64,000 nt of DNA from Tubiluchus corallicola (GCA_030141605.1 JAQGDQ010002390.1:88945-152944); one strand, 5' to 3'. Counted from the first letter of the stretch, positions 1 to 64,000 are shown. Notes: generated by a model from the letters alone, not told the origin. Program-made: numbers and translations.

Positions 1-2
1 AA

Positions 3-1958
3 GGAATCACCCTCTCTCTCCCTCTGGAAAAAAACACTATAGACCTGCAATGGAAAATCATCCTCGAAAATGGAGAGACGCGAACACAAACCTTCACGCC
101 TCATCAGCAAAAAACCCTCGGAACCCTTACATATAATAACAAGGATATCCTGAAAATATTCCTCCCTCTGCCTATCGATTCCCTTCCTTATGGCTATCAT
201 CACTTTTCGCTACCGGAAATCAACCCCGAAAAAACAGCGATGCTGGTGATCGCTCCTGAAAAATCATGGCTCCCTGAAAAAGTCAAAAAAAAAGAGCAGA
301 TCTGGGGACTCTCCTGCCACTTTTATACCCTCAATAGTGAGCATAACAACAAAATCGGAAACTTCTCACACCTGAAACAACTTGTCGAAACAGGCGCATC
401 CCTCGGCGCAGATACCATCGGTATCAACCCTATTCATCTCCTCTTTCCAGAAACACCAGAAGAATGCAGCCCCTACTTTACCTCAAGTCGACTCTTTCTA
501 AATCCAATCTATATTGATCCAACACGCCTGCCAGAGTGGGACGAAAATATACCCTCGCCTTTCTATCTCTCTCAGCCAACATCCCATATCAACTATACCG
601 ATACAATTAATACACTCTTCCCTATTCTCCAAACCTGCTGGCAGAGTTTTAACGAAAATGCCTCCCAGGAACGGAAGGAAAACTTCCGCGCATTTACAGA
701 AACACAAAAATACGCCCTTGATTCCATGGCGACTTTCTGCGCCCTCAGTAAACATCTCAACACACACCATTGGAAAGAATGGCCAGAACACTATCAAAAT
801 CCCGCCTCCCCCGAAATACTCACTTTTAAAAAAGAACATGCTGACCAGATCCTCTTTAATATATGGCTTCAATGGATCGCACAGCAACAACTGGAAGATG
901 TCAAAAAAAGCTGCAGCGATATGACCATAGGGCTCTATGGAGATCTCGCGCTCGGCGTCAGTACACACGCCGCAGACGCATGGGCCTACCAAGAAACCAT
1001 GGTGGACGATATGGTCATAGGAGCCCCGCCAGACGCCTTCTCAATAGAAGGGCAAAATTGGGGCATCATTCCCGTTAATCCCCACGCCATGAAAAAAAAT
1101 TGGTCCCTCTTTATTGAAACACTCCAAAGAAATATGCACTACTTCGGCGCCCTGCGAATCGACCATGTCATGGCTTTTAAACAACTCTACTGGATCCCTA
1201 ACGGAAAAACAGCGAAAGAAGGAACATATATCGCCTACCCCTTTGACGACATCCTCGGAATTCTCGCCCTGGAAAGCCACAGAAACCAATGCATGGTTAT
1301 CAGCGAAGACTTAGGAAATGTCCCAGAAGGATTCCGAGAAACACTCCAGGATGAAAATATCCTCTCGTACCGTGTTCTTTTCTTTGAACGCTGGCCAAGC
1401 GGATTATATAAACGCCCCGAATGCTACCCCCACCTCTCTGTAGCGACAGCAACAACACACGATCTCCCCCCCTTGTGCAGCTTCTGGTCTAACGAAAATA
1501 TTCACATAAAAAAACAAATCCAGCTCCTGCCAAACGAAACCACCTACAAAAATGAACACCTCCACCAGCAAAACGAAAAAGAACAGCTTTATAACGCCCT
1601 GAGAGATCAGAATCTTACCATCTGCCCCCCACGGAAAGATAAACATCTCTCCGATGAAATGGAATCATCAGAAATTTACACGGAATGCCAATATAAATGT
1701 ACGCATCTCCATTGCTCTCTTTCCAAAGCTATCTATGGCTTTCTCGCGAAAACCCCCTCTGCGATGCTGCTGCTTAACCTTGATGATCTCTTTTCCGAAA
1801 AATATCCCCTCAATATTCCAGGAACAACCTGCACACAATATCCAAACTGGCGGCGGCGGCTTTCTATTCCCCTGGAAAAACTTGAAAACTACCTAAAACC
1901 TTTTGTCGACTCCATACAAACCGTAAAAGCAACAACAGAAAATCCTGATACACATTAA
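3..1958 (+). CDS. malQ: 4-alpha-glucanotransferase (amylomaltase), 5' end outside window
   Basis: Cytosolic GH77 enzyme that moves alpha-1,4-glucan segments between maltodextrins and so feeds glycogen or maltodextrin turnover. The frame is open from base 3, so the true start lies left of the window and 651 codons are visible. An ATG at 240 is internal: the upstream residues continue the N-terminal beta-rich domain and lead into the family phrase LVIAPEKSW. GH77 motifs appear in order: GINPIHLLFP, SPYFTSSRLFLNPIYIDP (near nt 470-515), IGAPPDAFSIEGQNWG, the nucleophile Asp in LRIDHVM (codon 1161-1163), the acid/base Glu in ISEDLG (codon 1305-1307) and TTHDLPPLCSFW. All key residues look intact. 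No glycogen neighbour is visible. Its stop codon lies in the A-rich tract of the following tRNA promoter. Family call is secure; only the N-terminus is missing. Confidence 0.95.
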   Translation, partial: GITLSLPLEKNTIDLQWKIILENGETRTQTFTPHQQKTLGTLTYNNKDILKIFLPLPIDSLPYGYHHFSLPEINPEKTAMLVIAPEKSWLPEKVKKKEQIWGLSCHFYTLNSEHNNKIGNFSHLKQLVETGASLGADTIGINPIHLLFPETPEECSPYFTSSRLFLNPIYIDPTRLPEWDENIPSPFYLSQPTSHINYTDTINTLFPILQTCWQSFNENASQERKENFRAFTETQKYALDSMATFCALSKHLNTHHWKEWPEHYQNPASPEILTFKKEHADQILFNIWLQWIAQQQLEDVKKSCSDMTIGLYGDLALGVSTHAADAWAYQETMVDDMVIGAPPDAFSIEGQNWGIIPVNPHAMKKNWSLFIETLQRNMHYFGALRIDHVMAFKQLYWIPNGKTAKEGTYIAYPFDDILGILALESHRNQCMVISEDLGNVPEGFRETLQDENILSYRVLFFERWPSGLYKRPECYPHLSVATATTHDLPPLCSFWSNENIHIKKQIQLLPNETTYKNEHLHQQNEKEQLYNALRDQNLTICPPRKDKHLSDEMESSEIYTECQYKCTHLHCSLSKAIYGFLAKTPSAMLLLNLDDLFSEKYPLNIPGTTCTQYPNWRRRLSIPLEKLENYLKPFVDSIQTVKATTENPDTH

Positions 1959-1966
1959 AAAAACAC

Positions 1967-1995
1967 TTGCTTTTATCAACAATACCTATTATTAA
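1967..1995 (+). promoter_or_regulatory. Putative tRNA-Glu promoter
   Basis: TTGCTT (1967-1972), a 17-base spacer and TATTAA (1990-1995) end 19 bases before the tRNA. The A-rich stretch leading into the -35 (TAAAAAAACACTTG) is identical to that upstream of the tRNA-Gly at 39800, which supports a real promoter element. Confidence 0.6.
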
Positions 1996-2014
1996 AAAGA
2001 GTACATTCTTTTAA

Positions 2015-2090
2015 GACCCCATCGTCTAGAGGACTAGGACACTGGCCTTTCACGCCGGCAACACGGGTTCGAATCCCGTTGGGGTCGCCA
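2015..2090 (+). tRNA. tRNA-Glu (anticodon TTC)
   Basis: Full cloverleaf. The 7-bp acceptor stem GACCCCA/TGGGGTC, a D-arm with CTAGAGGACTAGG, an anticodon stem CTGGC/GCCGG around loop CTTTCAC (anticodon TTC) and a T-arm with GGTTCGAATCC are all visible. The discriminator base is G and CCA is encoded (2088-2090). It decodes GAA/GAG. A second, degraded copy of its 3' half follows at about 2126-2178. Confidence 0.97.
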
Positions 2091-2125
2091 CTTACTCGGG
2101 GCACTATCACCAATAATATTAAAAA

Positions 2126-2178
2126 ACACAAGCCTTTCACAAAGGTGGCATGGGCTTAAATCTCACCAAAGGATCACC
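2126..2178 (+). pseudogene. Decayed partial copy of tRNA-Glu (3' half)
   Basis: Starting at ACACAAGCCTTTCAC this stretch follows the anticodon arm, T-arm and 3' end of the intact tRNA-Glu 80-90 bases upstream. CCTTTCAC is identical, then GGCATGGGCTTAAATCTCAC matches the T-arm with scattered changes, and GGATCACC stands where GGGTCGCCA stands in the intact gene. Lengths from CCTTTCAC to the end agree (46 versus 45 bases). The 5' half is not recognisable and the stems no longer pair well, so it is probably not a working tRNA. Resemblance was judged by eye. Confidence 0.5.
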
Positions 2179-2326
2179 TCTTGCCCAGAGAACACTATCA
2201 AGATCAAAAACTTCTCACCACGAAAAGTTCACCTTGATTGAATCAAGACAGTCTCCCTCCCACTCTTTTTAAAAATCATCAAGCCCATAGCACCTCTCGC
2301 TACAGAAACAATTTTCAAACAATCGC

Positions 2327-3259
2327 TTATATAAAAAACATAATAATAACGGCAAAAGAAACAAAAGAAAGAATCGTCGAAACCAATAAAGACGTCGCAA
2401 CCTGCTCTCTATACAGCTGGTATTTCGCCGCTAAAATAAAGACATTAATCCCCGTCGCAGAAGCCGACATCACCGTCAAAGATAAAGCCGCTATCGGCGG
2501 AAGATGAAAAACAAAAAAACAGGAAAACCAAACAAACACCGGTAAAACTGCCGTCTTTAACACAGCGATGATAAAAGCCTCCCATAAACTGCTTTGAATC
2601 TTAAAGGTTGTCAAAGAAGCCCCTAAAACAAATAAAGCACACGGAATTGTCGCTTGAGCCGTTATTTCCAAACTTCGCTCCATAAAAGAGGGCAACGTCA
2701 ACCCCAGAGAACGAAAAAGAACCCCCGCAACAATCGTCGCAACAATCGGGTTTTTAAGCACAATTAAAGGAATATTCGCCAGGATTTTTCCAATCGCAAC
2801 CTTAGAGGCCCCTGAAAGCTCCATGGCAAGAATAGTGATCGTCCAAAGAAACGCCGCATGAAACGTCACAAGCTGAAAAAAATAACGCCCCCCTTCCATA
2901 CCCCATATCTCTAAAGCAACCGGAAACCCCAAAAGCGCTAAATTAGAAAAGGACCCTCCCATCGCCAACACCGCCTGCTCTTTAGGAGACAGTTTCAAAA
3001 CAAACTTCCCAATCAAAAGACCTAAAAAAAAGACGCACAAAACAGGAAGATAAAAGGCGAGAAGAACCTTGATCTCCAGTGAGAAGCTGTTTCCGCTCCC
3101 CGCTATGCTTAAAAATAACAATGCCGGCGTACATAAAAAGAACACAAAATTATTCAAGCCGCTAATAGCCTCATCGGAAATCAATTTCCCCTTCGCAAAA
3201 CAATAGCCAAGCGCTATTAAAATAAAAACAGGGAAAAGAATCTCAATCACAACAGCCAT
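2327..3259 (-). CDS. AEC-family (auxin efflux carrier) transporter
   Basis: Inner-membrane permease of the auxin efflux carrier (AEC) family, about 310 aa and almost wholly hydrophobic, with about ten predicted membrane segments in two halves. The N-terminal phrase FPVFILIALGY and the later FVLGASLTTF, with the final VMSASATGINVFILAAKY, are typical. Bacterial members move malate, malonate or other small organic anions; the substrate cannot be read from sequence. I prefer ATG 3259, with AAGGAT six bases upstream; an in-frame ATG at 3277 lacks a site. It is transcribed divergently from queG with a very short shared intergenic region. A plus-strand open frame inside it (2238-2507) is an antisense shadow. 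Confidence 0.85.
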   Translation of the reverse strand: MAVVIEILFPVFILIALGYCFAKGKLISDEAISGLNNFVFFLCTPALLFLSIAGSGNSFSLEIKVLLAFYLPVLCVFFLGLLIGKFVLKLSPKEQAVLAMGGSFSNLALLGFPVALEIWGMEGGRYFFQLVTFHAAFLWTITILAMELSGASKVAIGKILANIPLIVLKNPIVATIVAGVLFRSLGLTLPSFMERSLEITAQATIPCALFVLGASLTTFKIQSSLWEAFIIAVLKTAVLPVFVWFSCFFVFHLPPIAALSLTVMSASATGINVFILAAKYQLYREQVATSLLVSTILSFVSFAVIIMFFI

Positions 3260-3335
3260 AAAAATATCCTTGATCAATAGAGCCTACTCTGACATAAGCT
3301 TACAATACAACCCCACCCTAAGAGAAAATATCTCC

Positions 3336-4388
3336 ATGAGTATAAAGCAAGCCTCACAAATAAAGCAACAGATTACAGAAATTATCTTACAGAACGGCTT
3401 TGACTGCGTGGGATTCTGCACCCCGTCAATCCCAATAGCCGACCAAAAAAACCTCGCCGATTATCTCGCTGAAAATATGCACGGGGATATGCTCTGGATG
3501 AAAGAACGATACCTTCAGCGTATTCATCCCCCTTTGCTCCTTCCTTCCGTAAAAACCGCCATTATCGTTGGCAGCCAGTATACCCCCTCAAAATCCATGC
3601 TAAAACCTCTTCCGGAAACACGCGGATATATCAGCGTCTACGCCAGAGCACGCCAAGACTACCATAAACGAATGAAAAAAAATCTTAAAAAAATAAGCGC
3701 CTCTATCGCGCATTATTGCCAGGATCCTCCTCGGTTTTTCGTTGATACAGCTCCCATCATGGAAAAAATACTCGCCGCGAAAACAACTATCGGATGGCAG
3801 GGAAAACATACGGCTATTGTCTCAAAAACGTTCGGATCCTGGCTTTTTCTTGGCGTGATCCTGCTTCCGCTAGCGCTCCCGATTGACCCTCCCCATAAAA
3901 TATTCTGCGGAACTTGCCAACGCTGCCAGAGCGCCTGCCCTACAAACGCCCTCTCACAAGGAAAACTCAACGTAAAAAATTGCATCGCCTACCTGACAAT
4001 AGAACATAAAGGCACTATCCCTCACACTCTTCAGGATAAAATGGAAAATAAAATCTTCGGCTGCGACGCCTGCCTGAGCGCCTGCCCCTGGAATAAATTT
4101 ACCCAAAGCAACCTGAAAGAAAACGCCGCCCCACGAGCAGAACTCGCAGCCCCCTCCTTAGAAACACTCGCCTCTCTCTCCCCAGAAGAATTCAATACAC
4201 TCTTTTCAGGAACCCCCATAAAACGAACAGGACATGAACGATTCTTGCGTAACATAACAATCGCTCTAGGAAATCTATCCCCCAAAGCGCTATATCACCA
4301 AAAAACACGCCTAGAAAAACTAACAAAGCACCCGTTTCAACCAATCGCACGCGCCGCTATCCATAGCCTAAAAAAAATACAGCTCTGA
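3336..4388 (+). CDS. queG: Epoxyqueuosine reductase
   Basis: Last step of queuosine synthesis: reduces epoxyqueuosine to queuosine in the wobble position of tRNAs with GUN anticodons, using cobalamin and two [4Fe-4S] clusters. The 350-residue protein has the QueG N-terminal domain (DCVGFCTPS, HGDMLWM), the conserved FVDTAPIMEK segment holding the proposed catalytic Asp, and two ferredoxin motifs, CGTCQRCQSACP and CDACLSACPW, followed by the HEAT-like C-terminus (RFLRNITIALGN). ATG 3336 is chosen because family members begin just before this homology; an upstream ATG at 3270 would add 22 unmatched residues and overlap the opposite gene. It implies the cell makes or imports cobalamin. Confidence 0.95.
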   Translation: MSIKQASQIKQQITEIILQNGFDCVGFCTPSIPIADQKNLADYLAENMHGDMLWMKERYLQRIHPPLLLPSVKTAIIVGSQYTPSKSMLKPLPETRGYISVYARARQDYHKRMKKNLKKISASIAHYCQDPPRFFVDTAPIMEKILAAKTTIGWQGKHTAIVSKTFGSWLFLGVILLPLALPIDPPHKIFCGTCQRCQSACPTNALSQGKLNVKNCIAYLTIEHKGTIPHTLQDKMENKIFGCDACLSACPWNKFTQSNLKENAAPRAELAAPSLETLASLSPEEFNTLFSGTPIKRTGHERFLRNITIALGNLSPKALYHQKTRLEKLTKHPFQPIARAAIHSLKKIQL

Positions 4389-4396
4389 ACAATAGC

Positions 4397-4564
4397 TTAC
4401 TCGGAACGTAACGCCTCGCGTTTACGACGCTGCTGCACCCTCTTTTTCAAATTCTCCCGCAACGCCTTCGCCTGACGAGCATACCGATCCGACTTCGCCG
4501 ATGAGCCATCGCTCGTTTTCCTTCTTGGCTTTTCCCTGCCATCCTCATTTACTTTGCTGCCCAT
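4397..4564 (-). CDS. Small basic hypothetical protein
   Basis: A 55-residue, highly charged protein (Lys/Arg-rich tail RENLKKRVQQRRKREALR). ATG 4564 is preferred because GGAAG lies a few bases upstream; an ATG at 4594 is also in frame. I do not recognise a named domain, but short basic proteins of this style (a Ser/Lys-rich head and a RxANLxRR-like tail) occur beside murA in other alphaproteobacteria. That is a recollection, not a search. It is convergent with queG (8 bases apart) and divergent from murA. Probably cytosolic; role unknown. Confidence 0.55.
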   Translation of the reverse strand: MGSKVNEDGREKPRRKTSDGSSAKSDRYARQAKALRENLKKRVQQRRKREALRSE

Positions 4565-4723
4565 ACCATCTTCCTTTTCAAAGCATAAAACCAATCTCTC
4601 GACACGACTCTCTTTCCTTCAATACCCTTTCTAAATTTCATAAAGAGAATATTTGACAAATTTCCGTTTTTCCTCCATACAAAATACAATAACGCATTTC
4701 TATGCATAATGGAGAAAAAAACA

Positions 4724-6058
4724 ATGGATAAAATAAAAATCAGAGGCCGCCAGGCACTCCACGGCCATATTAAAATCAGCGGCGCAAAAAATGCCGCCTT
4801 GCCTCTGATGGCCGCCGCTCTTCTTTCTCCAGAACCCATTACACTTTATAACCTCCCCAAACTAGCTGACATTCTTTCCATGAAACGCCTGCTGGAGAAT
4901 CTCGGTGCTTCCATCACTCTCAAAAAAACACGTGACCCCCTCTACACGGGCGCCTCTGACCATTTTTGCACTATCAATACAAACAATATCCATAACCTGA
5001 CCGCCTCTTATGAAGATGTGCGGAAAATGAGAGCTTCTATTCTTATACTCGGCCCCCTTCTCGCGCGCTATGGAAAAGCAGCCGTCTCACTTCCCGGCGG
5101 ATGCGCTATCGGAAGCAGACCCGTCAATTTGCATCTTAGAGCTTTTGAACAGCTCGGCGCCACCGTTGATATCCATGAGGGATATATCGAGGCGACCGCT
5201 CCCGCCGGCCTTAAAGGAGCCCATATTCTCTTCCCTACCGTCACAGTCGGAGGGACTGAAAATATCCTCATGGCAGCCTCCCTCGCAAAAGGAAAAACAA
5301 TAATCGCTAACGCCGCACGAGAACCCGAAATCTCTGACCTAGCACACTTCCTCAATAAAATGGGCGCTAAAATCACCGGCATCGGAACAGATACACTGAC
5401 CGTCGAAGGCGTCTCTTCACTCTCCAAAGCAACACACCATGTCATCGCAGACCGCATAGAAGCCGGGACATACGCTATCGCCGCCGCCATCACAAACGGG
5501 GAAATACGATTAAACAATATCCCTCCCTCTATCATGACAAGCGTTATTCGCTCTCTTCGACAAGCCGGCGTAACAGTCGAGCATAACAATACCGATGCCC
5601 TGTGGGTAAAAAGCGATAACGAAAAACCCCATAGCGTCGATATTATGACAGAGCCCTACCCCGGATTTCCAACCGATATGCAAGCCCAATGGATGGCCCT
5701 AATGTCCATTGCAGACGGAGCCTCCATGATTACAGAAAGTATTTTCGAAAACAGATTCATGCATGTACCAGAACTCCTACGCATGAAAGCCAATATCAAA
5801 GTACAGGGTCGTTCCGCTATTATACGAGGGGTCCCTTCACTCTCCGGAGCCCACGTCATGGCAACAGACCTACGCGCGTCCGTCTGCCTGATACTCGCTG
5901 CCCTAGCCGCTGAAGGAGAAACATGGCTCCATCGCGTTTACCACCTGGACCGCGGCTATGAAGCCTTCGAGCGAAAACTCTCTAACTGCGGCGCCCATAT
6001 TATACGCGTTTCCTATACTTCCTCACCAGACAGCATACCACTTGCCCGTAATCCATAA
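4724..6058 (+). CDS. murA: UDP-N-acetylglucosamine 1-carboxyvinyltransferase
   Basis: First committed step of peptidoglycan synthesis: transfers enolpyruvate from PEP to UDP-GlcNAc in the cytosol. The 444-residue protein shows the N-terminal SGAKNAALPLMAAALL (Lys and Asn that bind substrate) and the flexible loop with the reactive Cys127 in LPGGCAIGSRPVN. EPYPGFPTDMQAQ carries the catalytic Asp, and RAGTYAIAA has its match as EAGTYAIAAAI. Because Cys, not Asp, occupies the loop, fosfomycin sensitivity at the target is expected. ATG 4724 is preferred over 4709 because a GGAG lies nine bases before it. It heads a same-strand run with ribF (20-base gap). Confidence 0.97.
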   Translation: MDKIKIRGRQALHGHIKISGAKNAALPLMAAALLSPEPITLYNLPKLADILSMKRLLENLGASITLKKTRDPLYTGASDHFCTINTNNIHNLTASYEDVRKMRASILILGPLLARYGKAAVSLPGGCAIGSRPVNLHLRAFEQLGATVDIHEGYIEATAPAGLKGAHILFPTVTVGGTENILMAASLAKGKTIIANAAREPEISDLAHFLNKMGAKITGIGTDTLTVEGVSSLSKATHHVIADRIEAGTYAIAAAITNGEIRLNNIPPSIMTSVIRSLRQAGVTVEHNNTDALWVKSDNEKPHSVDIMTEPYPGFPTDMQAQWMALMSIADGASMITESIFENRFMHVPELLRMKANIKVQGRSAIIRGVPSLSGAHVMATDLRASVCLILAALAAEGETWLHRVYHLDRGYEAFERKLSNCGAHIIRVSYTSSPDSIPLARNP

Positions 6059-6078
6059 AATAAAATCCGCCCATAAAA

Positions 6079-7107
6079 ATGAAAATATTATCCCACTTCT
6101 CCCAAATTACAGATTCTCTCAAAGGAGCCGTCGTCGCCCTTGGAAACTTTGATGGCGTTCACCTCGGCCATAAAGCCGTTATCGTAAAGGCCGGATCTAT
6201 CGCTCGAGAAAATAAAAAAACATGGGGCGTCATCACTTTAGAACCCCACCCCAGACAAATCTTTAAACCGGACATCCCCCCCTTTCGCATAACACCCCTC
6301 CCTGTCAAGCAGAAACTCGTCGCCTCCCTAGGCGTCGACTGGATGCTCACCCTCCCTTTTGATCGCCGCCTCTCCCGCCTCAGCGCGCAAGATTTCATCC
6401 AGGAAATTCTTATCGATCACTTAAATGTCTTCGGCGTTGTCTCCGGCTTCGATTACCGATTCGGATATGGGCGAAGAGGCGGAATCGATATGCTGAAAGA
6501 AGCCTCAGAAAAATTCAACTTTTCTTTCCATTCCCTCCAACCCCAAAAAGGAAAAAAAGGAACCTACTACGCCGCAAGTCTCGCGCGCTCCCACCTCGAA
6601 AAAGGAGACATAACCGCAACAGAGGAAATCCTCGGACACCCCTTTGAAATAGAAGGTATCGTCATACACGGACAGCATCTCGGCCGTAAACTCGGCTTCC
6701 CAACCGCTAATATAGCCCCTCATGATTACCAAATTCCAAAAAAAGGCGTCTATACAGCAAGAGTCGCCATCACTGAAAATACAACAGAAACAAACTTCCC
6801 ATGGTATAACGCCGTGGCAAATATCGGATGCCGACCAACAATCAATGGCGATCGCCAAAATATTCTTGAAGTGCATCTGCTCGGGTTTAACGGAAACCTA
6901 TATGAAAAACATCTCAGAGTGGCCTTTATAGACTTTATTCGACCAGAAAAAAAATTCAACACCCTTCCCGACCTCGCGAAACATATCTATCTCGATACAC
7001 AAACAGCCGAAAATAATTTCAAAATAATTCCCCCATGGAACGGCGACAGCCACTTTTTACAGTTTTTTAAAGTTCCCTCTTGTTTGAAAAGCGGAAAAAC
7101 AATATGA
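6079..7107 (+). CDS. ribF: Bifunctional riboflavin kinase / FAD synthetase
   Basis: Converts riboflavin to FMN and then FAD. The N-terminal adenylyltransferase domain (about residues 1-185) has GNFDGVHLGHKAV near residue 23 and SGFDYRFGYGRRG. The C-terminal flavokinase domain has GRKLGFPTANI and VANIGCRPTI, with the acidic LEVHLLGF strand. Length (342 aa) is slightly above the usual 310 because of a C-terminal tail after the kinase domain. It follows murA by 20 bases and precedes ileS; the ribF-ileS-lspA order is common in Proteobacteria. It supplies cofactor and is not obviously connected to the RibD-like genes at 43-45 kb. Confidence 0.96.
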   Translation: MKILSHFSQITDSLKGAVVALGNFDGVHLGHKAVIVKAGSIARENKKTWGVITLEPHPRQIFKPDIPPFRITPLPVKQKLVASLGVDWMLTLPFDRRLSRLSAQDFIQEILIDHLNVFGVVSGFDYRFGYGRRGGIDMLKEASEKFNFSFHSLQPQKGKKGTYYAASLARSHLEKGDITATEEILGHPFEIEGIVIHGQHLGRKLGFPTANIAPHDYQIPKKGVYTARVAITENTTETNFPWYNAVANIGCRPTINGDRQNILEVHLLGFNGNLYEKHLRVAFIDFIRPEKKFNTLPDLAKHIYLDTQTAENNFKIIPPWNGDSHFLQFFKVPSCLKSGKTI

Positions 7108-7120
7108 TAACATCCATACA

Positions 7121-7160
7121 CGCTCTTGTATCTTACCGCGGAAACAGTAAGATCCAAGCG
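7121..7160 (+). promoter_or_regulatory. Inverted repeat between ribF and ileS
   Basis: CTTGTATCTTAC (7125-7136) pairs with GTAAGATCCAAG (7147-7158) over a 10-base loop, 11 of 12 positions complementary, and the outer CGCT/AGCG can extend it. No T-run follows on the + strand, so it is not a standard terminator. It could be a processing or leader structure for ileS. Confidence 0.5.
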
Positions 7161-7219
7161 CCTATTTCCAAAAACTCACCCTAATAATTGAAAGCATGCG
7201 TAAAACAGGATTGAAAATT

Positions 7220-10024
7220 ATGGATTACAAAAAAACCGTATTTTTACCCCAAACACCCTTCCCTATGCGGGCGGGCCTCCCTAAACGAGAAGCAGAACGT
7301 CTGCAACAATGGGAAAATGAAAAACTTCACGAGAAAATACGCGCGACATCCCAAGGAAAAAAACAGTATATCCTCCACGATGGCCCCCCTTACGCCAATG
7401 GACATCTCCATACCGGCCATGCTCTCAATAAAATCCTGAAAGATATTGTTGTCCGTACAGCACAAATGTCCGGATACGACTCCCCTTATGTCCCCGGATG
7501 GGACTGCCACGGCCTGCCTATCGAATGGAAAATAGAAGAGCAATACAGAAAAAAAGGCAAAAATAAAGACGACGTGCCCCCACTGGAATTCCGACAGGAA
7601 TGTAGAGAGTTCGCCGCACACTGGATTGAAATCCAAAAAGAAGAATTCCAACGCATGGGAATTACAGGAGATTGGAAAAATCCATACACAACAATGGCAT
7701 ACGACGCTGAAGCGACAATCGTTAAAGAACTTGGAAAATTTCTTGAGAACGGACTCCTCTATAGAGGAGAAAAACCCGTCATGTGGTCCGTCGTTGAAAA
7801 AACAGCCCTAGCAGAAGCCGAAGTCGAATATAAAGATCATACTTCCGACACAATCTATGTTCGCTTCCCCATCGTAAAAGCCCCCCTGCCCATCTTGGAA
7901 AACGCAAGCATTGTCATATGGACAACAACACCCTGGACAATGCCCGGAAACCGCGCGCTCGCCTTTGGACCCGACTTAACCTACTTGCTTTTAGAAGTGC
8001 TGGAAACAGAAGAAAACAGCTTGGCAAACATCAGTGAAAAAATTATCCTCCTTAAAGAAAGAGCCGATATCACTACACAAGAAATGGGAATTACCCATAC
8101 AAAAACTCTCGCGGAGCTAAACGGGCTTGACGATATCGTCTGTCACCATCCCCTTCATCATAAAGGCTATGGTTTTGACGTCCCTGTCCTTCCCGCACAC
8201 TTTGTAACAACCGATACAGGAACAGGTATCGTCCATATAGCTCCCTGCCACGGTCAGGACGACTGGATGCTCGGAACACAACATGGCCTTGAAATTAAAC
8301 AACCCATTAATGACTCGGGACTCTTTTTCGATTTTGTCCCCCTGTTCGCAAACCAGCATGTCTATAAAGTCAACCCCCTTGTGATCGAAGCTTTAAAAAA
8401 TGAAAATACCCTGCTAAGCCACGGAAAAATTATCCATAGCTATCCTCACTCCTGGCGCTCCAAAGCCCCCCTGATCTTTCGTACAACACCACAATGGTTT
8501 ATCCGTATGGATGATCCTACCCTTTCTCTGCGGGAAAAAGCCCTCAGCGCAATTGAGAAAACAGATTTTAAACCCGCCAACGCAAAAAATAGACTCCATA
8601 ATATGCTGGAGGAAAGACCCGACTGGTGCATCTCACGCCAGAGAAGCTGGGGCGTGCCTATCACCCTCCTGATCCATAAAAAAACCGGACTCCCCCTTAA
8701 AGACCCTAAGGTCTTTGAGCGGATTGTCGACGCTGTAAGACAAGAAGGATGTGACGCTTGGTTTACTTCCGACATAGAGCGATTCCTCTCCTCGGATTAC
8801 AACCCTCAGGACTATGAAAAAGTAACCGATACACTCGATGTATGGTTCGACTCCGGAACAACACACGCATTCACACTGGAAAACCGGCCAGAACTCTCCT
8901 GGCCCGCCGATATCTATCTTGAAGGATCCGATCAACATCGCGGATGGTTCCAGTCTTCCCTCCTAGAATCCTGCGGAACTCGAAACCACGCACCCTATAA
9001 AAAAATCCTGACACACGGATTTACACTGGACGGCAATGGGCAGAAAATGTCCAAATCCCTCGGTAATACACTCTCGCCACAAGAAACCATCAAACAATAT
9101 GGCGCCGATATCCTCAGACTATGGGTCGCCGGATCCGACTATTTCGAAGATGTCCGAATCAGCCAAGATATCCTAAAACATCACGCCGATATCTATAGAC
9201 GACTTCGAAATACACTCCGCTATATGCTTGGAAGCCTCCATAACTTCAAAGAAGAAGAGACAATCGATTACGATTCCATGCCCGAACTTGAAAAATGGGT
9301 GTTTCATCGCCTGTGGGAAATCGACAAAAAAATCAAATCCACATTCGAAAATACACTGGAATATCACACCCTCTTTAATGAGCTCCATAATTTCTGCGCC
9401 TCGGATCTGTCCGCCTTTTACTTTGATATCCGAAAAGACTCCCTCTATTGCGACCATCCGGAAACACAAAAACGACGCGCCTGCAGAACCCTCATGAATA
9501 CCCTCTTCCAATGTTTGACAAAATGGCTCGCGCCTTTCATCTGCTTTACAGCCGACGAGGCCTGGAGAACCCGCTATCCGCAAGCCGACAGCGTCCATAC
9601 GCAGCTCTTTCCCACTATCTCCCCACAATGGGAAAACCAAGCGTTAGAAAAAAAATGGAGAAAAATACGCCAGCTGCGCCGCGTCGTCACAGGCGCCCTT
9701 GAGCTAGAGCGCGCCGAAAAAAGAATCGGCTCCAGCCTCGCGGCTGCCCCAGAAGTCTATGCCACCTCCCAAGAGGACGCAAACCTGCTAAATGAAGTCA
9801 ACTTCGCAGAACTGGCAATCACATCGGATATCACAATCATTCAAAAAACGCCCCCCGCAACATCTTTTCAGCTCCCTGACATTCCGGGGGTCGGCGTTAA
9901 TCCCACTATCGCGCAAGGAGAAAAATGCGAACGTTGCTGGAAAATCTATACAGAAACCTCAGAAACACACCATCCAAACCTCTGCCCAAGATGCGTGAAA
10001 ACACTAGAAAAAATGCCTATATAA
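7220..10024 (+). CDS. ileS: Isoleucyl-tRNA synthetase
   Basis: Charges tRNA-Ile in the cytosol. The class I signatures are present: the HIGH box as HTGH in GHLHTGHALN (about residue 61) and KMSKS in GQKMSKSLGN (about residue 609). The editing domain is seen in TTTPWTMPGNRAL and in GTGIVHIAPCHGQDDW. The C-terminal zinc ribbon has CERCW and CPRC. About 934 aa, normal for the bacterial type with zinc ribbon. ATG 7220 gives the family N-terminus MDYKKTVFLPQTPFPMR; an in-frame ATG at 7196 adds eight residues. A hairpin lies just upstream (7121-7160). lspA follows after 22 bases. Confidence 0.97.
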   Translation: MDYKKTVFLPQTPFPMRAGLPKREAERLQQWENEKLHEKIRATSQGKKQYILHDGPPYANGHLHTGHALNKILKDIVVRTAQMSGYDSPYVPGWDCHGLPIEWKIEEQYRKKGKNKDDVPPLEFRQECREFAAHWIEIQKEEFQRMGITGDWKNPYTTMAYDAEATIVKELGKFLENGLLYRGEKPVMWSVVEKTALAEAEVEYKDHTSDTIYVRFPIVKAPLPILENASIVIWTTTPWTMPGNRALAFGPDLTYLLLEVLETEENSLANISEKIILLKERADITTQEMGITHTKTLAELNGLDDIVCHHPLHHKGYGFDVPVLPAHFVTTDTGTGIVHIAPCHGQDDWMLGTQHGLEIKQPINDSGLFFDFVPLFANQHVYKVNPLVIEALKNENTLLSHGKIIHSYPHSWRSKAPLIFRTTPQWFIRMDDPTLSLREKALSAIEKTDFKPANAKNRLHNMLEERPDWCISRQRSWGVPITLLIHKKTGLPLKDPKVFERIVDAVRQEGCDAWFTSDIERFLSSDYNPQDYEKVTDTLDVWFDSGTTHAFTLENRPELSWPADIYLEGSDQHRGWFQSSLLESCGTRNHAPYKKILTHGFTLDGNGQKMSKSLGNTLSPQETIKQYGADILRLWVAGSDYFEDVRISQDILKHHADIYRRLRNTLRYMLGSLHNFKEEETIDYDSMPELEKWVFHRLWEIDKKIKSTFENTLEYHTLFNELHNFCASDLSAFYFDIRKDSLYCDHPETQKRRACRTLMNTLFQCLTKWLAPFICFTADEAWRTRYPQADSVHTQLFPTISPQWENQALEKKWRKIRQLRRVVTGALELERAEKRIGSSLAAAPEVYATSQEDANLLNEVNFAELAITSDITIIQKTPPATSFQLPDIPGVGVNPTIAQGEKCERCWKIYTETSETHHPNLCPRCVKTLEKMPI

Positions 10025-10046
10025 AATCCTCGCCCGCTAAAAGACC

Positions 10047-10556
10047 ATGACAAAGTCAACACAAAAATCACAAGATAGCACGCCCATTCCAGAAAAAATA
10101 CGCTTTCTGGAAATCAGTATTATCTGCGGAATCGCCACGCTAGACCTGATAACAAAGTTTCTGGTCCTAGACCTTATGAAGCAAGCACCATACCACTATA
10201 CGATTACCTCCTTTTTCAATATCGTCCTTGTTAAAAATACAGGAATCAGCTTTGGAATATTTCGCGGAGAAAGCGCCTTTAACACGATTATATTGCCAAT
10301 CCTAACAGGGTTGCTTATTATATGGCTATTACGATGGTTATATAAATCACCCGCTCCTGTCGAGCGAATTGCCCTATGCCTGATTATCGGAGGCGCTATC
10401 GGAAATACCCTCGATCGCACCTTACAGGGAAGCGTAACAGATTTTCTCGACTTCCATCTCAATAACTGGCACTGGCCCAGCTTTAATATCGCCGATGTCG
10501 CTATTGTCGCAGGGACCGCTTTAATGCTATTATATCTATCATATACTCGACAGTAA
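10047..10556 (+). CDS. lspA: Lipoprotein signal peptidase (signal peptidase II)
   Basis: Inner-membrane aspartyl protease that removes the signal peptide of diacylglyceryl-modified prolipoproteins. 169 aa with four membrane spans. The conserved blocks are VKNTGISFGIF, then GGAIGNTLDRTLQGSVTDFLDF and FNIADVAIVAG, with the two catalytic Asp residues in TDFLDF and NIADV. The N-terminal 20 residues are a hydrophilic cytosolic extension. It lies 22 bases after ileS and 50 bases before a gene encoding a lipoprotein that would be its substrate. Confidence 0.96.
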   Translation: MTKSTQKSQDSTPIPEKIRFLEISIICGIATLDLITKFLVLDLMKQAPYHYTITSFFNIVLVKNTGISFGIFRGESAFNTIILPILTGLLIIWLLRWLYKSPAPVERIALCLIIGGAIGNTLDRTLQGSVTDFLDFHLNNWHWPSFNIADVAIVAGTALMLLYLSYTRQ

Positions 10557-10606
10557 ACATAAAACAACACACTCTCAATAACCCTACAAAAAAGGGTCAC
10601 TCGCCC

Positions 10607-11077
10607 ATGAAACGAACATACATTACCACCACACTCACAAGCCTGGTAGCGCTCTTTATGCTCACAGGATGCGAATCAAACACAATCGGTCCCGACGAAT
10701 TCGCCGTATATAGTAGAGAAAAACTGGAAGTTCCAGAAAATTACCACCTTCAACCCCCTACCCCCGGCGCAAAACCCAAAAATTTCTCCGAGCCGGCAAC
10801 ACTCGCTTACGAAACGCTCCTACAAACAAAGCCAAACGAGATCGAGTTTACCTCCCTAACCTCAGGAGAATTTTTCTTTATGCAAAAGGCGAAAACACCT
10901 AAAAGAATCCCCGAAGACCTCCGGAGTGCCATTGATATTGAAAATCAAGAGCTAAAAGAAAAAAATACCTACCTGATTACTTTTTTTATGGAAGACTTCG
11001 GAAAAGCCCTCAACCCCCACGAAGAACAGGAAAGACTGAAAAATCTCGGCTTGCCCGTTCTATTTAGCCAACCCTGA
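10607..11077 (+). CDS. DUF3035 lipoprotein, BamF-like
   Basis: Predicted outer-membrane lipoprotein, 156 aa. The signal peptide ends in the lipobox LTGC (about residue 22). The block after it, GPDEFAVYSREKLEVPENYHL, is the conserved start of DUF3035, known in alphaproteobacteria as the BamF subunit of the beta-barrel assembly machinery. The rest is acidic and soluble. The position directly behind lspA is the usual one for this family. Function as BamF is family-based; no motif proves the partner. Confidence 0.85.
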   Translation: MKRTYITTTLTSLVALFMLTGCESNTIGPDEFAVYSREKLEVPENYHLQPPTPGAKPKNFSEPATLAYETLLQTKPNEIEFTSLTSGEFFFMQKAKTPKRIPEDLRSAIDIENQELKEKNTYLITFFMEDFGKALNPHEEQERLKNLGLPVLFSQP

Positions 11078-11104
11078 AACATATAATCACATAGCGAAAA
11101 AATC

Positions 11105-11737
11105 ATGATAAAAGCCATCCTGTGGGATATCGATGGAACATTGCTGCTTAGCGAACCGCTCCATTTTGAATCGATTAAACATGTCGCCAACACCCTCTGC
11201 GGTATCGACATCGAACCAGAATACCACGAGCGATTACTTGGAAAAACCATCGATGAAACTTTCCAGCTTCTCCACAAAGAAAAAAATATCCCCCTCACAA
11301 AATTAGAGTGGGTAAAACATAAATATCACTATTATATAACACACAGCCATACAATCCCTCCAAGAGATGACGCTCTGGAAACCTGGGAAAAACTGGACTC
11401 AATGGGAATCAAACAAGCGCTGGTGTCAAACTCCGACAGAGTCGTTGTTACAGCCAATATAGCGGCCATGAAATTAATACAGCCTAAACTTGTCAGCGTC
11501 ACACGAAATGACGTCCTTAACGGAAAACCCGACGCAGAACCCTATTTAAGAGCAAGCTTTCTGCTGGGAATCCCTCCTGAGGAATGCTGCGTTATCGAAG
11601 ATAGCCCCATCGGCGCCCAAGCAGGCATCGCCGCCGGTATGAAAACATTCGGATGGCCAGAAGACAAAACACTGACATTTCCAAAATCCGTTACAGTCAT
11701 TCAGTATATCTCTGAAATTTTTGACTATATTCAGTAA
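11105..11737 (+). CDS. HAD-superfamily phosphatase, beta-phosphoglucomutase-like
   Basis: Cytosolic HAD subfamily IA hydrolase, 210 aa. Motif I is DIDGTLLLSEP with the nucleophile Asp at about residue 8 and the acid/base Asp two later. A helical cap follows (residues about 15-80). Motif II is VSNSDR, the Lys of motif III lies in NGKPDAEPY, and motif IV is CCVIEDSPIGAQAGIAAGM. The NGKP(D)AEPY and EDSPIGAQAGIAAGM blocks are like beta-phosphoglucomutase or 2-deoxyglucose-6-phosphate phosphatase, but the substrate cannot be fixed from sequence. It is 27 bases after the BamF-like gene and may be its operon end; the next gene begins 92 bases on. Confidence 0.85.
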   Translation: MIKAILWDIDGTLLLSEPLHFESIKHVANTLCGIDIEPEYHERLLGKTIDETFQLLHKEKNIPLTKLEWVKHKYHYYITHSHTIPPRDDALETWEKLDSMGIKQALVSNSDRVVVTANIAAMKLIQPKLVSVTRNDVLNGKPDAEPYLRASFLLGIPPEECCVIEDSPIGAQAGIAAGMKTFGWPEDKTLTFPKSVTVIQYISEIFDYIQ

Positions 11738-11829
11738 ACTCTATATGCTAATGCTTTGGAAAAAGACAAACCCTGCCTTTACGCAGAAAACATAACTCAT
11801 TACAAAACCACAAACAAAAGAGGCTACTT

Positions 11830-13020
11830 ATGGATAATTTTACTTTTCAAAATCCTGTAAAAATTATTTTCGGAAAAGGAGAGATCGCGTCTCTCTCTTC
11901 CGAGATTTCAACGAATGAAACAATCCTCCTAACCTATGGCGGCGGAAGTATTTTTAAAAACGGCGTCATGGATCAAACCCGCGCCGCCCTTAAAAATCAC
12001 ACAGTCATCGAATTTGGCGGCATCGAGCCAAACCCTCAATTTTCCACACTGATGAAAGCTGTGAAAATCGCCCAGGAAAAAAAATGCACCTTCCTTCTCG
12101 CGGTCGGCGGAGGCTCTGTCCTGGACGGAACAAAATTCATCGCAGCAGCAATCAACGCCCAAGGAGATCCATGGGATATCGTCGTTAATCAAGCCCCTGT
12201 TAACAACCCTCTGCCTATCGGCGCTATCCTGACACTACCGGCAACAGGATCAGAAATGAACGGAAATTCCGTCGTTTCACGCAAAGAAACAAACGATAAA
12301 CGCGCCTTTAGCAACCCTTCTCTCTATCCTGCCTTTTCAATATTGGACCCCGAGACAACCACTTCTCTCCCGCCAGTACAAACCGCAAACGGCATCGTCG
12401 ACGCATTCGTCCATATTACAGAACAGTATCTTACCTATCCGCAAAACGCTCCCGTGCAGGATCGTATGGCGGAAGGACTCCTGAAAACACTTATCGAAGA
12501 AGGGCCGAAAGCCCTCCAAAACCCAAACGACTATACCGCTAGAGCCAACGTCATGTGGGCCGCGACAATGGCTCTTAATGGACTCCTTAGCCTAGGAGTG
12601 GTCACCGATTGGGCTTCCCATATGCTCGGCCATGAAATCACCGCCGAATACGGCCTTGACCACGGACAAACACTCGCTATCCTCCTGCCCGCCGTCATGC
12701 AAGCGCGAAAAGAACGGAAAAAAGACAAAATCCTACAATATGCCGAGCGCGTCTGGAATATTACAGAAGGGGACGAAAATACACGCATCAATACAGCTAT
12801 CGCAAAAACAATAACCTTCTTTGAAAGCCTCAATATGCCAGCCTCCCTACAAGCGTATAACCTTCCGGAAAATTGTATCGAGCAACTATGTGAACGAATC
12901 ACGCAACGGAACATGAACGCCCTTGGGGAAAACGGGGAAATCACCCTGGACATCAGCCGGAAAATCTACCAAACCGCCTGGGAAAATAACGCCTGCCAAA
13001 CTATCACAATGGCATCATAA
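11830..13020 (+). CDS. yqhD: NADPH-dependent iron-containing alcohol dehydrogenase, YqhD type (copy 1)
   Basis: Group III metal-dependent alcohol/aldehyde reductase. It follows E. coli YqhD closely throughout: FGKGEIASL, LTYGGGSIFKNGV, IEFGGIEPNPQ, LLAVGGGSVLDGTKFIAAA, LTLPATGSEMN. Metal ligands are in DAFVHITEQY (Asp and His near 191/195) and in HMLGHEITAEYGLDHGQT (two His near 264/278). Such enzymes detoxify short aldehydes or make alcohols during fermentation. 396 aa, about ten more than the second copy because of a polar C-terminal tail. The start has AAGAGG eight bases upstream. A strong hairpin terminator follows, so the two copies are probably transcribed separately. Confidence 0.95.
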   Translation: MDNFTFQNPVKIIFGKGEIASLSSEISTNETILLTYGGGSIFKNGVMDQTRAALKNHTVIEFGGIEPNPQFSTLMKAVKIAQEKKCTFLLAVGGGSVLDGTKFIAAAINAQGDPWDIVVNQAPVNNPLPIGAILTLPATGSEMNGNSVVSRKETNDKRAFSNPSLYPAFSILDPETTTSLPPVQTANGIVDAFVHITEQYLTYPQNAPVQDRMAEGLLKTLIEEGPKALQNPNDYTARANVMWAATMALNGLLSLGVVTDWASHMLGHEITAEYGLDHGQTLAILLPAVMQARKERKKDKILQYAERVWNITEGDENTRINTAIAKTITFFESLNMPASLQAYNLPENCIEQLCERITQRNMNALGENGEITLDISRKIYQTAWENNACQTITMAS

Positions 13021-13037
13021 AACAAACCTCTATGGAT

Positions 13038-13080
13038 AAATAGAGAGAAACAAAATAACCGTTTTCTCTCTATTTTATTT
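13038..13080 (+). terminator. Rho-independent terminator after yqhD copy 1
   Basis: A 13-bp perfect stem, AAATAGAGAGAAA (13038-13050) with TTTCTCTCTATTT (13063-13075), surrounds a 12-base loop and runs into TATTT. It separates the two yqhD copies. Confidence 0.8.
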
Positions 13081-13157
13081 CTCTGAAAATAATAAAAATT
13101 ATACGCCATCATAATGGCCATAAAATAACCACTTAATTGATAACATGGAGAAAAATT

Positions 13158-14315
13158 ATGGATAATTTTACTTTTCAAAATCCTGTAAAAATTATCTTCG
13201 GAAAAGGGAAAATCGCTTCCCTCTCTTCTGAAATTCCCAAGGATGAAAAAATCTTCCTTACCTACGGAGGCGGCAGTATTTTTAAAAATGGCGTTATGGA
13301 TCAAGTCAAAGACGCTTTAAAAAACCATACGGTGATCGAATTCGGCGGTATTGAACCTAATCCACAATACGCAACCCTGATGAAAGCCGTCTCCCGTGTG
13401 CGTGAAGAAAAATGTACCTTCCTTCTCGCGGTCGGCGGGGGATCCGTCCTAGACGGAACAAAATTCATCGCCGCAGCCACCCCCTTTCAGGGAGATGACC
13501 CATGGAATATTATCGCTAAAAGAATTCCTATCGATACAGCCCTTCCTATCGGTACTGTGCTCACCCTTCCAGCAACAGGATCAGAAATGAACCCAGGAGC
13601 CGTTATCTCCCGCGAGGATACAGGTGATAAAAGCGGCTTTAGAAGCCCTCTTCTCTATCCAAAATTCTCCATCTTAGATCCGGAGACGACCTTTTCCCTG
13701 CCTCCTGTGCAAACCGCAAACGGTATTATTGACGCTTTCTTACACGTCACAGAACAATATCTCACCTACCCGCAAAACGCTCCCGTACAAGATCGTATAG
13801 CGGAAGGGCTGCTGCAAACACTGATCGAAGAAGGGCCAAAAGCCCTTAACACTCCCCAAGATTACACCGCTAGAGCCAATATCATGTGGGCCGCGACAAT
13901 GGCTCTTAACGGAATTATTGGCGCCGGCGTCACATCAGATGGAGTCTCTCATGTCCTCGGACACCAAATCACAGCCGAATATGGACTTGACCACGGACAA
14001 ACACTCGCTATCCTCCTACCCGCCGTCATGCAGGTGCGGCAAAAACAGAAAAAAGAAAAAATTCTGCAATACGCCGAGCGAGTCTGGAATATTACAGAAG
14101 GTGACGAAAATACACGCATCTATACAGCTATTGAAAAAACAAAACTATTCTTTGAAAGCCTGAATATGCCAACATCCCTTCAAGCCTATAATCTTCCGGA
14201 AAATTGCGTCGACATACTCTATGGGCGCATTGTCGCAAAAAATAAAAACGCACTCGGCGAAAAAAAAGATATTACACCAGATATCAGTAAAGAAATTTAC
14301 CAAACAGCTTATTAA
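13158..14315 (+). CDS. yqhD: NADPH-dependent iron-containing alcohol dehydrogenase, YqhD type (copy 2)
   Basis: Tandem paralogue of the preceding gene, 385 aa, near the YqhD length. The first 15 residues are identical to copy 1 and the nucleotide wording is nearly so. All motifs are kept: GGGSIFKNGV, GGGSVLDGTKFIAAA, ATGSEMN, DAFLHVTEQY, SHVLGHQITAEYGLDHGQT. Differences cluster in the substrate region (NPGAVISREDTGDKSGF here versus NGNSVVSRKETNDKRAF in copy 1) and near GAGVTSDGVSHVL, which points to divergence after duplication. ATG 13158 has GGAG nine bases upstream; an ATG at 13137 is in frame but unsupported. Followed by a bidirectional terminator facing rne. Confidence 0.95.
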   Translation: MDNFTFQNPVKIIFGKGKIASLSSEIPKDEKIFLTYGGGSIFKNGVMDQVKDALKNHTVIEFGGIEPNPQYATLMKAVSRVREEKCTFLLAVGGGSVLDGTKFIAAATPFQGDDPWNIIAKRIPIDTALPIGTVLTLPATGSEMNPGAVISREDTGDKSGFRSPLLYPKFSILDPETTFSLPPVQTANGIIDAFLHVTEQYLTYPQNAPVQDRIAEGLLQTLIEEGPKALNTPQDYTARANIMWAATMALNGIIGAGVTSDGVSHVLGHQITAEYGLDHGQTLAILLPAVMQVRQKQKKEKILQYAERVWNITEGDENTRIYTAIEKTKLFFESLNMPTSLQAYNLPENCVDILYGRIVAKNKNALGEKKDITPDISKEIYQTAY

Positions 14316-14325
14316 CAAAATCTCA

Positions 14326-14359
14326 ATAATGCCACGCGCCTACAATAGCGTGGCATTAT
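14326..14359. terminator. Bidirectional terminator between yqhD copy 2 and rne
   Basis: ATAATGCCACGC (14326-14337) pairs perfectly with GCGTGGCATTAT (14348-14359) around a 10-base loop. It sits between two convergent genes. The minus-strand side is followed by a T-rich stretch (TTGAGATTTTGTT). Confidence 0.8.
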
Positions 14360-14394
14360 CATTAATAAAATAATCACTTACACAAGACGCGTAA

Positions 14395-16986
14395 CTAGAT
14401 ACTTTTCTGCCACCAACCTTTACGCGGTTTCTCCGGCGTAGATTCTTCCAAGGGGCGGCTTTCCTCTTGTGGCACTTTATCCTTCACTTTTTTCCCCGCG
14501 GGAGTATCCGCCGCCTTCTTGGCCTTCGTCTTTTTCTTCGCGGGAGTATCCGCCGCCTTCTTAGGCTCTACCGTCTTTTTCTCCGCAGGAGTATCCGCCG
14601 CCTTCTTAGGCTCTACCGTCTTTTTCTCTGCAGGAGCATCCACCGTCTTCTTAGGCTCTGCGGCCTTAGCCATTTTTTTACTTTTTGTATCTTTCTGTTT
14701 TGTCTTTTTCTGACGTGGCGAGTCTTTCTTATCTTCCTCTTTTACAGTCGCTTCAGAAACCACTTCTTTCTTCTTCTTTTGCCTTGCTTTCTTAGGTCTT
14801 CCCGGCAATGCCGCCGCAAGCTCGGACTTCAACGTTTCCTTAGGCGAGAGGGGCTTTTCTTTCTGTACTACTGGCTCCACCGGTTCTTCCACCGTCTGCC
14901 AAGAAATATTTTCCATACTCGCAGCAAAAACCTCTTCTGTTAAAACAGAGGAGCCTTTCTCTTCCACAGCCGACTGTTGAGCGGGCGCAGATTCGGAAAT
15001 CAGCTTTTGAGCGGGCGCAGATTCGGAAATCAACTTTTGAGCGGGCGCAGAAGTCGCTTCAGCAGAAGCTTCCCGCTTCTCTTTTACAGAATTATCAGAC
15101 TGCTGCGAATTTTTCTCGGAAACCGCGGATTCCTCCATCGTTTTATCATTGCGCACTTTCTTTTTATGATCACGCTTGCCTTGCTCTTTCTGGCGTCCAC
15201 GTCGACGTTGAGAGGAGGATCTTGACTTTCTTCCCTCCGCCCTGTCTTCAGAAGAAGTCTCCTCTAGCGAAGCGTCAGAAGGGCTCTTCTCTGAAGAAGC
15301 AGGAGCATTCTCATTATCTTTTTCCTGTCCATTCTTTTCCTGCCCATTTTCAAAAGACACGGCATCCTGATCTTTATTCTCATCCTGCCGTACACACTCA
15401 ACTTCATACTGAGCCCCTAAAATATCCGGCGCGGCAAAAATATAAATCTTCACACTATAATGCTCTTCAAGTCGAGATAAATAAACACGCTTGTAATTTA
15501 AAAGATAAACCGCCAACTCCGCAGAAGTCTTCACAGAGCAAATTTGCCCTTTCTCGTACGATTTCAGCTCCTGCTCTAAAAAACGCAGCATATCAAGAGC
15601 CGCCGTCTCTACAGAACGAATAGCACCCGCCCCCTGACAACAGGGGCAAGACCGCCAAGCCGCCTCCAAAACATTCGGACGTAAACGCTGGCGCGATAAC
15701 TCCAGTAAACCAAACGAACTAATCGCGCCAATCTGAATCTTCGAACGATCCTCCTTCATCGCCTCCCGCAGCCGACGCTCTACCAGATTACGATTCCGCA
15801 CCAAATCCATATCAATAAAATCAATCACAACCAATCCCGCTAAATCTCGCAAACGAAGCTGGCGCGCGATTTCATCCGCCGCCTCAAGATTTGTGCGAAG
15901 TGCCGTCTCCTCAATCCCTTTCTCACGCGTTCCCTTGCCAGAATTAACATCAATAGAAACAAGAGCTTCCGTCGGATTGAGAACAATACTCCCTCCCGAC
16001 GGCAACATAACATGAGGAGAGACTGTCTTTTGCAACGTCTCCTCAATATCATAATGGGCAAATAAAGAAGGAGGCCCATTGTAAAGAGAAATCTTCTTCG
16101 CATGAGAAGGCATCAAAATACGCATGAAATCCTTCGCTACACGGAAAGCGGACTCACCCTCCACTAAAATCTCATCAATATCACGGCTGTAAAGATCTCG
16201 AATTGCCCTCTTTAATAAATTGGCCTCCTCATATAATAAAGCCGGGCCAACAACCTCTAACGCCTCTTTTCGCAAACTATTCCAAAGATTAGCCAAATAC
16301 TCATAATCACGGAAAATCTCCAGCCGACTTCGATGCGCCCCCGCTGTCCGAACAATAACAGCCATTCCTTCAGGAACATCCAAACCCCCTAAAACACTAC
16401 GAAGACGACGGCGATCATTCCCTTGCATAATCTTACGGGAAACCCCTCCGCCATACAGAGAATTCGGCATAAAAACACAAAAACGACCCGCAAGCGATAA
16501 ATAGGTTGTCAACGCCGCTCCCTTATTCCCTCGCTCCTCCCTAACAACTTGCACAAGAAGACATTGACGACGGCGAAGTACACGCTGCATACTATAACGC
16601 TGCCAAAATAGCAACTTGCTCTGAGAGTCCGACTCCTCTTCCTGATCAGAATCCCACTCCTCAAAATCATCACCATCCTGCGATCGTTGAGATCTCTTCT
16701 TCCGAATCTCATTGTAAATCTCCATCCGCTCGGAGGAGGAAATATGATAATAATCCGGATGAACCTCCGAAAACGGAAGAAAACCATGCCGACCATCCTC
16801 ATAACTGACAAATACAGCCTGAAGCGAAGGCTCTATACGCGCGATACGCGCTATATATATATTCCCTTTTAAACGACGACGATTGCGAATCTCAACATCA
16901 TAATCATCTATCCGAGAACCTGCTGAGATCACAACCCTCATTTCCTCAGAGTGCGACGCATCAATCAGCATCTTCTTATTGACCAT
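14395..16986 (-). CDS. rne: Ribonuclease E/G
   Basis: Endoribonuclease that starts mRNA decay and matures rRNA and tRNA. 863 aa. The N-terminus, MLIDASHSEEMRVVI, and the S1-like domain (about residues 38-180, interrupted by an acidic insert) lead to the catalytic DNase I-like domain, with Asp in VSIDVNSGKG (about 345) and VVIDFIDM (about 389). The zinc link CPCCQGAG is near 448. From about 525 to the end the protein is a disordered, charged scaffold tail with a Q/K/E-rich region and two sets of short tandem repeats. Such tails usually bind degradosome partners and RNA. It ends at a bidirectional terminator and is divergent from the amidase across a 404-base AT-rich gap that probably holds a long leader. 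Confidence 0.95.
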   Translation of the reverse strand: MVNKKMLIDASHSEEMRVVISAGSRIDDYDVEIRNRRRLKGNIYIARIARIEPSLQAVFVSYEDGRHGFLPFSEVHPDYYHISSSERMEIYNEIRKKRSQRSQDGDDFEEWDSDQEEESDSQSKLLFWQRYSMQRVLRRRQCLLVQVVREERGNKGAALTTYLSLAGRFCVFMPNSLYGGGVSRKIMQGNDRRRLRSVLGGLDVPEGMAVIVRTAGAHRSRLEIFRDYEYLANLWNSLRKEALEVVGPALLYEEANLLKRAIRDLYSRDIDEILVEGESAFRVAKDFMRILMPSHAKKISLYNGPPSLFAHYDIEETLQKTVSPHVMLPSGGSIVLNPTEALVSIDVNSGKGTREKGIEETALRTNLEAADEIARQLRLRDLAGLVVIDFIDMDLVRNRNLVERRLREAMKEDRSKIQIGAISSFGLLELSRQRLRPNVLEAAWRSCPCCQGAGAIRSVETAALDMLRFLEQELKSYEKGQICSVKTSAELAVYLLNYKRVYLSRLEEHYSVKIYIFAAPDILGAQYEVECVRQDENKDQDAVSFENGQEKNGQEKDNENAPASSEKSPSDASLEETSSEDRAEGRKSRSSSQRRRGRQKEQGKRDHKKKVRNDKTMEESAVSEKNSQQSDNSVKEKREASAEATSAPAQKLISESAPAQKLISESAPAQQSAVEEKGSSVLTEEVFAASMENISWQTVEEPVEPVVQKEKPLSPKETLKSELAAALPGRPKKARQKKKKEVVSEATVKEEDKKDSPRQKKTKQKDTKSKKMAKAAEPKKTVDAPAEKKTVEPKKAADTPAEKKTVEPKKAADTPAKKKTKAKKAADTPAGKKVKDKVPQEESRPLEESTPEKPRKGWWQKSI
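14494..14665 (-). repeat. 42/45-bp tandem repeats in the rne tail
   Basis: The word GGAGTATCCGCCGCCTTCTT (or a close variant) recurs at 14501, 14543, 14588 and 14633, spacing 42, 45 and 45 bases. In the protein this is a 14/15-residue unit of the form KKAADTPAEKKTVEP, four copies with small changes. All spacings keep the frame. Confidence 0.9.
14977..15050 (-). repeat. 30-bp tandem repeats in the rne tail
   Basis: TTGAGCGGGCGCAG recurs at 14977, 15007 and 15037 with exact 30-base spacing. It encodes the ten-residue unit QKLISESAPA in the disordered region of RNase E. Confidence 0.9.
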
Positions 16987-17390
16987 TTATTAAAAAACTC
17001 CAAATTCTTTCGCTCTGGCCACATCGTCAGGCACTACACCCTAAAATTAACAAAACGCAACCAGGAAAATTCCTTAACTTTTTCTATAACCTACTTTTCA
17101 AAAAGGCTTTCATCTTATTTTTTTTCTCAGAAAATAAACCCATACCTAATAGTAAATAAAAACTATTAAAATATATTTAACCGATAAAGCCTTAACACTA
17201 TTAAAAATATCTCTCTTTAATCCATTATCCCTATAAATGAATTTCCTCTTATAATAATCAATTCAACCATATAACTCTTTAATAAAAGTATCTTTAGAAA
17301 ATAATATATGCTATTAATTTTCTCTTATAGATATAACTATAATATAATATCTAAATTATTTATAAACCTAAACATCAGTAAAAATTTATC
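16987..17390. other. AT-rich divergent intergenic region (rne / amidase)
   Basis: 404 bases without a supportable gene. It is far richer in A and T than the flanking genes. Several TATAAT-like words occur near 17330-17350, ahead of the amidase gene, and none has a convincing -35. On the minus strand GGAG stands 11 bases before the rne start. It probably holds both promoters and an rne leader; I could not fix either. Confidence 0.5.
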
Positions 17391-18710
17391 GTGGCTATAC
17401 AATATAAAAAACTCATTACTTATATTTATTATATAATTTTCTATTTTTATAGCATTATTTTCCTATGCATGATCGCTCCCGCGGCAGCATACCCCACATC
17501 ATCTGAAGGGGAAATTCTCTCAATCCGCACAGGTATACCAGAAAAAAATGTTTCCCGTATCGTCTTTGAAACGAATTACGTCCCTTCTTTTCTCTTTTCC
17601 TTTGACCATAAAAACCACGCTCTGAAAATTCATCTTCCTGACAAAAAAAATAACGCTCTCGCTAATATAACGCGTGAACAGTTTGGTGTCATTAAAAAAC
17701 TCTCTTACGATAAAAATAAGAATATAATTGAAATCTCTTTTAATGGACCTATCATCATCACGCGACATTTCGTCTTATTTCCATCCATTGATTCCCCACA
17801 CCATCGATTCATAATCGATTTTCAAAAAACAGCCCCTCAAATATGGAACAGCTATAGCTCGGAGATCATCTTTGGCGATCAATGGCACAAAAATTCCTTT
17901 GAAAAAACAGCCGCGCTTAAAAATTTGGAAAACCTCATCCAACGCCTAAACGCAATCGAAAGCAGTCGACCCACAGATTATCCTCTACCAGCACCTCCTG
18001 TTGAAAGGCCTTATATCCCCATTGTCGTTATCGACCCAGGACACGGAGGAAGAGACCCAGGCGCCATTTCAGGCCATACGCAAGAAAAAAATATTACCCT
18101 GAACGTCTCCCATAAAATCGCTAACGAACTCTTACAAACAAATAAAATAACCGCCTATCTCACACGAACAAAAGATCAAACTAAAAAACTCAAAGAACGT
18201 ATAGAATTCGCCCGAGAAAAAAAAGCAGACCTGTTTATCTCCATCCACGCTGACAAAAATCCCGTGCAAAATCTACACGGATTCTCTGTCTATACCCTCT
18301 CAAAAGACGCTTCGGATAAAGAAGCACAAGCCCTGGCAGAACGCGAAAACACCGTCGACTTCATCGACGATATCTCTATAGAACAAGACGATCAAGAGCT
18401 ATCAGAACTCTTCTTTGACCTCATACGAACACAAACACAAAAAGAATCCCTCCAAGCAGCACGGAATATTATTCAAGACCTCAAAAAATACAGCGAACCA
18501 ATCAACACCCCACAACGATCCGCTAATTTCGCCGTTCTAAGATCTCCTGAAATTCCCTCTGTCCTTGTAGAAATCGGCTTTCTGTCCAATAAAGAAGATC
18601 AGCGAAAACTCTCCACCAGAATCTACCAGCAAGCGATCGCTAAAGGAATAGCAGACGGAATCATCTCCTATCTGGAAGAAATCAACCTCTTTCCTCTCAC
18701 AATCCACTAA
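17391..18710 (+). CDS. amiC: N-acetylmuramoyl-L-alanine amidase with AMIN domain
   Basis: Periplasmic zinc amidase that cleaves septal peptidoglycan during daughter-cell separation. 439 aa from a GTG start. A long signal peptide ends at APAAA/YP (about residue 33). An AMIN targeting domain follows (about 40-145, with SRIVFETNYVPSF), then a linker and the Amidase_3 domain (about 210-430). The zinc ligands are His in IDPGHGG (near 215), Glu in HTQEKNIT and His in ISIHADKN; the catalytic Glu is in VEIGFLSNKED. No Shine-Dalgarno is obvious at the GTG, but this start is needed for the signal peptide, since the next ATG lies inside the hydrophobic core. Symbol follows the domain set; AmiA/B-type naming is also possible. 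Confidence 0.9.
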   Translation: MAIQYKKLITYIYYIIFYFYSIIFLCMIAPAAAYPTSSEGEILSIRTGIPEKNVSRIVFETNYVPSFLFSFDHKNHALKIHLPDKKNNALANITREQFGVIKKLSYDKNKNIIEISFNGPIIITRHFVLFPSIDSPHHRFIIDFQKTAPQIWNSYSSEIIFGDQWHKNSFEKTAALKNLENLIQRLNAIESSRPTDYPLPAPPVERPYIPIVVIDPGHGGRDPGAISGHTQEKNITLNVSHKIANELLQTNKITAYLTRTKDQTKKLKERIEFAREKKADLFISIHADKNPVQNLHGFSVYTLSKDASDKEAQALAERENTVDFIDDISIEQDDQELSELFFDLIRTQTQKESLQAARNIIQDLKKYSEPINTPQRSANFAVLRSPEIPSVLVEIGFLSNKEDQRKLSTRIYQQAIAKGIADGIISYLEEINLFPLTIH

Positions 18711-18766
18711 TCCTCCCTTTTCAGCTTTCTCCCGCCGACAGCTCTTCTCATAGCGCAAAAATAAAC

Positions 18767-18795
18767 TGGACGGTCTATAAAGAACCCTGTATTAT
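18767..18795 (+). promoter_or_regulatory. Putative prs promoter
   Basis: TGGACG (18767-18772), exactly 17 bases, then TATTAT (18790-18795). The prs ATG is 42 bases downstream of the -10, with AAGGA ahead of it. Confidence 0.55.
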
Positions 18796-18837
18796 GCTCA
18801 TAATCAGTCAAAACAGCTTAATTCATAAGGAATAAAC

Positions 18838-19782
18838 ATGAAAATCGTTGCTTGTAACAGTAATCAACCCCTGGCGGAAGATATCGCAGCTTACCTGAAT
18901 ATGCCCCTTACAAAAACAAGTATACGCCGCTTCTCTGATATGGAAGTCTTTGTGGAAATCCATGAAAATGTGCGCGGAGAAGACGTTTTTGTCATCCAAT
19001 CAACCTCCTACCCCGCAAACGATAACCTTATGGAACTCCTTGTTACCTTAGACGCCCTTAAACGAGGATCCGCAAAACGCATCACCGCTGTTATTCCTTA
19101 CTTCGGATACGCTAGGCAGGATAGAAAATCCGCCCCTCGATCCCCAATCTCCGCAAAACTTGTCGCCAACCTCATTACAACCGCAGGCGCAAGCCGCGTT
19201 TTGACAATCGATCTCCATGCCGGCCAAATTCAAGGGTTTTTTGATATCCCTCTGGACAATCTCTATGGCGGCCTTATCTTCACAAGAAATATCCGCGCCA
19301 ATTTCGATGAGAATAAATTTATCATCATTTCCCCAGACGTCGGAGGTGTCGTGCGTGCACGAACACTCGCTAGACGCTTGCGCGCCGACCTGGCCATCAT
19401 CGATAAACGACGAGAACAAGCCGGTATCTCCGAGGTCATGAATATCATCGGTGATATAAAAGAAAAAGATTGTATCCTTATTGACGATATCGCCGATTCC
19501 GCAGGAACCTTATGCAACGCCGCAGAAGCCCTTATGGATGAGGGTGCCCGCTCTGTACACGCCTATGTAACACACGGCGTCCTTTCCGGCGGTGCCATCG
19601 CGCGTATCGATGCCTCCCCTTTAAAAACATTCATCACGACAGATACTATTCGAGCCACACAAGCCCTAAAAGCATCTCCAAACATTCAACAGCTTTCCGT
19701 CGCTTCTCTCATGGCCGAAGCTATCGATCGAATCCACTCGGAAACATCCGTCTCCTGCCTTTTTGAAGAAGCGTTAAATTAA
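18838..19782 (+). CDS. prs: Ribose-phosphate pyrophosphokinase
   Basis: Makes PRPP from ribose 5-phosphate and ATP for nucleotides, histidine and tryptophan. 314 aa, the usual length. Visible blocks: the N-terminal [17 protein letters not shown], the flag-region [49 protein letters not shown], the [11 protein letters not shown] block and the PRPP-binding loop [18 protein letters not shown] lies before the ATG and a good promoter at 18767-18795. It is convergent with slt (14 bases between stops). It links the pentose branch (rpiB at 37 kb) to nucleotide synthesis. Confidence 0.97.
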
Positions 19783-19796
19783 ACTATAGAAAATCA

Positions 19797-21914
19797 CTAA
19801 AATACAGAAGAAATCGGAAATAAATACTCATGCTCACGCTCGTGCTCATCGCCTCTTAAACGAAAATGATAAATCCGAAAGTTTTCAAAAATACGCTGTG
19901 TATAATTGCGAGTCTCCCGAAAAGGAATCCTCTCTATCCAGTCAATCACATCATCTGTCGACATTAAACGAGGATCGCCAAACCGCTCCACCCATTCGTT
20001 AGCACGCGATGGACCCGCATTATAAGCCGCAATCGCCAAAACATAACTTCCCTCAAACTGCTCCAGCAAGTCCGCAAGATAATGCTGCCCAATCGCAATA
20101 TTATAAACTGTATTCTTCAATAACTCCTGCGCGCCCCGCCAGCGGATATTATGCTTTACCGCCGTAACCTTCGCTGTCTCAGGCAAAATCTGCATCATCC
20201 CTAAAGCACCCGCAGAACTAGACGCCCGCTTATTAAAAGAACTCTCCTGGCGAACAATCGCATGAATCAACGCCGAATCAACCCGTACAGAAATATTATG
20301 CCGCTTTAAAACAGATTCCACATCTAAAACCGGCCATCCCTCCACCGCTCTTAAAATCCCCTTACGAGACAGCTTCTTCGACCAGTAAACCGCAATATCA
20401 TACCGCTCAACAGAAAGAGAAAGCTGAGCACACGCAAGCTGTAACTCTATGGGGTCATGATCCGTACAAGCCTCCATTAAAAAATTACGCATCCAATCAT
20501 TGCGCTCCAGCTGCTGTAAAAAATTCACAACACGAACAGGTAAACGATCATAAAAATCATACTTTTTTACAGCCTGCAAAGTATCACCACGCGCAAAAAA
20601 AGTAAAAATAGGATCAACATCATACTGCTCAAGACGCTCTAAAGCCAACTGGCCATAAAATGTCTGCGGCAATAAAATAGCCTTATTATACCAATAATAA
20701 GCCTGCTTCTTATCCCCCATATCCTCATGGGATCTTCCAAGCCAATACGCTCCGCGCGACTTGCTAATCGGAAGAGAGGTCGAATCATAAAAATTCTGAA
20801 AATGAGAAATCGCCCACGCCGGCTTTTCCGCGAAACGCAGCGCTATCCAACCCGACAACCACTCGGCTTCTATATAAGACGCCCCTTTGGTCAAACCATG
20901 CTGCCGTGCCAGCGAAAGCGCCATTTTCGCGTTCCCGAACTCTAGTGCCTTACGCGCCGCTATAGAACGCTCCACCCAAATCTTTCTATTATAACTCTCC
21001 GGAAAAGACGAAGGCCAAGAAACAGATAATAATAATTTTCCCGCCTCCTCATGCCGTTCAGAACGACGCAGCCAACGAACACGCTCATAAATTAAACCCA
21101 GATCTCCCTTCAAATCTAGAGCGACCGCCTCAACAGCCTCCTCAACAGCCGGCGCCTTGCGCGCCAACGCTAAACGCGCCAACGCTAAAGTCTTATAGCG
21201 CTCATCATGAATCAACGCCAGCATCCTATCCGCCGGCTCATACCGCCCAAGCCAAATCAGCCTATTTAAACGAGCCCAATGATCCTCTAATGTTAAAAAA
21301 AGACTCGCAAGCATATAGAATTTCTGCTCCTGCTGTAAGGAAAAAGATGCTTCAACCCATGTATAAGAAGCATACTCACGAGCCTCCTCCATGCGCTGAT
21401 TGCGCAATAAAGAATCTAAAAAATAAATCTTCCCATTCGCCGTCTTGGGATATTTATCTCGAAACCATAACGATATCAGCTCATCATCAACATTACTATC
21501 AATACTCTGCTCCATATACTGGGTAATACGACTTTTTAAAGGCCAGTCCGAATGCTGCTTTAAAAAATCCCACCTCTTCTCAAAAGAAACGTCCCCTTGA
21601 GACTCCTCCTCGCCATCCACAGGAGAAGCGTAATGAGCCCACAATGTAAATAAGGATAATAAAGAATTCCCCAGCTGGCTGGCTTTCTGCTGCGCATTAT
21701 CCCACTTCTTGTTATCAATATCCTTTAAAACAGCCTGTGCCTTCTCTATCTCGCTCTTGGAAAGCTCATGAGGGTTTTCACTCGCCCCAACAGGGCTTCC
21801 ATAGGTAGAAAACACTATCCCTATAAACAAACAGATCTTATAAAAATAAAATCCCTCCTTTGAAAATAGGCCTGCTCTTAATCCAACTCTATAGTTCCCT
21901 ATGCGCAAGATCAT
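19797..21914 (-). CDS. slt: Soluble lytic murein transglycosylase
   Basis: Periplasmic enzyme that cuts the MurNAc-GlcNAc bond and leaves 1,6-anhydro ends. 705 aa. The N-terminus has a basic stretch then a hydrophobic signal segment (FYFYKICLFIGIVFSTYG). A long alpha-superhelical region of TPR-like repeats forms the doughnut domain (about 60-520). The C-terminal SLT domain carries the catalytic Glu near residue 557 in IVRQESSFN, then GALGMMQILPETA and AAYNAGPSRANEWV. No strong ribosome site is visible at the chosen ATG. Overall layout is that of Slt70. Upstream lie 235 AT-rich bases shared with divergent dapA. Confidence 0.93.
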   Translation of the reverse strand: MILRIGNYRVGLRAGLFSKEGFYFYKICLFIGIVFSTYGSPVGASENPHELSKSEIEKAQAVLKDIDNKKWDNAQQKASQLGNSLLSLFTLWAHYASPVDGEEESQGDVSFEKRWDFLKQHSDWPLKSRITQYMEQSIDSNVDDELISLWFRDKYPKTANGKIYFLDSLLRNQRMEEAREYASYTWVEASFSLQQEQKFYMLASLFLTLEDHWARLNRLIWLGRYEPADRMLALIHDERYKTLALARLALARKAPAVEEAVEAVALDLKGDLGLIYERVRWLRRSERHEEAGKLLLSVSWPSSFPESYNRKIWVERSIAARKALEFGNAKMALSLARQHGLTKGASYIEAEWLSGWIALRFAEKPAWAISHFQNFYDSTSLPISKSRGAYWLGRSHEDMGDKKQAYYWYNKAILLPQTFYGQLALERLEQYDVDPIFTFFARGDTLQAVKKYDFYDRLPVRVVNFLQQLERNDWMRNFLMEACTDHDPIELQLACAQLSLSVERYDIAVYWSKKLSRKGILRAVEGWPVLDVESVLKRHNISVRVDSALIHAIVRQESSFNKRASSSAGALGMMQILPETAKVTAVKHNIRWRGAQELLKNTVYNIAIGQHYLADLLEQFEGSYVLAIAAYNAGPSRANEWVERFGDPRLMSTDDVIDWIERIPFRETRNYTQRIFENFRIYHFRLRGDEHEREHEYLFPISSVF

Positions 21915-22149
21915 AAAATATGTTGCCTCTTATAAATCACAAGTTATACTTATCCATTGTATATCTAAACAAAAAATTATCTAAATATTAAAATTGTTTA
22001 ATTATCTACCATACTGAAAATTAGAGTGCCGAAATAAAACACAACATTTAATTATCTAAGGTAAAAATTGTAGAATATTATTGTAAAAATTACAAATCAT
22101 TTATTTTAAAATAACATATCCACATAGCTGCTTATTTCAGGAGAAAACA

Positions 22150-23031
22150 ATGTTCACTGCGCATGGGTCCATCCCCGCCCTCATAACACCTTTTCAAAAC
22201 CAGAAGATTGATATAAACACTTTCCAAAATATTGTCAAGTGGCAAATCCAAAGTGGAAGTCATGCCCTCGTTCCTTCCGGAACAACAGGAGAATCCCCAA
22301 CCCTCAGCCATCAAGAGCATGAAATGATCATTGAGGCCTGCGTGGAAACTGCGCAAAAAAAATGCCCAGTTATCGCCGGAACCGGCTCCAACTCTACGCA
22401 AAGAGCAATCGCCCTAACACAATTCGCGCAAAAAGTCGGCGCCGACGCCGCCCTCATTGTTCTCCCTTACTATAACAAGCCTTCCCAAAAAGGACTCTAT
22501 GAACATTATAAAGCTATCGCAACCTCTGCCGATATTCCTATCATTATCTATAACATACCAGGACGATGCGTTATCGCTATGAATAACGATACCATGCTGG
22601 AACTTACAAAAAAATTCCCAGCCATATGCGGCGTGAAAGACGCGACACAAAACCTCGAGAAACCAACCATCATGCGCGATCTCGCCGGAGAAAATTTCTG
22701 CCTCCTCTCCGGAGATGACCCAACATCCTTGCCCTTTCTCGCCGCCGGAGGCCACGGCTGCATCTCGGTAACAGCCAATATAGCACCAGAACTCTGCGCC
22801 AGCATGCATATCGCATGGCAAAATCGCCAGTATGAAAAAGCACTGGAAATCCACCAGCGCCTTATGCCCCTCCATAACGCTCTCTTCTGTGATACAAGCC
22901 CCGTACCCGTGAAATACGCAGCCTCCCTTCTGGGACTTTGCTCCCCTGAAGTCCGCCTCCCTCTCTATGAACTTTCCGACGAAAATAAACGCCATATCCA
23001 AAATATTATGAAATCTACAGGCATACTATAA
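22150..23031 (+). CDS. dapA: 4-hydroxy-tetrahydrodipicolinate synthase
   Basis: Condenses pyruvate with aspartate semialdehyde in the lysine/meso-diaminopimelate pathway. 293 aa, the normal length. Motifs: GSIPALITPF, SGTTGESPTLSHQEH, the Tyr of IYNIPGRC, the Schiff-base Lys in CGVKDAT and LLSGDD. AGGAG lies seven bases before the ATG. smpB follows after 12 bases, an order widely kept in alphaproteobacteria. The 235 bases before it, shared with slt, are very AT-rich and hold no gene I can support. Confidence 0.97.
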   Translation: MFTAHGSIPALITPFQNQKIDINTFQNIVKWQIQSGSHALVPSGTTGESPTLSHQEHEMIIEACVETAQKKCPVIAGTGSNSTQRAIALTQFAQKVGADAALIVLPYYNKPSQKGLYEHYKAIATSADIPIIIYNIPGRCVIAMNNDTMLELTKKFPAICGVKDATQNLEKPTIMRDLAGENFCLLSGDDPTSLPFLAAGGHGCISVTANIAPELCASMHIAWQNRQYEKALEIHQRLMPLHNALFCDTSPVPVKYAASLLGLCSPEVRLPLYELSDENKRHIQNIMKSTGIL

Positions 23032-23043
23032 GGGCAAACCCTC

Positions 23044-23523
23044 ATGGCTAAAAAAAAGACCGCACCGGAAAATATAAAAATTATCGCTCAAAACCGAAAA
23101 GCCAGATTCCTTTATAAAATTATTGAAACATTCGAAGCCGGCATCATCCTAAAAGGATCAGAAGTCAAATCCCTGCGACTGGGGCAGGCCAGCATTAACG
23201 AAAGTTACGTCTCTGTTCATCAGGGGAAACTTATGCTTATCAACGCCTCTATTTCCCCTTATAAAAACAGCGCCCACTTTACTCATGAGGAACGACAGGC
23301 CCGAACTCTGCTTATGCATAAAAAAGAAATCAAACGATTCATCGGCGCTATCGAACGAAAAGGATTAACCCTAATTCCCCTCATGCTTTATTTCAACAAA
23401 CGCGGAATCGCGAAAGTAAAAATCGCCCTCGCGTCCGGAAAAACAAAGATCGATCAACGGCAAACCATCAAAGAAAGAGAATGGAAACGAGAACAGGGAC
23501 GCTTACTGCGCAATAAATATTAA
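23044..23523 (+). CDS. smpB: SsrA-binding protein
   Basis: Binds tmRNA and takes it to stalled ribosomes for trans-translation. 159 aa. The OB-fold core has NRKARFLYKIIETFEAGIIL, the GSEVKSLR signature, INESYV and the C-terminal basic tail (EREWKREQGRLLRNKY) that enters the mRNA channel. Twelve bases after dapA, so probably cotranscribed. The tmRNA gene itself is not in the window. Confidence 0.97.
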   Translation: MAKKKTAPENIKIIAQNRKARFLYKIIETFEAGIILKGSEVKSLRLGQASINESYVSVHQGKLMLINASISPYKNSAHFTHEERQARTLLMHKKEIKRFIGAIERKGLTLIPLMLYFNKRGIAKVKIALASGKTKIDQRQTIKEREWKREQGRLLRNKY

Positions 23524-23594
23524 CATCCTAAAAAAATACCCTTAAAATCTAACAGAGTATAATAAACACAGCTCTCTTACCGCCCCATACACGC

Positions 23595-24035
23595 TTACGG
23601 TGCCGCGTAAAGCCGCTGCGCCCGTTTTTCAAACGCGTTCACCATCTGCCTGTTCACCTCGTGAAACAAAGAAGACGCCAGCTTTGATAAAAAATGAGAG
23701 CGAAACTCAAAATCAATAAAAAAAGCCACATGGCACCCTTGCGATTCCTCATCTTGGTGAAAAATCCAATGGCTGTTCAAATGTTTAAACGGCCCCTCTA
23801 CCAGCTCGATATCAATACGAGAAGGATAATATAGCGTATCACGCGTTATAAATGTCTCCGTTATAACACCTAAACCCGAGGTTATACCAACGAGCAACGT
23901 ATCATCCCGACTCTCCAAAAGCACCACCTCCTTACACCATGGTAAAAAGGCAGGATATTTCTCCACATCCGACACAAGCGTAAACAGTTGCTCGGCGGAA
24001 AATGAGAAAAAACGCTTCTCCTTATAAATCGGCAT
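23595..24035 (-). CDS. COQ10/RatA-family START-like protein
   Basis: 146-residue polyketide cyclase/START-domain protein of the COQ10/RatA family. The family start is clear in [34 protein letters not shown]. In mitochondria and alphaproteobacteria these bind ubiquinone and help it reach the respiratory chain; in E. coli the homologue RatA was described as acting on the 50S subunit. The ATG overlaps the lipA end by 14 bases and has AGGAAG in the lipA coding region, so it is translationally linked. The lipA-COQ10 pairing is classical in this class. Confidence 0.9.
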
Positions 24036-24969
24036 GGGTTTCTTCCTGTCTCAGCTGTCGCTCCCGCGCTTTTCTCAAAAGAGCAAAATCATCATCCGCA
24101 TGATAGGAAGAGCGCGTTAAAGGACTCGCCGAAACCATCAAAAACCCCTTGCTCTCAGCAGACTTTTCATAATCCTTAAATTGCTCCGGCGTTACAAAAT
24201 CCATCACTGGCCAATGATAAGACGTCGGCTGTAAATATTGCCCAATCGTCAAAAAATCCACCCGCGCAGAGCGCAAATCATCCATAACCTGCAAAACCTC
24301 TCCTTTTTCTTCCCCAAGCCCAACCATCATACCCGATTTCGTAAAAATTCCCGCATCAAGATCACGAACCCTCGACAATAACTGAAGACTATGAAAATAA
24401 CGAGCGCTCGGACTTATCTCACGATAAAGACGGGGAACAGTTTCTATATTATGGTTGAAAACATCCGGCCTCGCCTTCACAACCTTCTCCAGCGCCCCTA
24501 CCTTACCCCGAAAATCCGGCGTTAAAACCTCTATCGTTATAGAGGGGCTTTGAGCACGAACCTCCCGTATACAAGCCGCGAACTGTTCCGCCCCCCCATC
24601 ATCGAGATCATCCCGATCAACAGAGGTAATCACCAAATAACTCAATCGCATCTTCCGCGCCATAAGAGCGATATTCTCAGGCTCGGAACTATCAAGCGCC
24701 TCGGGCTTTCCAGACTTTACATTGCAAAACCGGCAGGAACGTGTGCAAATATCGCCCAGAATCATCACAGCCGCATGCCCGCGCTGCCAGCATTCTCCAA
24801 TATTCGGACAGGCCGCCTCCTCACAAATCGTATGTAACGAGCTTTCCCTCACCAACGAACGCGTCTCTAAATATCCCTCAGATACCGGTGCCCTCACCCG
24901 TAACCAAGGCGGCTTTCTGAGAAACGCTTTCTGCTGGCTTTTCAATCTCTCACGCCGAACTTTATTCAT
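24022..24969 (-). CDS. lipA: Lipoyl synthase
   Basis: Radical-SAM enzyme that inserts two sulfurs into octanoyl groups on lipoyl domains. 315 aa. The N-terminal auxiliary cluster motif is [12 protein letters not shown]; the radical-SAM motif is CTRSCRFC; the C-terminal RSSYHA gives the auxiliary-cluster Ser. Its usual alphaproteobacterial neighbours upstream are pdhA, pdhB, pdhC and lpd. Here ftsB lies directly upstream, across 48 bases without any gene remnant. Keeping lipA implies at least one lipoylated enzyme elsewhere, such as 2-oxoglutarate dehydrogenase, glycine cleavage or a relocated PDH. Confidence 0.97.
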
Positions 24970-25017
24970 AAAAATACCCTAAAATCACTCCTCAAATATA
25001 CCTTAAACCTATAATAG

Positions 25018-25344
25018 CTAATCCAGATCATCAAGTAAAATAACAATCTCATCATCCAAACCCATATGAAGAACAATCCGCGCACGCTCCTCTAAAAAAT
25101 CCAAGTCCAAACTCTCCGGATAAAGACTCTTGACACGCACTTCAAGCGCAAACCTCTCCTCTTGCAGCTCATCCAGCCGCTGCCGCGCTTGCTCTATATC
25201 CTGCCGCAAGTTAAAAAAAACAGAAAAACTCTGCTGCCCCCTCATAATATGGCTTAAAAACCACGCCACAAGAATAAGCATTAAAAATAAAACGACACAC
25301 TTGATTAATGGCGCGAAAAAAGATTCAATAGCGGATTTTCTCAT
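25018..25344 (-). CDS. ftsB: Septum formation initiator FtsB-like protein
   Basis: 108-residue bitopic membrane protein: short basic N-terminus, one membrane span (LIKCVVLFLMLILVAWFL, about residues 13-30), then a periplasmic coiled coil (about 40-75, LRQDIEQARQRLDELQEERFAL). This is the DivIC/FtsB family that works with FtsL and FtsQ in the divisome. In most relatives ftsB lies between eno and pdhA; here eno is over 30 kb away and ftsB is joined to lipA. AAGG precedes the ATG at a rather long distance. Confidence 0.88.
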   Translation of the reverse strand: MRKSAIESFFAPLIKCVVLFLMLILVAWFLSHIMRGQQSFSVFFNLRQDIEQARQRLDELQEERFALEVRVKSLYPESLDLDFLEERARIVLHMGLDDEIVILLDDLD

Positions 25345-25526
25345 TAAACAAATACCTTGGCTGCAGATCGATTGTAGAAAGTATAAAGCTAAAATATTTA
25401 TAATCCATTAAATCTTATCTTAAAGTCTTACCTCCATCCCTCTTAAAGCCGTGTTTCCCATCCCCCTAAATATCAAAATAAAGCCTCCCTCATAGCATAA
25501 AATTACCGCCCGCCTTCTTTCCCTTA

Positions 25527-25556
25527 TTGCATTTCACAGCAACTATGCCATAAAAT
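25527..25556 (+). promoter_or_regulatory. Putative dnaE promoter
   Basis: TTGCAT (25527-25532), an 18-base spacer and TAAAAT (25551-25556), 48 bases before the dnaE ATG. The remaining intergenic sequence (25345-25526) is AT-rich with no gene visible. Confidence 0.5.
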
Positions 25557-25604
25557 AGCTTTGGAAATTTTACACAATTACAGACTTTAAATGCGGGTCC
25601 CTTC

Positions 25605-28600
25605 ATGAATAAAAAACAATCTAATTTCATACATTTAAGAGTACATTCCGCTTATTCTCTCGCTGAAAGCGCCATTAAAACAGAAGAGCTGCTCAAACAA
25701 TGCAAAGACAATAATATGCCCGCTGTCGCCATAACCGATACCAATAATATCTTCGGCGCAAGAGAATTTTCACTTCAGGCAATCAACGCCGGTATCCAAC
25801 CTATTATCGGCTGCCAGATTACCCTTAACCATAACAGAACCTCCAGCGAACTCCCTCTCCTTGTGCAAGACGAAACCGGCTATAAAAATCTTCTGCGGCT
25901 TTTGTCAAACGCTTACCTCAGTAATAAAAATATATTCGTCACCCTTGAACAGCTGAGCGCTGCCTCCCAAGGCCTTATCGCTCTCTCCGGAGGAGACAGC
26001 GGCCCCATAGGAGCCGCCCTTGAACACAATAGCTATAAAGACGCGGAAACCATAACAAAAACACTCGCAACCCTCTTTCAAAACAGATTCTATATGGAGA
26101 TTATGCGCCATAACCTTCCTCAACAGAAAAAATCAGAAGCTGTTTTTATCGACCTCGCCCTGAAATATACCCTCCCTCTTGTCGCGACAAATAACTGCTT
26201 CTTCCCAACAGCAGAAATGTATGAAGCAAGCGATATCCTTCTGTGTATCGCCCAAGGAACTGTCATAACAGACGAAAACAGACGCCACCTAACACCCTCT
26301 CACTATCTGAAAAACTCCCAGGAAATGGAAGAGCTCTTCGCCGATATACCAGAGTCCATAACCAATACACGCGTCATCGCTCAACGATGCGCTTTCCTGA
26401 TAGATAAAAAAACACCGTCACTCCCTCACGCCTTCGGTCCCGACATCAATGAAGATAAAAAATTGGAAGAAGAAGCGCTCGCTGGCTTGCAAACCCGCCT
26501 AGAAAACGCCGTATTTACAGAGTCCTTAACACAAGAGGAAAAAAAAGATATCCAAATACGCTACACACAAAGACTAAACTATGAAATCAGCGTCATTACA
26601 GACATGGGATTCTCTGGATATTTCCTGATTGTCGCTGACTTTATCGGATGGGCGAAGCAACACGAAATTCCCGTCGGACCCGGACGAGGATCCGGCGCCG
26701 GCTCCCTAGTCGCTTGGTCGCTTTTCATCACAGACTTGGATCCTATTCGATTCGACCTCCTGTTTGAACGATTCCTCAATCCTGAACGCGTCTCCATGCC
26801 GGACTTCGATATCGATTTCTGCCAAGAACGCCGCGACGAAGTTATCCATTACGTACAGAAAAAATACGGAAAGGAAAATGTCGCGCAAATCATCACATTC
26901 GGAAAACTCAAAGCGCGAGCCGTCATCCGAGATGTCACGCGCGTGCTCAATATGCCATGGTCCCTAGGCGATAAAATCGCTAAAATGATCCCAAGTCAAC
27001 CTGGGAAAGAAATCTCCCTAACCCAGGCCATCAAAACAGAACCAAACCTGAAAGAATTCCTAAACGAGGACCCGCAAGCTAAACAAATCGTCAATATCGG
27101 AAAACAACTTGAAGGACTCTATCGACACGCCTCGACACACGCCGCGGGCGTGGTGATAGGATCACAAAAACTCAAAGAGATAATCCCTCTCTATCGCGAT
27201 CCGGGATCGGATATGCCTGTAACAGGATTCAATATGAAATATATCGAAGATACAGGCCTGATTAAATTCGACTTTCTTGGGCTGAAAACCCTCTCTATGC
27301 TTAAAAAAACCGTAGAGCTTATTCAGAAAACAGAACATAAAAATATCGATATATCAACACTCCCCCTTGATGACAACGCTGTTTTCGACCTGCTTTCCAG
27401 CGGAAATACACTGGGAGTCTTTCAGATGGAAAGCGCCGGAATGCGCGACGTGCTTCGGAAAATGAAACCCGATAGCTTTGAGGATATTATCGCAGCTGTC
27501 TCCCTCTATCGCCCCGGCCCAATGGACAATATACAAAGCTATGTCAAACGAAAACACGGGCTGGAAAAAATCAACTATATGCATGACTCCCTAAAGCCGA
27601 TTTTACAAGAAACATTCGGCATCATGGTCTATCAGGAACAAGTCATGCAAATCGCCCAAACAATGGCACGCTATACCTTGGGAGCCGCCGATCTACTCAG
27701 ACGCGCCATGGGAAAAAAAATCGCCTCCCAAATGGAAGAACAACGGGAAATCTTTATCCGTGGCGCCATGGAAAACACTATCCATAAATCCGTCGCTCAA
27801 AATGTCTTTGAGCAAATGGCAAAATTCGCCAGCTACGGATTTAACAAATCCCACGCCGCCGCCTACGCCCTCATTGCCTACCAAACAGCCTGGTTCAAAA
27901 CCCACTATCCCGTAGAATTTATCGCCGCACTTATCACATTTGATATCGATAACACCGATAAAATCAACCTGTATATCCAAGACGCGAAATCCATGAATAT
28001 TACCGTATTACCTCCCGATATCAACAATTCCTTCCCTTTTTTCCACGTAAGAAAAAATAAAGACGGAACAAAAAATATCCTCTATGCCCTTTCCGCAATT
28101 AAAAATATCAGCCAGCAAACCATGTCTATCCTTGTACAGGAAAGAGAAAAAAATGGCCCCTTTACAACACTCAATGACCTCATGGAACGCGTCGACCTTA
28201 AAAGAATATCTAAACGACAACTTGAAAATCTCATCAAAGCAGGCGCCTGCGATTCCCTGAAAGTTGACCGGAAAAGACTCCTTGTGCATATCGAATCAAT
28301 TCTCAAACATTCCGCTGCCTTCTGGGAAGAAAAAAATAGCGCGCAGATCAACCTGTTTAACAATAACTCCAACCAAGAAAAACACACGCTTGCCTTCTCA
28401 CTCCCCCATGAATCCCCTTGGGGCCAAACCGAAAAATTAAACGCTGAACTTGAAGCCGCAGGGCTTTATCTATCAGCGCACCCCCTGGATTCCTGGCACG
28501 AAAAACTGAAAAAAATGAATATACAATCCATTCAGAAGATTACAGAAAAACAAAAAACAAACCATACGGCCACAATGGCCGGAGTTGTCATGAATACAAA

Positions 28601-29048
28601 AATTCGCCGCTCCAAAAAAGGAAACCGCTTCGCATTTATCCTCTTCTCGGACTCAACAGGAAGCTTTGAGGTCACAATGTTCTCCGAAATACTCTCTCAG
28701 TGCGAGCAAGAACTCAAAACAGGAAACGCCTTTATCCTCAACGTAAACGTAGAATGGAGCGACAATACCATCAACCTGACCGCTATTGGACTCTCCTCCC
28801 TTGAGAAAAAAATTCTCACAAAGCAAAATACCCTCCACCTCCAAATCAACCAGCTAACAGCCCTAGACTCCCTTCACGAAATCCTAAAAAATAACGAGGC
28901 GGGCCTAAGCCATATCTACCTTTCCTTGCCTGTGATAAACCAAACCCACCAGGCAACCCTCCGCCTCCCCAAAACCTACCATATTGACTTTAATATCATA
29001 ACAAAAATCAAAGATATACAAGGGATTCATATCGTCCCTCAACTATAA
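25605..29048 (+). CDS. dnaE: DNA polymerase III subunit alpha
   Basis: Replicative polymerase. 1147 aa, in the DnaE1 range. It opens with the PHP domain (FIHLRVHSAYSLAESAI; DTNNIFGAREF), then the palm with GPGRGSGAGSLVAW. Two catalytic Asp residues lie in MPDFDIDFCQERR (about 399-407), and a third comes after the STHAAGVVIGS block in KFDFLGLKTL. The thumb/fingers contain VSLYRPGPMDN and YGFNKSHAAAYALIAYQTAW. The helix-hairpin-helix is near 870-890 and a C-terminal OB domain near 990-1070 (TMAGVVMNTKIRRSKKGNR). No clamp-binding motif was assigned. It stands alone with its own putative promoter. Confidence 0.97.
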   Translation: MNKKQSNFIHLRVHSAYSLAESAIKTEELLKQCKDNNMPAVAITDTNNIFGAREFSLQAINAGIQPIIGCQITLNHNRTSSELPLLVQDETGYKNLLRLLSNAYLSNKNIFVTLEQLSAASQGLIALSGGDSGPIGAALEHNSYKDAETITKTLATLFQNRFYMEIMRHNLPQQKKSEAVFIDLALKYTLPLVATNNCFFPTAEMYEASDILLCIAQGTVITDENRRHLTPSHYLKNSQEMEELFADIPESITNTRVIAQRCAFLIDKKTPSLPHAFGPDINEDKKLEEEALAGLQTRLENAVFTESLTQEEKKDIQIRYTQRLNYEISVITDMGFSGYFLIVADFIGWAKQHEIPVGPGRGSGAGSLVAWSLFITDLDPIRFDLLFERFLNPERVSMPDFDIDFCQERRDEVIHYVQKKYGKENVAQIITFGKLKARAVIRDVTRVLNMPWSLGDKIAKMIPSQPGKEISLTQAIKTEPNLKEFLNEDPQAKQIVNIGKQLEGLYRHASTHAAGVVIGSQKLKEIIPLYRDPGSDMPVTGFNMKYIEDTGLIKFDFLGLKTLSMLKKTVELIQKTEHKNIDISTLPLDDNAVFDLLSSGNTLGVFQMESAGMRDVLRKMKPDSFEDIIAAVSLYRPGPMDNIQSYVKRKHGLEKINYMHDSLKPILQETFGIMVYQEQVMQIAQTMARYTLGAADLLRRAMGKKIASQMEEQREIFIRGAMENTIHKSVAQNVFEQMAKFASYGFNKSHAAAYALIAYQTAWFKTHYPVEFIAALITFDIDNTDKINLYIQDAKSMNITVLPPDINNSFPFFHVRKNKDGTKNILYALSAIKNISQQTMSILVQEREKNGPFTTLNDLMERVDLKRISKRQLENLIKAGACDSLKVDRKRLLVHIESILKHSAAFWEEKNSAQINLFNNNSNQEKHTLAFSLPHESPWGQTEKLNAELEAAGLYLSAHPLDSWHEKLKKMNIQSIQKITEKQKTNHTATMAGVVMNTKIRRSKKGNRFAFILFSDSTGSFEVTMFSEILSQCEQELKTGNAFILNVNVEWSDNTINLTAIGLSSLEKKILTKQNTLHLQINQLTALDSLHEILKNNEAGLSHIYLSLPVINQTHQATLRLPKTYHIDFNIITKIKDIQGIHIVPQL

Positions 29049-29151
29049 AATAAATATTTCCTCTGTTATAATTTTCATAAAATGAGTACACTGTGAAATA
29101 AATAATAAAAAAATATCAGGGTCAACCAGCTAAAACTAAGGAGCTTTAAAC

Positions 29152-29502
29152 ATGACAACCTCTATTATTAAACTTTACCATAACCCGGACTGTTCGAAAT
29201 CTCGCACTGCCGTGGCCCTGCTGGAGGAACACCATGCTGAATTCCAAATCGTCCATTATATGAAAACGCCACCAACACCACAGGATATTAAAAAAATCTT
29301 GGCAGCCCTTAATAAAACTGCCCATGATATCATTCGCGAAAAAGAGGCTCGGGAAAGTGAAATAGACCTTAGTTCTACAGATGAAGAAGAACTTATCCAA
29401 ACATTGTCCAAACATCCTCATCTTTTGCAAAGACCGATCGCTATCATAAATGATAAAGCCGAAATCGGCCGCCCGCCAGAAAATATCCTAAAACTTCTAT
29501 AA
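29152..29502 (+). CDS. ArsC/Spx-family thioredoxin-like reductase
   Basis: 116-residue ArsC-fold protein. The active-site Cys lies in NPDCSKSRTA (about residue 13), and the substrate Arg positions are kept in LLQRPIAI and EIGRPPENIL. This is the glutaredoxin-coupled arsenate reductase family; YfgD/ArsC-like members outside ars operons are often of uncertain role. No arsR, arsB or acr3 gene is nearby, so arsenate resistance is an inference. AAGGAG stands about ten bases before the ATG. Confidence 0.85.
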   Translation: MTTSIIKLYHNPDCSKSRTAVALLEEHHAEFQIVHYMKTPPTPQDIKKILAALNKTAHDIIREKEARESEIDLSSTDEEELIQTLSKHPHLLQRPIAIINDKAEIGRPPENILKLL

Positions 29503-29549
29503 CTCTTTGAAATCACGGTTTCATAAAAAATCTAAAAAGATACACTTAA

Positions 29550-32201
29550 ATGAAAAATATTAATACGATCCGCCAAACATTTTTAGACTATTTCACACGC
29601 TACCAGCATACAATTGTGCCATCAAGTCCCCTTGTGCCTCACAACGATCCGACTTTAATGTTCACAAACGCCGGCATGGTCCCTTTTAAAAACCTCTTTA
29701 CAGAAACAGAAACACGAGCCTATCAACGCGCGGTAACAACACAAAAATGCCTCCGAGCAGGCGGAAAACATAACGATCTGGAAAATGTCGGACACACAGC
29801 GCGACACCATACCTTCTTTGAAATGCTGGGAAACTTCTCCTTCGGTGACTATTTCAAAGAAGAAGCCATTTTCTATGCCTGGGATCTCGTGACAAAAGAA
29901 TTCGCCCTGCCTACCGATCGCCTGCTGGTAACCGTATATTCCGAAGATCATGAAGCCTTTACCTATTGGAAAAAAATCGCCGGCCTTCCAGAAAGTAAAA
30001 TCCTTAAAATCGCAACAAGCGATAATTTCTGGAGCATGGGCGATACCGGTCCTTGCGGCCCCTGCTCGGAAATCTTCTACGATCACGGAGACCATATCCC
30101 CGGCGGCCCCCCAGGAAGCGCCAACGAAGATGGTGACCGATTCGTTGAAATCTGGAACCTCGTCTTCATGCAATATGAACAACTCGCTTCCGGAGAACGA
30201 AAAAATCTCCCCAAACCTTCTATTGATACAGGTATGGGACTAGAACGTATCACCGCTGTGCTTCAGGGAACACATGATAACTATAACATTGACCTCTTTC
30301 AAAAACTCATCGCCACCTCGGCTGCCTTGACAAATACAGACACTCAAGGAAGTAGCCTGCTTTCACATCGCGTTATCGCAGACCATATTCGAGCGATCGG
30401 CTTTTTAATCGCCGATGGCATTCTTCCGTCCAATGAAGGACGAGGATACGTCCTACGCCGCATTATGCGACGCGCCATGCGACACGGAAACCTTATCGGT
30501 ATGAAAAAGGACCCCTTCCTCTATAAGCTTGTCCCAACACTTATTGAGATCATGGGAGAAGCATGGCCCGAACTGCCCCGCGCCCAAACACTGATTACAG
30601 AAACCCTCAAAACAGAGGAAATTCGCTTTATACGCGCTTTGGATAACGGCTTAAAACTTCTTTCCGCTGAAACCAAACATCTAAAACAAGGCGATACCCT
30701 TTCAGGGAACGTTATCTTCCAACTTTATGATACCTACGGTTTTCCGCTGGATCTAACACAAGACGCCCTTAAAGATACAGGCATCTCCATTGATATCGAT
30801 GGCTTCGACACCGCAATGGAACAGCAGAAAACAGAAGCCCGAAAAGCCTGGGCAGGCTCCGGCGACAGCGCGACAGACCCCCTATGGCTGACTTTAAAAG
30901 ATACTCTCGGCGAAACCAACTTCCTCGGATACACAAAAGTAGAAAGTGACGCTAAACTACTGGCGATCGTTCAAGATAAAAAAGAATTGACGCATATCGA
31001 AAAAAATCAGGAGGCATTCCTTATTTTTAACCAGACACCTTTCTACGGAGAAAGCGGCGGCCAACTTGCCGATCACGGTACCCTTTACCATGAAAGCGCA
31101 AAAGCAGACGTTATCGACGTGCAGAAATACGCCGACAACCTGTTTGTCCATAAAGCCAAAATCACAGAAGGACGCCTTACAGTCGGCGATATTGTCCATC
31201 TTCAAGTCGATAAGCGATATCGCTCTCAGGTTGCCGCTCACCATTCCGCAGCCCACCTTCTACACGCCGCCTTAAGAGACCATTTCGGTGACCATATCAC
31301 ACAAAAGGGCTCTATGGTCTCTAATACAAAAATACGCTTTGACATCAGCCACCCACGCCCTTTAAACGCAGAAGAGCTACAGATCATCGAGCAAAATGTC
31401 AACGCGCAAATTATCAAAAACATCCCCCTTCACACACAGATACTGTCTTACCAGGAAAGCTTGAAAACAGGCGCCTTATCCCTTTTCGGAGAAAAATATG
31501 ACGAAAATGTCCGTATTGTCTCCATGGGAGAAAATAAAGACAATAATATCGCCTTCTCTATAGAACTCTGCGGCGGAACACACGTTAAGCGAACAGGCGA
31601 TATCGGCATGTTTATCATTACGGCAGAAAGCTCTCTGGCCGCCGGCGTCCGCCGAATTGAAGCCGTCGCCGGATTAAGCGCCCTAAAATGGCACCAGAAT
31701 AATGAAACACTCCTTAATCAAGCAGCAGCCCTGCTGAAAATTAAACGCGACCATATTCCAGATCGCTTAAACGCTCTTTTAGAAGAGCGCAAAACAATGG
31801 AAAAAGAAATCCAAACCTTAAGAAAACAACTCGCTTCCGGAAAAACGCTCCCCGGTAACACCGCCGAAACCATCAAGGATATCTCCTTTATCGGAAAAAT
31901 TATGGACGATATCCCCCCAAAAGAACTTAAAGGCATGGCTGATGACATTATTTCTCAGCATCCCGCTCCCTGCGTCGCCGCCCTGATTACAAAATCAACA
32001 GCGAAAGCCTCCCTGGTAGTCGCTGTCTCTAAAGAATCCACAGATCGCTTAAACGCGATCACCCTCGTACAAACCGGCGCTGTCGCTATGGGAGGAAAAG
32101 GAGGAGGCGGCCGACCCGACATGGCGCAAGCCGGCGGCCCAGACTCCCAAAAAGCAGAACAGGCCATCAATGCCATTAAAGCCGCAATCGAAAAAGCATG
32201 A
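29550..32201 (+). CDS. alaS: Alanyl-tRNA synthetase
   Basis: Class II synthetase for tRNA-Ala. 883 aa. The aminoacylation domain shows FTNAGMVPFKNLF, HTFFEMLGNFSFGDYFKE and RRIMRRAMRHG. The editing domain has the zinc ligands HxxxH in HHSAAHLLHA (about 565-570) and CGGTH near 674. The C-terminal region ends in the Gly-rich GGKGGGGRPDMAQAGG, followed by DSQKAEQAINAIKAAI. The MFS gene starts within its last codon and stop (ATGA overlap at 32198-32201), so the two are translationally coupled. Confidence 0.97.
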   Translation: MKNINTIRQTFLDYFTRYQHTIVPSSPLVPHNDPTLMFTNAGMVPFKNLFTETETRAYQRAVTTQKCLRAGGKHNDLENVGHTARHHTFFEMLGNFSFGDYFKEEAIFYAWDLVTKEFALPTDRLLVTVYSEDHEAFTYWKKIAGLPESKILKIATSDNFWSMGDTGPCGPCSEIFYDHGDHIPGGPPGSANEDGDRFVEIWNLVFMQYEQLASGERKNLPKPSIDTGMGLERITAVLQGTHDNYNIDLFQKLIATSAALTNTDTQGSSLLSHRVIADHIRAIGFLIADGILPSNEGRGYVLRRIMRRAMRHGNLIGMKKDPFLYKLVPTLIEIMGEAWPELPRAQTLITETLKTEEIRFIRALDNGLKLLSAETKHLKQGDTLSGNVIFQLYDTYGFPLDLTQDALKDTGISIDIDGFDTAMEQQKTEARKAWAGSGDSATDPLWLTLKDTLGETNFLGYTKVESDAKLLAIVQDKKELTHIEKNQEAFLIFNQTPFYGESGGQLADHGTLYHESAKADVIDVQKYADNLFVHKAKITEGRLTVGDIVHLQVDKRYRSQVAAHHSAAHLLHAALRDHFGDHITQKGSMVSNTKIRFDISHPRPLNAEELQIIEQNVNAQIIKNIPLHTQILSYQESLKTGALSLFGEKYDENVRIVSMGENKDNNIAFSIELCGGTHVKRTGDIGMFIITAESSLAAGVRRIEAVAGLSALKWHQNNETLLNQAAALLKIKRDHIPDRLNALLEERKTMEKEIQTLRKQLASGKTLPGNTAETIKDISFIGKIMDDIPPKELKGMADDIISQHPAPCVAALITKSTAKASLVVAVSKESTDRLNAITLVQTGAVAMGGKGGGGRPDMAQAGGPDSQKAEQAINAIKAAIEKA

Positions 32202-33409
32202 ATATCCAAAAACAAAAATTAAAACATTTCTTCAAAAGCCCAGAAGGCCTGCTCATAGTTATGAGCTTTTCCATGCCGATCGCCTTTAATACATGGAATG
32301 TCCTGCTGAATAATTTCGCCATTGAGAAAGCCAGCTTTCAAGGAGAACATATCGGCCTCCTTCAGAGTATTCGCGAAATCCCCGGATTTCTCGCCTTTGG
32401 TGTCATCTTTCTTCTCTTTATGATTCGAGAACAAAGACTCGCCCTCCTCAGCCTGATCATACTCGGAGTTGGCGTTGCCTTCACCGGCTTGTTTCCCACA
32501 AAAATCGGCCTTTATACAACAACCTTAATCATGTCCATAGGATTTCACTGGTTTGAAACCCTGCGGCAATCGCTCTCACTACAGTGGATATCAAAAGAAC
32601 GCGCGTCAATCGTACTGGGACGCCTCGTCTCTGTCGATTCTATCGCTTCAATTTTCGGTCTCGCTCTCGTCTGGCTGTTACTGACGCAATTTCACTTCTC
32701 GATGACTGTCGTTTATCTCATCAATGGCCTTCTGCTCGTCCTGATTATCCTCATGGCATGGATTCTCTTTCCTTCCTTTGAAAACCATCAGCAGCAGCAT
32801 CAGAAAATTATCCTGCGAAAACGCTACACCCTCTACTATATCCTGACATTTATGGCAGGAGCTAGACGCCAGATTTTCATGGTATTCGCAAACTTTATGA
32901 TGGTTTATACATTCAAAATGCTCCCTCATCAAGTTACACTCCTCTTTCTTGTAACCTGCTTTATCAATATATTCCTCGCCCCTAAAATCGGAAAATTGAT
33001 CGCTCAACATGGCGAAAGAAAAATCCTCATTATCGAATATATAGGCCTTTGCGCCATCTTTGTCTCCTACGCTTTTCTCAGCACAATCCAGTGGGCGATT
33101 ATTATGTATATACTCAACCATCTGTTCTTCAGCCTTTCCATCGCTATCAAAACCTATTTCCAAAAAATAGCCAACCCCCAAGATATCGCCTCAACAGCCG
33201 CCGTCAGCTTTACAATCAACCATCTCGCCGCTGTCTTTATTCCTGTCTTCTTCGGAAGAATATGGGACATCTCACCCTCCGCTGTCTTTCTAGCAGGAGC
33301 CGCCATGGCTTTTATCTCCTTTCTCCTGTCCTGCCTAGTCCCAAGACACCCAACAATCGAAATACCCACAATCAGTATGTCGAGAAAAAAACAACCCGCA
33401 GAAACATAG
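32198..33409 (+). CDS. Major facilitator superfamily transporter
   Basis: 403-residue polytopic membrane protein with about twelve hydrophobic segments in two halves and a polar middle loop (FENHQQQHQKIILRKRYT, about residue 195). Signature-like pieces include LLQSIREIPGFLAFG after helix 2 and FFSLSIAIKTYFQKI near helix 9-10. I cannot assign a substrate. Its ATG overlaps the alaS stop by four bases, and the YggU gene begins six bases after its stop, so it is part of an alaS-MFS-yggU-folD transcription unit. Pairing of alaS with a transporter is not diagnostic. Confidence 0.8.
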   Translation: MNIQKQKLKHFFKSPEGLLIVMSFSMPIAFNTWNVLLNNFAIEKASFQGEHIGLLQSIREIPGFLAFGVIFLLFMIREQRLALLSLIILGVGVAFTGLFPTKIGLYTTTLIMSIGFHWFETLRQSLSLQWISKERASIVLGRLVSVDSIASIFGLALVWLLLTQFHFSMTVVYLINGLLLVLIILMAWILFPSFENHQQQHQKIILRKRYTLYYILTFMAGARRQIFMVFANFMMVYTFKMLPHQVTLLFLVTCFINIFLAPKIGKLIAQHGERKILIIEYIGLCAIFVSYAFLSTIQWAIIMYILNHLFFSLSIAIKTYFQKIANPQDIASTAAVSFTINHLAAVFIPVFFGRIWDISPSAVFLAGAAMAFISFLLSCLVPRHPTIEIPTISMSRKKQPAET

Positions 33410-33415
33410 GCAACA

Positions 33416-33754
33416 ATGGCACGCTCACCCTTTGCGCTCACAAAAGAAAAGCAAATTAAATTATTCGTGCAGCTTTCTCCCGCCGCCTCTAAAAATACAC
33501 TCGCGGGAATTCGTAAAGACGCAACAGGACAAGAGCGCCTCCGAATTCTCGTCACGGCACAACCGGAAAAAGGAAAAGCAAACACCGCCGCTATACAGCT
33601 ACTGGCAAAAACACTCAAAATACCTAAATCCACCATAACAATCACACATGGTTTGACAGATAAATATAAGAGCTTCATAATCAATAACGCAGATCAATCA
33701 ACCATCGAAACGCTTCAAAACATCATACACTCCAGCGCTACAACAGAAAGATAA
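33416..33754 (+). CDS. DUF167/YggU-family protein
   Basis: 112-residue protein of the DUF167 (YggU/UPF0235) family: KLFVQLSPAASKNTLAGI, then LRILVTAQPEKGKANTAAIQLLAK, the motif that defines the family, and ITHGLTDKYKSFII. Structures exist but the function is unknown. It sits between the MFS carrier and folD (six bases on each side), a short neighbourhood often seen for this family in alphaproteobacteria. Confidence 0.9.
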   Translation: MARSPFALTKEKQIKLFVQLSPAASKNTLAGIRKDATGQERLRILVTAQPEKGKANTAAIQLLAKTLKIPKSTITITHGLTDKYKSFIINNADQSTIETLQNIIHSSATTER

Positions 33755-33760
33755 AACCCT

Positions 33761-34645
33761 ATGAATACACATATTATCAACGGAAAAAAAATCGCGGAAA
33801 CTGTCCGGCAATCCCTGAAAAAAACCGTTGCGGACCTCCAGAAAAACCATAATCTCACCCCCGGACTCGCCGTGGTGCTCATCGGTGAGGACCCCGCAAG
33901 CCAAGTCTATGTCCGTAATAAAATCGCACAAACAAAAGAAGTCCTGATGAACTCCTTTGAATTTAAACTGCCCGCCCAAACCCCTCAGGACGAGGTGCTG
34001 GCACTCGTGCATACACTCAATAAACGGCAAGACGTCCATGGAATTCTTGTCCAGTTTCCAGTCCCAGACCACATGAACCAAGCCGAAATCATCAAAGCTA
34101 TCGATCCAAAAAAAGACGTCGATGGACTCCATATAGAAAATATCGGCCTGCTGACAACAGGCGACAAAGGACTAACACCCTGCACACCTTCGGGATGCGT
34201 TCTTCTTCTGAAAAAAACCCTCCCCTCCCTTAGCGGTAAACACGCTGTAATCGTCGGACGCTCCAGACTGGTCGGAAAACCGCTCGCTATGCTGCTGTTA
34301 AATGAAAATTGTACCGTGACAATCGCTCACTCGAGAACAGAAAACCTGCCCGCCATATGCCAGAAAGCCGACATTCTAATCGCCGCCGTCGGAAAATCCA
34401 TGATGATCAAAAAAGAATGGGTGAAACCAGGCGCAACCGTTATTGACGTCGGAATCAACCGAATGAAAATCCCAGACGGAAAAGCAAAACTTGTTGGCGA
34501 TGTCGATTTCGAAAATGTAAGCCCAATCGCAGGCGCCATAACACCCGTCCCCGGCGGCGTTGGACCAATGACAATCGCCTGCCTCCTGCGCAATACCGTC
34601 ACCGCCGCCTGCCAGCAAAACAATCTCCCAAACCCTCTTGAATAA
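33761..34645 (+). CDS. folD: Methylenetetrahydrofolate dehydrogenase / cyclohydrolase
   Basis: Cytosolic bifunctional enzyme interconverting methylene-, methenyl- and 10-formyl-tetrahydrofolate. 294 aa. The signatures [16 protein letters not shown] (with Tyr and Lys of the active site), [24 protein letters not shown], the Rossmann motif [18 protein letters not shown] and the C-terminal [17 protein letters not shown] are all intact. It ends the alaS-MFS-yggU-folD run and is followed by a hairpin terminator. Confidence 0.97.
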
Positions 34646-34657
34646 AATCACCAGAAC

Positions 34658-34694
34658 AAAAGCCAGATTCCCCTAAAAGAAACTGGCTTTTCAA
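34658..34694 (+). terminator. Terminator after folD
   Basis: AAAAGCCAG (34658-34666) pairs with CTGGCTTTT (34683-34691) around a 16-base loop. The outer A/T pairs mean it can work in both directions, serving the convergent galM as well. Confidence 0.75.
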
Positions 34695-34700
34695 CCCCCC

Positions 34701-35771
34701 TTATCGAAACTCTCTCTCCATCCCTTGGCGTGTAGAGAAATGATAGACTGTTTTTTGATGATACATATCCCCCGGTCTTAACAGCGTTGAAGGAAAATTA
34801 TCATGATTCGGTGAATCCGGAAAATGTTGCGCCTCCAGACAAAAACCGCTGAACGCGCCATATAAAACCCCTCTTTTGCCTAAGAGACTCCCATCCATAT
34901 AAGCGCTGTTGTAAAACTGCACGCCGGGCTCCGTCGTTCGCATGCTCATTAATCGACCGCTTTTAGGATCATAAACACGCGCAACTTCCCGCAGCTCCCC
35001 TCTGCCTCCTCTTAAAACATAATTAATATCAAAAGCGCCATCTCGCATACCTTCCATAGCGTCCTGAAGAGCCCGTTCACAACGAAAATCATACCCCCTT
35101 CCCTCAACAGATAATAATGACCCCGTCGGTATTAAACGATCATTGACCTCCGTGACATAATCCGCCGCTATCCAGAATTTATGCCGGCAAATATCCCCAG
35201 AACCCTGACCTGAAAGATTAAAATATCCATGATGGGTCATATTGACAATCGTCGTGCGATCACTCTCTGCCTTATAATCAAAAACCAAACTGTTATCCGC
35301 CGTTAACGTTATTGTCACATACGTTTTTAAATTGCCCGGATACCCCTCTTCACCATCTGGGGAAACACGCGTAAAACAAACAGAAGCCTCATCCTCTTTT
35401 CGCGAAGCGTAACTGGACCAGAGATGGCGATGAAACCCATTCTCTCCCCCATGAAGATGATTGTTAAAAATAGCCTCGTTACACGGAAGACAATAAGATG
35501 CCCCATCAAGCGTAAAACACCCACGATCAATCCGATTACCATAGCGCCCGACAATCACTCCTAAATAGGCGCGATCCCTTTGATACGAGGCTAAATCGTC
35601 AAACCCTAAAACAATATCCTCCTCCCGCCCTTGCCGATCCAACACCGTAAGAGACATCACCGTCGGACCATAATCCATCAGCCTCATAGACATGCCTCGC
35701 TTATTTTTTAAAAAATAAGCCATGACCTCGCCTTCCTCACATACCCCGAAAACAGACTTTTCAACGTTCAT
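34701..35771 (-). CDS. galM: Aldose 1-epimerase (galactose mutarotase)
   Basis: Interconverts alpha and beta anomers of free hexoses. 356 aa, beta-sandwich family. Substrate-binding GRYGNRI, His in NNHLHGGENGFH, catalytic His in MTHHGYFNLSG and the catalytic Glu in GFCLEAQHFPDSPN are visible, and the C-terminal LLRPGDMYHQKTVYHF is typical. No signal peptide. The start overlaps the tatC stop by four bases, with GGAG just upstream, so it is translated from the tat transcript although unrelated to export. It may serve hexose and uronate use together with uxuA. Confidence 0.94.
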   Translation of the reverse strand: MNVEKSVFGVCEEGEVMAYFLKNKRGMSMRLMDYGPTVMSLTVLDRQGREEDIVLGFDDLASYQRDRAYLGVIVGRYGNRIDRGCFTLDGASYCLPCNEAIFNNHLHGGENGFHRHLWSSYASRKEDEASVCFTRVSPDGEEGYPGNLKTYVTITLTADNSLVFDYKAESDRTTIVNMTHHGYFNLSGQGSGDICRHKFWIAADYVTEVNDRLIPTGSLLSVEGRGYDFRCERALQDAMEGMRDGAFDINYVLRGGRGELREVARVYDPKSGRLMSMRTTEPGVQFYNSAYMDGSLLGKRGVLYGAFSGFCLEAQHFPDSPNHDNFPSTLLRPGDMYHQKTVYHFSTRQGMEREFR

Positions 35772-36616
35772 GATATCTCCTTCTCTTTATCAATTTCATC
35801 GCCGTTCTTTTTTCTCTCGGAAGAACGCAGCAGAAAAATAGACCCCTCATAAAGAAAAATAAGCAGCCCCGCGAGAAATACTTGACTCACAGGATCCGGA
35901 GGTGTGAAAATCGCAGCGATAACAAAGGCTAAAACAACCATTATACGACGCCATCGCCTTAACATGCTGGCTTTTAAAACACCCACCTTCCCTAAAATCA
36001 TAATCACAATAGGTATCTGAAAACAAACCGCAAACGCCACGATAATATGAATGGAAAGAGACAGATACTCATTAACCTTCGGCAATAAAGAAATAGGGAT
36101 ATCCTGCCCATTTCTAACCTCAAACTGTATAAAAAAACGCCACGCCACCGGAATAACCCAAAAATACGCGACAGCAGCGCCTCCCCACCACAGCAAAGGC
36201 GACAAAAGAAATATATCCCCAAAAGCTTTTTTCTCCCTCGGATATAATCCCGGTACAATAAAACGCCAAATATGATATAAAATTATAGGAGACCCTAAAA
36301 AAAACGCACAGAAAAACGCCAGCTTTACATTAGTGATAAACGCTTCATGAAGCGCCGTGTAAACAATCTCAACATCACGCCCTTCCAAAGCGACAATCCG
36401 CTGAAGCGGACGCGCGAGAAACAGAAAAATCTCACGCGAGAAATAAAAACTCACTAAAAATAAACCCAGAAAAACCCAAAGCGTACGGATAAGACGCTGG
36501 CGCAATTCCGATAAATGCGCCGCCAAAGGCATGGCTTCCGACTCTTGCGCACCCTGCGCCGCCGACGTCACACCTGCTGAAAAAACACTCTCTTCCTTCT
36601 TTTTTTCCTTTGCCAT
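35768..36616 (-). CDS. tatC: Sec-independent protein translocase TatC
   Basis: Membrane core of the Tat translocon that recognises twin-arginine signals. 282 aa with six spans. The N-terminal cytosolic phrase AAHLSELRQRL, preceded by about 29 extra polar residues, is the most conserved part; next come FYFSREIFLFLARPL, the YTALHEAFITNVKLA segment and ILYHIWRFIVPGLYPREK. A basic C-terminal tail ends KEKEIS. It lies 12 bases after tatA; no tatB is found between them. Confidence 0.96.
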   Translation of the reverse strand: MAKEKKKEESVFSAGVTSAAQGAQESEAMPLAAHLSELRQRLIRTLWVFLGLFLVSFYFSREIFLFLARPLQRIVALEGRDVEIVYTALHEAFITNVKLAFFCAFFLGSPIILYHIWRFIVPGLYPREKKAFGDIFLLSPLLWWGGAAVAYFWVIPVAWRFFIQFEVRNGQDIPISLLPKVNEYLSLSIHIIVAFAVCFQIPIVIMILGKVGVLKASMLRRWRRIMVVLAFVIAAIFTPPDPVSQVFLAGLLIFLYEGSIFLLRSSERKKNGDEIDKEKEIS

Positions 36617-36628
36617 TCAACAGTATCT

Positions 36629-36850
36629 CTAGCTATCCTCACTGCCTTTGTCTCGCAAAGAATCCCTTTTTGAAGATGGCGGCTCATCTTCTTTTTTCTC
36701 TGGAGAATCCGTTTCCCTCATCTGCTGTTGAAACGCTTTCATCCCCTTGCCAAGATCTTCCATAATCGCCGAAATCTTTCCCTTCCCGCCAAAAAGAATA
36801 ACCACAATCAAAAGAACAATTAACCAATGCCATATACTGAATATTCCCAT
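36629..36850 (-). CDS. tatA: Sec-independent protein translocase TatA
   Basis: 73-residue protein with one N-terminal membrane helix (IWHWLIVLLIVVILFGG) followed by the TatA hinge FGGKGKISAIMEDLGKGMKAF and an acidic, polar tail. TatA rather than TatB by its length, FGG hinge and GKG pattern. It is the only TatA/B-type gene at this locus. AAGGA precedes the ATG. Operon order tatA-tatC-galM. Confidence 0.92.
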   Translation of the reverse strand: MGIFSIWHWLIVLLIVVILFGGKGKISAIMEDLGKGMKAFQQQMRETDSPEKKEDEPPSSKRDSLRDKGSEDS

Positions 36851-36884
36851 AAAATAACGTCCTTATATCTCAATAAATAAAAGC

Positions 36885-37328
36885 TTACGGCAGCCTCCCC
36901 AACTTCTCTACACGCGCCATATGCCTCTTCCCTTCAAAATCAGTCGATAAAAATATCTCTATACAGGCAAAGATCTCCACAGGCTCCATCGTTCGAGCCC
37001 CAACACATAAAACATTCGCGTCATTATGTCGCCGCGCCAATGCCGTATACGTCGTATTAAAAACAAGCGCCGCTCGAAGAAAGGGAAATCGATTCGCCGC
37101 TATACTCATGCCGATTCCCGTCCCACAAACCAAAATCCCTCGCCGCGCCCTGCCGACTCGTAACTCTTCCGCGAGACGCGCCGCATAATCAGGGTAATCC
37201 GCCTCTAAACCTTCCTCCGGCCCTACATCATACGAAACAATTCCACGCTTTGTAAGCCACATGGCAATATCCCGCCGCAACGCAACACCTACATGATCAC
37301 CTGCGACAACAATCGTCTCTTTATTCAT
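36885..37328 (-). CDS. rpiB: Ribose-5-phosphate isomerase B
   Basis: Interconverts ribose 5-phosphate and ribulose 5-phosphate. 147 aa, RpiB/LacAB family. VVAGDHVGVALR, YDVGPEEGLEADYPDYA, the active-site Cys in CGTGIGMSIAANR and ARRHNDANVLCVGAR are intact. Directly upstream in the same direction is uxuA (28 bases), and tatA lies 34 bases downstream. It would connect pentose phosphates to prs and may also serve the FGGY-kinase pathway at 45 kb if that yields a pentulose phosphate. Confidence 0.94.
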   Translation of the reverse strand: MNKETIVVAGDHVGVALRRDIAMWLTKRGIVSYDVGPEEGLEADYPDYAARLAEELRVGRARRGILVCGTGIGMSIAANRFPFLRAALVFNTTYTALARRHNDANVLCVGARTMEPVEIFACIEIFLSTDFEGKRHMARVEKLGRLP

Positions 37329-37356
37329 TATTCTTCCTGATAAATCGTCATTACCA

Positions 37357-38400
37357 TTAGCGGTTTTCTTTCTCGATAGCTTCCCAAAGACCCAGCAAAT
37401 AAGAAGCGCCTAACGCTCTGTCATAAAGGCCGTACCCGGGACGTCCCTCCTCTCCCCAGATCATCCGCCCATGATCCGGACGAACATACCCCTTAAAGCC
37501 AACATCATGATACGCTTTCATAATCTCATACATATCCAGGCTGCCACAAGACGATAAATGCGCCGTTTCATGAAACCCGTTCTGCGTATGCTGAATATTT
37601 CTACAATGCGCGAAATGAATACGATCCATCCCTCCAAAACGCGCAATAGCCTTCGGTAAATCCATCATCCGATTAGGCCCCAGAGAACCACTACATAACG
37701 TCAAACCATTAGCGCGATTGTCGACAAGCGATACAACACGCTCTAACGCTTCCATCCCTGTAATAATACGAGGCAAACCAAAAATCGGCATCGGAGGATC
37801 ATCCGGATGTAACGCTAAAACAACACCCGCTTCCTGAGCCACAGGAACAACCCTTTGTAAAAAATACGCCAGATTTCCCCAAAGCTGCTCATCATCAATC
37901 TGCGACCAGCTTTCCAACAAAGAACGTAACTCCTCTGCGCTCCATGTTGTCGCCCAGCCCGGCAAATCCATCGCGCCCTGACGTAAATCAATATGAGAAA
38001 GTTCATCTTCATCAAAACTTAAACATGTGGAACCATCCAAAAGCGGCATCGCTAAATTTGAACGCGTCCAATCAAAAACTGGCATAAAATTATAACAAAT
38101 AACAGAAACACCCGCTTTTCCCGCGTTTTTTAAACTTTCACAATAATTATCAATATAACGATCGCGACTCGCCAGCCCCAGCTTTATATCCTCATGAACA
38201 GGAATACTCTCAATAACAGGAAACGATAAACCAGAAGCCTCAATTTCCCCCTTGAGATCCATAAGACGCGAGAGCGGCCAAACATCACCTATCGGTATAT
38301 CATAAAGCGCCGTAACAATACCATCAACCCCAGGAATTTGACGAATATAGCCAAGAGAAACCGGATCATCCTGCCCATACCATCTGAACGTCATATGCAT
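37357..38400 (-). CDS. uxuA: D-mannonate dehydratase
   Basis: Dehydrates D-mannonate to 2-keto-3-deoxygluconate in glucuronate breakdown. 347 aa TIM-barrel protein. Family blocks: [73 protein letters not shown] and HFAHCRNIQ, then [21 protein letters not shown] is eight bases before ATG 38400. The usual uxuB, uxaC and kdgK are not nearby, so the rest of the pathway must be elsewhere. A perfect 14-bp palindrome sits in its upstream region. Confidence 0.95.
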
Positions 38401-38453
38401 ATAACCATCCTCCTTAAAAATCTAGTTATTTAAAATTATATATAGCCAAACAC

Positions 38454-38467
38454 TAAGCAATTGCTTA
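38454..38467. promoter_or_regulatory. 14-bp perfect palindrome upstream of uxuA
   Basis: TAAGCAATTGCTTA reads the same on both strands. It lies between the stop of the Trm112-like gene and uxuA. On the minus strand its right half provides TTGCTT, followed at 14 bases by TATAAT, so it could overlap a non-ideal uxuA promoter. Operator role is inferred. Confidence 0.4.
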
Positions 38468-38469
38468 TC

Positions 38470-38670
38470 TTATTTTTTATATTCAAAATCCTCAAGAACT
38501 CTCGCCTCCTCCAACAACATAATCGGTATGCCGTCCCGAATGGGAAACGCCAGCTTCGCCTTGTCACTGATAAGCTCCTGACGTTTACGGTTATAACGTA
38601 ATGTCGTATGTGTCAACGGGCAGACTAAAATCTCTAAAAGCGCCGGATCAACCTTCTTACGTGAAACCAT
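38470..38670 (-). CDS. Trm112/YcaR-family small protein
   Basis: 66-residue protein of the Trm112-like (UPF0434, YcaR) family: [21 protein letters not shown], then [25 protein letters not shown]. Only the first CxxC-type cysteine remains and the zinc site is incomplete, as in many bacterial members. Eukaryotic Trm112 activates methyltransferases; the bacterial role is not settled. GGAG six bases before the ATG. It follows the CnoX-like gene by 15 bases, a common pairing in this class. Confidence 0.9.
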
Positions 38671-38685
38671 GGATAACTCCTTAAT

Positions 38686-39600
38686 TTACGAAAATAAAAG
38701 TAAAGACATACGTTTGCGAATCTCAACAGATAAAGAGTTATCAACCCCTAAAGCATCCAAAATTTTCAACAGCTGCTTGCGAGCGCCATCTTCTTTCCAC
38801 TGGCGATCAACCTCCATAATATTCAGCAAAAGACGCGCAGACTCCTCATGCTGCCCACAAGACCATAGCGCTAACGACAAACCAAACTGAGCCTCTAAAT
38901 TCTCAGGCTCCCGCGATAATAAACGACGGTATTTCTCAATATCCCGACCGGCCTCACCCGCCTCCTGAGCCAACGCCACCTTGGAAGTCACCGACGATAA
39001 AGCAGAGGAATTTATAACATCACTGCCCAAAGAATCAATATACTCCTGAGCGCAAGCAGGACCCTCAACCTCTAAAAGACAATGGATAAAAGAAGAAAGA
39101 GCCGCCTTATTCTGCGAATCTTCCTCTAAAATCCGCTTGTAAACAAAAAGAGCCGATTGAAAATCCTCAGAATCCATCAAGTCTTCCCCTTGTTGCAAAA
39201 GCCTCTCCAATGGTGTGCTTAACTCCCCAACAAGACGGGTAATTATCTCCTTGATCTTCTTCTCATCCGCAGGACCCGCAAAACCATCAACAGGTTGCCC
39301 GTTAGAAAAAATCATCACCGTCGGCAACGCCTGAATTCCCAGCTGAGAAGCAATCATCTGATTGCTGTCAACATTTAAATGAACAAGAGAAACCTTCCCG
39401 TCAGCAAGAGAAATCTCACGCTCCAGATGCTCCTTCACCTGCAAACAAACTGGGCTCCGCTCTGTATAAAAATTAACAAAAACAGGGCGCTCCTGCGAAA
39501 CCTCCATAACATCCTGCATGAAATTCTGCTCTGTCGTCTCCTTGATAAAAGAGCAAGCGCCCGACTCTTTCTTTTTCGCTCCACCCATTCCAAAAACCAT
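38686..39600 (-). CDS. Thioredoxin-fold TPR co-chaperone, CnoX-like
   Basis: 304 aa. An N-terminal thioredoxin fold (about residues 25-130: RPVFVNFYTE..., LPTVMIFSNGQPVDGFAG) is joined to a C-terminal TPR region (about 145-300). The redox motif is SPVC instead of CxxC: the first Cys is lost, so it cannot act as a normal thioredoxin. This layout is that of CnoX (YbbN), which holds unfolding proteins and hands them to DnaK or GroEL. AAGGAT abuts the ATG, and a GGAG lies further upstream. Confidence 0.85.
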   Translation of the reverse strand: MVFGMGGAKKKESGACSFIKETTEQNFMQDVMEVSQERPVFVNFYTERSPVCLQVKEHLEREISLADGKVSLVHLNVDSNQMIASQLGIQALPTVMIFSNGQPVDGFAGPADEKKIKEIITRLVGELSTPLERLLQQGEDLMDSEDFQSALFVYKRILEEDSQNKAALSSFIHCLLEVEGPACAQEYIDSLGSDVINSSALSSVTSKVALAQEAGEAGRDIEKYRRLLSREPENLEAQFGLSLALWSCGQHEESARLLLNIMEVDRQWKEDGARKQLLKILDALGVDNSLSVEIRKRMSLLLFS

Positions 39601-39726
39601 ATCCTTAATAACTCCTCAACTGTTTTCTTAAATAGCCACCATTATTGTGGCTCAATAATTATAAAACAACAATAAAAATTTTCCGAAAATAAACACAGAC
39701 CAAAAAATAAAAACAATTCCCCCCCT

Positions 39727-39789
39727 TTGACAAAAAGCCCGCTTAAAACTAAAAAAACACTTGATTTTTTCTCTAAATCATATTAATTG
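39727..39789 (+). promoter_or_regulatory. Putative tRNA-Gly promoter region
   Basis: Two candidates stand in line. TTGACA (39727-39732), 17 bases, TAAAAA (39750-39755); and TTGATT (39761-39766), 17 bases, TAATTG (39784-39789). The second would start transcription a few bases before the tRNA and shares TAAAAAAACACTTG with the tRNA-Glu promoter at 1967. Confidence 0.5.
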
Positions 39790-39799
39790 TTAGGGAAAC

Positions 39800-39874
39800 G
39801 CGGGTGTAGCTCAGGGGTAGAGCGCAACCTTGCCAAGGTTGAAGTCGTGGGTTCAAATCCCATCACCCGCTCCA
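39800..39874 (+). tRNA. tRNA-Gly (anticodon GCC)
   Basis: Acceptor stem GCGGGTG/CACCCGC, D-arm TAGCTCAGGGGTAGAGC, anticodon stem-loop AACCTTGCCAAGGTT (anticodon GCC) and T-arm GTGGGTTCAAATCCCAT. Discriminator T and encoded CCA (39872-39874). Decodes GGC/GGT. Confidence 0.97.
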
Positions 39875-39883
39875 TTTATTGGC

Positions 39884-39984
39884 ATCAAGGCCCGCCCCCC
39901 ATTGATCTGTATCAAAACCTGCTTTTATTCCCTTGACCACGACTACCGAATATCAAGGTCTGCCCCCTGTTTATCTGCATAAAG
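39884..39984 (+). repeat. Imperfect direct repeat behind tRNA-Gly
   Basis: ATCAAGGCCCGCCCCCCATT followed by GATCTGTATCAAA (from 39884) is echoed by ATCAAGGTCTGCCCCCTGTT and TATCTGCATAAAG (from 39952), about 32 bases each and 68 bases apart. No gene is visible in 39875-40084. Origin unknown. Confidence 0.4.
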
Positions 39985-40084
39985 AAATAGACTCTCAGCG
40001 AACAATTAATAATCCCCCCCTCTCCTAGAGACGATCTTTCCCATTTTGTTTTACTGAAAAGCCTATGGACGCCATCCCCTTAAC

Positions 40085-40654
40085 CTAAAGATAACCCGGA
40101 AAAGAAGACGACAGTAAACAATCATCATCCCTATCAACAACCTGTAAAGCAATCTCACGCGGAAAACCACGACGCATCAAAGCCATGACCTCCTTCTCCC
40201 AATTCAATACACCCTCCTCGCGCCAAGGACCTAAATGCCGGCGACGCGCAAACAAAAATGCCGCCATAAGCTCTAGATTCTCCCCTTTTTTCGCGCACTC
40301 ATCCCCATAATCCCTCAAGACAGATTCACACACCGCCAAGTCAATTCCTTTCTTTTTCATCTTCTCCCGAATCATTATCAAAGAGTTCCCACGACGCAAT
40401 AAAGATCGCGCCATTCCCTCTGCCAGTAAACGATCATTAAGAACACCCCGCTTTGATAAATCATCCACAAGCTCCCGCAGTTGAGTCTCAATTTCCAACG
40501 AAGAAAAATCAGCAAACCGTTTTAAACGTTTTGTTTTCTGATATAAAAAATTATAAAGCCCCCGCCGAGACGCTGGAAAACGATCGAGATAAGATAACGC
40601 CTCATGCCGAAGCGCCCGCTGAAGTTTTTTTGTTTTACAAAGAGAATCGCTCAA
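40085..40654 (-). CDS. recX: Regulatory protein RecX
   Basis: Modulator of RecA filaments. 189 aa, helical and basic, with the RecX tandem three-helix pattern: EALSYLDRFPASRRGLYNFLYQK, LVDDLSKRGVLNDRLLAEGMARSLLRRG and a third repeat ending RRGFPREIALQVV. The start is TTG at 40654, with AAGGAG seven bases upstream; no ATG fits. recA is not adjacent. Divergent from the ABC-2 permease with an 87-base gap. Confidence 0.85.
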   Translation of the reverse strand: MSDSLCKTKKLQRALRHEALSYLDRFPASRRGLYNFLYQKTKRLKRFADFSSLEIETQLRELVDDLSKRGVLNDRLLAEGMARSLLRRGNSLIMIREKMKKKGIDLAVCESVLRDYGDECAKKGENLELMAAFLFARRRHLGPWREEGVLNWEKEVMALMRRGFPREIALQVVDRDDDCLLSSSFPGYL

Positions 40655-40741
40655 TGGAACTCCTTAAATTGTCATGTTTTTCTATTTGCATTTTTCATCA
40701 TTTCTCTATAAAGTTTACTATCGTATCACCTTAAAATCAAA

Positions 40742-41548
40742 ATGAATAAAAAGATCGTGCCCATGCTCTCTCAAATCGATGGACGTATTAACTTTATCGG
40801 CCTTTGGACCCTGTATGTAAAAGAAGTCCACCGCTTTACAAAAGTGTTCATACAAGCCGTTCTCGCTCCCGTTATAACAGCATGGTTGTTCCTGATAGTC
40901 TTCGCTTTCGCCATGACAAACAGAGTTGCGGCAAACGATACCGTTCCCTACCTCACCTTCCTCGCCCCGGGATTGATGATGATGTCCATACTGCAAAACG
41001 CTTTCGCCAATACATCAACCTCCCTGATGATTGGAAAAATGCAACGCAATATCGTCGATATCCTTATGCCACCCCTCTCCCCAGGAGAACTCACCATAGC
41101 GTTTATCGCCGGCGGAATCACACGGGGAATCGTCGTCGCCCTCTTTACCGCCCTTGGAATCCTTCCCTTTATTGATCTCCCCATAACACACCTCTGGGCC
41201 GTCCTGTATTTCTCTATCATGGCCTCCGCCATGATGGCCTCCATGGGAATTATCGGCGGAATCATCGCCATTAAATGGGACCACCTTTCCGCATTTACAA
41301 ATTTCATCATCACGCCCCTTTCCTTTCTGTCCGGGACTTTCTATTCCACTCAGCAGCTACCCGCAGGCTTAAAACTCGTCGCTCATATGAACCCCTTCTT
41401 CTATGTTATCGACGGATTCCGATACGGATTCATCGGGCAATCCGACAGCTCTATCCTTACAGGCGTCATCATAACACTCCTTATCAACATCATTTTGGGG
41501 CTTACATGCTATCAAATGTTTAAAGTCGGCTTCCGACTGAAATCATAA
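40742..41548 (+). CDS. ABC-2 type transporter permease
   Basis: 268-residue inner-membrane permease with six spans, of the ABC-2 type (NodJ/DrrB-like) family. Typical are the N-terminal LYVKEVHRFTKVFIQAVLAPV, LTFLAPGLMMMSILQNAFANTS and the late PLSFLSGTFYSTQQLP segment, with HMNPFFYVIDGFRYGFIG. The ATPase partner is not adjacent and must be elsewhere. Substrate unknown. In alphaproteobacteria this permease is often just upstream of hslO, as here (66-base gap). The ribosome site at ATG 40742 is weak; ATG 40763 is an alternative. Confidence 0.88.
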   Translation: MNKKIVPMLSQIDGRINFIGLWTLYVKEVHRFTKVFIQAVLAPVITAWLFLIVFAFAMTNRVAANDTVPYLTFLAPGLMMMSILQNAFANTSTSLMIGKMQRNIVDILMPPLSPGELTIAFIAGGITRGIVVALFTALGILPFIDLPITHLWAVLYFSIMASAMMASMGIIGGIIAIKWDHLSAFTNFIITPLSFLSGTFYSTQQLPAGLKLVAHMNPFFYVIDGFRYGFIGQSDSSILTGVIITLLINIILGLTCYQMFKVGFRLKS

Positions 41549-41614
41549 CATCCCTCGCCTTTTGTCCTACTGTCTATTCCATGACATCCCACTTCAAGGA
41601 GTTTAACAAAAATC

Positions 41615-42541
41615 ATGACAAACGATCACTTCCATATCCCTCAGGAAGACTTTATCCTTCCTTTTCAAATCGAAGGAACCACCTTTAGAACCCGCCTGAT
41701 CCGATTGGGAAACAGCCTAGAAACAATTTTAAAAGCCCACCAATATCCACCCGTAACACAAAAATCCCTATCAGAAATCGTCGCGCTGGCATGCGCTTTC
41801 GCATCCCTTCTGAAATTTGAAGGAAAATTCAGCCTGCAGATTCAAGGCAATGGGCCCATTGCCTTCGCTGCCGCGGACATCACCTCAAAAGGTGCCCTGC
41901 GCGCCTATGCCCGCCACCAGAAAAATATCCCTCCGGAAGATATACAACAGCTCTCGAAAAAAAAGACCCTCTCTACTACCGATATCTTCGGAGAAGGGCA
42001 TATGATTTTTACCGTAGAGCACGAAAATATGCCAACACCTTGGCAAGGAATCGCCGCCCTCACAAAAACCACCCTCGCTCAATGCGCACAAGAATGGTTT
42101 ATGGCATCCGATCAGCTCCCGACAAAAATCTTCCTATTCTCGCCACCATACGACAATGAGACCCTCTCCATGAAAGCCGCGGCGATGATACTGCAAAAAA
42201 TCCCCCTTAAAGCCCTCTCTTCCGAAGAGCAATCCCAGGAAAAAGAAAATTGGCAGCGCATAACTCTCCTAGCAAAAACACTCACAGCAGAAGAAGCCCT
42301 TAATCCACTCCTTTCTCCCGATCAGCTCCTGCTTCGACTCTTTCATGAGGAAGGGTGCCGGCTTTTTGCCCCCAGAACACTGTTTCACCAATGTACATGC
42401 TCACGCGATAAAATGAACGCTACGCTCCTCGCCCTCCCACCACAAGAGCTGAAAAATATGACCGATAATAACATAATTACAATGACATGCGAGTTTTGTA
42501 ACCATACAGAAATCTTCCCCTATGACGAAATTACTCACTAA
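41615..42541 (+). CDS. hslO: Redox-regulated chaperone Hsp33
   Basis: 308-residue holdase switched on by oxidation. The core domain has the LACAFASLLKFEGKFSLQIQG and GPIAFAAADI phrases. The C-terminal redox switch has CTC (in HQCTCSRDK) and CEFC, the CxC...CxxC zinc site of the family; zinc loss and disulfide formation unfold the linker. AAGGAG is about ten bases ahead of the ATG. It marks the left edge of the accessory operon; the region between (42542-42706) holds a minus-strand terminator. Confidence 0.95.
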   Translation: MTNDHFHIPQEDFILPFQIEGTTFRTRLIRLGNSLETILKAHQYPPVTQKSLSEIVALACAFASLLKFEGKFSLQIQGNGPIAFAAADITSKGALRAYARHQKNIPPEDIQQLSKKKTLSTTDIFGEGHMIFTVEHENMPTPWQGIAALTKTTLAQCAQEWFMASDQLPTKIFLFSPPYDNETLSMKAAAMILQKIPLKALSSEEQSQEKENWQRITLLAKTLTAEEALNPLLSPDQLLLRLFHEEGCRLFAPRTLFHQCTCSRDKMNATLLALPPQELKNMTDNNIITMTCEFCNHTEIFPYDEITH

Positions 42542-42603
42542 ATTACTCAAGCATATCCATTGGTATTTATTAAAATATTGATTGCACTCTTGAAAACCGC
42601 CGT

Positions 42604-42631
42604 AAAAAATTTTCCAAAATTCAGCTGGAAA
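42604..42631 (-). terminator. Putative terminator of the RibD-like/kinase operon
   Basis: On the minus strand TTTCCA and TGGAAA form a 6-bp stem with a 9-base loop, then ATTTTTTACG follows. It lies 76 bases after the RibD-like gene's stop. Short stem, so moderate confidence. Confidence 0.45.
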
Positions 42632-42706
42632 GTCTTATCTTAAATTCCACCTCTTTACCTACTACAAATAATTCCCCCACCAAAAAACATCACCGCTACA
42701 GGAAAA

Positions 42707-43645
42707 TTACGACGATACTACATCATAAATCATCTTATACCTTGTATAAAAAAAATAATCACTATGACGATGAATACTCAATACCTGGCTATGAGGGACA
42801 TTATCTATGGAAAAAGAAGGCGCCTTCGCTCCAATAGTCAGCGCCTGCCCACCAATAAAAATAGAAGACTGATTTAAAAAAAGCTCATCAAGCATACGAT
42901 ACCGCATCATACCCATTAAAAATGTCGGGCTTTCATTAAGCAGACGATCGATCCCTATCCGCTTGAGTACTCGTAGCAAATAGAGAATATCAATACCATC
43001 ATGGTTACCACAGGAAAGAAGCGCTAATGACCCCCTCAAAGGAGAAAGCGCGCTTATCTTTGGCGCTTGCCCTAAATCAAGAAATGGCCGCGGTAATTTT
43101 TTTCTCATAGCCTCGTGCCCTAAAGGCGTCGTGACAACAAGCGTCGCAATTGCATCATTAGTAATAATTTGGCTTTCATAAGGAAAATCAGCGCCATCAA
43201 AAGAAACAATAACATGCAGCGGAACCGCAGCACGACCTTCACGGACACGCTGCTCTTCTAAATCAACATCAAAAATACAACCCGTCAGAGCAGGTTCTTC
43301 TTTTATCGTTTTATCACCCATCAATACAGCATCGGACGCAGCGCGCAGTAAATTCAAAACCCAATAATCACATAAACCACCGTCAGGATCCATTTTGTTC
43401 TGCTTTGCAATCAGTGCCCCATCCGGATCTTCAGGAAAAGCAATACGCCCGTCAATAGAAACAACGTAAGAGCCAAAAGTATAGGGGCGTGTTCGCGGTA
43501 TAGGAGGAAATAGAAAATCACCATATACCTTCCGCACTTTTTCACAGGAAAGAACCCGCTCGCTAAAATCCTCTAAAGAAGAACTTTTATAAATAGACGT
43601 GAGTTTAATTTTTTCCGCGGGAAAATCTTTTTTTAAATGAATCAT
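42707..43645 (-). CDS. RibD C-terminal-domain (DHFR-fold) reductase-like protein, paralogue 1
   Basis: 312 aa. After about 60 N-terminal residues comes a RibD_C/dihydrofolate-reductase-like domain: RPYTFGSYVVSIDGRIA, ASDAVLMGDKTI, VPLHVIVSFDG, IDRLLNESPTF and LDELFLNQSSIFIGG. The deaminase domain of true RibD is absent. In RibD-type reductases the loop near the nucleotide usually reads EGG; here it is ESP. True relatives reduce the ribosyl side chain of a pyrimidine in riboflavin synthesis; what this one reduces is unknown. ATG 43645 is chosen because AAGGAG lies six bases upstream; the frame stays open further up but without homology. It ends the island operon, 390 bases behind its paralogue. 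Confidence 0.8.
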   Translation of the reverse strand: MIHLKKDFPAEKIKLTSIYKSSSLEDFSERVLSCEKVRKVYGDFLFPPIPRTRPYTFGSYVVSIDGRIAFPEDPDGALIAKQNKMDPDGGLCDYWVLNLLRAASDAVLMGDKTIKEEPALTGCIFDVDLEEQRVREGRAAVPLHVIVSFDGADFPYESQIITNDAIATLVVTTPLGHEAMRKKLPRPFLDLGQAPKISALSPLRGSLALLSCGNHDGIDILYLLRVLKRIGIDRLLNESPTFLMGMMRYRMLDELFLNQSSIFIGGQALTIGAKAPSFSIDNVPHSQVLSIHRHSDYFFYTRYKMIYDVVSS

Positions 43646-44035
43646 TATATGCTCCTTACCGTTAAAAGCCTTTAAGATGAATGACCTCTCATACCATGAC
43701 TGCCATCCCGCCCATTTCACACTGAAAAATTCCAGCGATACACTCAGATAAATTATAACGACATGCGCCCTCGCGCGTAAAACACGCAACCGCAAGATGT
43801 TGACACTATTAGGGCAGGCTTCTCTACAAAGGCAGAAACTACAGGTTTTTATGAAATATATCAGCCCGCGGCATATCCGGCTTTGTTTCTTTTTTAGAGT
43901 TGCGTAAAACCCCTTTCATAACGGGAATAAAGCAAAAGAACGCTTTTGTAAAATTTCTGCGCAAAATGGTAAATCCGTTTAAATCAAATCAGCATGACAA
44001 TAACATGTATCGCCCTTTAGCATAGATGCCTATTC
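43646..44035 (-). promoter_or_regulatory. 390-base gap with possible promoter for RibD-like paralogue 1
   Basis: No gene is supported here. On the minus strand a perfect TATAAT (43752-43757) lies 107 bases before the paralogue 1 start, with only a weak TTACGC at 17 bases. No T-run hairpin follows paralogue 2, so read-through from the main operon is also possible. Confidence 0.3.
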
Positions 44036-45022
44036 CTATAGTTTCTTTGCCTCTGTTATATTGTAAATAAATAAATGACGAAAGAAGAAAAAATGCGCAT
44101 TGGCAGCATGGGCAGATACTACTTCAGTATGAGGATGATCCGATGACGTATAACTATCACCGAATTTACCAAGACTCATAGCGTCACCACCAATATACAC
44201 ACAAGACATATTTAAAAAGAACTCATCCATAAATTCTTGCGTCGTCAGATAATGCCCATAGGCCGGCGATTCAACTAAAATATATCGATAGTTCGCCCGC
44301 CTGATAAGAAACATAAATAAAGATGTATCAGGCATACTGTTTGTACCCGTAACAATGACAAGAGTACGCTCCTTAGATATTTGCCGCAACGCTTTGCTGA
44401 TTGTCGTTTGCTCCTTAAGGGCAAACTCTTTATCACCATAAGGACCAAGAATATCAAAGGGCAGACGCATAGATCGCTGTATATGCGCTAATCCATCCGG
44501 CGATGTCATAATGATAACAGGATGCTCCGCCGAAGAAAATATCATATGATCAAGAGGAATATCCCGCGCATCCAAACTGACAACAATATGCAAAGGAACT
44601 CTTCCCAATCCCGCTTGTATACGGGCATCCTCAAGCTCCTTATCATAGATATGCATGGAATATTCAGGATCATCCCGCAAAGAATTCCCCCCAATAATAG
44701 AGGCGTCGCTTACAGCCCGTAGAGCGTTAAGCATCCAAAAATCAGCTGTTTTTCCTCCTTCTGCCAGCAAGTTCTTAGCGGCAATATAAAAAGGGCTCGG
44801 GCGATCCTTATACGCGATCTTACCATCAATAGATGTTACATAAGACGAAAAAAGATAAGGACGATGCGCCGGCGCCTCTGGAAAAGAGAGAGAAGCGCCC
44901 AATATATCATTAATTTTTGATGATTTAATCGGCGTATGGGAAAAACATTCCTTTTTTACATTACTGAAAATAGGCGTAAGTCGAATTTCCTCAGTAGGAA
45001 AATCGAAATAAGAAAAACGCAT
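44036..45022 (-). CDS. RibD C-terminal-domain (DHFR-fold) reductase-like protein, paralogue 2
   Basis: 328 aa, homologous to paralogue 1 over its whole length including the N-terminal extension (FDFPTEEIRLTPIF here, KDFPAEKIKLTSIY there). The DHFR-like domain shows RPYLFSSYVTSIDGKIA, VSDASIIGGNSLRDDPEY, VPLHIVVSLDARDI, YILVESPAYG and MDEFFLNMSCVYIGG. Again no deaminase domain and ESP in place of EGG. ATG 45022 has AAAGGAG upstream and lies 13 bases after the kinase stop. An open frame extends 94 codons upstream into the kinase gene but is not homologous. Conserved duplication suggests two related substrates or a heteromer. Confidence 0.8.
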   Translation of the reverse strand: MRFSYFDFPTEEIRLTPIFSNVKKECFSHTPIKSSKINDILGASLSFPEAPAHRPYLFSSYVTSIDGKIAYKDRPSPFYIAAKNLLAEGGKTADFWMLNALRAVSDASIIGGNSLRDDPEYSMHIYDKELEDARIQAGLGRVPLHIVVSLDARDIPLDHMIFSSAEHPVIIMTSPDGLAHIQRSMRLPFDILGPYGDKEFALKEQTTISKALRQISKERTLVIVTGTNSMPDTSLFMFLIRRANYRYILVESPAYGHYLTTQEFMDEFFLNMSCVYIGGDAMSLGKFGDSYTSSDHPHTEVVSAHAANAHFFFFRHLFIYNITEAKKL

Positions 45023-45035
45023 AATAAAATCTCCT

Positions 45036-46460
45036 TTAAGATAATTGATCCATAAGATACACACAGCGCATATGCCGCCGAAATAAGGAATCATACTGTC
45101 GTTGGTTTTTCTCATTTGGGATAATTGTCTCTTGGCGCAAAAACCATTTATTCGACAAATCCTCAAAACAACGGATATACCCCGTGGCAAAACCAGATAA
45201 AAAAGCAATGCCCAAAGCTGTCTGATTCTGATCAGAATACTGTAACGAACGACCAAGAACATCCGCGATAATCTGCCGAAAAACAGAGCTATTAGCACCG
45301 CCACCAGTAATATTAATATGGGTTATTTTATGAGAGTAATCCTGCAAATTGCTTCGTATATTATAGGCAACTCCCTCTAAAACAGCACGATATAAATGCC
45401 CCTTATGATGAAACGGGCGCATACCAAGAATATATTCCGCATCCTTTTCTTTCTTGCCCGCCTCCGGCTGTTGCTTATAGTGGGTTATATAATGAACCCC
45501 TTCACAACCAGGAACACTGTCATTGGCCATCGCGTTTAGCATATCCCAATCCTTATGAGACGTTAAGGCGCGAAAATGCTCCATGCTCTCGCCACAAGAG
45601 AGAATACGCCCAACAAAATGCGCGCGCCCCTCACAGAAATGAAAACTACTCATCAATTGCTCCGGCGATTGCAACGCGTGAATAAGCGTCGCGGACGTGC
45701 CAAGGTAAATCATTAATTGACCCGCCCCTAAAACACCCCCCCCTAACATAGAACTAAAAGAATCTCCCGTGCCAGTAATAACCTGACATTTTTCCGATAA
45801 GCCAAGCTCCTTGCGCATAGATTCCCGCACCTTGCCTAATACATGATTAGAAGCATATGGAGGAGGAAAAAGACGCTGATCCAAACCTAACGCTTCAATA
45901 ACTTGATGATTCCATCTATGGGCATTGGTATCAAATACACCGCCAACAATACACGCGGTGTCATAATCACAACTAACGTTACCAGTGAGCTTATAAGCAA
46001 GATATCCATGAGGAACAAGAACATTGGCCGCTTTCGCGTAAATATCAGGCATATTATTTTTTATCCACAAAATCTTCGGAAGCATAAATCCATGATGAAT
46101 AGGAGAAGATAAACACTTGTTGATAAAGGACAGCTCTTTTTGCGCTCGAGTATCTGTATGCATGATAATGGGATGCAAAGGCTCTTCTCGTGCGTCAACT
46201 AAAACAACACCCGGCACATAACCGGTGAAACCTATGGCGACAATATCTTTTGAATCAACGCCTCCTTGCGTACATAAACCTTGTATGCTCTCCTTAAACT
46301 CTTGCCATAATTGGTGCGCGTTTTGCTCTTGATAACCCGGTTTAGGCGTTTCTATCTGATGCGGGAAATGCTGCCGCGCGACAACATCCCCATCAACCGT
46401 CGTTAAAATAGCCTTTGCGCCCAGCGAGCCCGCATCAAACCCTATTAGATACTTAACCAT
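45036..46460 (-). CDS. FGGY-family carbohydrate kinase
   Basis: 474-residue sugar kinase, xylulokinase/ribulokinase-like. The N-terminal ATPase fold opens with YLIGFDAGSLGAKAIL; AIGFTGYVPGVVLVD and HTDTRAQ follow; the catalytic Asp is at about 231 in TGTGDSFSSMLGGG; the C-terminal half has LEGVAYNIRSNL and the ATP motif ITGGGANSSVFRQIIADVLG. Members phosphorylate pentuloses, glycerol, erythritol or related polyols; the exact sugar cannot be read. It lies between the Zn dehydrogenase (32 bases upstream) and RibD-like paralogue 2, and so should phosphorylate the ketose made by the dehydrogenases, ahead of the aldolase. Confidence 0.9.
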   Translation of the reverse strand: MVKYLIGFDAGSLGAKAILTTVDGDVVARQHFPHQIETPKPGYQEQNAHQLWQEFKESIQGLCTQGGVDSKDIVAIGFTGYVPGVVLVDAREEPLHPIIMHTDTRAQKELSFINKCLSSPIHHGFMLPKILWIKNNMPDIYAKAANVLVPHGYLAYKLTGNVSCDYDTACIVGGVFDTNAHRWNHQVIEALGLDQRLFPPPYASNHVLGKVRESMRKELGLSEKCQVITGTGDSFSSMLGGGVLGAGQLMIYLGTSATLIHALQSPEQLMSSFHFCEGRAHFVGRILSCGESMEHFRALTSHKDWDMLNAMANDSVPGCEGVHYITHYKQQPEAGKKEKDAEYILGMRPFHHKGHLYRAVLEGVAYNIRSNLQDYSHKITHINITGGGANSSVFRQIIADVLGRSLQYSDQNQTALGIAFLSGFATGYIRCFEDLSNKWFLRQETIIPNEKNQRQYDSLFRRHMRCVYLMDQLS

Positions 46461-46492
46461 CTTTTTCCCTCCCTTTACCTAGGGTATGCGCG

Positions 46493-47515
46493 CTAAAAAG
46501 TCAAAACAACACGATAACTCTCCAACGAAGCGGCGCGCTCAAAGGCCTCATCCAGCCGCTGAAGCGTAAATAAAGCAGATACAAGCCCCTCTAATGGCAA
46601 CGTCCCCTGGTTAACTAAAGCAACAGCACGCCGAAACGTATCTCTTGAATGTTTGGTTACACCCGTCAGATTAATTTCGTTATAATGCAATAGCTTGGGA
46701 TCAAGTGAGATAACATCCTCCTTCCCCGTGCCGCCATAAATAACACACGTTCCACCAAACGCCAATAAATCAATAGACTGGCTAATGGCACGATGACCAC
46801 CAGCTGTAAAAAAGGCGGCGTTCGCTCCAATGGAAGAAAGAGACAGTACAGTTTCCTCCAACTTGCCCGGAGATACAGAATAATGAATACCAAACGCCTT
46901 TGCTTTTTCACGACGCGCACCATCGGGCTCACTTAAAACAACTGTCGCACCTCGATCCTGCGCCAAGAAGGCATGCAAAATACCCATAATACCACCACCA
47001 GTAACAATAGCGACATCTCCCAGCTGCAATTGAGCTTTATCAATACTTCTGATAACACAGGCCAGCGGCTCACAAAGCGTCGCGACAGATAATTCGGTAC
47101 CGTCCCAAAGTTTATAGACTTCATAATCCCTAGCCAGAAAATATTCCGCATATCCAGCAGGACCATTATAACCGGCAATCATCGATTCATCGCTAGCGTT
47201 AAGACATAAATTATCTAAACCACGTTGACAATAGGCGCAATGACCGCATCGCGTCAGGCTGGCCACGGCCACCTTATCACCAACAGCAAGATCTCTTGTT
47301 TTTATATTGCCGCCAATCTCTTCAATAACTCCGCTAATCTCATGACCGCCAATAAAAGGAAAAATATCACCATACCCACCGCTGAGTATTTTCCGCTCCC
47401 ATGTGCATATACCAGCCGCTTTTATTTTGACCAATATACGATCATCACCGCAAATAGGCTTGTCTACATCCGCAATAGCAAGTTCATTCGCCTTGGGCAT
47501 AACAACAATCTTCAT
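46493..47515 (-). CDS. Zinc-binding medium-chain dehydrogenase
   Basis: 340-residue MDR alcohol/polyol dehydrogenase. The catalytic-zinc ligands are Cys in AAGICTWERKI (Trp-Glu in place of the usual Gly-Thr-Asp), His-Glu in GGHEISGVI and Glu in CEPLACV. The four structural-zinc Cys lie in CGHCAYCQRGLDNLC. The Rossmann motif is VTGGGIMGI. Closest in style to threonine, sorbitol or xylitol dehydrogenases. AAAGGAG precedes the ATG. It lies 11 bases after the aldolase stop. Probably oxidises a hydroxyl of the imported compound or a sugar alcohol to a ketose for the downstream kinase. Confidence 0.9.
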   Translation of the reverse strand: MKIVVMPKANELAIADVDKPICGDDRILVKIKAAGICTWERKILSGGYGDIFPFIGGHEISGVIEEIGGNIKTRDLAVGDKVAVASLTRCGHCAYCQRGLDNLCLNASDESMIAGYNGPAGYAEYFLARDYEVYKLWDGTELSVATLCEPLACVIRSIDKAQLQLGDVAIVTGGGIMGILHAFLAQDRGATVVLSEPDGARREKAKAFGIHYSVSPGKLEETVLSLSSIGANAAFFTAGGHRAISQSIDLLAFGGTCVIYGGTGKEDVISLDPKLLHYNEINLTGVTKHSRDTFRRAVALVNQGTLPLEGLVSALFTLQRLDEAFERAASLESYRVVLTF

Positions 47516-47526
47516 TGATATCTCCT

Positions 47527-48312
47527 TTATTCTTCCATCAAAATGGATTCAGCGTCATTTACAGTAGCATCATCATGAATAATCGCCGCAACGGCTTTTG
47601 TCATAGCCACAGGATTATCAGCTCCCCAAATATTACGCCCAATAGCAACACCAGCGGCGCCAACATCTATAGCCGTTCGGATAGAAGCAAAAAATCCCCG
47701 GTGATCATCACTTTTACTCCCGCCTAATATGACAACAGGGCAAAAACTCTCTTCAATAACTTTTTCATAACCATCCGCATAAGGAGCCTTGATGAAATCA
47801 ACACCAATCTCACTACCAATACGACAATCAGCGGCAATATGCTTTAATGTCCGAAAAGAGGGGTCACCGTCAAACCCTCCGGGAACCATTTCACCGCATA
47901 CAGGCATACCAAGAGGATCACACTCAGCGACCAAACGCGCTATGGAAGGAAAGGTCTTTTCCTCAACGCCAATCCCCTGACCTCCATTGACAATCACAGC
48001 GTCAGCCCCTAAACGCAGAGCGTAATCCGCGTCAAATACCTTACGACTATCATGCCCTTGACCAGACATAGTCGGTGGTAAATCCGTGCGTGCTATAAGA
48101 CCAATATCAGCAAGCTCCGCGCTAAAACGACGAATAACACCCATGTTAGCAATAACAGCGTCAGCGCCACCTTGAACAACTCTCTCAATAGTTTCTCCAG
48201 GGCAAATAAGACCAGGAGACGCGCCATTGAAAGTACCATGATCCATAGCCACAATCAGGGTTTTCTTATCTTTTTTGAATATCCGTCTTAAACGTCTTGT
48301 TTTATCCATCAT
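47527..48312 (-). CDS. Class I (DhnA-type) aldolase, LsrF/FbaB-like
   Basis: 261-residue TIM-barrel aldolase of the DhnA family. Motifs: VAMDHGTFNG (phosphate and substrate site), the Schiff-base Lys at about 175 in VDFIKAPYADGY, VVILGGSKSDD and AGVAIGRNIWG, the C-terminal phosphate-binding site. Family members cleave fructose 1,6-bisphosphate, work in the archaeal DKFP route or, as LsrF, act on phospho-AI-2. Here it would cleave or thiolyse the phosphorylated ketose made by the FGGY kinase. Two ATG codons are adjacent (48312 and 48309); AAAGGAT fits the second slightly better. Confidence 0.9.
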   Translation of the reverse strand: MMDKTRRLRRIFKKDKKTLIVAMDHGTFNGASPGLICPGETIERVVQGGADAVIANMGVIRRFSAELADIGLIARTDLPPTMSGQGHDSRKVFDADYALRLGADAVIVNGGQGIGVEEKTFPSIARLVAECDPLGMPVCGEMVPGGFDGDPSFRTLKHIAADCRIGSEIGVDFIKAPYADGYEKVIEESFCPVVILGGSKSDDHRGFFASIRTAIDVGAAGVAIGRNIWGADNPVAMTKAVAAIIHDDATVNDAESILMEE

Positions 48313-48352
48313 TTTATCCTTTATTTACATTTTATATTAAGGTTCTTACTCT

Positions 48353-49060
48353 TTATAACTCCCGCTCGATAGAATAGAGATCACTACGATACCAACTATG
48401 GCAAAATTCTATAGGTCTCCCATCCTCAAGAAGAGATATACGTTCAATATTCAATATAGGATATCCCGGATGCACGCCCAAAAGGCTCGCTTTTGTATCA
48501 TCAGCTAAAACAGCATTGATTTTTTCTTTAATACGAGCAATCGTATGGCCAGTAATTTTGCGTATACCTTCATACAGAGATTCTGTTCGATAATCAAAAC
48601 GAAACAAATCAGGGCAATGAATAGCAGGAACAATCGCTTCCTGCACAACTAAAGGCATATTATTCACAATGCGTAAACGCTCCAACACAAAGACTTCTTT
48701 ATTCTTGTGTGATAAAGAGAGCTTCCCAGCCACCTCTTTTGACGCAACCATTATCTCCTTTCTCCAAATAACATTCGTTATTTGATACTTTTTTTGCTCC
48801 ATAGAGTCTTTAAGGCTATAGGTTTGTAGCGTATCAATACGTGGTTTATTCACAAATGTACCAGAACCTTGTTTGCGTGTAAGATATCCGTCAAAAACAA
48901 GAGCATCCAAAGCTTTACGCACAGTCATTCTGCTGATTTGATGTTGTTTCGCCAGTGCTGCTTCTGGCAAAATTCGTTCACCAACCTTATACTTGCCTAA
49001 TACAATATCAGAACGGATATCCTCATACAGTTTTTTATAAGCAACAACTGAAGTACTCAT
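48353..49060 (-). CDS. GntR/HutC-family transcriptional regulator
   Basis: 235 aa. An N-terminal winged helix-turn-helix (about 8-72: YKKLYEDIRSDIVLGKYKVGERI, then ISRMTVRKALDALVFDGYL and KQGSGTFV) is followed by a UTRA effector domain (about 95-230, with VLERLRIVNNMPLVVQEAIV and ending PIEFCHSWYRSDLY). HutC-type regulators usually repress and release DNA when they bind a sugar phosphate or similar pathway ligand. It lies inside the operon it probably controls; the palindrome TTGTATATACAA over the operon promoter is of the size and sequence type this family binds. AAAGGAA lies before the ATG. Confidence 0.92.
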   Translation of the reverse strand: MSTSVVAYKKLYEDIRSDIVLGKYKVGERILPEAALAKQHQISRMTVRKALDALVFDGYLTRKQGSGTFVNKPRIDTLQTYSLKDSMEQKKYQITNVIWRKEIMVASKEVAGKLSLSHKNKEVFVLERLRIVNNMPLVVQEAIVPAIHCPDLFRFDYRTESLYEGIRKITGHTIARIKEKINAVLADDTKASLLGVHPGYPILNIERISLLEDGRPIEFCHSWYRSDLYSIEREL

Positions 49061-49142
49061 TAACTATTCCTTTCTTTATTTCATGCAGATACAATATCTT
49101 ATCATAAAAATATCCGCATAATATAAAGAACCTCCCACAGCG

Positions 49143-49943
49143 CTATTTCAAAATAATACCACCATCTACCTCTATAGACTGACCTGTTAAAAAACGTGAA
49201 TCATCCGACGCTAAAAAAGCGATAACACCAGCTTGTTCCCATGGCTCCGCATTCCTTTTTAGCGCCGTATCTTGCGCCCGCATATCAAGCCACTCTTCGC
49301 CGCTCATATCACAGTATTTCTGCCCAACCGTATCAGCGACCTGAAGAACCATTTTTGTCAGAGTGTTGCCGGGACAAAGAGAGTTAGCCGTTACACCATA
49401 CTCTCCCAACTCCATGGCGACAGAACGGGTAAGACCTATAACACCTGATTTAGATGCTGAATATTCAGCCGTGCCCGGCCAACTGGTATTGCCAGCCATA
49501 GAGGAAACATTGATAATGCTACCAGAACGCTGCTGCTTCATAATAGGCGCAACCGCCTGATTATATAAAAACGTACCGGTAAGATTGATGTCTATCAATT
49601 TCTGCCATTGAGTAAACGGAACTTTGTCAAGATCCGCGCCCGTATAAATACCAGCCGAACATACTAATACATCTATCCTGTCAAATACGCTCATTGCTTT
49701 TTCGACCGCTTTTTTCGCCAACCCCTCTGTCTCAACAGGCTGATTGATAACACACGTTTCCACCCCATACGCGTCACGACACTGTCGTGCGGTTTTCTCA
49801 TTTTCTTCCGCGTTATGATCAACACAGATAATATGAGCACCCTCTTTTGCAAAACGATAGGCCGCCGCCTCTCCAATACCCGTCGCAGAACCGGTAATCA
49901 TTACAACACTATCGGTAAACCGCTTCATGTTTGCGTGTTTCAT
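49143..49943 (-). CDS. Short-chain dehydrogenase/reductase
   Basis: 266-residue classical SDR. Cofactor motif GSATGIGE near residue 18, NAG equivalent CSAGIY, active-site Ser near 148 in INVSSMAG, Tyr161 and Lys165 in AEYSASKSG, and the C-terminal SRFLTGQSIEVDGG. An Asp after strand beta2 (VDHN) predicts NAD(H). GGAG is six bases before the ATG. Only two bases separate it from the permease stop, so it is tightly coupled to import. A second oxidation step beside the Zn dehydrogenase, for example polyol to ketose, is the likely role. Substrate unknown. Confidence 0.92.
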   Translation of the reverse strand: MKHANMKRFTDSVVMITGSATGIGEAAAYRFAKEGAHIICVDHNAEENEKTARQCRDAYGVETCVINQPVETEGLAKKAVEKAMSVFDRIDVLVCSAGIYTGADLDKVPFTQWQKLIDINLTGTFLYNQAVAPIMKQQRSGSIINVSSMAGNTSWPGTAEYSASKSGVIGLTRSVAMELGEYGVTANSLCPGNTLTKMVLQVADTVGQKYCDMSGEEWLDMRAQDTALKRNAEPWEQAGVIAFLASDDSRFLTGQSIEVDGGIILK

Positions 49944-49945
49944 TG

Positions 49946-51532
49946 TTACTTCTCCTCATATGTTGTTGATTTGTTTGTACTATTTTCAGTGATAGAATAT
50001 CCTAAAAAGACTAAACCCATAACTAGATACGTAGCGACAATAGTGGGATTTTCCATAAACCCAACACTTTGCGCGTGAATAAGACCTATCGCCGCCAAAA
50101 AAGCTCCGGCAAGAACAGATACCCCAACAGCGCGCCATTGATTGTCAATGATATAGCATGTGATTGTACCCAGCAGAACGGCTGAGAACATAGCGCCAGA
50201 AGCAATGGTCGCATAAGCCGGCGAAACACCCGCATTGGTAAAAATATCAGCACTCACCTGAACACTATAAATATCAATATCTCCGGTATTAACCCCCTGG
50301 GTATTCATAAAGTCTATCAATGCGTTTTTACCCGCTTTGGTCGCATTGACTATTTTTTGATTTATTAACTCATAAATAGGAAAGCATAAAGCCAAGCCAA
50401 GAGCTGGATAATGCCTCTTTGGCGATACCTCAAAAGCCTGCGCTGTCGAAAGTAAAGCAATAAAAATAAGAAGCGGATAAGTCGCCTCAACAGGAATAAT
50501 AGAGACCAATAACGCCGAAAGACCAGTAATACATAAAAATAGATGAAAGACACCCGTCATTAATGGATAGGACGTGGTAGCGCCCACTTTCTTCCAGCCT
50601 GGATGCCCCCAATACAACGCAATAGCAAAAGGATTGCCAAAGAGCGAATTGATAATATTGATAACGCCAACACCCATGATCATATGCCGTGGCGAATAGG
50701 ATTCACCTGACGCCTCGGCTTGCTCCAGCGCCTGAATAGACGCAACCACATCACCAAAAGTAAAGGTTACAATCACCGCCAAAAATGGCAATGCCGCCTG
50801 AAAACACTCCCCAAGTAAAGCCAGTTGAAAAAATGGAAGAAAAAAACCGACCTCATCAAGTGAGTTGCGAACAGCGGCCACTTCCATATTGCCAGTTGAC
50901 CACGCAATAACACTACCAATACCAACAATCAAAATAGCAGTGGGAAAACGGGATTGAACATTACCAAAGTAAAACACAAAGGCCGTAACCATCGTTGGCA
51001 AAAGCACAACAAACTTTACAAAACCATCCGCAACAGGGCTAAGAACAAGCCAAGTCAGCGCACCCCCAGCAAGAGCGCCAAACAACGCACCTTTAGGAAT
51101 ATATTTTAAAATATAAGGCGTTAAAAAACCACAAATAATAAAAATTAACCCGCCAATAATATTCGCGCCAATACCAGCTTTCCAAGCATGCATGAAATCA
51201 CCACCGGAAGCAAAATACGCAGGAAGCATCACCGCAAATAGATAAACAAAAAATCGTCCAGCCCCTAAACCGCCAGGAAGCGCCGTAACATCAGGATTAT
51301 TTGTTTTCTTCGCCAATTGACGCGCCATATAAACTAAGAAACCAGTCCATATCAAATCCCCTAAACCAATGGCTGGAATAAGCTGGCCGAATAAAATATC
51401 ATTTGGCATATGCATCACGCCAGCAAGAACCGCAACACCAACCAATATTTTTACAAAACTGTCAAAAAACACACCAATAGATGCATCCCAATCTCCTTTT
51501 CTCCATAAAGGAATTTTTATTGCTTCATTCAT
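49946..51532 (-). CDS. NCS2-like (xanthine/uracil permease type) transporter, paralogue 1
   Basis: 528-residue permease with about twelve to thirteen membrane spans. It resembles the nucleobase/ascorbate (NCS2/AzgA-like) transporters: DSFVKILVGVAVLAGV, PDVTALPGGLGAGRFFVYLFAVMLPAYF, FGDVVASIQALEQAEASGE and the unusual GNPFAIALYWGHPGWKKVGA where NCS2 proteins carry a substrate-site loop. Known relatives carry purines, pyrimidines or (in animals) ascorbate, by proton or sodium symport. The start overlaps the stop of paralogue 2 by four bases. Being in one operon with a sugar kinase suggests a non-classical substrate. Confidence 0.82.
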   Translation of the reverse strand: MNEAIKIPLWRKGDWDASIGVFFDSFVKILVGVAVLAGVMHMPNDILFGQLIPAIGLGDLIWTGFLVYMARQLAKKTNNPDVTALPGGLGAGRFFVYLFAVMLPAYFASGGDFMHAWKAGIGANIIGGLIFIICGFLTPYILKYIPKGALFGALAGGALTWLVLSPVADGFVKFVVLLPTMVTAFVFYFGNVQSRFPTAILIVGIGSVIAWSTGNMEVAAVRNSLDEVGFFLPFFQLALLGECFQAALPFLAVIVTFTFGDVVASIQALEQAEASGESYSPRHMIMGVGVINIINSLFGNPFAIALYWGHPGWKKVGATTSYPLMTGVFHLFLCITGLSALLVSIIPVEATYPLLIFIALLSTAQAFEVSPKRHYPALGLALCFPIYELINQKIVNATKAGKNALIDFMNTQGVNTGDIDIYSVQVSADIFTNAGVSPAYATIASGAMFSAVLLGTITCYIIDNQWRAVGVSVLAGAFLAAIGLIHAQSVGFMENPTIVATYLVMGLVFLGYSITENSTNKSTTYEEK

Positions 51533-53100
51533 TGAACGTCTCCCTCTGTAATCTCCTTTAATTCGGCTGTTATATGTTCTATGTAGTTTTTTCTATGATT
51601 TATATGCAACGCAAAACAGATAAGCGCCAGCATCGCATAAATGGGCATAAAAGAATTTGACAACGGGTTTTGCAATGCTAATTTTGGCGCGTGTATAAGA
51701 CCCACAAACGCAAATAACGCAGCGATAACACTTGTAATGGACGCATGTACATATTTTTGCGCAATAACAAAAGCCAGCAAAGACGCTAAAATTAAACTGG
51801 ATAAAAAACCACCCTGAGATAATACATAGATACCCTGAAGAGAAGCGTGTTGATATTCCAATTCAAACAAGAGCGATTTTATATCACGCTGCAGAGGCGC
51901 TAATACAGTATCCAATATATTATGAATAAATTGTATCGTCACGGGAACAAAAGAAAGGTAAATCACAGGATAATATTTCCTATCACTTGCCTCAAAAGCC
52001 TGCGCCGCTGTAATAAAACCTATTGTAATAAGAAAAATGACCGCGATATAATAAGGGATAATCGTGCCAATAAGCATAGGCAACCCAAAAAATAACGATA
52101 CATAAGCAACCGCCGTCAAAACAAGATAACCCGATCTGGCACCAATATGCTTCCAGCCAGGATGCCCCCAATAAATAGTACAAGGAAAAGGACTGCCAAA
52201 ACTCGACCCCAATATGGTACAGGCGCCATCCATAAAAAGAGAAGACGACGCCGGATATTTATCTCCCGCCACTTCAGCGCTTTTAAGCGACTGCAATGTG
52301 GAAACAATATTGGCTATCTGCAACGGTATAACAATATGAAGATAATCCCAGACATACGTAAATCCCGCCAACACATCATGAACAGCAAGCTCAGGAGGGT
52401 AAAACTTCATATATGCCGCTGATTCTGTGATTTTTTGAAAATATAACGCATCGTTATACCATGTAAGAAGCACACCTATTAAAACAGCAATCAAACCAAT
52501 CGGCACACGAACATGTCTGAAATTTCCAAAAATAAAAAATAGAACAATAAATAACGGCAAAACAGCTTCAGCCGGATGATTGAAAACAATAATACACCCT
52601 TGAAGACCCAACCAAATAAAAGAACCAGCAGCCATGTTTCCCAACAATGCCGAAGACGGAATAATACGTAGTATAAACTTTCCCCAAAAAACAGCGCTTG
52701 CCTGAAAAATACCACCCAGAAAACAGGCGGCAATACCAATTTGCCACGCTAACAAAGCATCTTTCGTGCTTTGGTAAACAGGGAGAATGATCAAAAATAA
52801 CCAACCAAAAGACTGCGTGGCCCCAAGACCAAAAGGCTGCGCCGTCACATTGGTATCCTGCTTTTGGTAAGCCAGCTTGAACGCGGCAAAAATATACCAA
52901 AATAAACCCAATAAAACAGATAACCCTATCGCCGGCAAAATTCGCCCCAGTGTAATATCAACAGGAAGCTTAATAACAAACAGTAACGTCGCTGTTATAG
53001 CCAGTATTTTTGAAAAACCATCAAATAATAGACCTAAAAAAGCATCAGCATCCCGCCGTGTTATCCACTGATATGAAAAATTGCCATGAGCCATTTTCAT
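51529..53100 (-). CDS. NCS2-like (xanthine/uracil permease type) transporter, paralogue 2
   Basis: 523-residue paralogue of the neighbouring permease and first large gene of the operon. It keeps the same landmarks: DGFSKILAITATLLFVI, DTNVTAQPFGLGATQSFGWLFLIILPVY, IVSTLQSLKSAEVAGD, GSPFPCTIYWGHPGWKHIGA and TAAQAFEASDRKYYP. The shared YWGHPGWK motif sets both apart from textbook xanthine permeases. The ATG at 53100 has GGAG six bases upstream. ATGA coupling to paralogue 1 suggests balanced production, perhaps as a hetero-oligomer. Substrate not known. Confidence 0.82.
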   Translation of the reverse strand: MKMAHGNFSYQWITRRDADAFLGLLFDGFSKILAITATLLFVIKLPVDITLGRILPAIGLSVLLGLFWYIFAAFKLAYQKQDTNVTAQPFGLGATQSFGWLFLIILPVYQSTKDALLAWQIGIAACFLGGIFQASAVFWGKFILRIIPSSALLGNMAAGSFIWLGLQGCIIVFNHPAEAVLPLFIVLFFIFGNFRHVRVPIGLIAVLIGVLLTWYNDALYFQKITESAAYMKFYPPELAVHDVLAGFTYVWDYLHIVIPLQIANIVSTLQSLKSAEVAGDKYPASSSLFMDGACTILGSSFGSPFPCTIYWGHPGWKHIGARSGYLVLTAVAYVSLFFGLPMLIGTIIPYYIAVIFLITIGFITAAQAFEASDRKYYPVIYLSFVPVTIQFIHNILDTVLAPLQRDIKSLLFELEYQHASLQGIYVLSQGGFLSSLILASLLAFVIAQKYVHASITSVIAALFAFVGLIHAPKLALQNPLSNSFMPIYAMLALICFALHINHRKNYIEHITAELKEITEGDVQ

Positions 53101-53111
53101 TGATTACTCCA

Positions 53112-53165
53112 CTACAGGAACGCAATCGTATTTTTATCTGAATAAATGAGAAGAAACATCTCCAT
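53112..53165 (-). CDS. Possible 17-codon leader peptide upstream of the permease operon
   Basis: MEMFLLIYSDKNTIAFL, starting with ATG 53165, lies within the predicted 5' leader. A GGGGGG tract sits eight bases before the ATG. Its stop (53112-53114) falls 11 bases before the permease start, so ribosomes could re-initiate there. It may be chance. Confidence 0.25.
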   Translation of the reverse strand: MEMFLLIYSDKNTIAFL

Positions 53166-53229
53166 CACATATCCCCCCTTTAAGCAACATAATTATCTTT
53201 AATATATCTTTCTTAAATGTGCTCACTAT

Positions 53230-53258
53230 ATTGTATATACAAATTTAACAGGCGTCAA
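53230..53258 (-). promoter_or_regulatory. Promoter and palindromic operator of the permease/kinase operon
   Basis: On the minus strand TTGACG (+ coordinates 53253-53258), exactly 17 bases, then TACAAT (53230-53235). A perfect 12-bp palindrome TTGTATATACAA (53231-53242) covers the -10 and part of the spacer, where a repressor would block RNA polymerase. The start of the first permease gene is about 130 bases downstream. The GntR/HutC protein encoded in the operon is the obvious candidate to bind it. Confidence 0.7.
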
Positions 53259-53901
53259 TAATTTTATTTCTATCTTATATTTTTTATACAAAGCCTATTA
53301 AATATTTAAAAACAAGCAAAAAAACATACGGCCGTACATCCGCATATAAGAATATATATATACAATTTTAAAACAGAAAAGATCCTCCTTGCCATTAAAG
53401 GGCATGTATTTCAGAATCGCACCCATATCGCAAAAAAAAACACAACGCTCTATAGCGCAACGGAATAGACACGTCGCTCACGCGCCTATCCTCACTCCCT
53501 GACGCAAGAGCAAAACGCGCGCAAACGGCTTGATTTAAGCGTCTCTAAAACAGCGCGAGCAGATAATATGGATTTGTTGAATGAAATCAAGGATTTTAAA
53601 CAAAGAGCAGATACACTCAATCTTTCAGAAATGAAAGAAGAGTTTTAGCCCATAGCACAGAAGAGAAAGAAAATATTTAAGAGATATTACCACAATTACA
53701 ATGATATAAGATTTCCCCAACCATACAGACATATTTCCTATAAGCGAGATTATCAAAAAATCCCCCCATTAACCCCCTCTCTAAAGCCCATTGCAATCAA
53801 TAATATAAAAATGTTATAGAAATAGTTGCGTAAAAAACAAAAAAACAGTAAAACTATATTTTAAGAATAAACTTTAGACTTTTTTTAAGGTAAAGATCGT
53901 T
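53259..53901. other. Gene-poor stretch between the accessory operon and secG
   Basis: About 640 bases, very AT-rich near 53270-53390 and 53680-53880. It contains a possible gene remnant at 53469-53648 and, before secG, TTGCGT with a TAAAAC at 17 bases (about 53825-53853) as a weak promoter candidate. I see no integrase, repeat pair or attachment site. Confidence 0.5.
53469..53648 (+). pseudogene. Possible remnant of a lost gene (59 open codons, no good start)
   Basis: A frame is open from after a stop at 53466 to a TAG at 53646. Its lower half has a natural-looking helical, charged composition (NARKRLDLSVSKTARADN, then MDLLNEIKDFKQRADTLNL). The only ATG (53568) is 26 residues from the end and has no clear ribosome site. 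It reads like the C-terminus of an eroded gene. I do not recognise the family, and chance is possible. Confidence 0.25.
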
Positions 53902-54216
53902 ATGGAAACAACTCTTCTTGTTATACACTTACTTATCGCGATATTTATGATTGCCTCTATCCTCCTGCAACGGAGCGAAAACAGCGGTTTTACAAGCAGT
54001 ATGGGAAGCCTCATGACAGGCCGCTCCGCCGCAAACGCTCTTACACGCATAACCTCTATCCTAGCCATATGTTTCTTCCTGACGAGTATTGTTCTAGCCA
54101 TTTTAGCAGGCGGATCCTTAGGCACCCGCTCTATCGTTGACGCGCTAGACGGGCAAAGTATCCCACAAACTATGCCGCAAGAGCCAACCATTCCTTCTGT
54201 ACCTTCTCAGAATTAA
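53902..54216 (+). CDS. secG: Preprotein translocase subunit SecG
   Basis: 104-residue inner-membrane subunit of SecYEG. Two membrane spans (about residues 4-22 and 52-72) flank the conserved LLQRSENSGFTSSMGSLMTGRSAANALTR segment, in which GF and the SAANALTR block are typical for proteobacteria. A Pro/Gln-rich tail follows. It is the first gene of the secG-pyrG-kdsA-eno run that is standard in this class. A terminator follows at 54316, so pyrG probably has its own promoter or relies on read-through. Confidence 0.93.
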   Translation: METTLLVIHLLIAIFMIASILLQRSENSGFTSSMGSLMTGRSAANALTRITSILAICFFLTSIVLAILAGGSLGTRSIVDALDGQSIPQTMPQEPTIPSVPSQN

Positions 54217-54315
54217 CCCTAGAATAATTTACAGTTTACTAAAACAGCTATGATAAAAATCACTTGTAATTCATATACTATTGGTTGTATACACTTATAC
54301 TTTCTTCACTCATTC

Positions 54316-54339
54316 AAGGCGGCTCTACCGCCTTTTTTT
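54316..54339 (+). terminator. Terminator between secG and pyrG
   Basis: AAGGCGG (54316-54322) and CCGCCTT (54328-54334) form a 7-bp stem with a 5-base loop, followed by seven T residues starting at 54333. Classic rho-independent shape. Confidence 0.85.
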
Positions 54340-54361
54340 ATGCTCTATATTTAACGATTAA

Positions 54362-56002
<1,641 letters not shown>

Positions 56003-56019
56003 ATCTAAGGATCCTACTC

Positions 56020-56877
56020 ATGCCTACTACACAAAAACATATCTACCTCAACCAACATGTGACAATCGGCAATGACCTTCCTTTGGCTCTTATCGCCGGC
56101 CCTTGCACTATGGAAAGCCATGAACACGCTCTAGAAACCGCGGAGATTCTAGACAAGATCGCCAAGCAATTTTCCTGCCCCCTCATCTATAAATCTTCCT
56201 TCGATAAAGCCAATCGCACAAGCGCCGGAAGCCAAAGAGGCATAGGAATGAAAAAGGCACTGAATATCTTTACCGATATCAAAGAAAAATTTAACCTACC
56301 TGTCATTACAGACATTCACGAAAATTGGCAATGCGAACCCGTCGCGGAAATCGTTGATATCCTCCAGATCCCCGCCTTCCTATGCCGCCAAACAGACCTC
56401 TTGACCGCCGCGGGAAAAACAAAACGCCCCGTCAATATAAAAAAAGGGCAGTTCCTAGCCCCCTGGGATATGAAAAATATTATCGATAAAATGACACGAG
56501 TCGGAAATCATAACATTCTACTGTGTGAACGCGGAAGCTCCTTTGGCTACAACACCTTAATCAGCGACATGCGCTCAATCCCAATTATGGCCAAAAGCGG
56601 ATACCCCGTCGTCTTTGACGCAACACACTCTGTACAAGAGCCCGGCGGGCAAGGAAGCTCTTCCGGCGGAAATAGAGAATTCGCCCCTATCCTAGCGCGC
56701 GCCGCAACCGCGATCGGAATCGCCGCCCTCTTCATTGAAACACATAATGATCCCGACCAGGCGCCAAGCGATGGCCTCAATATGATCCCTCTTGAAAAAC
56801 TACCTTCTATCTTGAAGATGATAGTGTCATTTGATACATTAGCTAAACAATATCCAACAACATCTAATCCTCTATAA
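56020..56877 (+). CDS. kdsA: 3-deoxy-8-phosphooctulonate synthase
   Basis: Condenses PEP with arabinose 5-phosphate to KDO 8-phosphate for LPS inner core. 285 aa TIM barrel. LIAGPCTMESHEHALETA, YKSSFDKANRTSAGSQRG, TDIHENWQCEPVAE and LCERGSSFGYNTLISDMR are present. The Cys in IAGPCTMES matches the metal-ligand Cys of the metal-dependent class (Aquifex type) rather than the Asn of the E. coli enzyme. Its presence tells that the organism has an LPS-bearing outer membrane. Confidence 0.96.
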   Translation: MPTTQKHIYLNQHVTIGNDLPLALIAGPCTMESHEHALETAEILDKIAKQFSCPLIYKSSFDKANRTSAGSQRGIGMKKALNIFTDIKEKFNLPVITDIHENWQCEPVAEIVDILQIPAFLCRQTDLLTAAGKTKRPVNIKKGQFLAPWDMKNIIDKMTRVGNHNILLCERGSSFGYNTLISDMRSIPIMAKSGYPVVFDATHSVQEPGGQGSSSGGNREFAPILARAATAIGIAALFIETHNDPDQAPSDGLNMIPLEKLPSILKMIVSFDTLAKQYPTTSNPL

Positions 56878-56946
56878 GGAAGAGATACTCTGACAAACGG
56901 ATATGCCTAAATACTTAAACTATTTAACAAACCATAAACAGTATGA

Positions 56947-58245
<1,299 letters not shown>

Positions 58246-58270
58246 TATTGTCTCAAGAAAGACCCATTTA

Positions 58271-58307
58271 AAAAAACAGAGAGATCGCGTTATCTCTCTG
58301 TTTTTTT
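58271..58307. terminator. Bidirectional terminator between eno and ispE
   Basis: AACAGAGAGAT (58275-58285) pairs perfectly with ATCTCTCTGTT (58292-58302), extended by A6/T6 on the outside, around a 6-base loop. A-run on the left and T-run on the right let it serve both convergent genes. The end overlaps the last bases of ispE. Confidence 0.88.
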
Positions 58308-59253
58308 ATTCTCTGTAAAAAGACGCCACCTTTATCCACCAGCGCGGATAACGGGCTCTTAAAGCATCCGCGACAGATAACGCGTCTCGCCGACTTTTAA
58401 AAATCCCAAAACATGTCGAACCACTTCCCGACATACGAGCGAGACAAGTCTCCGGAAAAGAGCGCAACGCGTCAATAACTTCCATAATAGAACCCGGCGC
58501 GACTTGCTGGCAAGCCGCTTCCCATAAGTCATTACGGCACAAAGCAAGCTCCCTGATAAAATCATCCGTATCCTGAAAAGAAACAACAGGCCGAGACGAA
58601 ATACACAAGGAATCCTCCCGCCGCAATGCAGCAAACGCCTTAAAAACCGCTTTCGTCGAAACAGAAAAACCAGGATTGACAAGAAGAAACCATAACGGTG
58701 GAAGAGCAGGAGCAAACGTCAACTTCTCACCGATACCGGACATAAATGCCGCGCGCGCATAAAAACATACCGGCACATCCGCCCCCAGCTGAAGCGCCAA
58801 GCGCATAATCTCCTCTTCCGTAAGAGGAAATTCCCCCTCGTTGCTTTTTGGAAACCAAAGCGCCAACAAACCTCTGAAGACAGCAGCGGCATCAGCAGAT
58901 CCTCCCCCAATTCCCGCCTCAACCGGTAAAAATTTCTCAAGCGTCATAGAAACACCGCAAGGAGAAAATGTGCCTTTCCCTTGCTTTTTCTGAAGATAAT
59001 CCCGCAAAACACTCGCCGCGCGTACAACAAGATTGCTGTCCTTATAAGGCGATAATAACGACGCGTATGGGCCGGAAATATCAAAAGATAAATCCCCTCC
59101 CTTTTGTGGAATTAAGTGAATATCATCCCCACAGGAAAGAAAAACAACAAGACTCTCCAGCTCATGATAACCGTCAGAACGCCGCCCCTTAATATGAAGA
59201 TACAAGTTTATCTTCGCAGGCGCCTTAAGCGAAATTCCATCACTTAAACACAT
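58306..59253 (-). CDS. ispE: 4-diphosphocytidyl-2-C-methyl-D-erythritol kinase
   Basis: GHMP kinase of the MEP isoprenoid pathway. About 315 aa. PAKINLYLHIKGRRSDGYHELESL, the ATP-binding PVEAGIGGGSADAAA, the LGADVPVCF block with the catalytic Asp, and MSGSGSTCFGIF are all present. The start is uncertain: ATG 59253 or 59256 (AGGG just upstream) versus ATG 59277. All overlap the end of the upstream TPR gene, so the two are translationally linked; the TPR-ispE pair is common in alphaproteobacteria. The use of CTP links it loosely to pyrG. Confidence 0.93.
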   Translation of the reverse strand: MCLSDGISLKAPAKINLYLHIKGRRSDGYHELESLVVFLSCGDDIHLIPQKGGDLSFDISGPYASLLSPYKDSNLVVRAASVLRDYLQKKQGKGTFSPCGVSMTLEKFLPVEAGIGGGSADAAAVFRGLLALWFPKSNEGEFPLTEEEIMRLALQLGADVPVCFYARAAFMSGIGEKLTFAPALPPLWFLLVNPGFSVSTKAVFKAFAALRREDSLCISSRPVVSFQDTDDFIRELALCRNDLWEAACQQVAPGSIMEVIDALRSFPETCLARMSGSGSTCFGIFKSRRDALSVADALRARYPRWWIKVASFYRE

Positions 59254-61060
59254 CATCCCTAGCCGCTTTTGAGCCAAAATCTCTTTCCTCTAGATACTCT
59301 TCCTTCTTCCGCTTTATTTTCTCTTCCACCTTCGTTTTCAATTGCTCTTCCGGCGATAATGTCAAAACACGCTCCCACTGATAAACCGCTTCTCTGAAAC
59401 GCCCCACATGCCAATAAACATCCCCAAGATGATCATTAATCTCAGCTTCCTCCGGACGCAAAAGAATCGCCTCCTCTAAACGCTGTATCGCACAGTCTAT
59501 ATCCCCCTGTAAAAAACAAACCCACCCTAAACTATCTAAAATATATCCATCCTTTGGCCTCAGCTCCACGGCTTTTTCTATCAGCTCGCGCGCATAGGAT
59601 ACATTTTGATTTCTCTCTATCCATGAATAACCCAGATAATTCAAAAGATATGCCTGATTATCATCCAAAAGCAACGCCCTGGTTAAATCTCTCTCTGCCT
59701 CTCTCCATCTTCCCAAACGCTCATACCCTACGCCACGAGCAAAAAGAAAAGACCAACTATCCTCCAATGTTGAATCTAACATTAAAGCATGACTATAAGC
59801 CTTTACAGCCCCCTCATAATCCTCATGCCTACTTAGAAAGTCACCCTTAAAAACATAAAAATCAGACTGCTTTTTATCCCTCTCCAAAACCTCGTCAATA
59901 GCCGCAATACTCTCTTCTATATGCCCTAACGAAGCAAGATTCTCCGCTATAAACAAACGAGAGATATTATAAAGACCACTGTCCTTGGGTATGCGCTTCC
60001 AGCTTTTCAAAGCACGCAAATAATTATCCTGCTGCTCAAAAATATTCGCATTGAAAATAGTGGCCTCCCATAAAAAAGGCGATAAATATTCCGCTATATG
60101 GCCCATAACACTCAGATTTTTTTGGGTTTTTTGAAATCGAAAAATCTGAGCCATCTCATAAAATAAAATCGCAAGCCCATCCTTCGGCGTTTGTAACAAT
60201 GTCGGTCGAGTGAAGGATTGAAGATCCTCAATGATCACTGTCGCAATACGACTCTTGTCAAAAAACACCTCAATCCTATCTAAGAAATTCAACGCGGCCC
60301 TTTTTCCCTGCGTTCGAGTGATAAATTGAAAATGAGCTGTTATAAGAGGCCAGGAAAATATATGCCCCTGATTTAACAACTCCTCAACCTTCTCGTAGGA
60401 CTCCCAGGCCTCCTTGTCCTGACCGTCCACATCATAAAGCAAAGCTTGCTGCTCATGATAATGAAAAGGAGAAAGCGTATCCTGTATAGAGTTCAGCAGT
60501 AGTGTCGCCTTTTGCCGCTCACCCATCCCAACATACGCCCACGCTGATATAAGATTCGTTAAAATATCCGGCGGCGCCCTCTTTTTAAAATCATCCAATA
60601 AAAATAAAACTTTCTCATACTTTCCCTGAGAAAACGCAAAACCAACTAATATTAAAAACGCGTTATAATTATTATTATCCTGATAATAAAGAATTTCCGC
60701 TATCGTATTTAAATCCTCAAAAGAAAAATGCCCAATACCTAAAGATAAGGCCATCAGCAAAACCCACTCATCAACTTCGCCGTTATTAATCGCCTCTATT
60801 GTAAGCGTTAACGCTGTATCGTGATCCTGTACAGAATCAGCATGATAAATCGCCAGCCATTGACCAAAACCTATACTATTTTGCATGAGATTCTCTTTTA
60901 AATTCTGAGGATCGATCGTCAATACATTTTCTTTATTCCGTGAAAATCCCCTGTCAACCGTCAATAGCCAAAATATAAAGCAAACCGATACAAACACAAT
61001 AAAAGATTTGCAATAATAGACTGGTTTCTTCCTTAGATATAAGGTCTCTGTTTGTGCCAT
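59240..61060 (-). CDS. Membrane-anchored TPR protein
   Basis: 606 aa. One N-terminal signal-anchor helix (about residues 18-37, FIVFVSVCFIFWLLTVD) is followed by a long helical region with at least ten TPR-like repeats. The last ones are clear (YLLNYLGYSWIERN, GYILDSLGWVCFLQGDIDCAI, EINDHLGDVYWHVGRFREAV, AVYQWERVL). These phrases are typical of the TPR protein upstream of ispE in alphaproteobacteria. Probably periplasmic scaffold; role unknown. ATG 61060 has AAGGAAA eight bases upstream; a GTG directly before it is in frame. Confidence 0.85.
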   Translation of the reverse strand: MAQTETLYLRKKPVYYCKSFIVFVSVCFIFWLLTVDRGFSRNKENVLTIDPQNLKENLMQNSIGFGQWLAIYHADSVQDHDTALTLTIEAINNGEVDEWVLLMALSLGIGHFSFEDLNTIAEILYYQDNNNYNAFLILVGFAFSQGKYEKVLFLLDDFKKRAPPDILTNLISAWAYVGMGERQKATLLLNSIQDTLSPFHYHEQQALLYDVDGQDKEAWESYEKVEELLNQGHIFSWPLITAHFQFITRTQGKRAALNFLDRIEVFFDKSRIATVIIEDLQSFTRPTLLQTPKDGLAILFYEMAQIFRFQKTQKNLSVMGHIAEYLSPFLWEATIFNANIFEQQDNYLRALKSWKRIPKDSGLYNISRLFIAENLASLGHIEESIAAIDEVLERDKKQSDFYVFKGDFLSRHEDYEGAVKAYSHALMLDSTLEDSWSFLFARGVGYERLGRWREAERDLTRALLLDDNQAYLLNYLGYSWIERNQNVSYARELIEKAVELRPKDGYILDSLGWVCFLQGDIDCAIQRLEEAILLRPEEAEINDHLGDVYWHVGRFREAVYQWERVLTLSPEEQLKTKVEEKIKRKKEEYLEERDFGSKAARDDVFK

Positions 61061-61250
61061 CACATTTTCCTTTTTAAATCCGATCCGGTCAGCGAACCCC
61101 GCACTCGTAATAATTTTCTCCTTACCTCATTAAATCTAACCATACAATAACATACTCAAATCATAAATATATATTATTTACTTCTCAATAAAAATAATAT
61201 AAAAATATCTATAGGTTATATTTCATTAAAGCGAAAGTTTTTTAACCACA

Positions 61251-62210
61251 GTGCTTACCATAAACAAGAAAAGAAAAATCGCAACCCTGTTGCGTTGGCA
61301 TATAGACTGCGGCGTTGAGGACATTATTGGCACAGCGCCCGTTAATCGTCTCTCCTCCTCGCTATCCTTATCTTCTCCGTCTCCACACGATGAAAAACAG
61401 CAGACTTCCTCCAGTGCCCCTTCCGCTCATCACCCCGCGCCAACGGCACCAAAAAAACAGAAAAAAATTCACCCCGCACCAGCCGACCCCACCGATCACC
61501 ATAATATCACGGCCCCAAAAACCAAACCTTCGATCGATCCGATAAACTCACCACCGCTTAATATGAGCAGCGCAGAAATCATCTCTAACGCAGCCACCCT
61601 AGCCACCGCCGCAACAACAGTTGACGAATTACAAAAACAATTACAACAATTCGAAGGATGCCCCCTTAAAAAAACAGCGACAAACCTTGTGTTTGGACGA
61701 GGAGCCCCTCACGCTAAAATTATGTTTATCGGAGAAGCACCCGGCGCTGAAGAAGATCGAACCGCTGTCCCTTTCTGCGGCCCCAGCGGAAAACTACTCG
61801 ATAAAATTATAGACGCCGCAGGCCTCCCCTCCGATCAGATTTATATTTCCAATACCATTTTCTGGAGACCCCCAGGAAACCGAACACCAACCCTGCAGGA
61901 AGTCGCTGTATGCGCCCCTTTTGTTGAACGGCTAATTACACTTGTGCAGCCTAAGATTCTCGTCGCCCTTGGCGGTGCCGCCGCCCGCTCCCTTCTTGAT
62001 ACAAAAGTCGGCATCAGCCAACTGAGAAAACAATGGTTTATATGGAAAAACGGCCAACATATCCCCCCTACACTCTCAACAGACTCCCTTGAAATTCCAT
62101 CGCGCGCCATGTTCCATCCCGCCTACCTTCTGCGTTCCCCTATACAGAAGCAAGGCGCGTGGCAGGACATACTCGCAATTAAACATAAATTACAAACATT
62201 AGAGGCATAA
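61251..62210 (+). CDS. Uracil-DNA glycosylase, family 4-like (Fe-S)
   Basis: Removes uracil from DNA. 319 aa from a GTG. The N-terminus (IATLLRWHIDCGVEDIIGTAPVNRL) is the usual alphaproteobacterial lead. Residues about 38-105 are a low-complexity Ser/Pro/Lys linker. The catalytic part (about 125-310) has FEGCPLKKTATNLVFG, MFIGEAPGAEEDRT, CGPSGKLLDKII, NTIFWRPPGNRTPT and the Fe-S Cys in AVCAPFVERLI, then HPAYLLRSPIQKQGAW. The cluster ligands follow the class variant, with one Cys in the first motif. No neighbour is functionally related. Confidence 0.9.
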   Translation: MLTINKKRKIATLLRWHIDCGVEDIIGTAPVNRLSSSLSLSSPSPHDEKQQTSSSAPSAHHPAPTAPKKQKKIHPAPADPTDHHNITAPKTKPSIDPINSPPLNMSSAEIISNAATLATAATTVDELQKQLQQFEGCPLKKTATNLVFGRGAPHAKIMFIGEAPGAEEDRTAVPFCGPSGKLLDKIIDAAGLPSDQIYISNTIFWRPPGNRTPTLQEVAVCAPFVERLITLVQPKILVALGGAAARSLLDTKVGISQLRKQWFIWKNGQHIPPTLSTDSLEIPSRAMFHPAYLLRSPIQKQGAWQDILAIKHKLQTLEA

Positions 62211-62290
62211 ACTTAACTTTAACGCCGGAATTCTTTTATCCCAGTTGAAATCTGTAAAATTATTACCCCGTTATAGTTGATGCTTTTTTC

Positions 62291-62359
62291 TATTCCTGAT
62301 ATACTACTTTTTTTATTTCTGATATATTATCTTTTTTATTCTTAATATGTGTAAAACTC
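62291..62359 (+). repeat. 23-bp imperfect tandem repeat upstream of hppA
   Basis: TATTCCTGATATACTACTTT plus TTT (62291-62313) is followed by TATTTCTGATATATTATCTT plus TTT (62314-62336). A third, weaker unit begins TATTCTTAATATGTG at 62337. It lies in the 261-base gap between the glycosylase and hppA. Confidence 0.6.
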
Positions 62360-62471
62360 ACACATAAACCTATATAAAATACACACATATTTAGTTTAAA
62401 ACTAACATCAACAGATACTGTCTATCCATAGATTACACTGAACAACAAAATTCTAGAGAGGAAATAACATA

Positions 62472-64000
62472 ATGTTGCTTATATTTCTACATACCTTGGC
62501 AATAACAGCCAGTATTGCCGCTATCTTCTGGAGCGTTCATACAATTAAAAATCTTATACATTCTCCAGAAGGAACCGATAAAATGAAAGAAATCGCCCAC
62601 GCGATTCAGGAAGGAGCACGCGCGTATTTAAATCGCCAGTATATGACAATCTCCATTGTCGGTGTCATTATCGGTATCTTCCTTGGCTATCAGCTTGGAA
62701 TCACTGTCGCTATCGGCTATTTCATCGGTGGCATTTTCTCAGGAGCCGCTGGCTATATTGGCATGAACGTTTCTGTACGCGCGAATGTTCGTACAGCTGA
62801 AGCCGCACGGACAAAAGGGCTTTCCGACGCTTTGGATCTCTCTTTTCAATCCGGTGCCGTTACAGGTATGCTTGTCGCTGGTCTCGCGCTCTTAGGCGTC
62901 GCTGGATATTACGTCCTTCTTCAGTTTGTTTATGATCCTCAATCCGCTGTAGAAATGCGCCACATTATGGAAGCTCTCATCGCCCTAGGCTTTGGCGCGT
63001 CCTTGATTTCAATTTTCGCACGTCTAGGCGGCGGAATTTTCACAAAAGGAGCCGACGTCGGCGCAGACCTGGTTGGAAAAATCGAAGCCGGAATCCCCGA
63101 AGATGACCCCCGCAACCCCGGTGTCATCGCCGATAATGTCGGCGATAATGTCGGCGATTGCGCCGGTATGGCCGCAGACCTGTTTGAAACATACGTCGTG
63201 ACAATTGTCGCAACAATGCTGCTTGGCGTCATCTATTTTATTCCCGAGCAACATGGTCAAATTCTAGCGCTCCCTTTAATAATCGGCGCTATCTGTATTA
63301 TCGCGTCTATTATCGCAACAAGATTCGTGAAAATCGATGAAACTCAAAATATCATGAAAGCTCTGTATAAAGGCTTACTCGGCGCCGCGGTCCTCTCCGC
63401 TATCTTGATCGCGATTATCATTCCTCTTATTCTCCCTAAAGAAATGCTTCTGGTTGACGGAACAGCAATTACCGCCACAAACATTATTCTTTGCGTGATA
63501 ACAGGACTCGTCGTAACAGCCCTCATTGTATGGATTACAGAATATTACACAGGCGTAGATTGGGCCCCTGTTAAAAGTATCGCCAACGCATCCGAAACCG
63601 GACACGCAACAAACGTCATCCAAGGGCTGGCAGTCTCTATGGAGGCATGCGCGCTTCCCGTTCTCGTGATTTGCGGCGGTATTATTATCTCCTATAGTAA
63701 CGCCGGTATCTTTGGACTCTCTATCGCCGCGACAACAATGCTCGCACTTGCCGGCATCATCGTCGCGCTAGACGCCTACGGCCCCGTCACTGATAACGCA
63801 GGAGGAATCGCCGAAATGGCCGGACTGCCAGATGATGTCCGAAAAGTAACAGATGCCCTAGATGCCGTCGGCAACACGACAAAAGCCGTCACAAAAGGAT
63901 ACGCCATCGGCTCCGCCGGCCTGGCCGCTCTTGTGCTTTTCGCCGCCTATACACAGGACTTAACATACTATTTCCCTAATTTGACCGTTTCCTTTGAACT
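62472..64000 (+). CDS. hppA: Membrane-bound proton-translocating pyrophosphatase, 3' end outside window
   Basis: Couples PPi hydrolysis to proton pumping. The frame is open from ATG 62472 (GAGGAAAT upstream) to the right edge, 509 codons of the usual 650-700. The PPi-binding loop is seen near 63050-63180 as [19 protein letters not shown] and [19 protein letters not shown]. Near 63780, [16 protein letters not shown] is the second acidic site. [16 protein letters not shown] (near 63870) has Lys where K+-dependent pumps have Ala, so it belongs to the K+-independent H+-PPase group. Such pumps save energy in anaerobes and under low-energy conditions. Confidence 0.96.

Follow-up and report, generated by a model that had tools for sequence, protein, structure and literature searches.

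The closest described system is the fin (flavin-induced) cluster, a riboflavin-induced neighbourhood of C. scindens reported in a 2026 preprint, with genes for a RibF-like FinB, a class I aldolase FinC, an alcohol dehydrogenase (ADH) FinD, an aldehyde dehydrogenase FinG, and glycine-reductase-like FinHI (PMC12934955). The cluster was tied to riboflavin by induction and not by purified enzymes, and its reported product is lumichrome, not the release of dihydroxyacetone phosphate (DHAP); the products reported from flavin breakdown include hydroxyethylflavin and formylmethylflavin, and M. intestini is stated to have the neighbourhood (PMC12934955). In aerobic riboflavin catabolism (RcaE, the lumichrome pathway), the flavin side chain is also removed as a carbon source, but the route has a different gene set that includes an oxygen-dependent monooxygenase, with no kinase or permease mentioned (PMC12746152). 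The Lsr autoinducer-2 system likewise pairs an FGGY kinase (LsrK) with a DhnA-type enzyme (LsrF) and handles a phosphorylated small sugar-like molecule.

We analyzed an operon in a window of 64,000 nucleotides, a stretch of bacterial contig inside a 343 Mb assembly of 2344 contigs from Tubiluchus corallicola. The operon looks like an undescribed cousin of fin, and distant gut bacteria share both its genes and its DNA switch. The first-pass annotation knew of no described pathway with this exact gene set, and a literature search covering the set, pterin degradation clusters, and MCH with purine in Clostridia found none.

Gene content and layout of the operon

ORF calling and domain searches identified 9 uninterrupted open reading frames on the minus strand, from 53100 down to 42707, with the following features.

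53230-53258, minus strand: promoter-like site, by consensus match only (-35 TTGACG at 53258-53253, -10 TACAAT at 53235-53230)
53231-53242, no strand assigned: predicted GntR/HutC operator, the perfect palindrome TTGTATATACAA, overlapping the -10 (1 match against 0.13 expected, allowing ≤1 mismatch)
51529-53100, minus strand: NCS2_1, NCS2-fold permease, 523 aa, 38-40% identical to the permeases of loci L010, L011, L013, and L014
49946-51532, minus strand: NCS2_2, NCS2-fold permease, 528 aa (structure model pLDDT 78.5)
49143-49943, minus strand: SDR-type dehydrogenase, 266 aa (adh_short_C2, E 2e-56)
48353-49060, minus strand: GntR/UTRA regulator, HutC subfamily, 235 aa (UTRA, E 2.3e-32; GntR, E 1.7e-17)
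47527-48312, minus strand: DhnA/DeoC-LacD class I aldolase, sister of FinC by tree and alignment, 261 aa (DeoC, E 1.4e-27)
46493-47515, minus strand: zinc-type dehydrogenase (ADH), 340 aa, its nearest relatives outside its own cluster being FinDs
45036-46460, minus strand: FGGY carbohydrate kinase, xylulokinase-like, 474 aa (FGGY_N, E 2.8e-50)
44036-45022, minus strand: RibD-like_B, RibD_C superfamily, 328 aa (RibD_C, E 5.5e-7; model pLDDT 80.8)
42707-43645, minus strand: RibD-like_A, 312 aa (RibD_C, E 9.3e-12), a paralogue 33% identical to RibD-like_B

The 2 permease genes overlap by ATGA (51532-51529), and the gaps that follow on the transcribed strand are 2, 82, 40, 11, 32, and 13 bases, with 390 finally before RibD-like_A. 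Start codons were refined to ATG 45022 for RibD-like_B and ATG 43645 for RibD-like_A, the longer ORFs of the calling tool beginning at upstream GTG/TTG codons. This ORF and site check bore out the 9 intact genes, their spacing, and the promoter as the first-pass annotation had described them. Its gene names held in Pfam/NCBIfam for 7 of the 9 (RibD_C twice, FGGY, ADH_N/ADH_zinc_N, DeoC/LacD, GntR with UTRA, and SDR), but neither permease matched any Pfam/NCBIfam model, Xan_ur_permease included. Promoter-like sites numbered 33 across the region against 29.4 expected, and because such sites are not in excess, the hexamers alone are weak evidence.

Intergenic inverted repeats lie at 43826-43886 and 49072-49130. 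The flanking genes (recX-like, pyrG, kdsA, and eno) have an alphaproteobacterial look, judged by eye only. Third-position G+C is 0.30-0.42 in the operon genes versus 0.46-0.49 in pyrG and eno, and the lower value is weakly compatible with transfer.

The NCS2_2 model adopts the 7+7 UraA-type fold of UraA, SVCT1, SLC26, and SLC4, which is that of NCS2 (SLC23), with Foldseek matches to SVCT1 (E 2.7e-8) and UraA (E 2.0e-7) and VIA Z scores of 26.6 to UraA and 23.0 to UapA. The earlier name "NCS2-like" is thus right as a fold for the modelled permease but is unproven as a family, since SLC4 and SLC26 have the same fold and hhalign of the permease profile against true NCS2 proteins gave only a weak 66%. 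A PDB sequence search with NCS2_2 gave no match, and tblastn of plasmids recovered only "xanthine permease" relatives (about 30%) in unrelated clusters. Clusters combining such a permease with FdrA, DUF1116, DUF2877, and carbamate kinase share the permease family (29.6-30.7% identity) but none of the operon's other genes. NCS2-type folds bind pyrimidine-dione rings.

Conservation and a shared operator

Scanning bacterial genomes with the RibD-like pair identified 5 loci, the genomes that served as search centres for relatives being Bacillota. Loci L012 (Muricomes intestini DSM 29489), L013 (a Bacillota MAG), and L014 (Hespellia sp.) all carry RibD_A-DhnA-ADH-FGGY-RibD_B-NCS2_2 in identical order, plus GntR, and NCS2_1 is present too in L013 and L014. 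Identities between the window and these 3 loci were 61-62% for DhnA, 43-44% for FGGY, 45-49% for ADH, 43-46% for RibD_B, and 36-38% for GntR. L010 and L011 share the row NCS2_1-MCH-NCS2_2-FMN reductase-like-SDR-RibD-like, in which the sugar module is absent. Genome G584 (locus L140) harbors a minimal independent set, BMP-GntR-FGGY-DhnA-SDR-RibD-like, and since its FGGY is only 22% identical to that of the window, the gene combination recurs with a distant kinase. The set is conserved across phyla, and recurrence of its core in 4 other genomes makes it more than chance. A tblastn search of plasmids with RibD-like_B found no match.

The regulator combines a GntR helix-turn-helix domain with UTRA, and the operator core GTATATAC agrees with NyGTMTAKACNy, the consensus of the HutC subfamily (PMC4494728), consistent with a HutC-class regulator; the palindrome in the window is the predicted operator of the operon's GntR. 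The core was identified in the operon promoters of the window (53233), L012 (9937), L013 (3003, 3011, and 3027), and L014 (5106, 5146, and 5248), and also ahead of gntR in L013 (12618) and L014 (14457). One L012 copy (10895) lies inside a gene, a second window copy (33106) lies outside the operon, and the remaining loci hold only 19 copies in 789 kb. Because the core precedes the operon or gntR in relatives, regulator and operon seem to travel together. The operon is a real, conserved, co-regulated unit, as the first-pass annotation had proposed. Separation of the genes in other genomes would, by its own account, have spoken against it, but in the neighbourhood search the set stayed together in L012-L014.

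Kinship with fin and RibD/Rib7 enzymes

DhnA was assigned to the DhnA/DeoC-LacD class I aldolases from its Pfam DeoC match and the position of a putative Schiff-base lysine, the Lys of DFIKAPY aligning with that of ADIVKTSY in MJ0400, which we take to be the catalytic Schiff-base lysine. The protein is nearer to MJ0400 (140.9 bits) than to LsrF (94.3 bits) and falls below the cut-off of the LsrF model PRK08227 (138.4 vs 297 bits). It is without the Tyr found in YPRG motifs of the MJ0400 type, and together with FinC it carries E-x-x-P-x-G-F, absent from LsrF and from MJ0400, which has YPRG there. A LsrK/LsrF-type system was set aside, DhnA not being LsrF-like; the operon's 9 genes also include neither an ABC importer of the Lsr type nor a gene like that for LsrG.

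In a comparison with aldolases from 295 genomes, the proteins closest to the window DhnA, apart from members of its own group, were FinC-type aldolases encoded beside FinD-type genes. DhnA groups with FinC in the tree (UFBoot 91/SH-aLRT 86; 99/99 in a wider 11-row set), a grouping that joins 2 long branches with moderate support. The 34 ADH matches from 3 genomes were headed by the operon's own copy (323 bits), followed by FinDs (203, 199, and 194 bits) and then a drop to 140. By sequence comparison, the operon's DhnA and ADH form sister lineages to FinC and FinD, outside the FinC/FinD clade.

The fin neighbourhoods of C. scindens, Faecalicatena, and Muricomes share with the operon this type of aldolase and zinc-type ADH, nearest to those of the window, and a kinase gene. 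They differ in having a RibF-type kinase where the operon has FGGY, in their genes for aldehyde dehydrogenase and glycine reductase, and in the regulator. The fin locus of Muricomes (L068: Flavokinase, Aldedh, Gly_reductase, GRDB, DeoC) lies apart from the L012 operon and has no RibD-like, NCS2-like permease, or GntR gene. Given the kinship of DhnA and ADH to FinC and FinD, FGGY stands where fin has RibF; it belongs to the FGGY superfamily but scored under the XylB cut-off (TIGR01312, 296.7 vs 380.25 bits). Pfam identified no Flavokinase (FinB) or Aldedh (FinG) domain among the 9 proteins, and because these are absent, the operon is not a member of fin, although it is closest to it and may work alike.

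The RibD-like_B model matched Rib7 (Foldseek E 2.1e-13; VIA Z 21.4 to the archaeal Rib7 of M. mazei) and Rv2671 of Mycobacterium tuberculosis (E 2.2e-11; Z 20.9), in agreement with the RibD_C assignment by Pfam. The Pfam RibD_C superfamily cut-off was reached, but NCBIfam RibD/reductase cut-offs were not (about 20-45 vs 150-274 bits). In an alignment of 41 family sequences, E251 and T/S at 114 were present in all 41, and position 118 was E/D in 33 and N in 6; these positions correspond to the catalytic residues E180, T79, and D83 of yeast Rib7 (PMC3631187). The family thus shares with RibD/Rib7 the fold, the S-x-DG motif, the T/S with an acidic residue, and the invariant catalytic Glu. It differs in about 50 more N-terminal residues, a near-invariant HPH, P-x-[NTH]-[IV] against mostly P-x-R-V in the aligned Rib7/RibDs (the canonical RibD of L001 also being without that Arg), and E-x-P where RibD/Rib7 have E-G-G. 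The Gly-Gly after the catalytic Glu (G181-G182 in yeast Rib7, the NADPH pyrophosphate site) is replaced by x-Pro, with Pro in 41/41, and since yeast Rib7 needs the second Gly (PMC3631187), NADPH reductase activity is an uncertain, candidate function. Rv2671, a RibD_C protein with DHFR-like activity, was matched by the family profile (E 4.4e-10) at 17-18% identity but, unlike the RibD-like proteins, retains E-G-G.

Of the genomes sampled, 14 of 398 from Bacillota and 3 of 397 from Lachnospiraceae encode the family, with up to 5 copies each. Its neighbours in Bacillota include MCH, FolB, PTPS, XDH, UbiD, true NCS2 permeases, Bmp-type ABC importers, and amidohydrolases close to 8-oxoguanine deaminase, and SDR genes adjoin it in L010, L011, L027, and L140. 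MCH was present in 25 of the 398 genomes overall and in 10 of the 14 with the RibD-like family (0.9 expected), with P 1e-10 if genomes are independent, a value that is overstated because the bearing genomes are related to each other. In L063/L035, L040, and L010, the 2 genes are neighbours or stand in one gene row. With neighbours of purine/pteridine type, the context favours a ring of that type over a free sugar.

Proposed pathway and alternatives

We tentatively favour, at a little short of an even chance, a GntR/HutC-controlled catabolism of a purine-, pteridine-, or flavin-like N-heterocycle with a ribosyl, ribityl, or similar polyol tail; the operon probably serves to take up a ring molecule that resembles a vitamin or nucleoside and bears a sugar-alcohol tail, and to remove the tail for food. 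The reactions, their order, and the substrate, as we infer them, would be as follows. Import would proceed through the 2 NCS2-fold permeases, and the RibD-like pair, perhaps a heterodimer, would act on the unphosphorylated molecule, most simply by opening an N-ribosyl and reducing it to ribityl as in RibD/Rib7 chemistry. Zinc-type ADH and/or SDR would oxidise one hydroxyl of the side chain to a ketone, the terminal hydroxyl would be phosphorylated by FGGY, and DhnA would form a Schiff base with the ketone and cleave the chain into DHAP and a shortened aldehyde-bearing heterocycle. For a ribityl with a C4' ketone and C5' phosphate, a C2'-C3' retro-aldol cleavage would release DHAP and leave an aldehyde of two carbons attached to the ring; for riboflavin this aldehyde would be formylmethylflavin. 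That fin has no RibD-like gene fits this model, because its presumed substrate already has a ribityl.

The first-pass annotation had suggested oxidation, phosphorylation, and cleavage of a polyol part, as well as transport of the heterocycle type, and both proposals found support. Its heterocycle-with-polyol substrate stood in kind and is sharpened by the kinship of DhnA and ADH to FinC and FinD and by the pteridine/purine-type neighbours of the RibD-like genes. Its ascorbate-like acid was set aside, fitting the transporter fold only. A broader proposal, which we regard as rather doubtful, is that RibD-like proteins, MCH-type cyclohydrolases, and 8-oxoguanine-deaminase-like amidohydrolases in Clostridia form a widespread, undescribed catabolic mirror of RibA/RibD, acting on unphosphorylated nucleosides of purine- or pteridine-like type through ring opening, deamination, and ribosyl reduction, the operon burning the resulting ribityl chain via ADH, FGGY, and the FinC-like aldolase.

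An unlikely but retained alternative has the RibD-like pair as DHFR-like pteridine-ring reductases acting on a pterin with a C6 polyhydroxyalkyl chain (neopterin/monapterin type), whose tetrahydro form would release DHAP by retro-Mannich cleavage after C2' oxidation and C3' phosphorylation. We keep it because one of the top fold matches, Rv2671, is a RibD_C-fold protein whose crystals contained dihydro- and tetrahydropteridine, and because MCH, FolB, and PTPS adjoin RibD-like genes; RibD can also stand in weakly for DHFR in M. tuberculosis (PMC10812664), and 2 reductases would account for 2 reduction steps. However, Rib7 folds score equal to Rv2671, the operon has no pterin-specific gene, and kinship to FinC/FinD indicates a ribityl chain.

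That kinship, the binding of pyrimidine-dione rings by NCS2-type folds, and the reported hydroxyethyl- and formylmethylflavin could also suit a variant of fin that has FGGY as its kinase instead of RibF and turns riboflavin itself or a close flavin into either of these products and DHAP. We consider this quite unlikely: Muricomes has both a fin locus and the present operon, which suggests different substrates, the described fin is without RibD-like protein or NCS2-like permease, and an Rfam search identified no riboswitch, FMN type included, in the window, L012, L013, or L014.

A pathway for an ordinary sugar, polyol, or sugar acid (ascorbate-like or pentulose), with RibD-like proteins and permeases drifted to unrelated jobs, is slightly less likely still. 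Although FGGY best matches xylulokinase models and the xylulokinase 2itm, the top models for ADH are scyllo-inosose and threonine dehydrogenases, and vitamin C transporters share the fold of the permease, purine/pteridine-type genes repeatedly adjoin the RibD-like relatives, and the closest relatives of the aldolase and ADH in the searched genomes are fin enzymes.

If the heterocycle-and-tail reading is true, the operon would give host-associated bacteria a new way to break down a compound resembling a vitamin, pterin, or nucleoside, and a function could be assigned to the RibD-like and permease families, neither of which has a specific annotation. The reading is testable through the GntR operator and in the culturable Muricomes intestini DSM 29489, which carries the operon beside a separate fin locus. 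A riboflavin-breakdown cluster defined by induction only would then join a general scheme in which the tail is oxidised, phosphorylated, and cleaved off as DHAP.

Other genes of the window and the source assembly

At window 11830-14315 lies a tandem pair of near-identical genes with a common N-terminus (MDNFTFQNPVKIIFGKG), iron-type alcohol dehydrogenase-like as read by eye. Genes resembling those for aldose epimerase, RpiB, and mannonate dehydratase, again as judged by eye, were located near the operon (window 34701-38400), perhaps for additional sugar use. The source assembly had 3 more RibD genes (L001-L003), and because these sit on other contigs (C892, C1820, and C652) of a eukaryote-sized assembly, it probably contains more than 1 bacterium.

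RibD-like genes and their neighbors in other genomes

The Muricomes intestini genome harbored, besides the FGGY/RibD-like operon (L012), a locus of the fin type (L068) encoding RibF-like, aldehyde dehydrogenase, ADH, and aldolase proteins and glycine reductase parts. A Clostridia MAG operon (L010, also L011) shared the transport and RibD parts of the window operon, with MCH replacing the sugar module. This operon and the neighbors at 2 other loci were as follows:

L010 3558-10936 (also L011), Clostridia MAG operon: NCS2-like_1, MCH, NCS2-like_2, FMN reductase-like, SDR, RibD-like
L058 6951-7670, two-domain FolB-like protein near RibD-like genes
L025 10344-10967, PTPS-like protein near RibD-like genes

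MCH genes in Bacillota

The methenyl-tetrahydromethanopterin cyclohydrolase (MCH) family is familiar from archaea and methylotrophs. Operons combining MCH with SDR and E1/E2 dehydrogenase-like genes were observed at Bacillota loci L063, L077-L084, and L094-L098. MCH was present in 25 of 398 Bacillota genomes, frequently in multiple copies per genome, and these genes fall outside the family's familiar archaeal and methylotroph setting.
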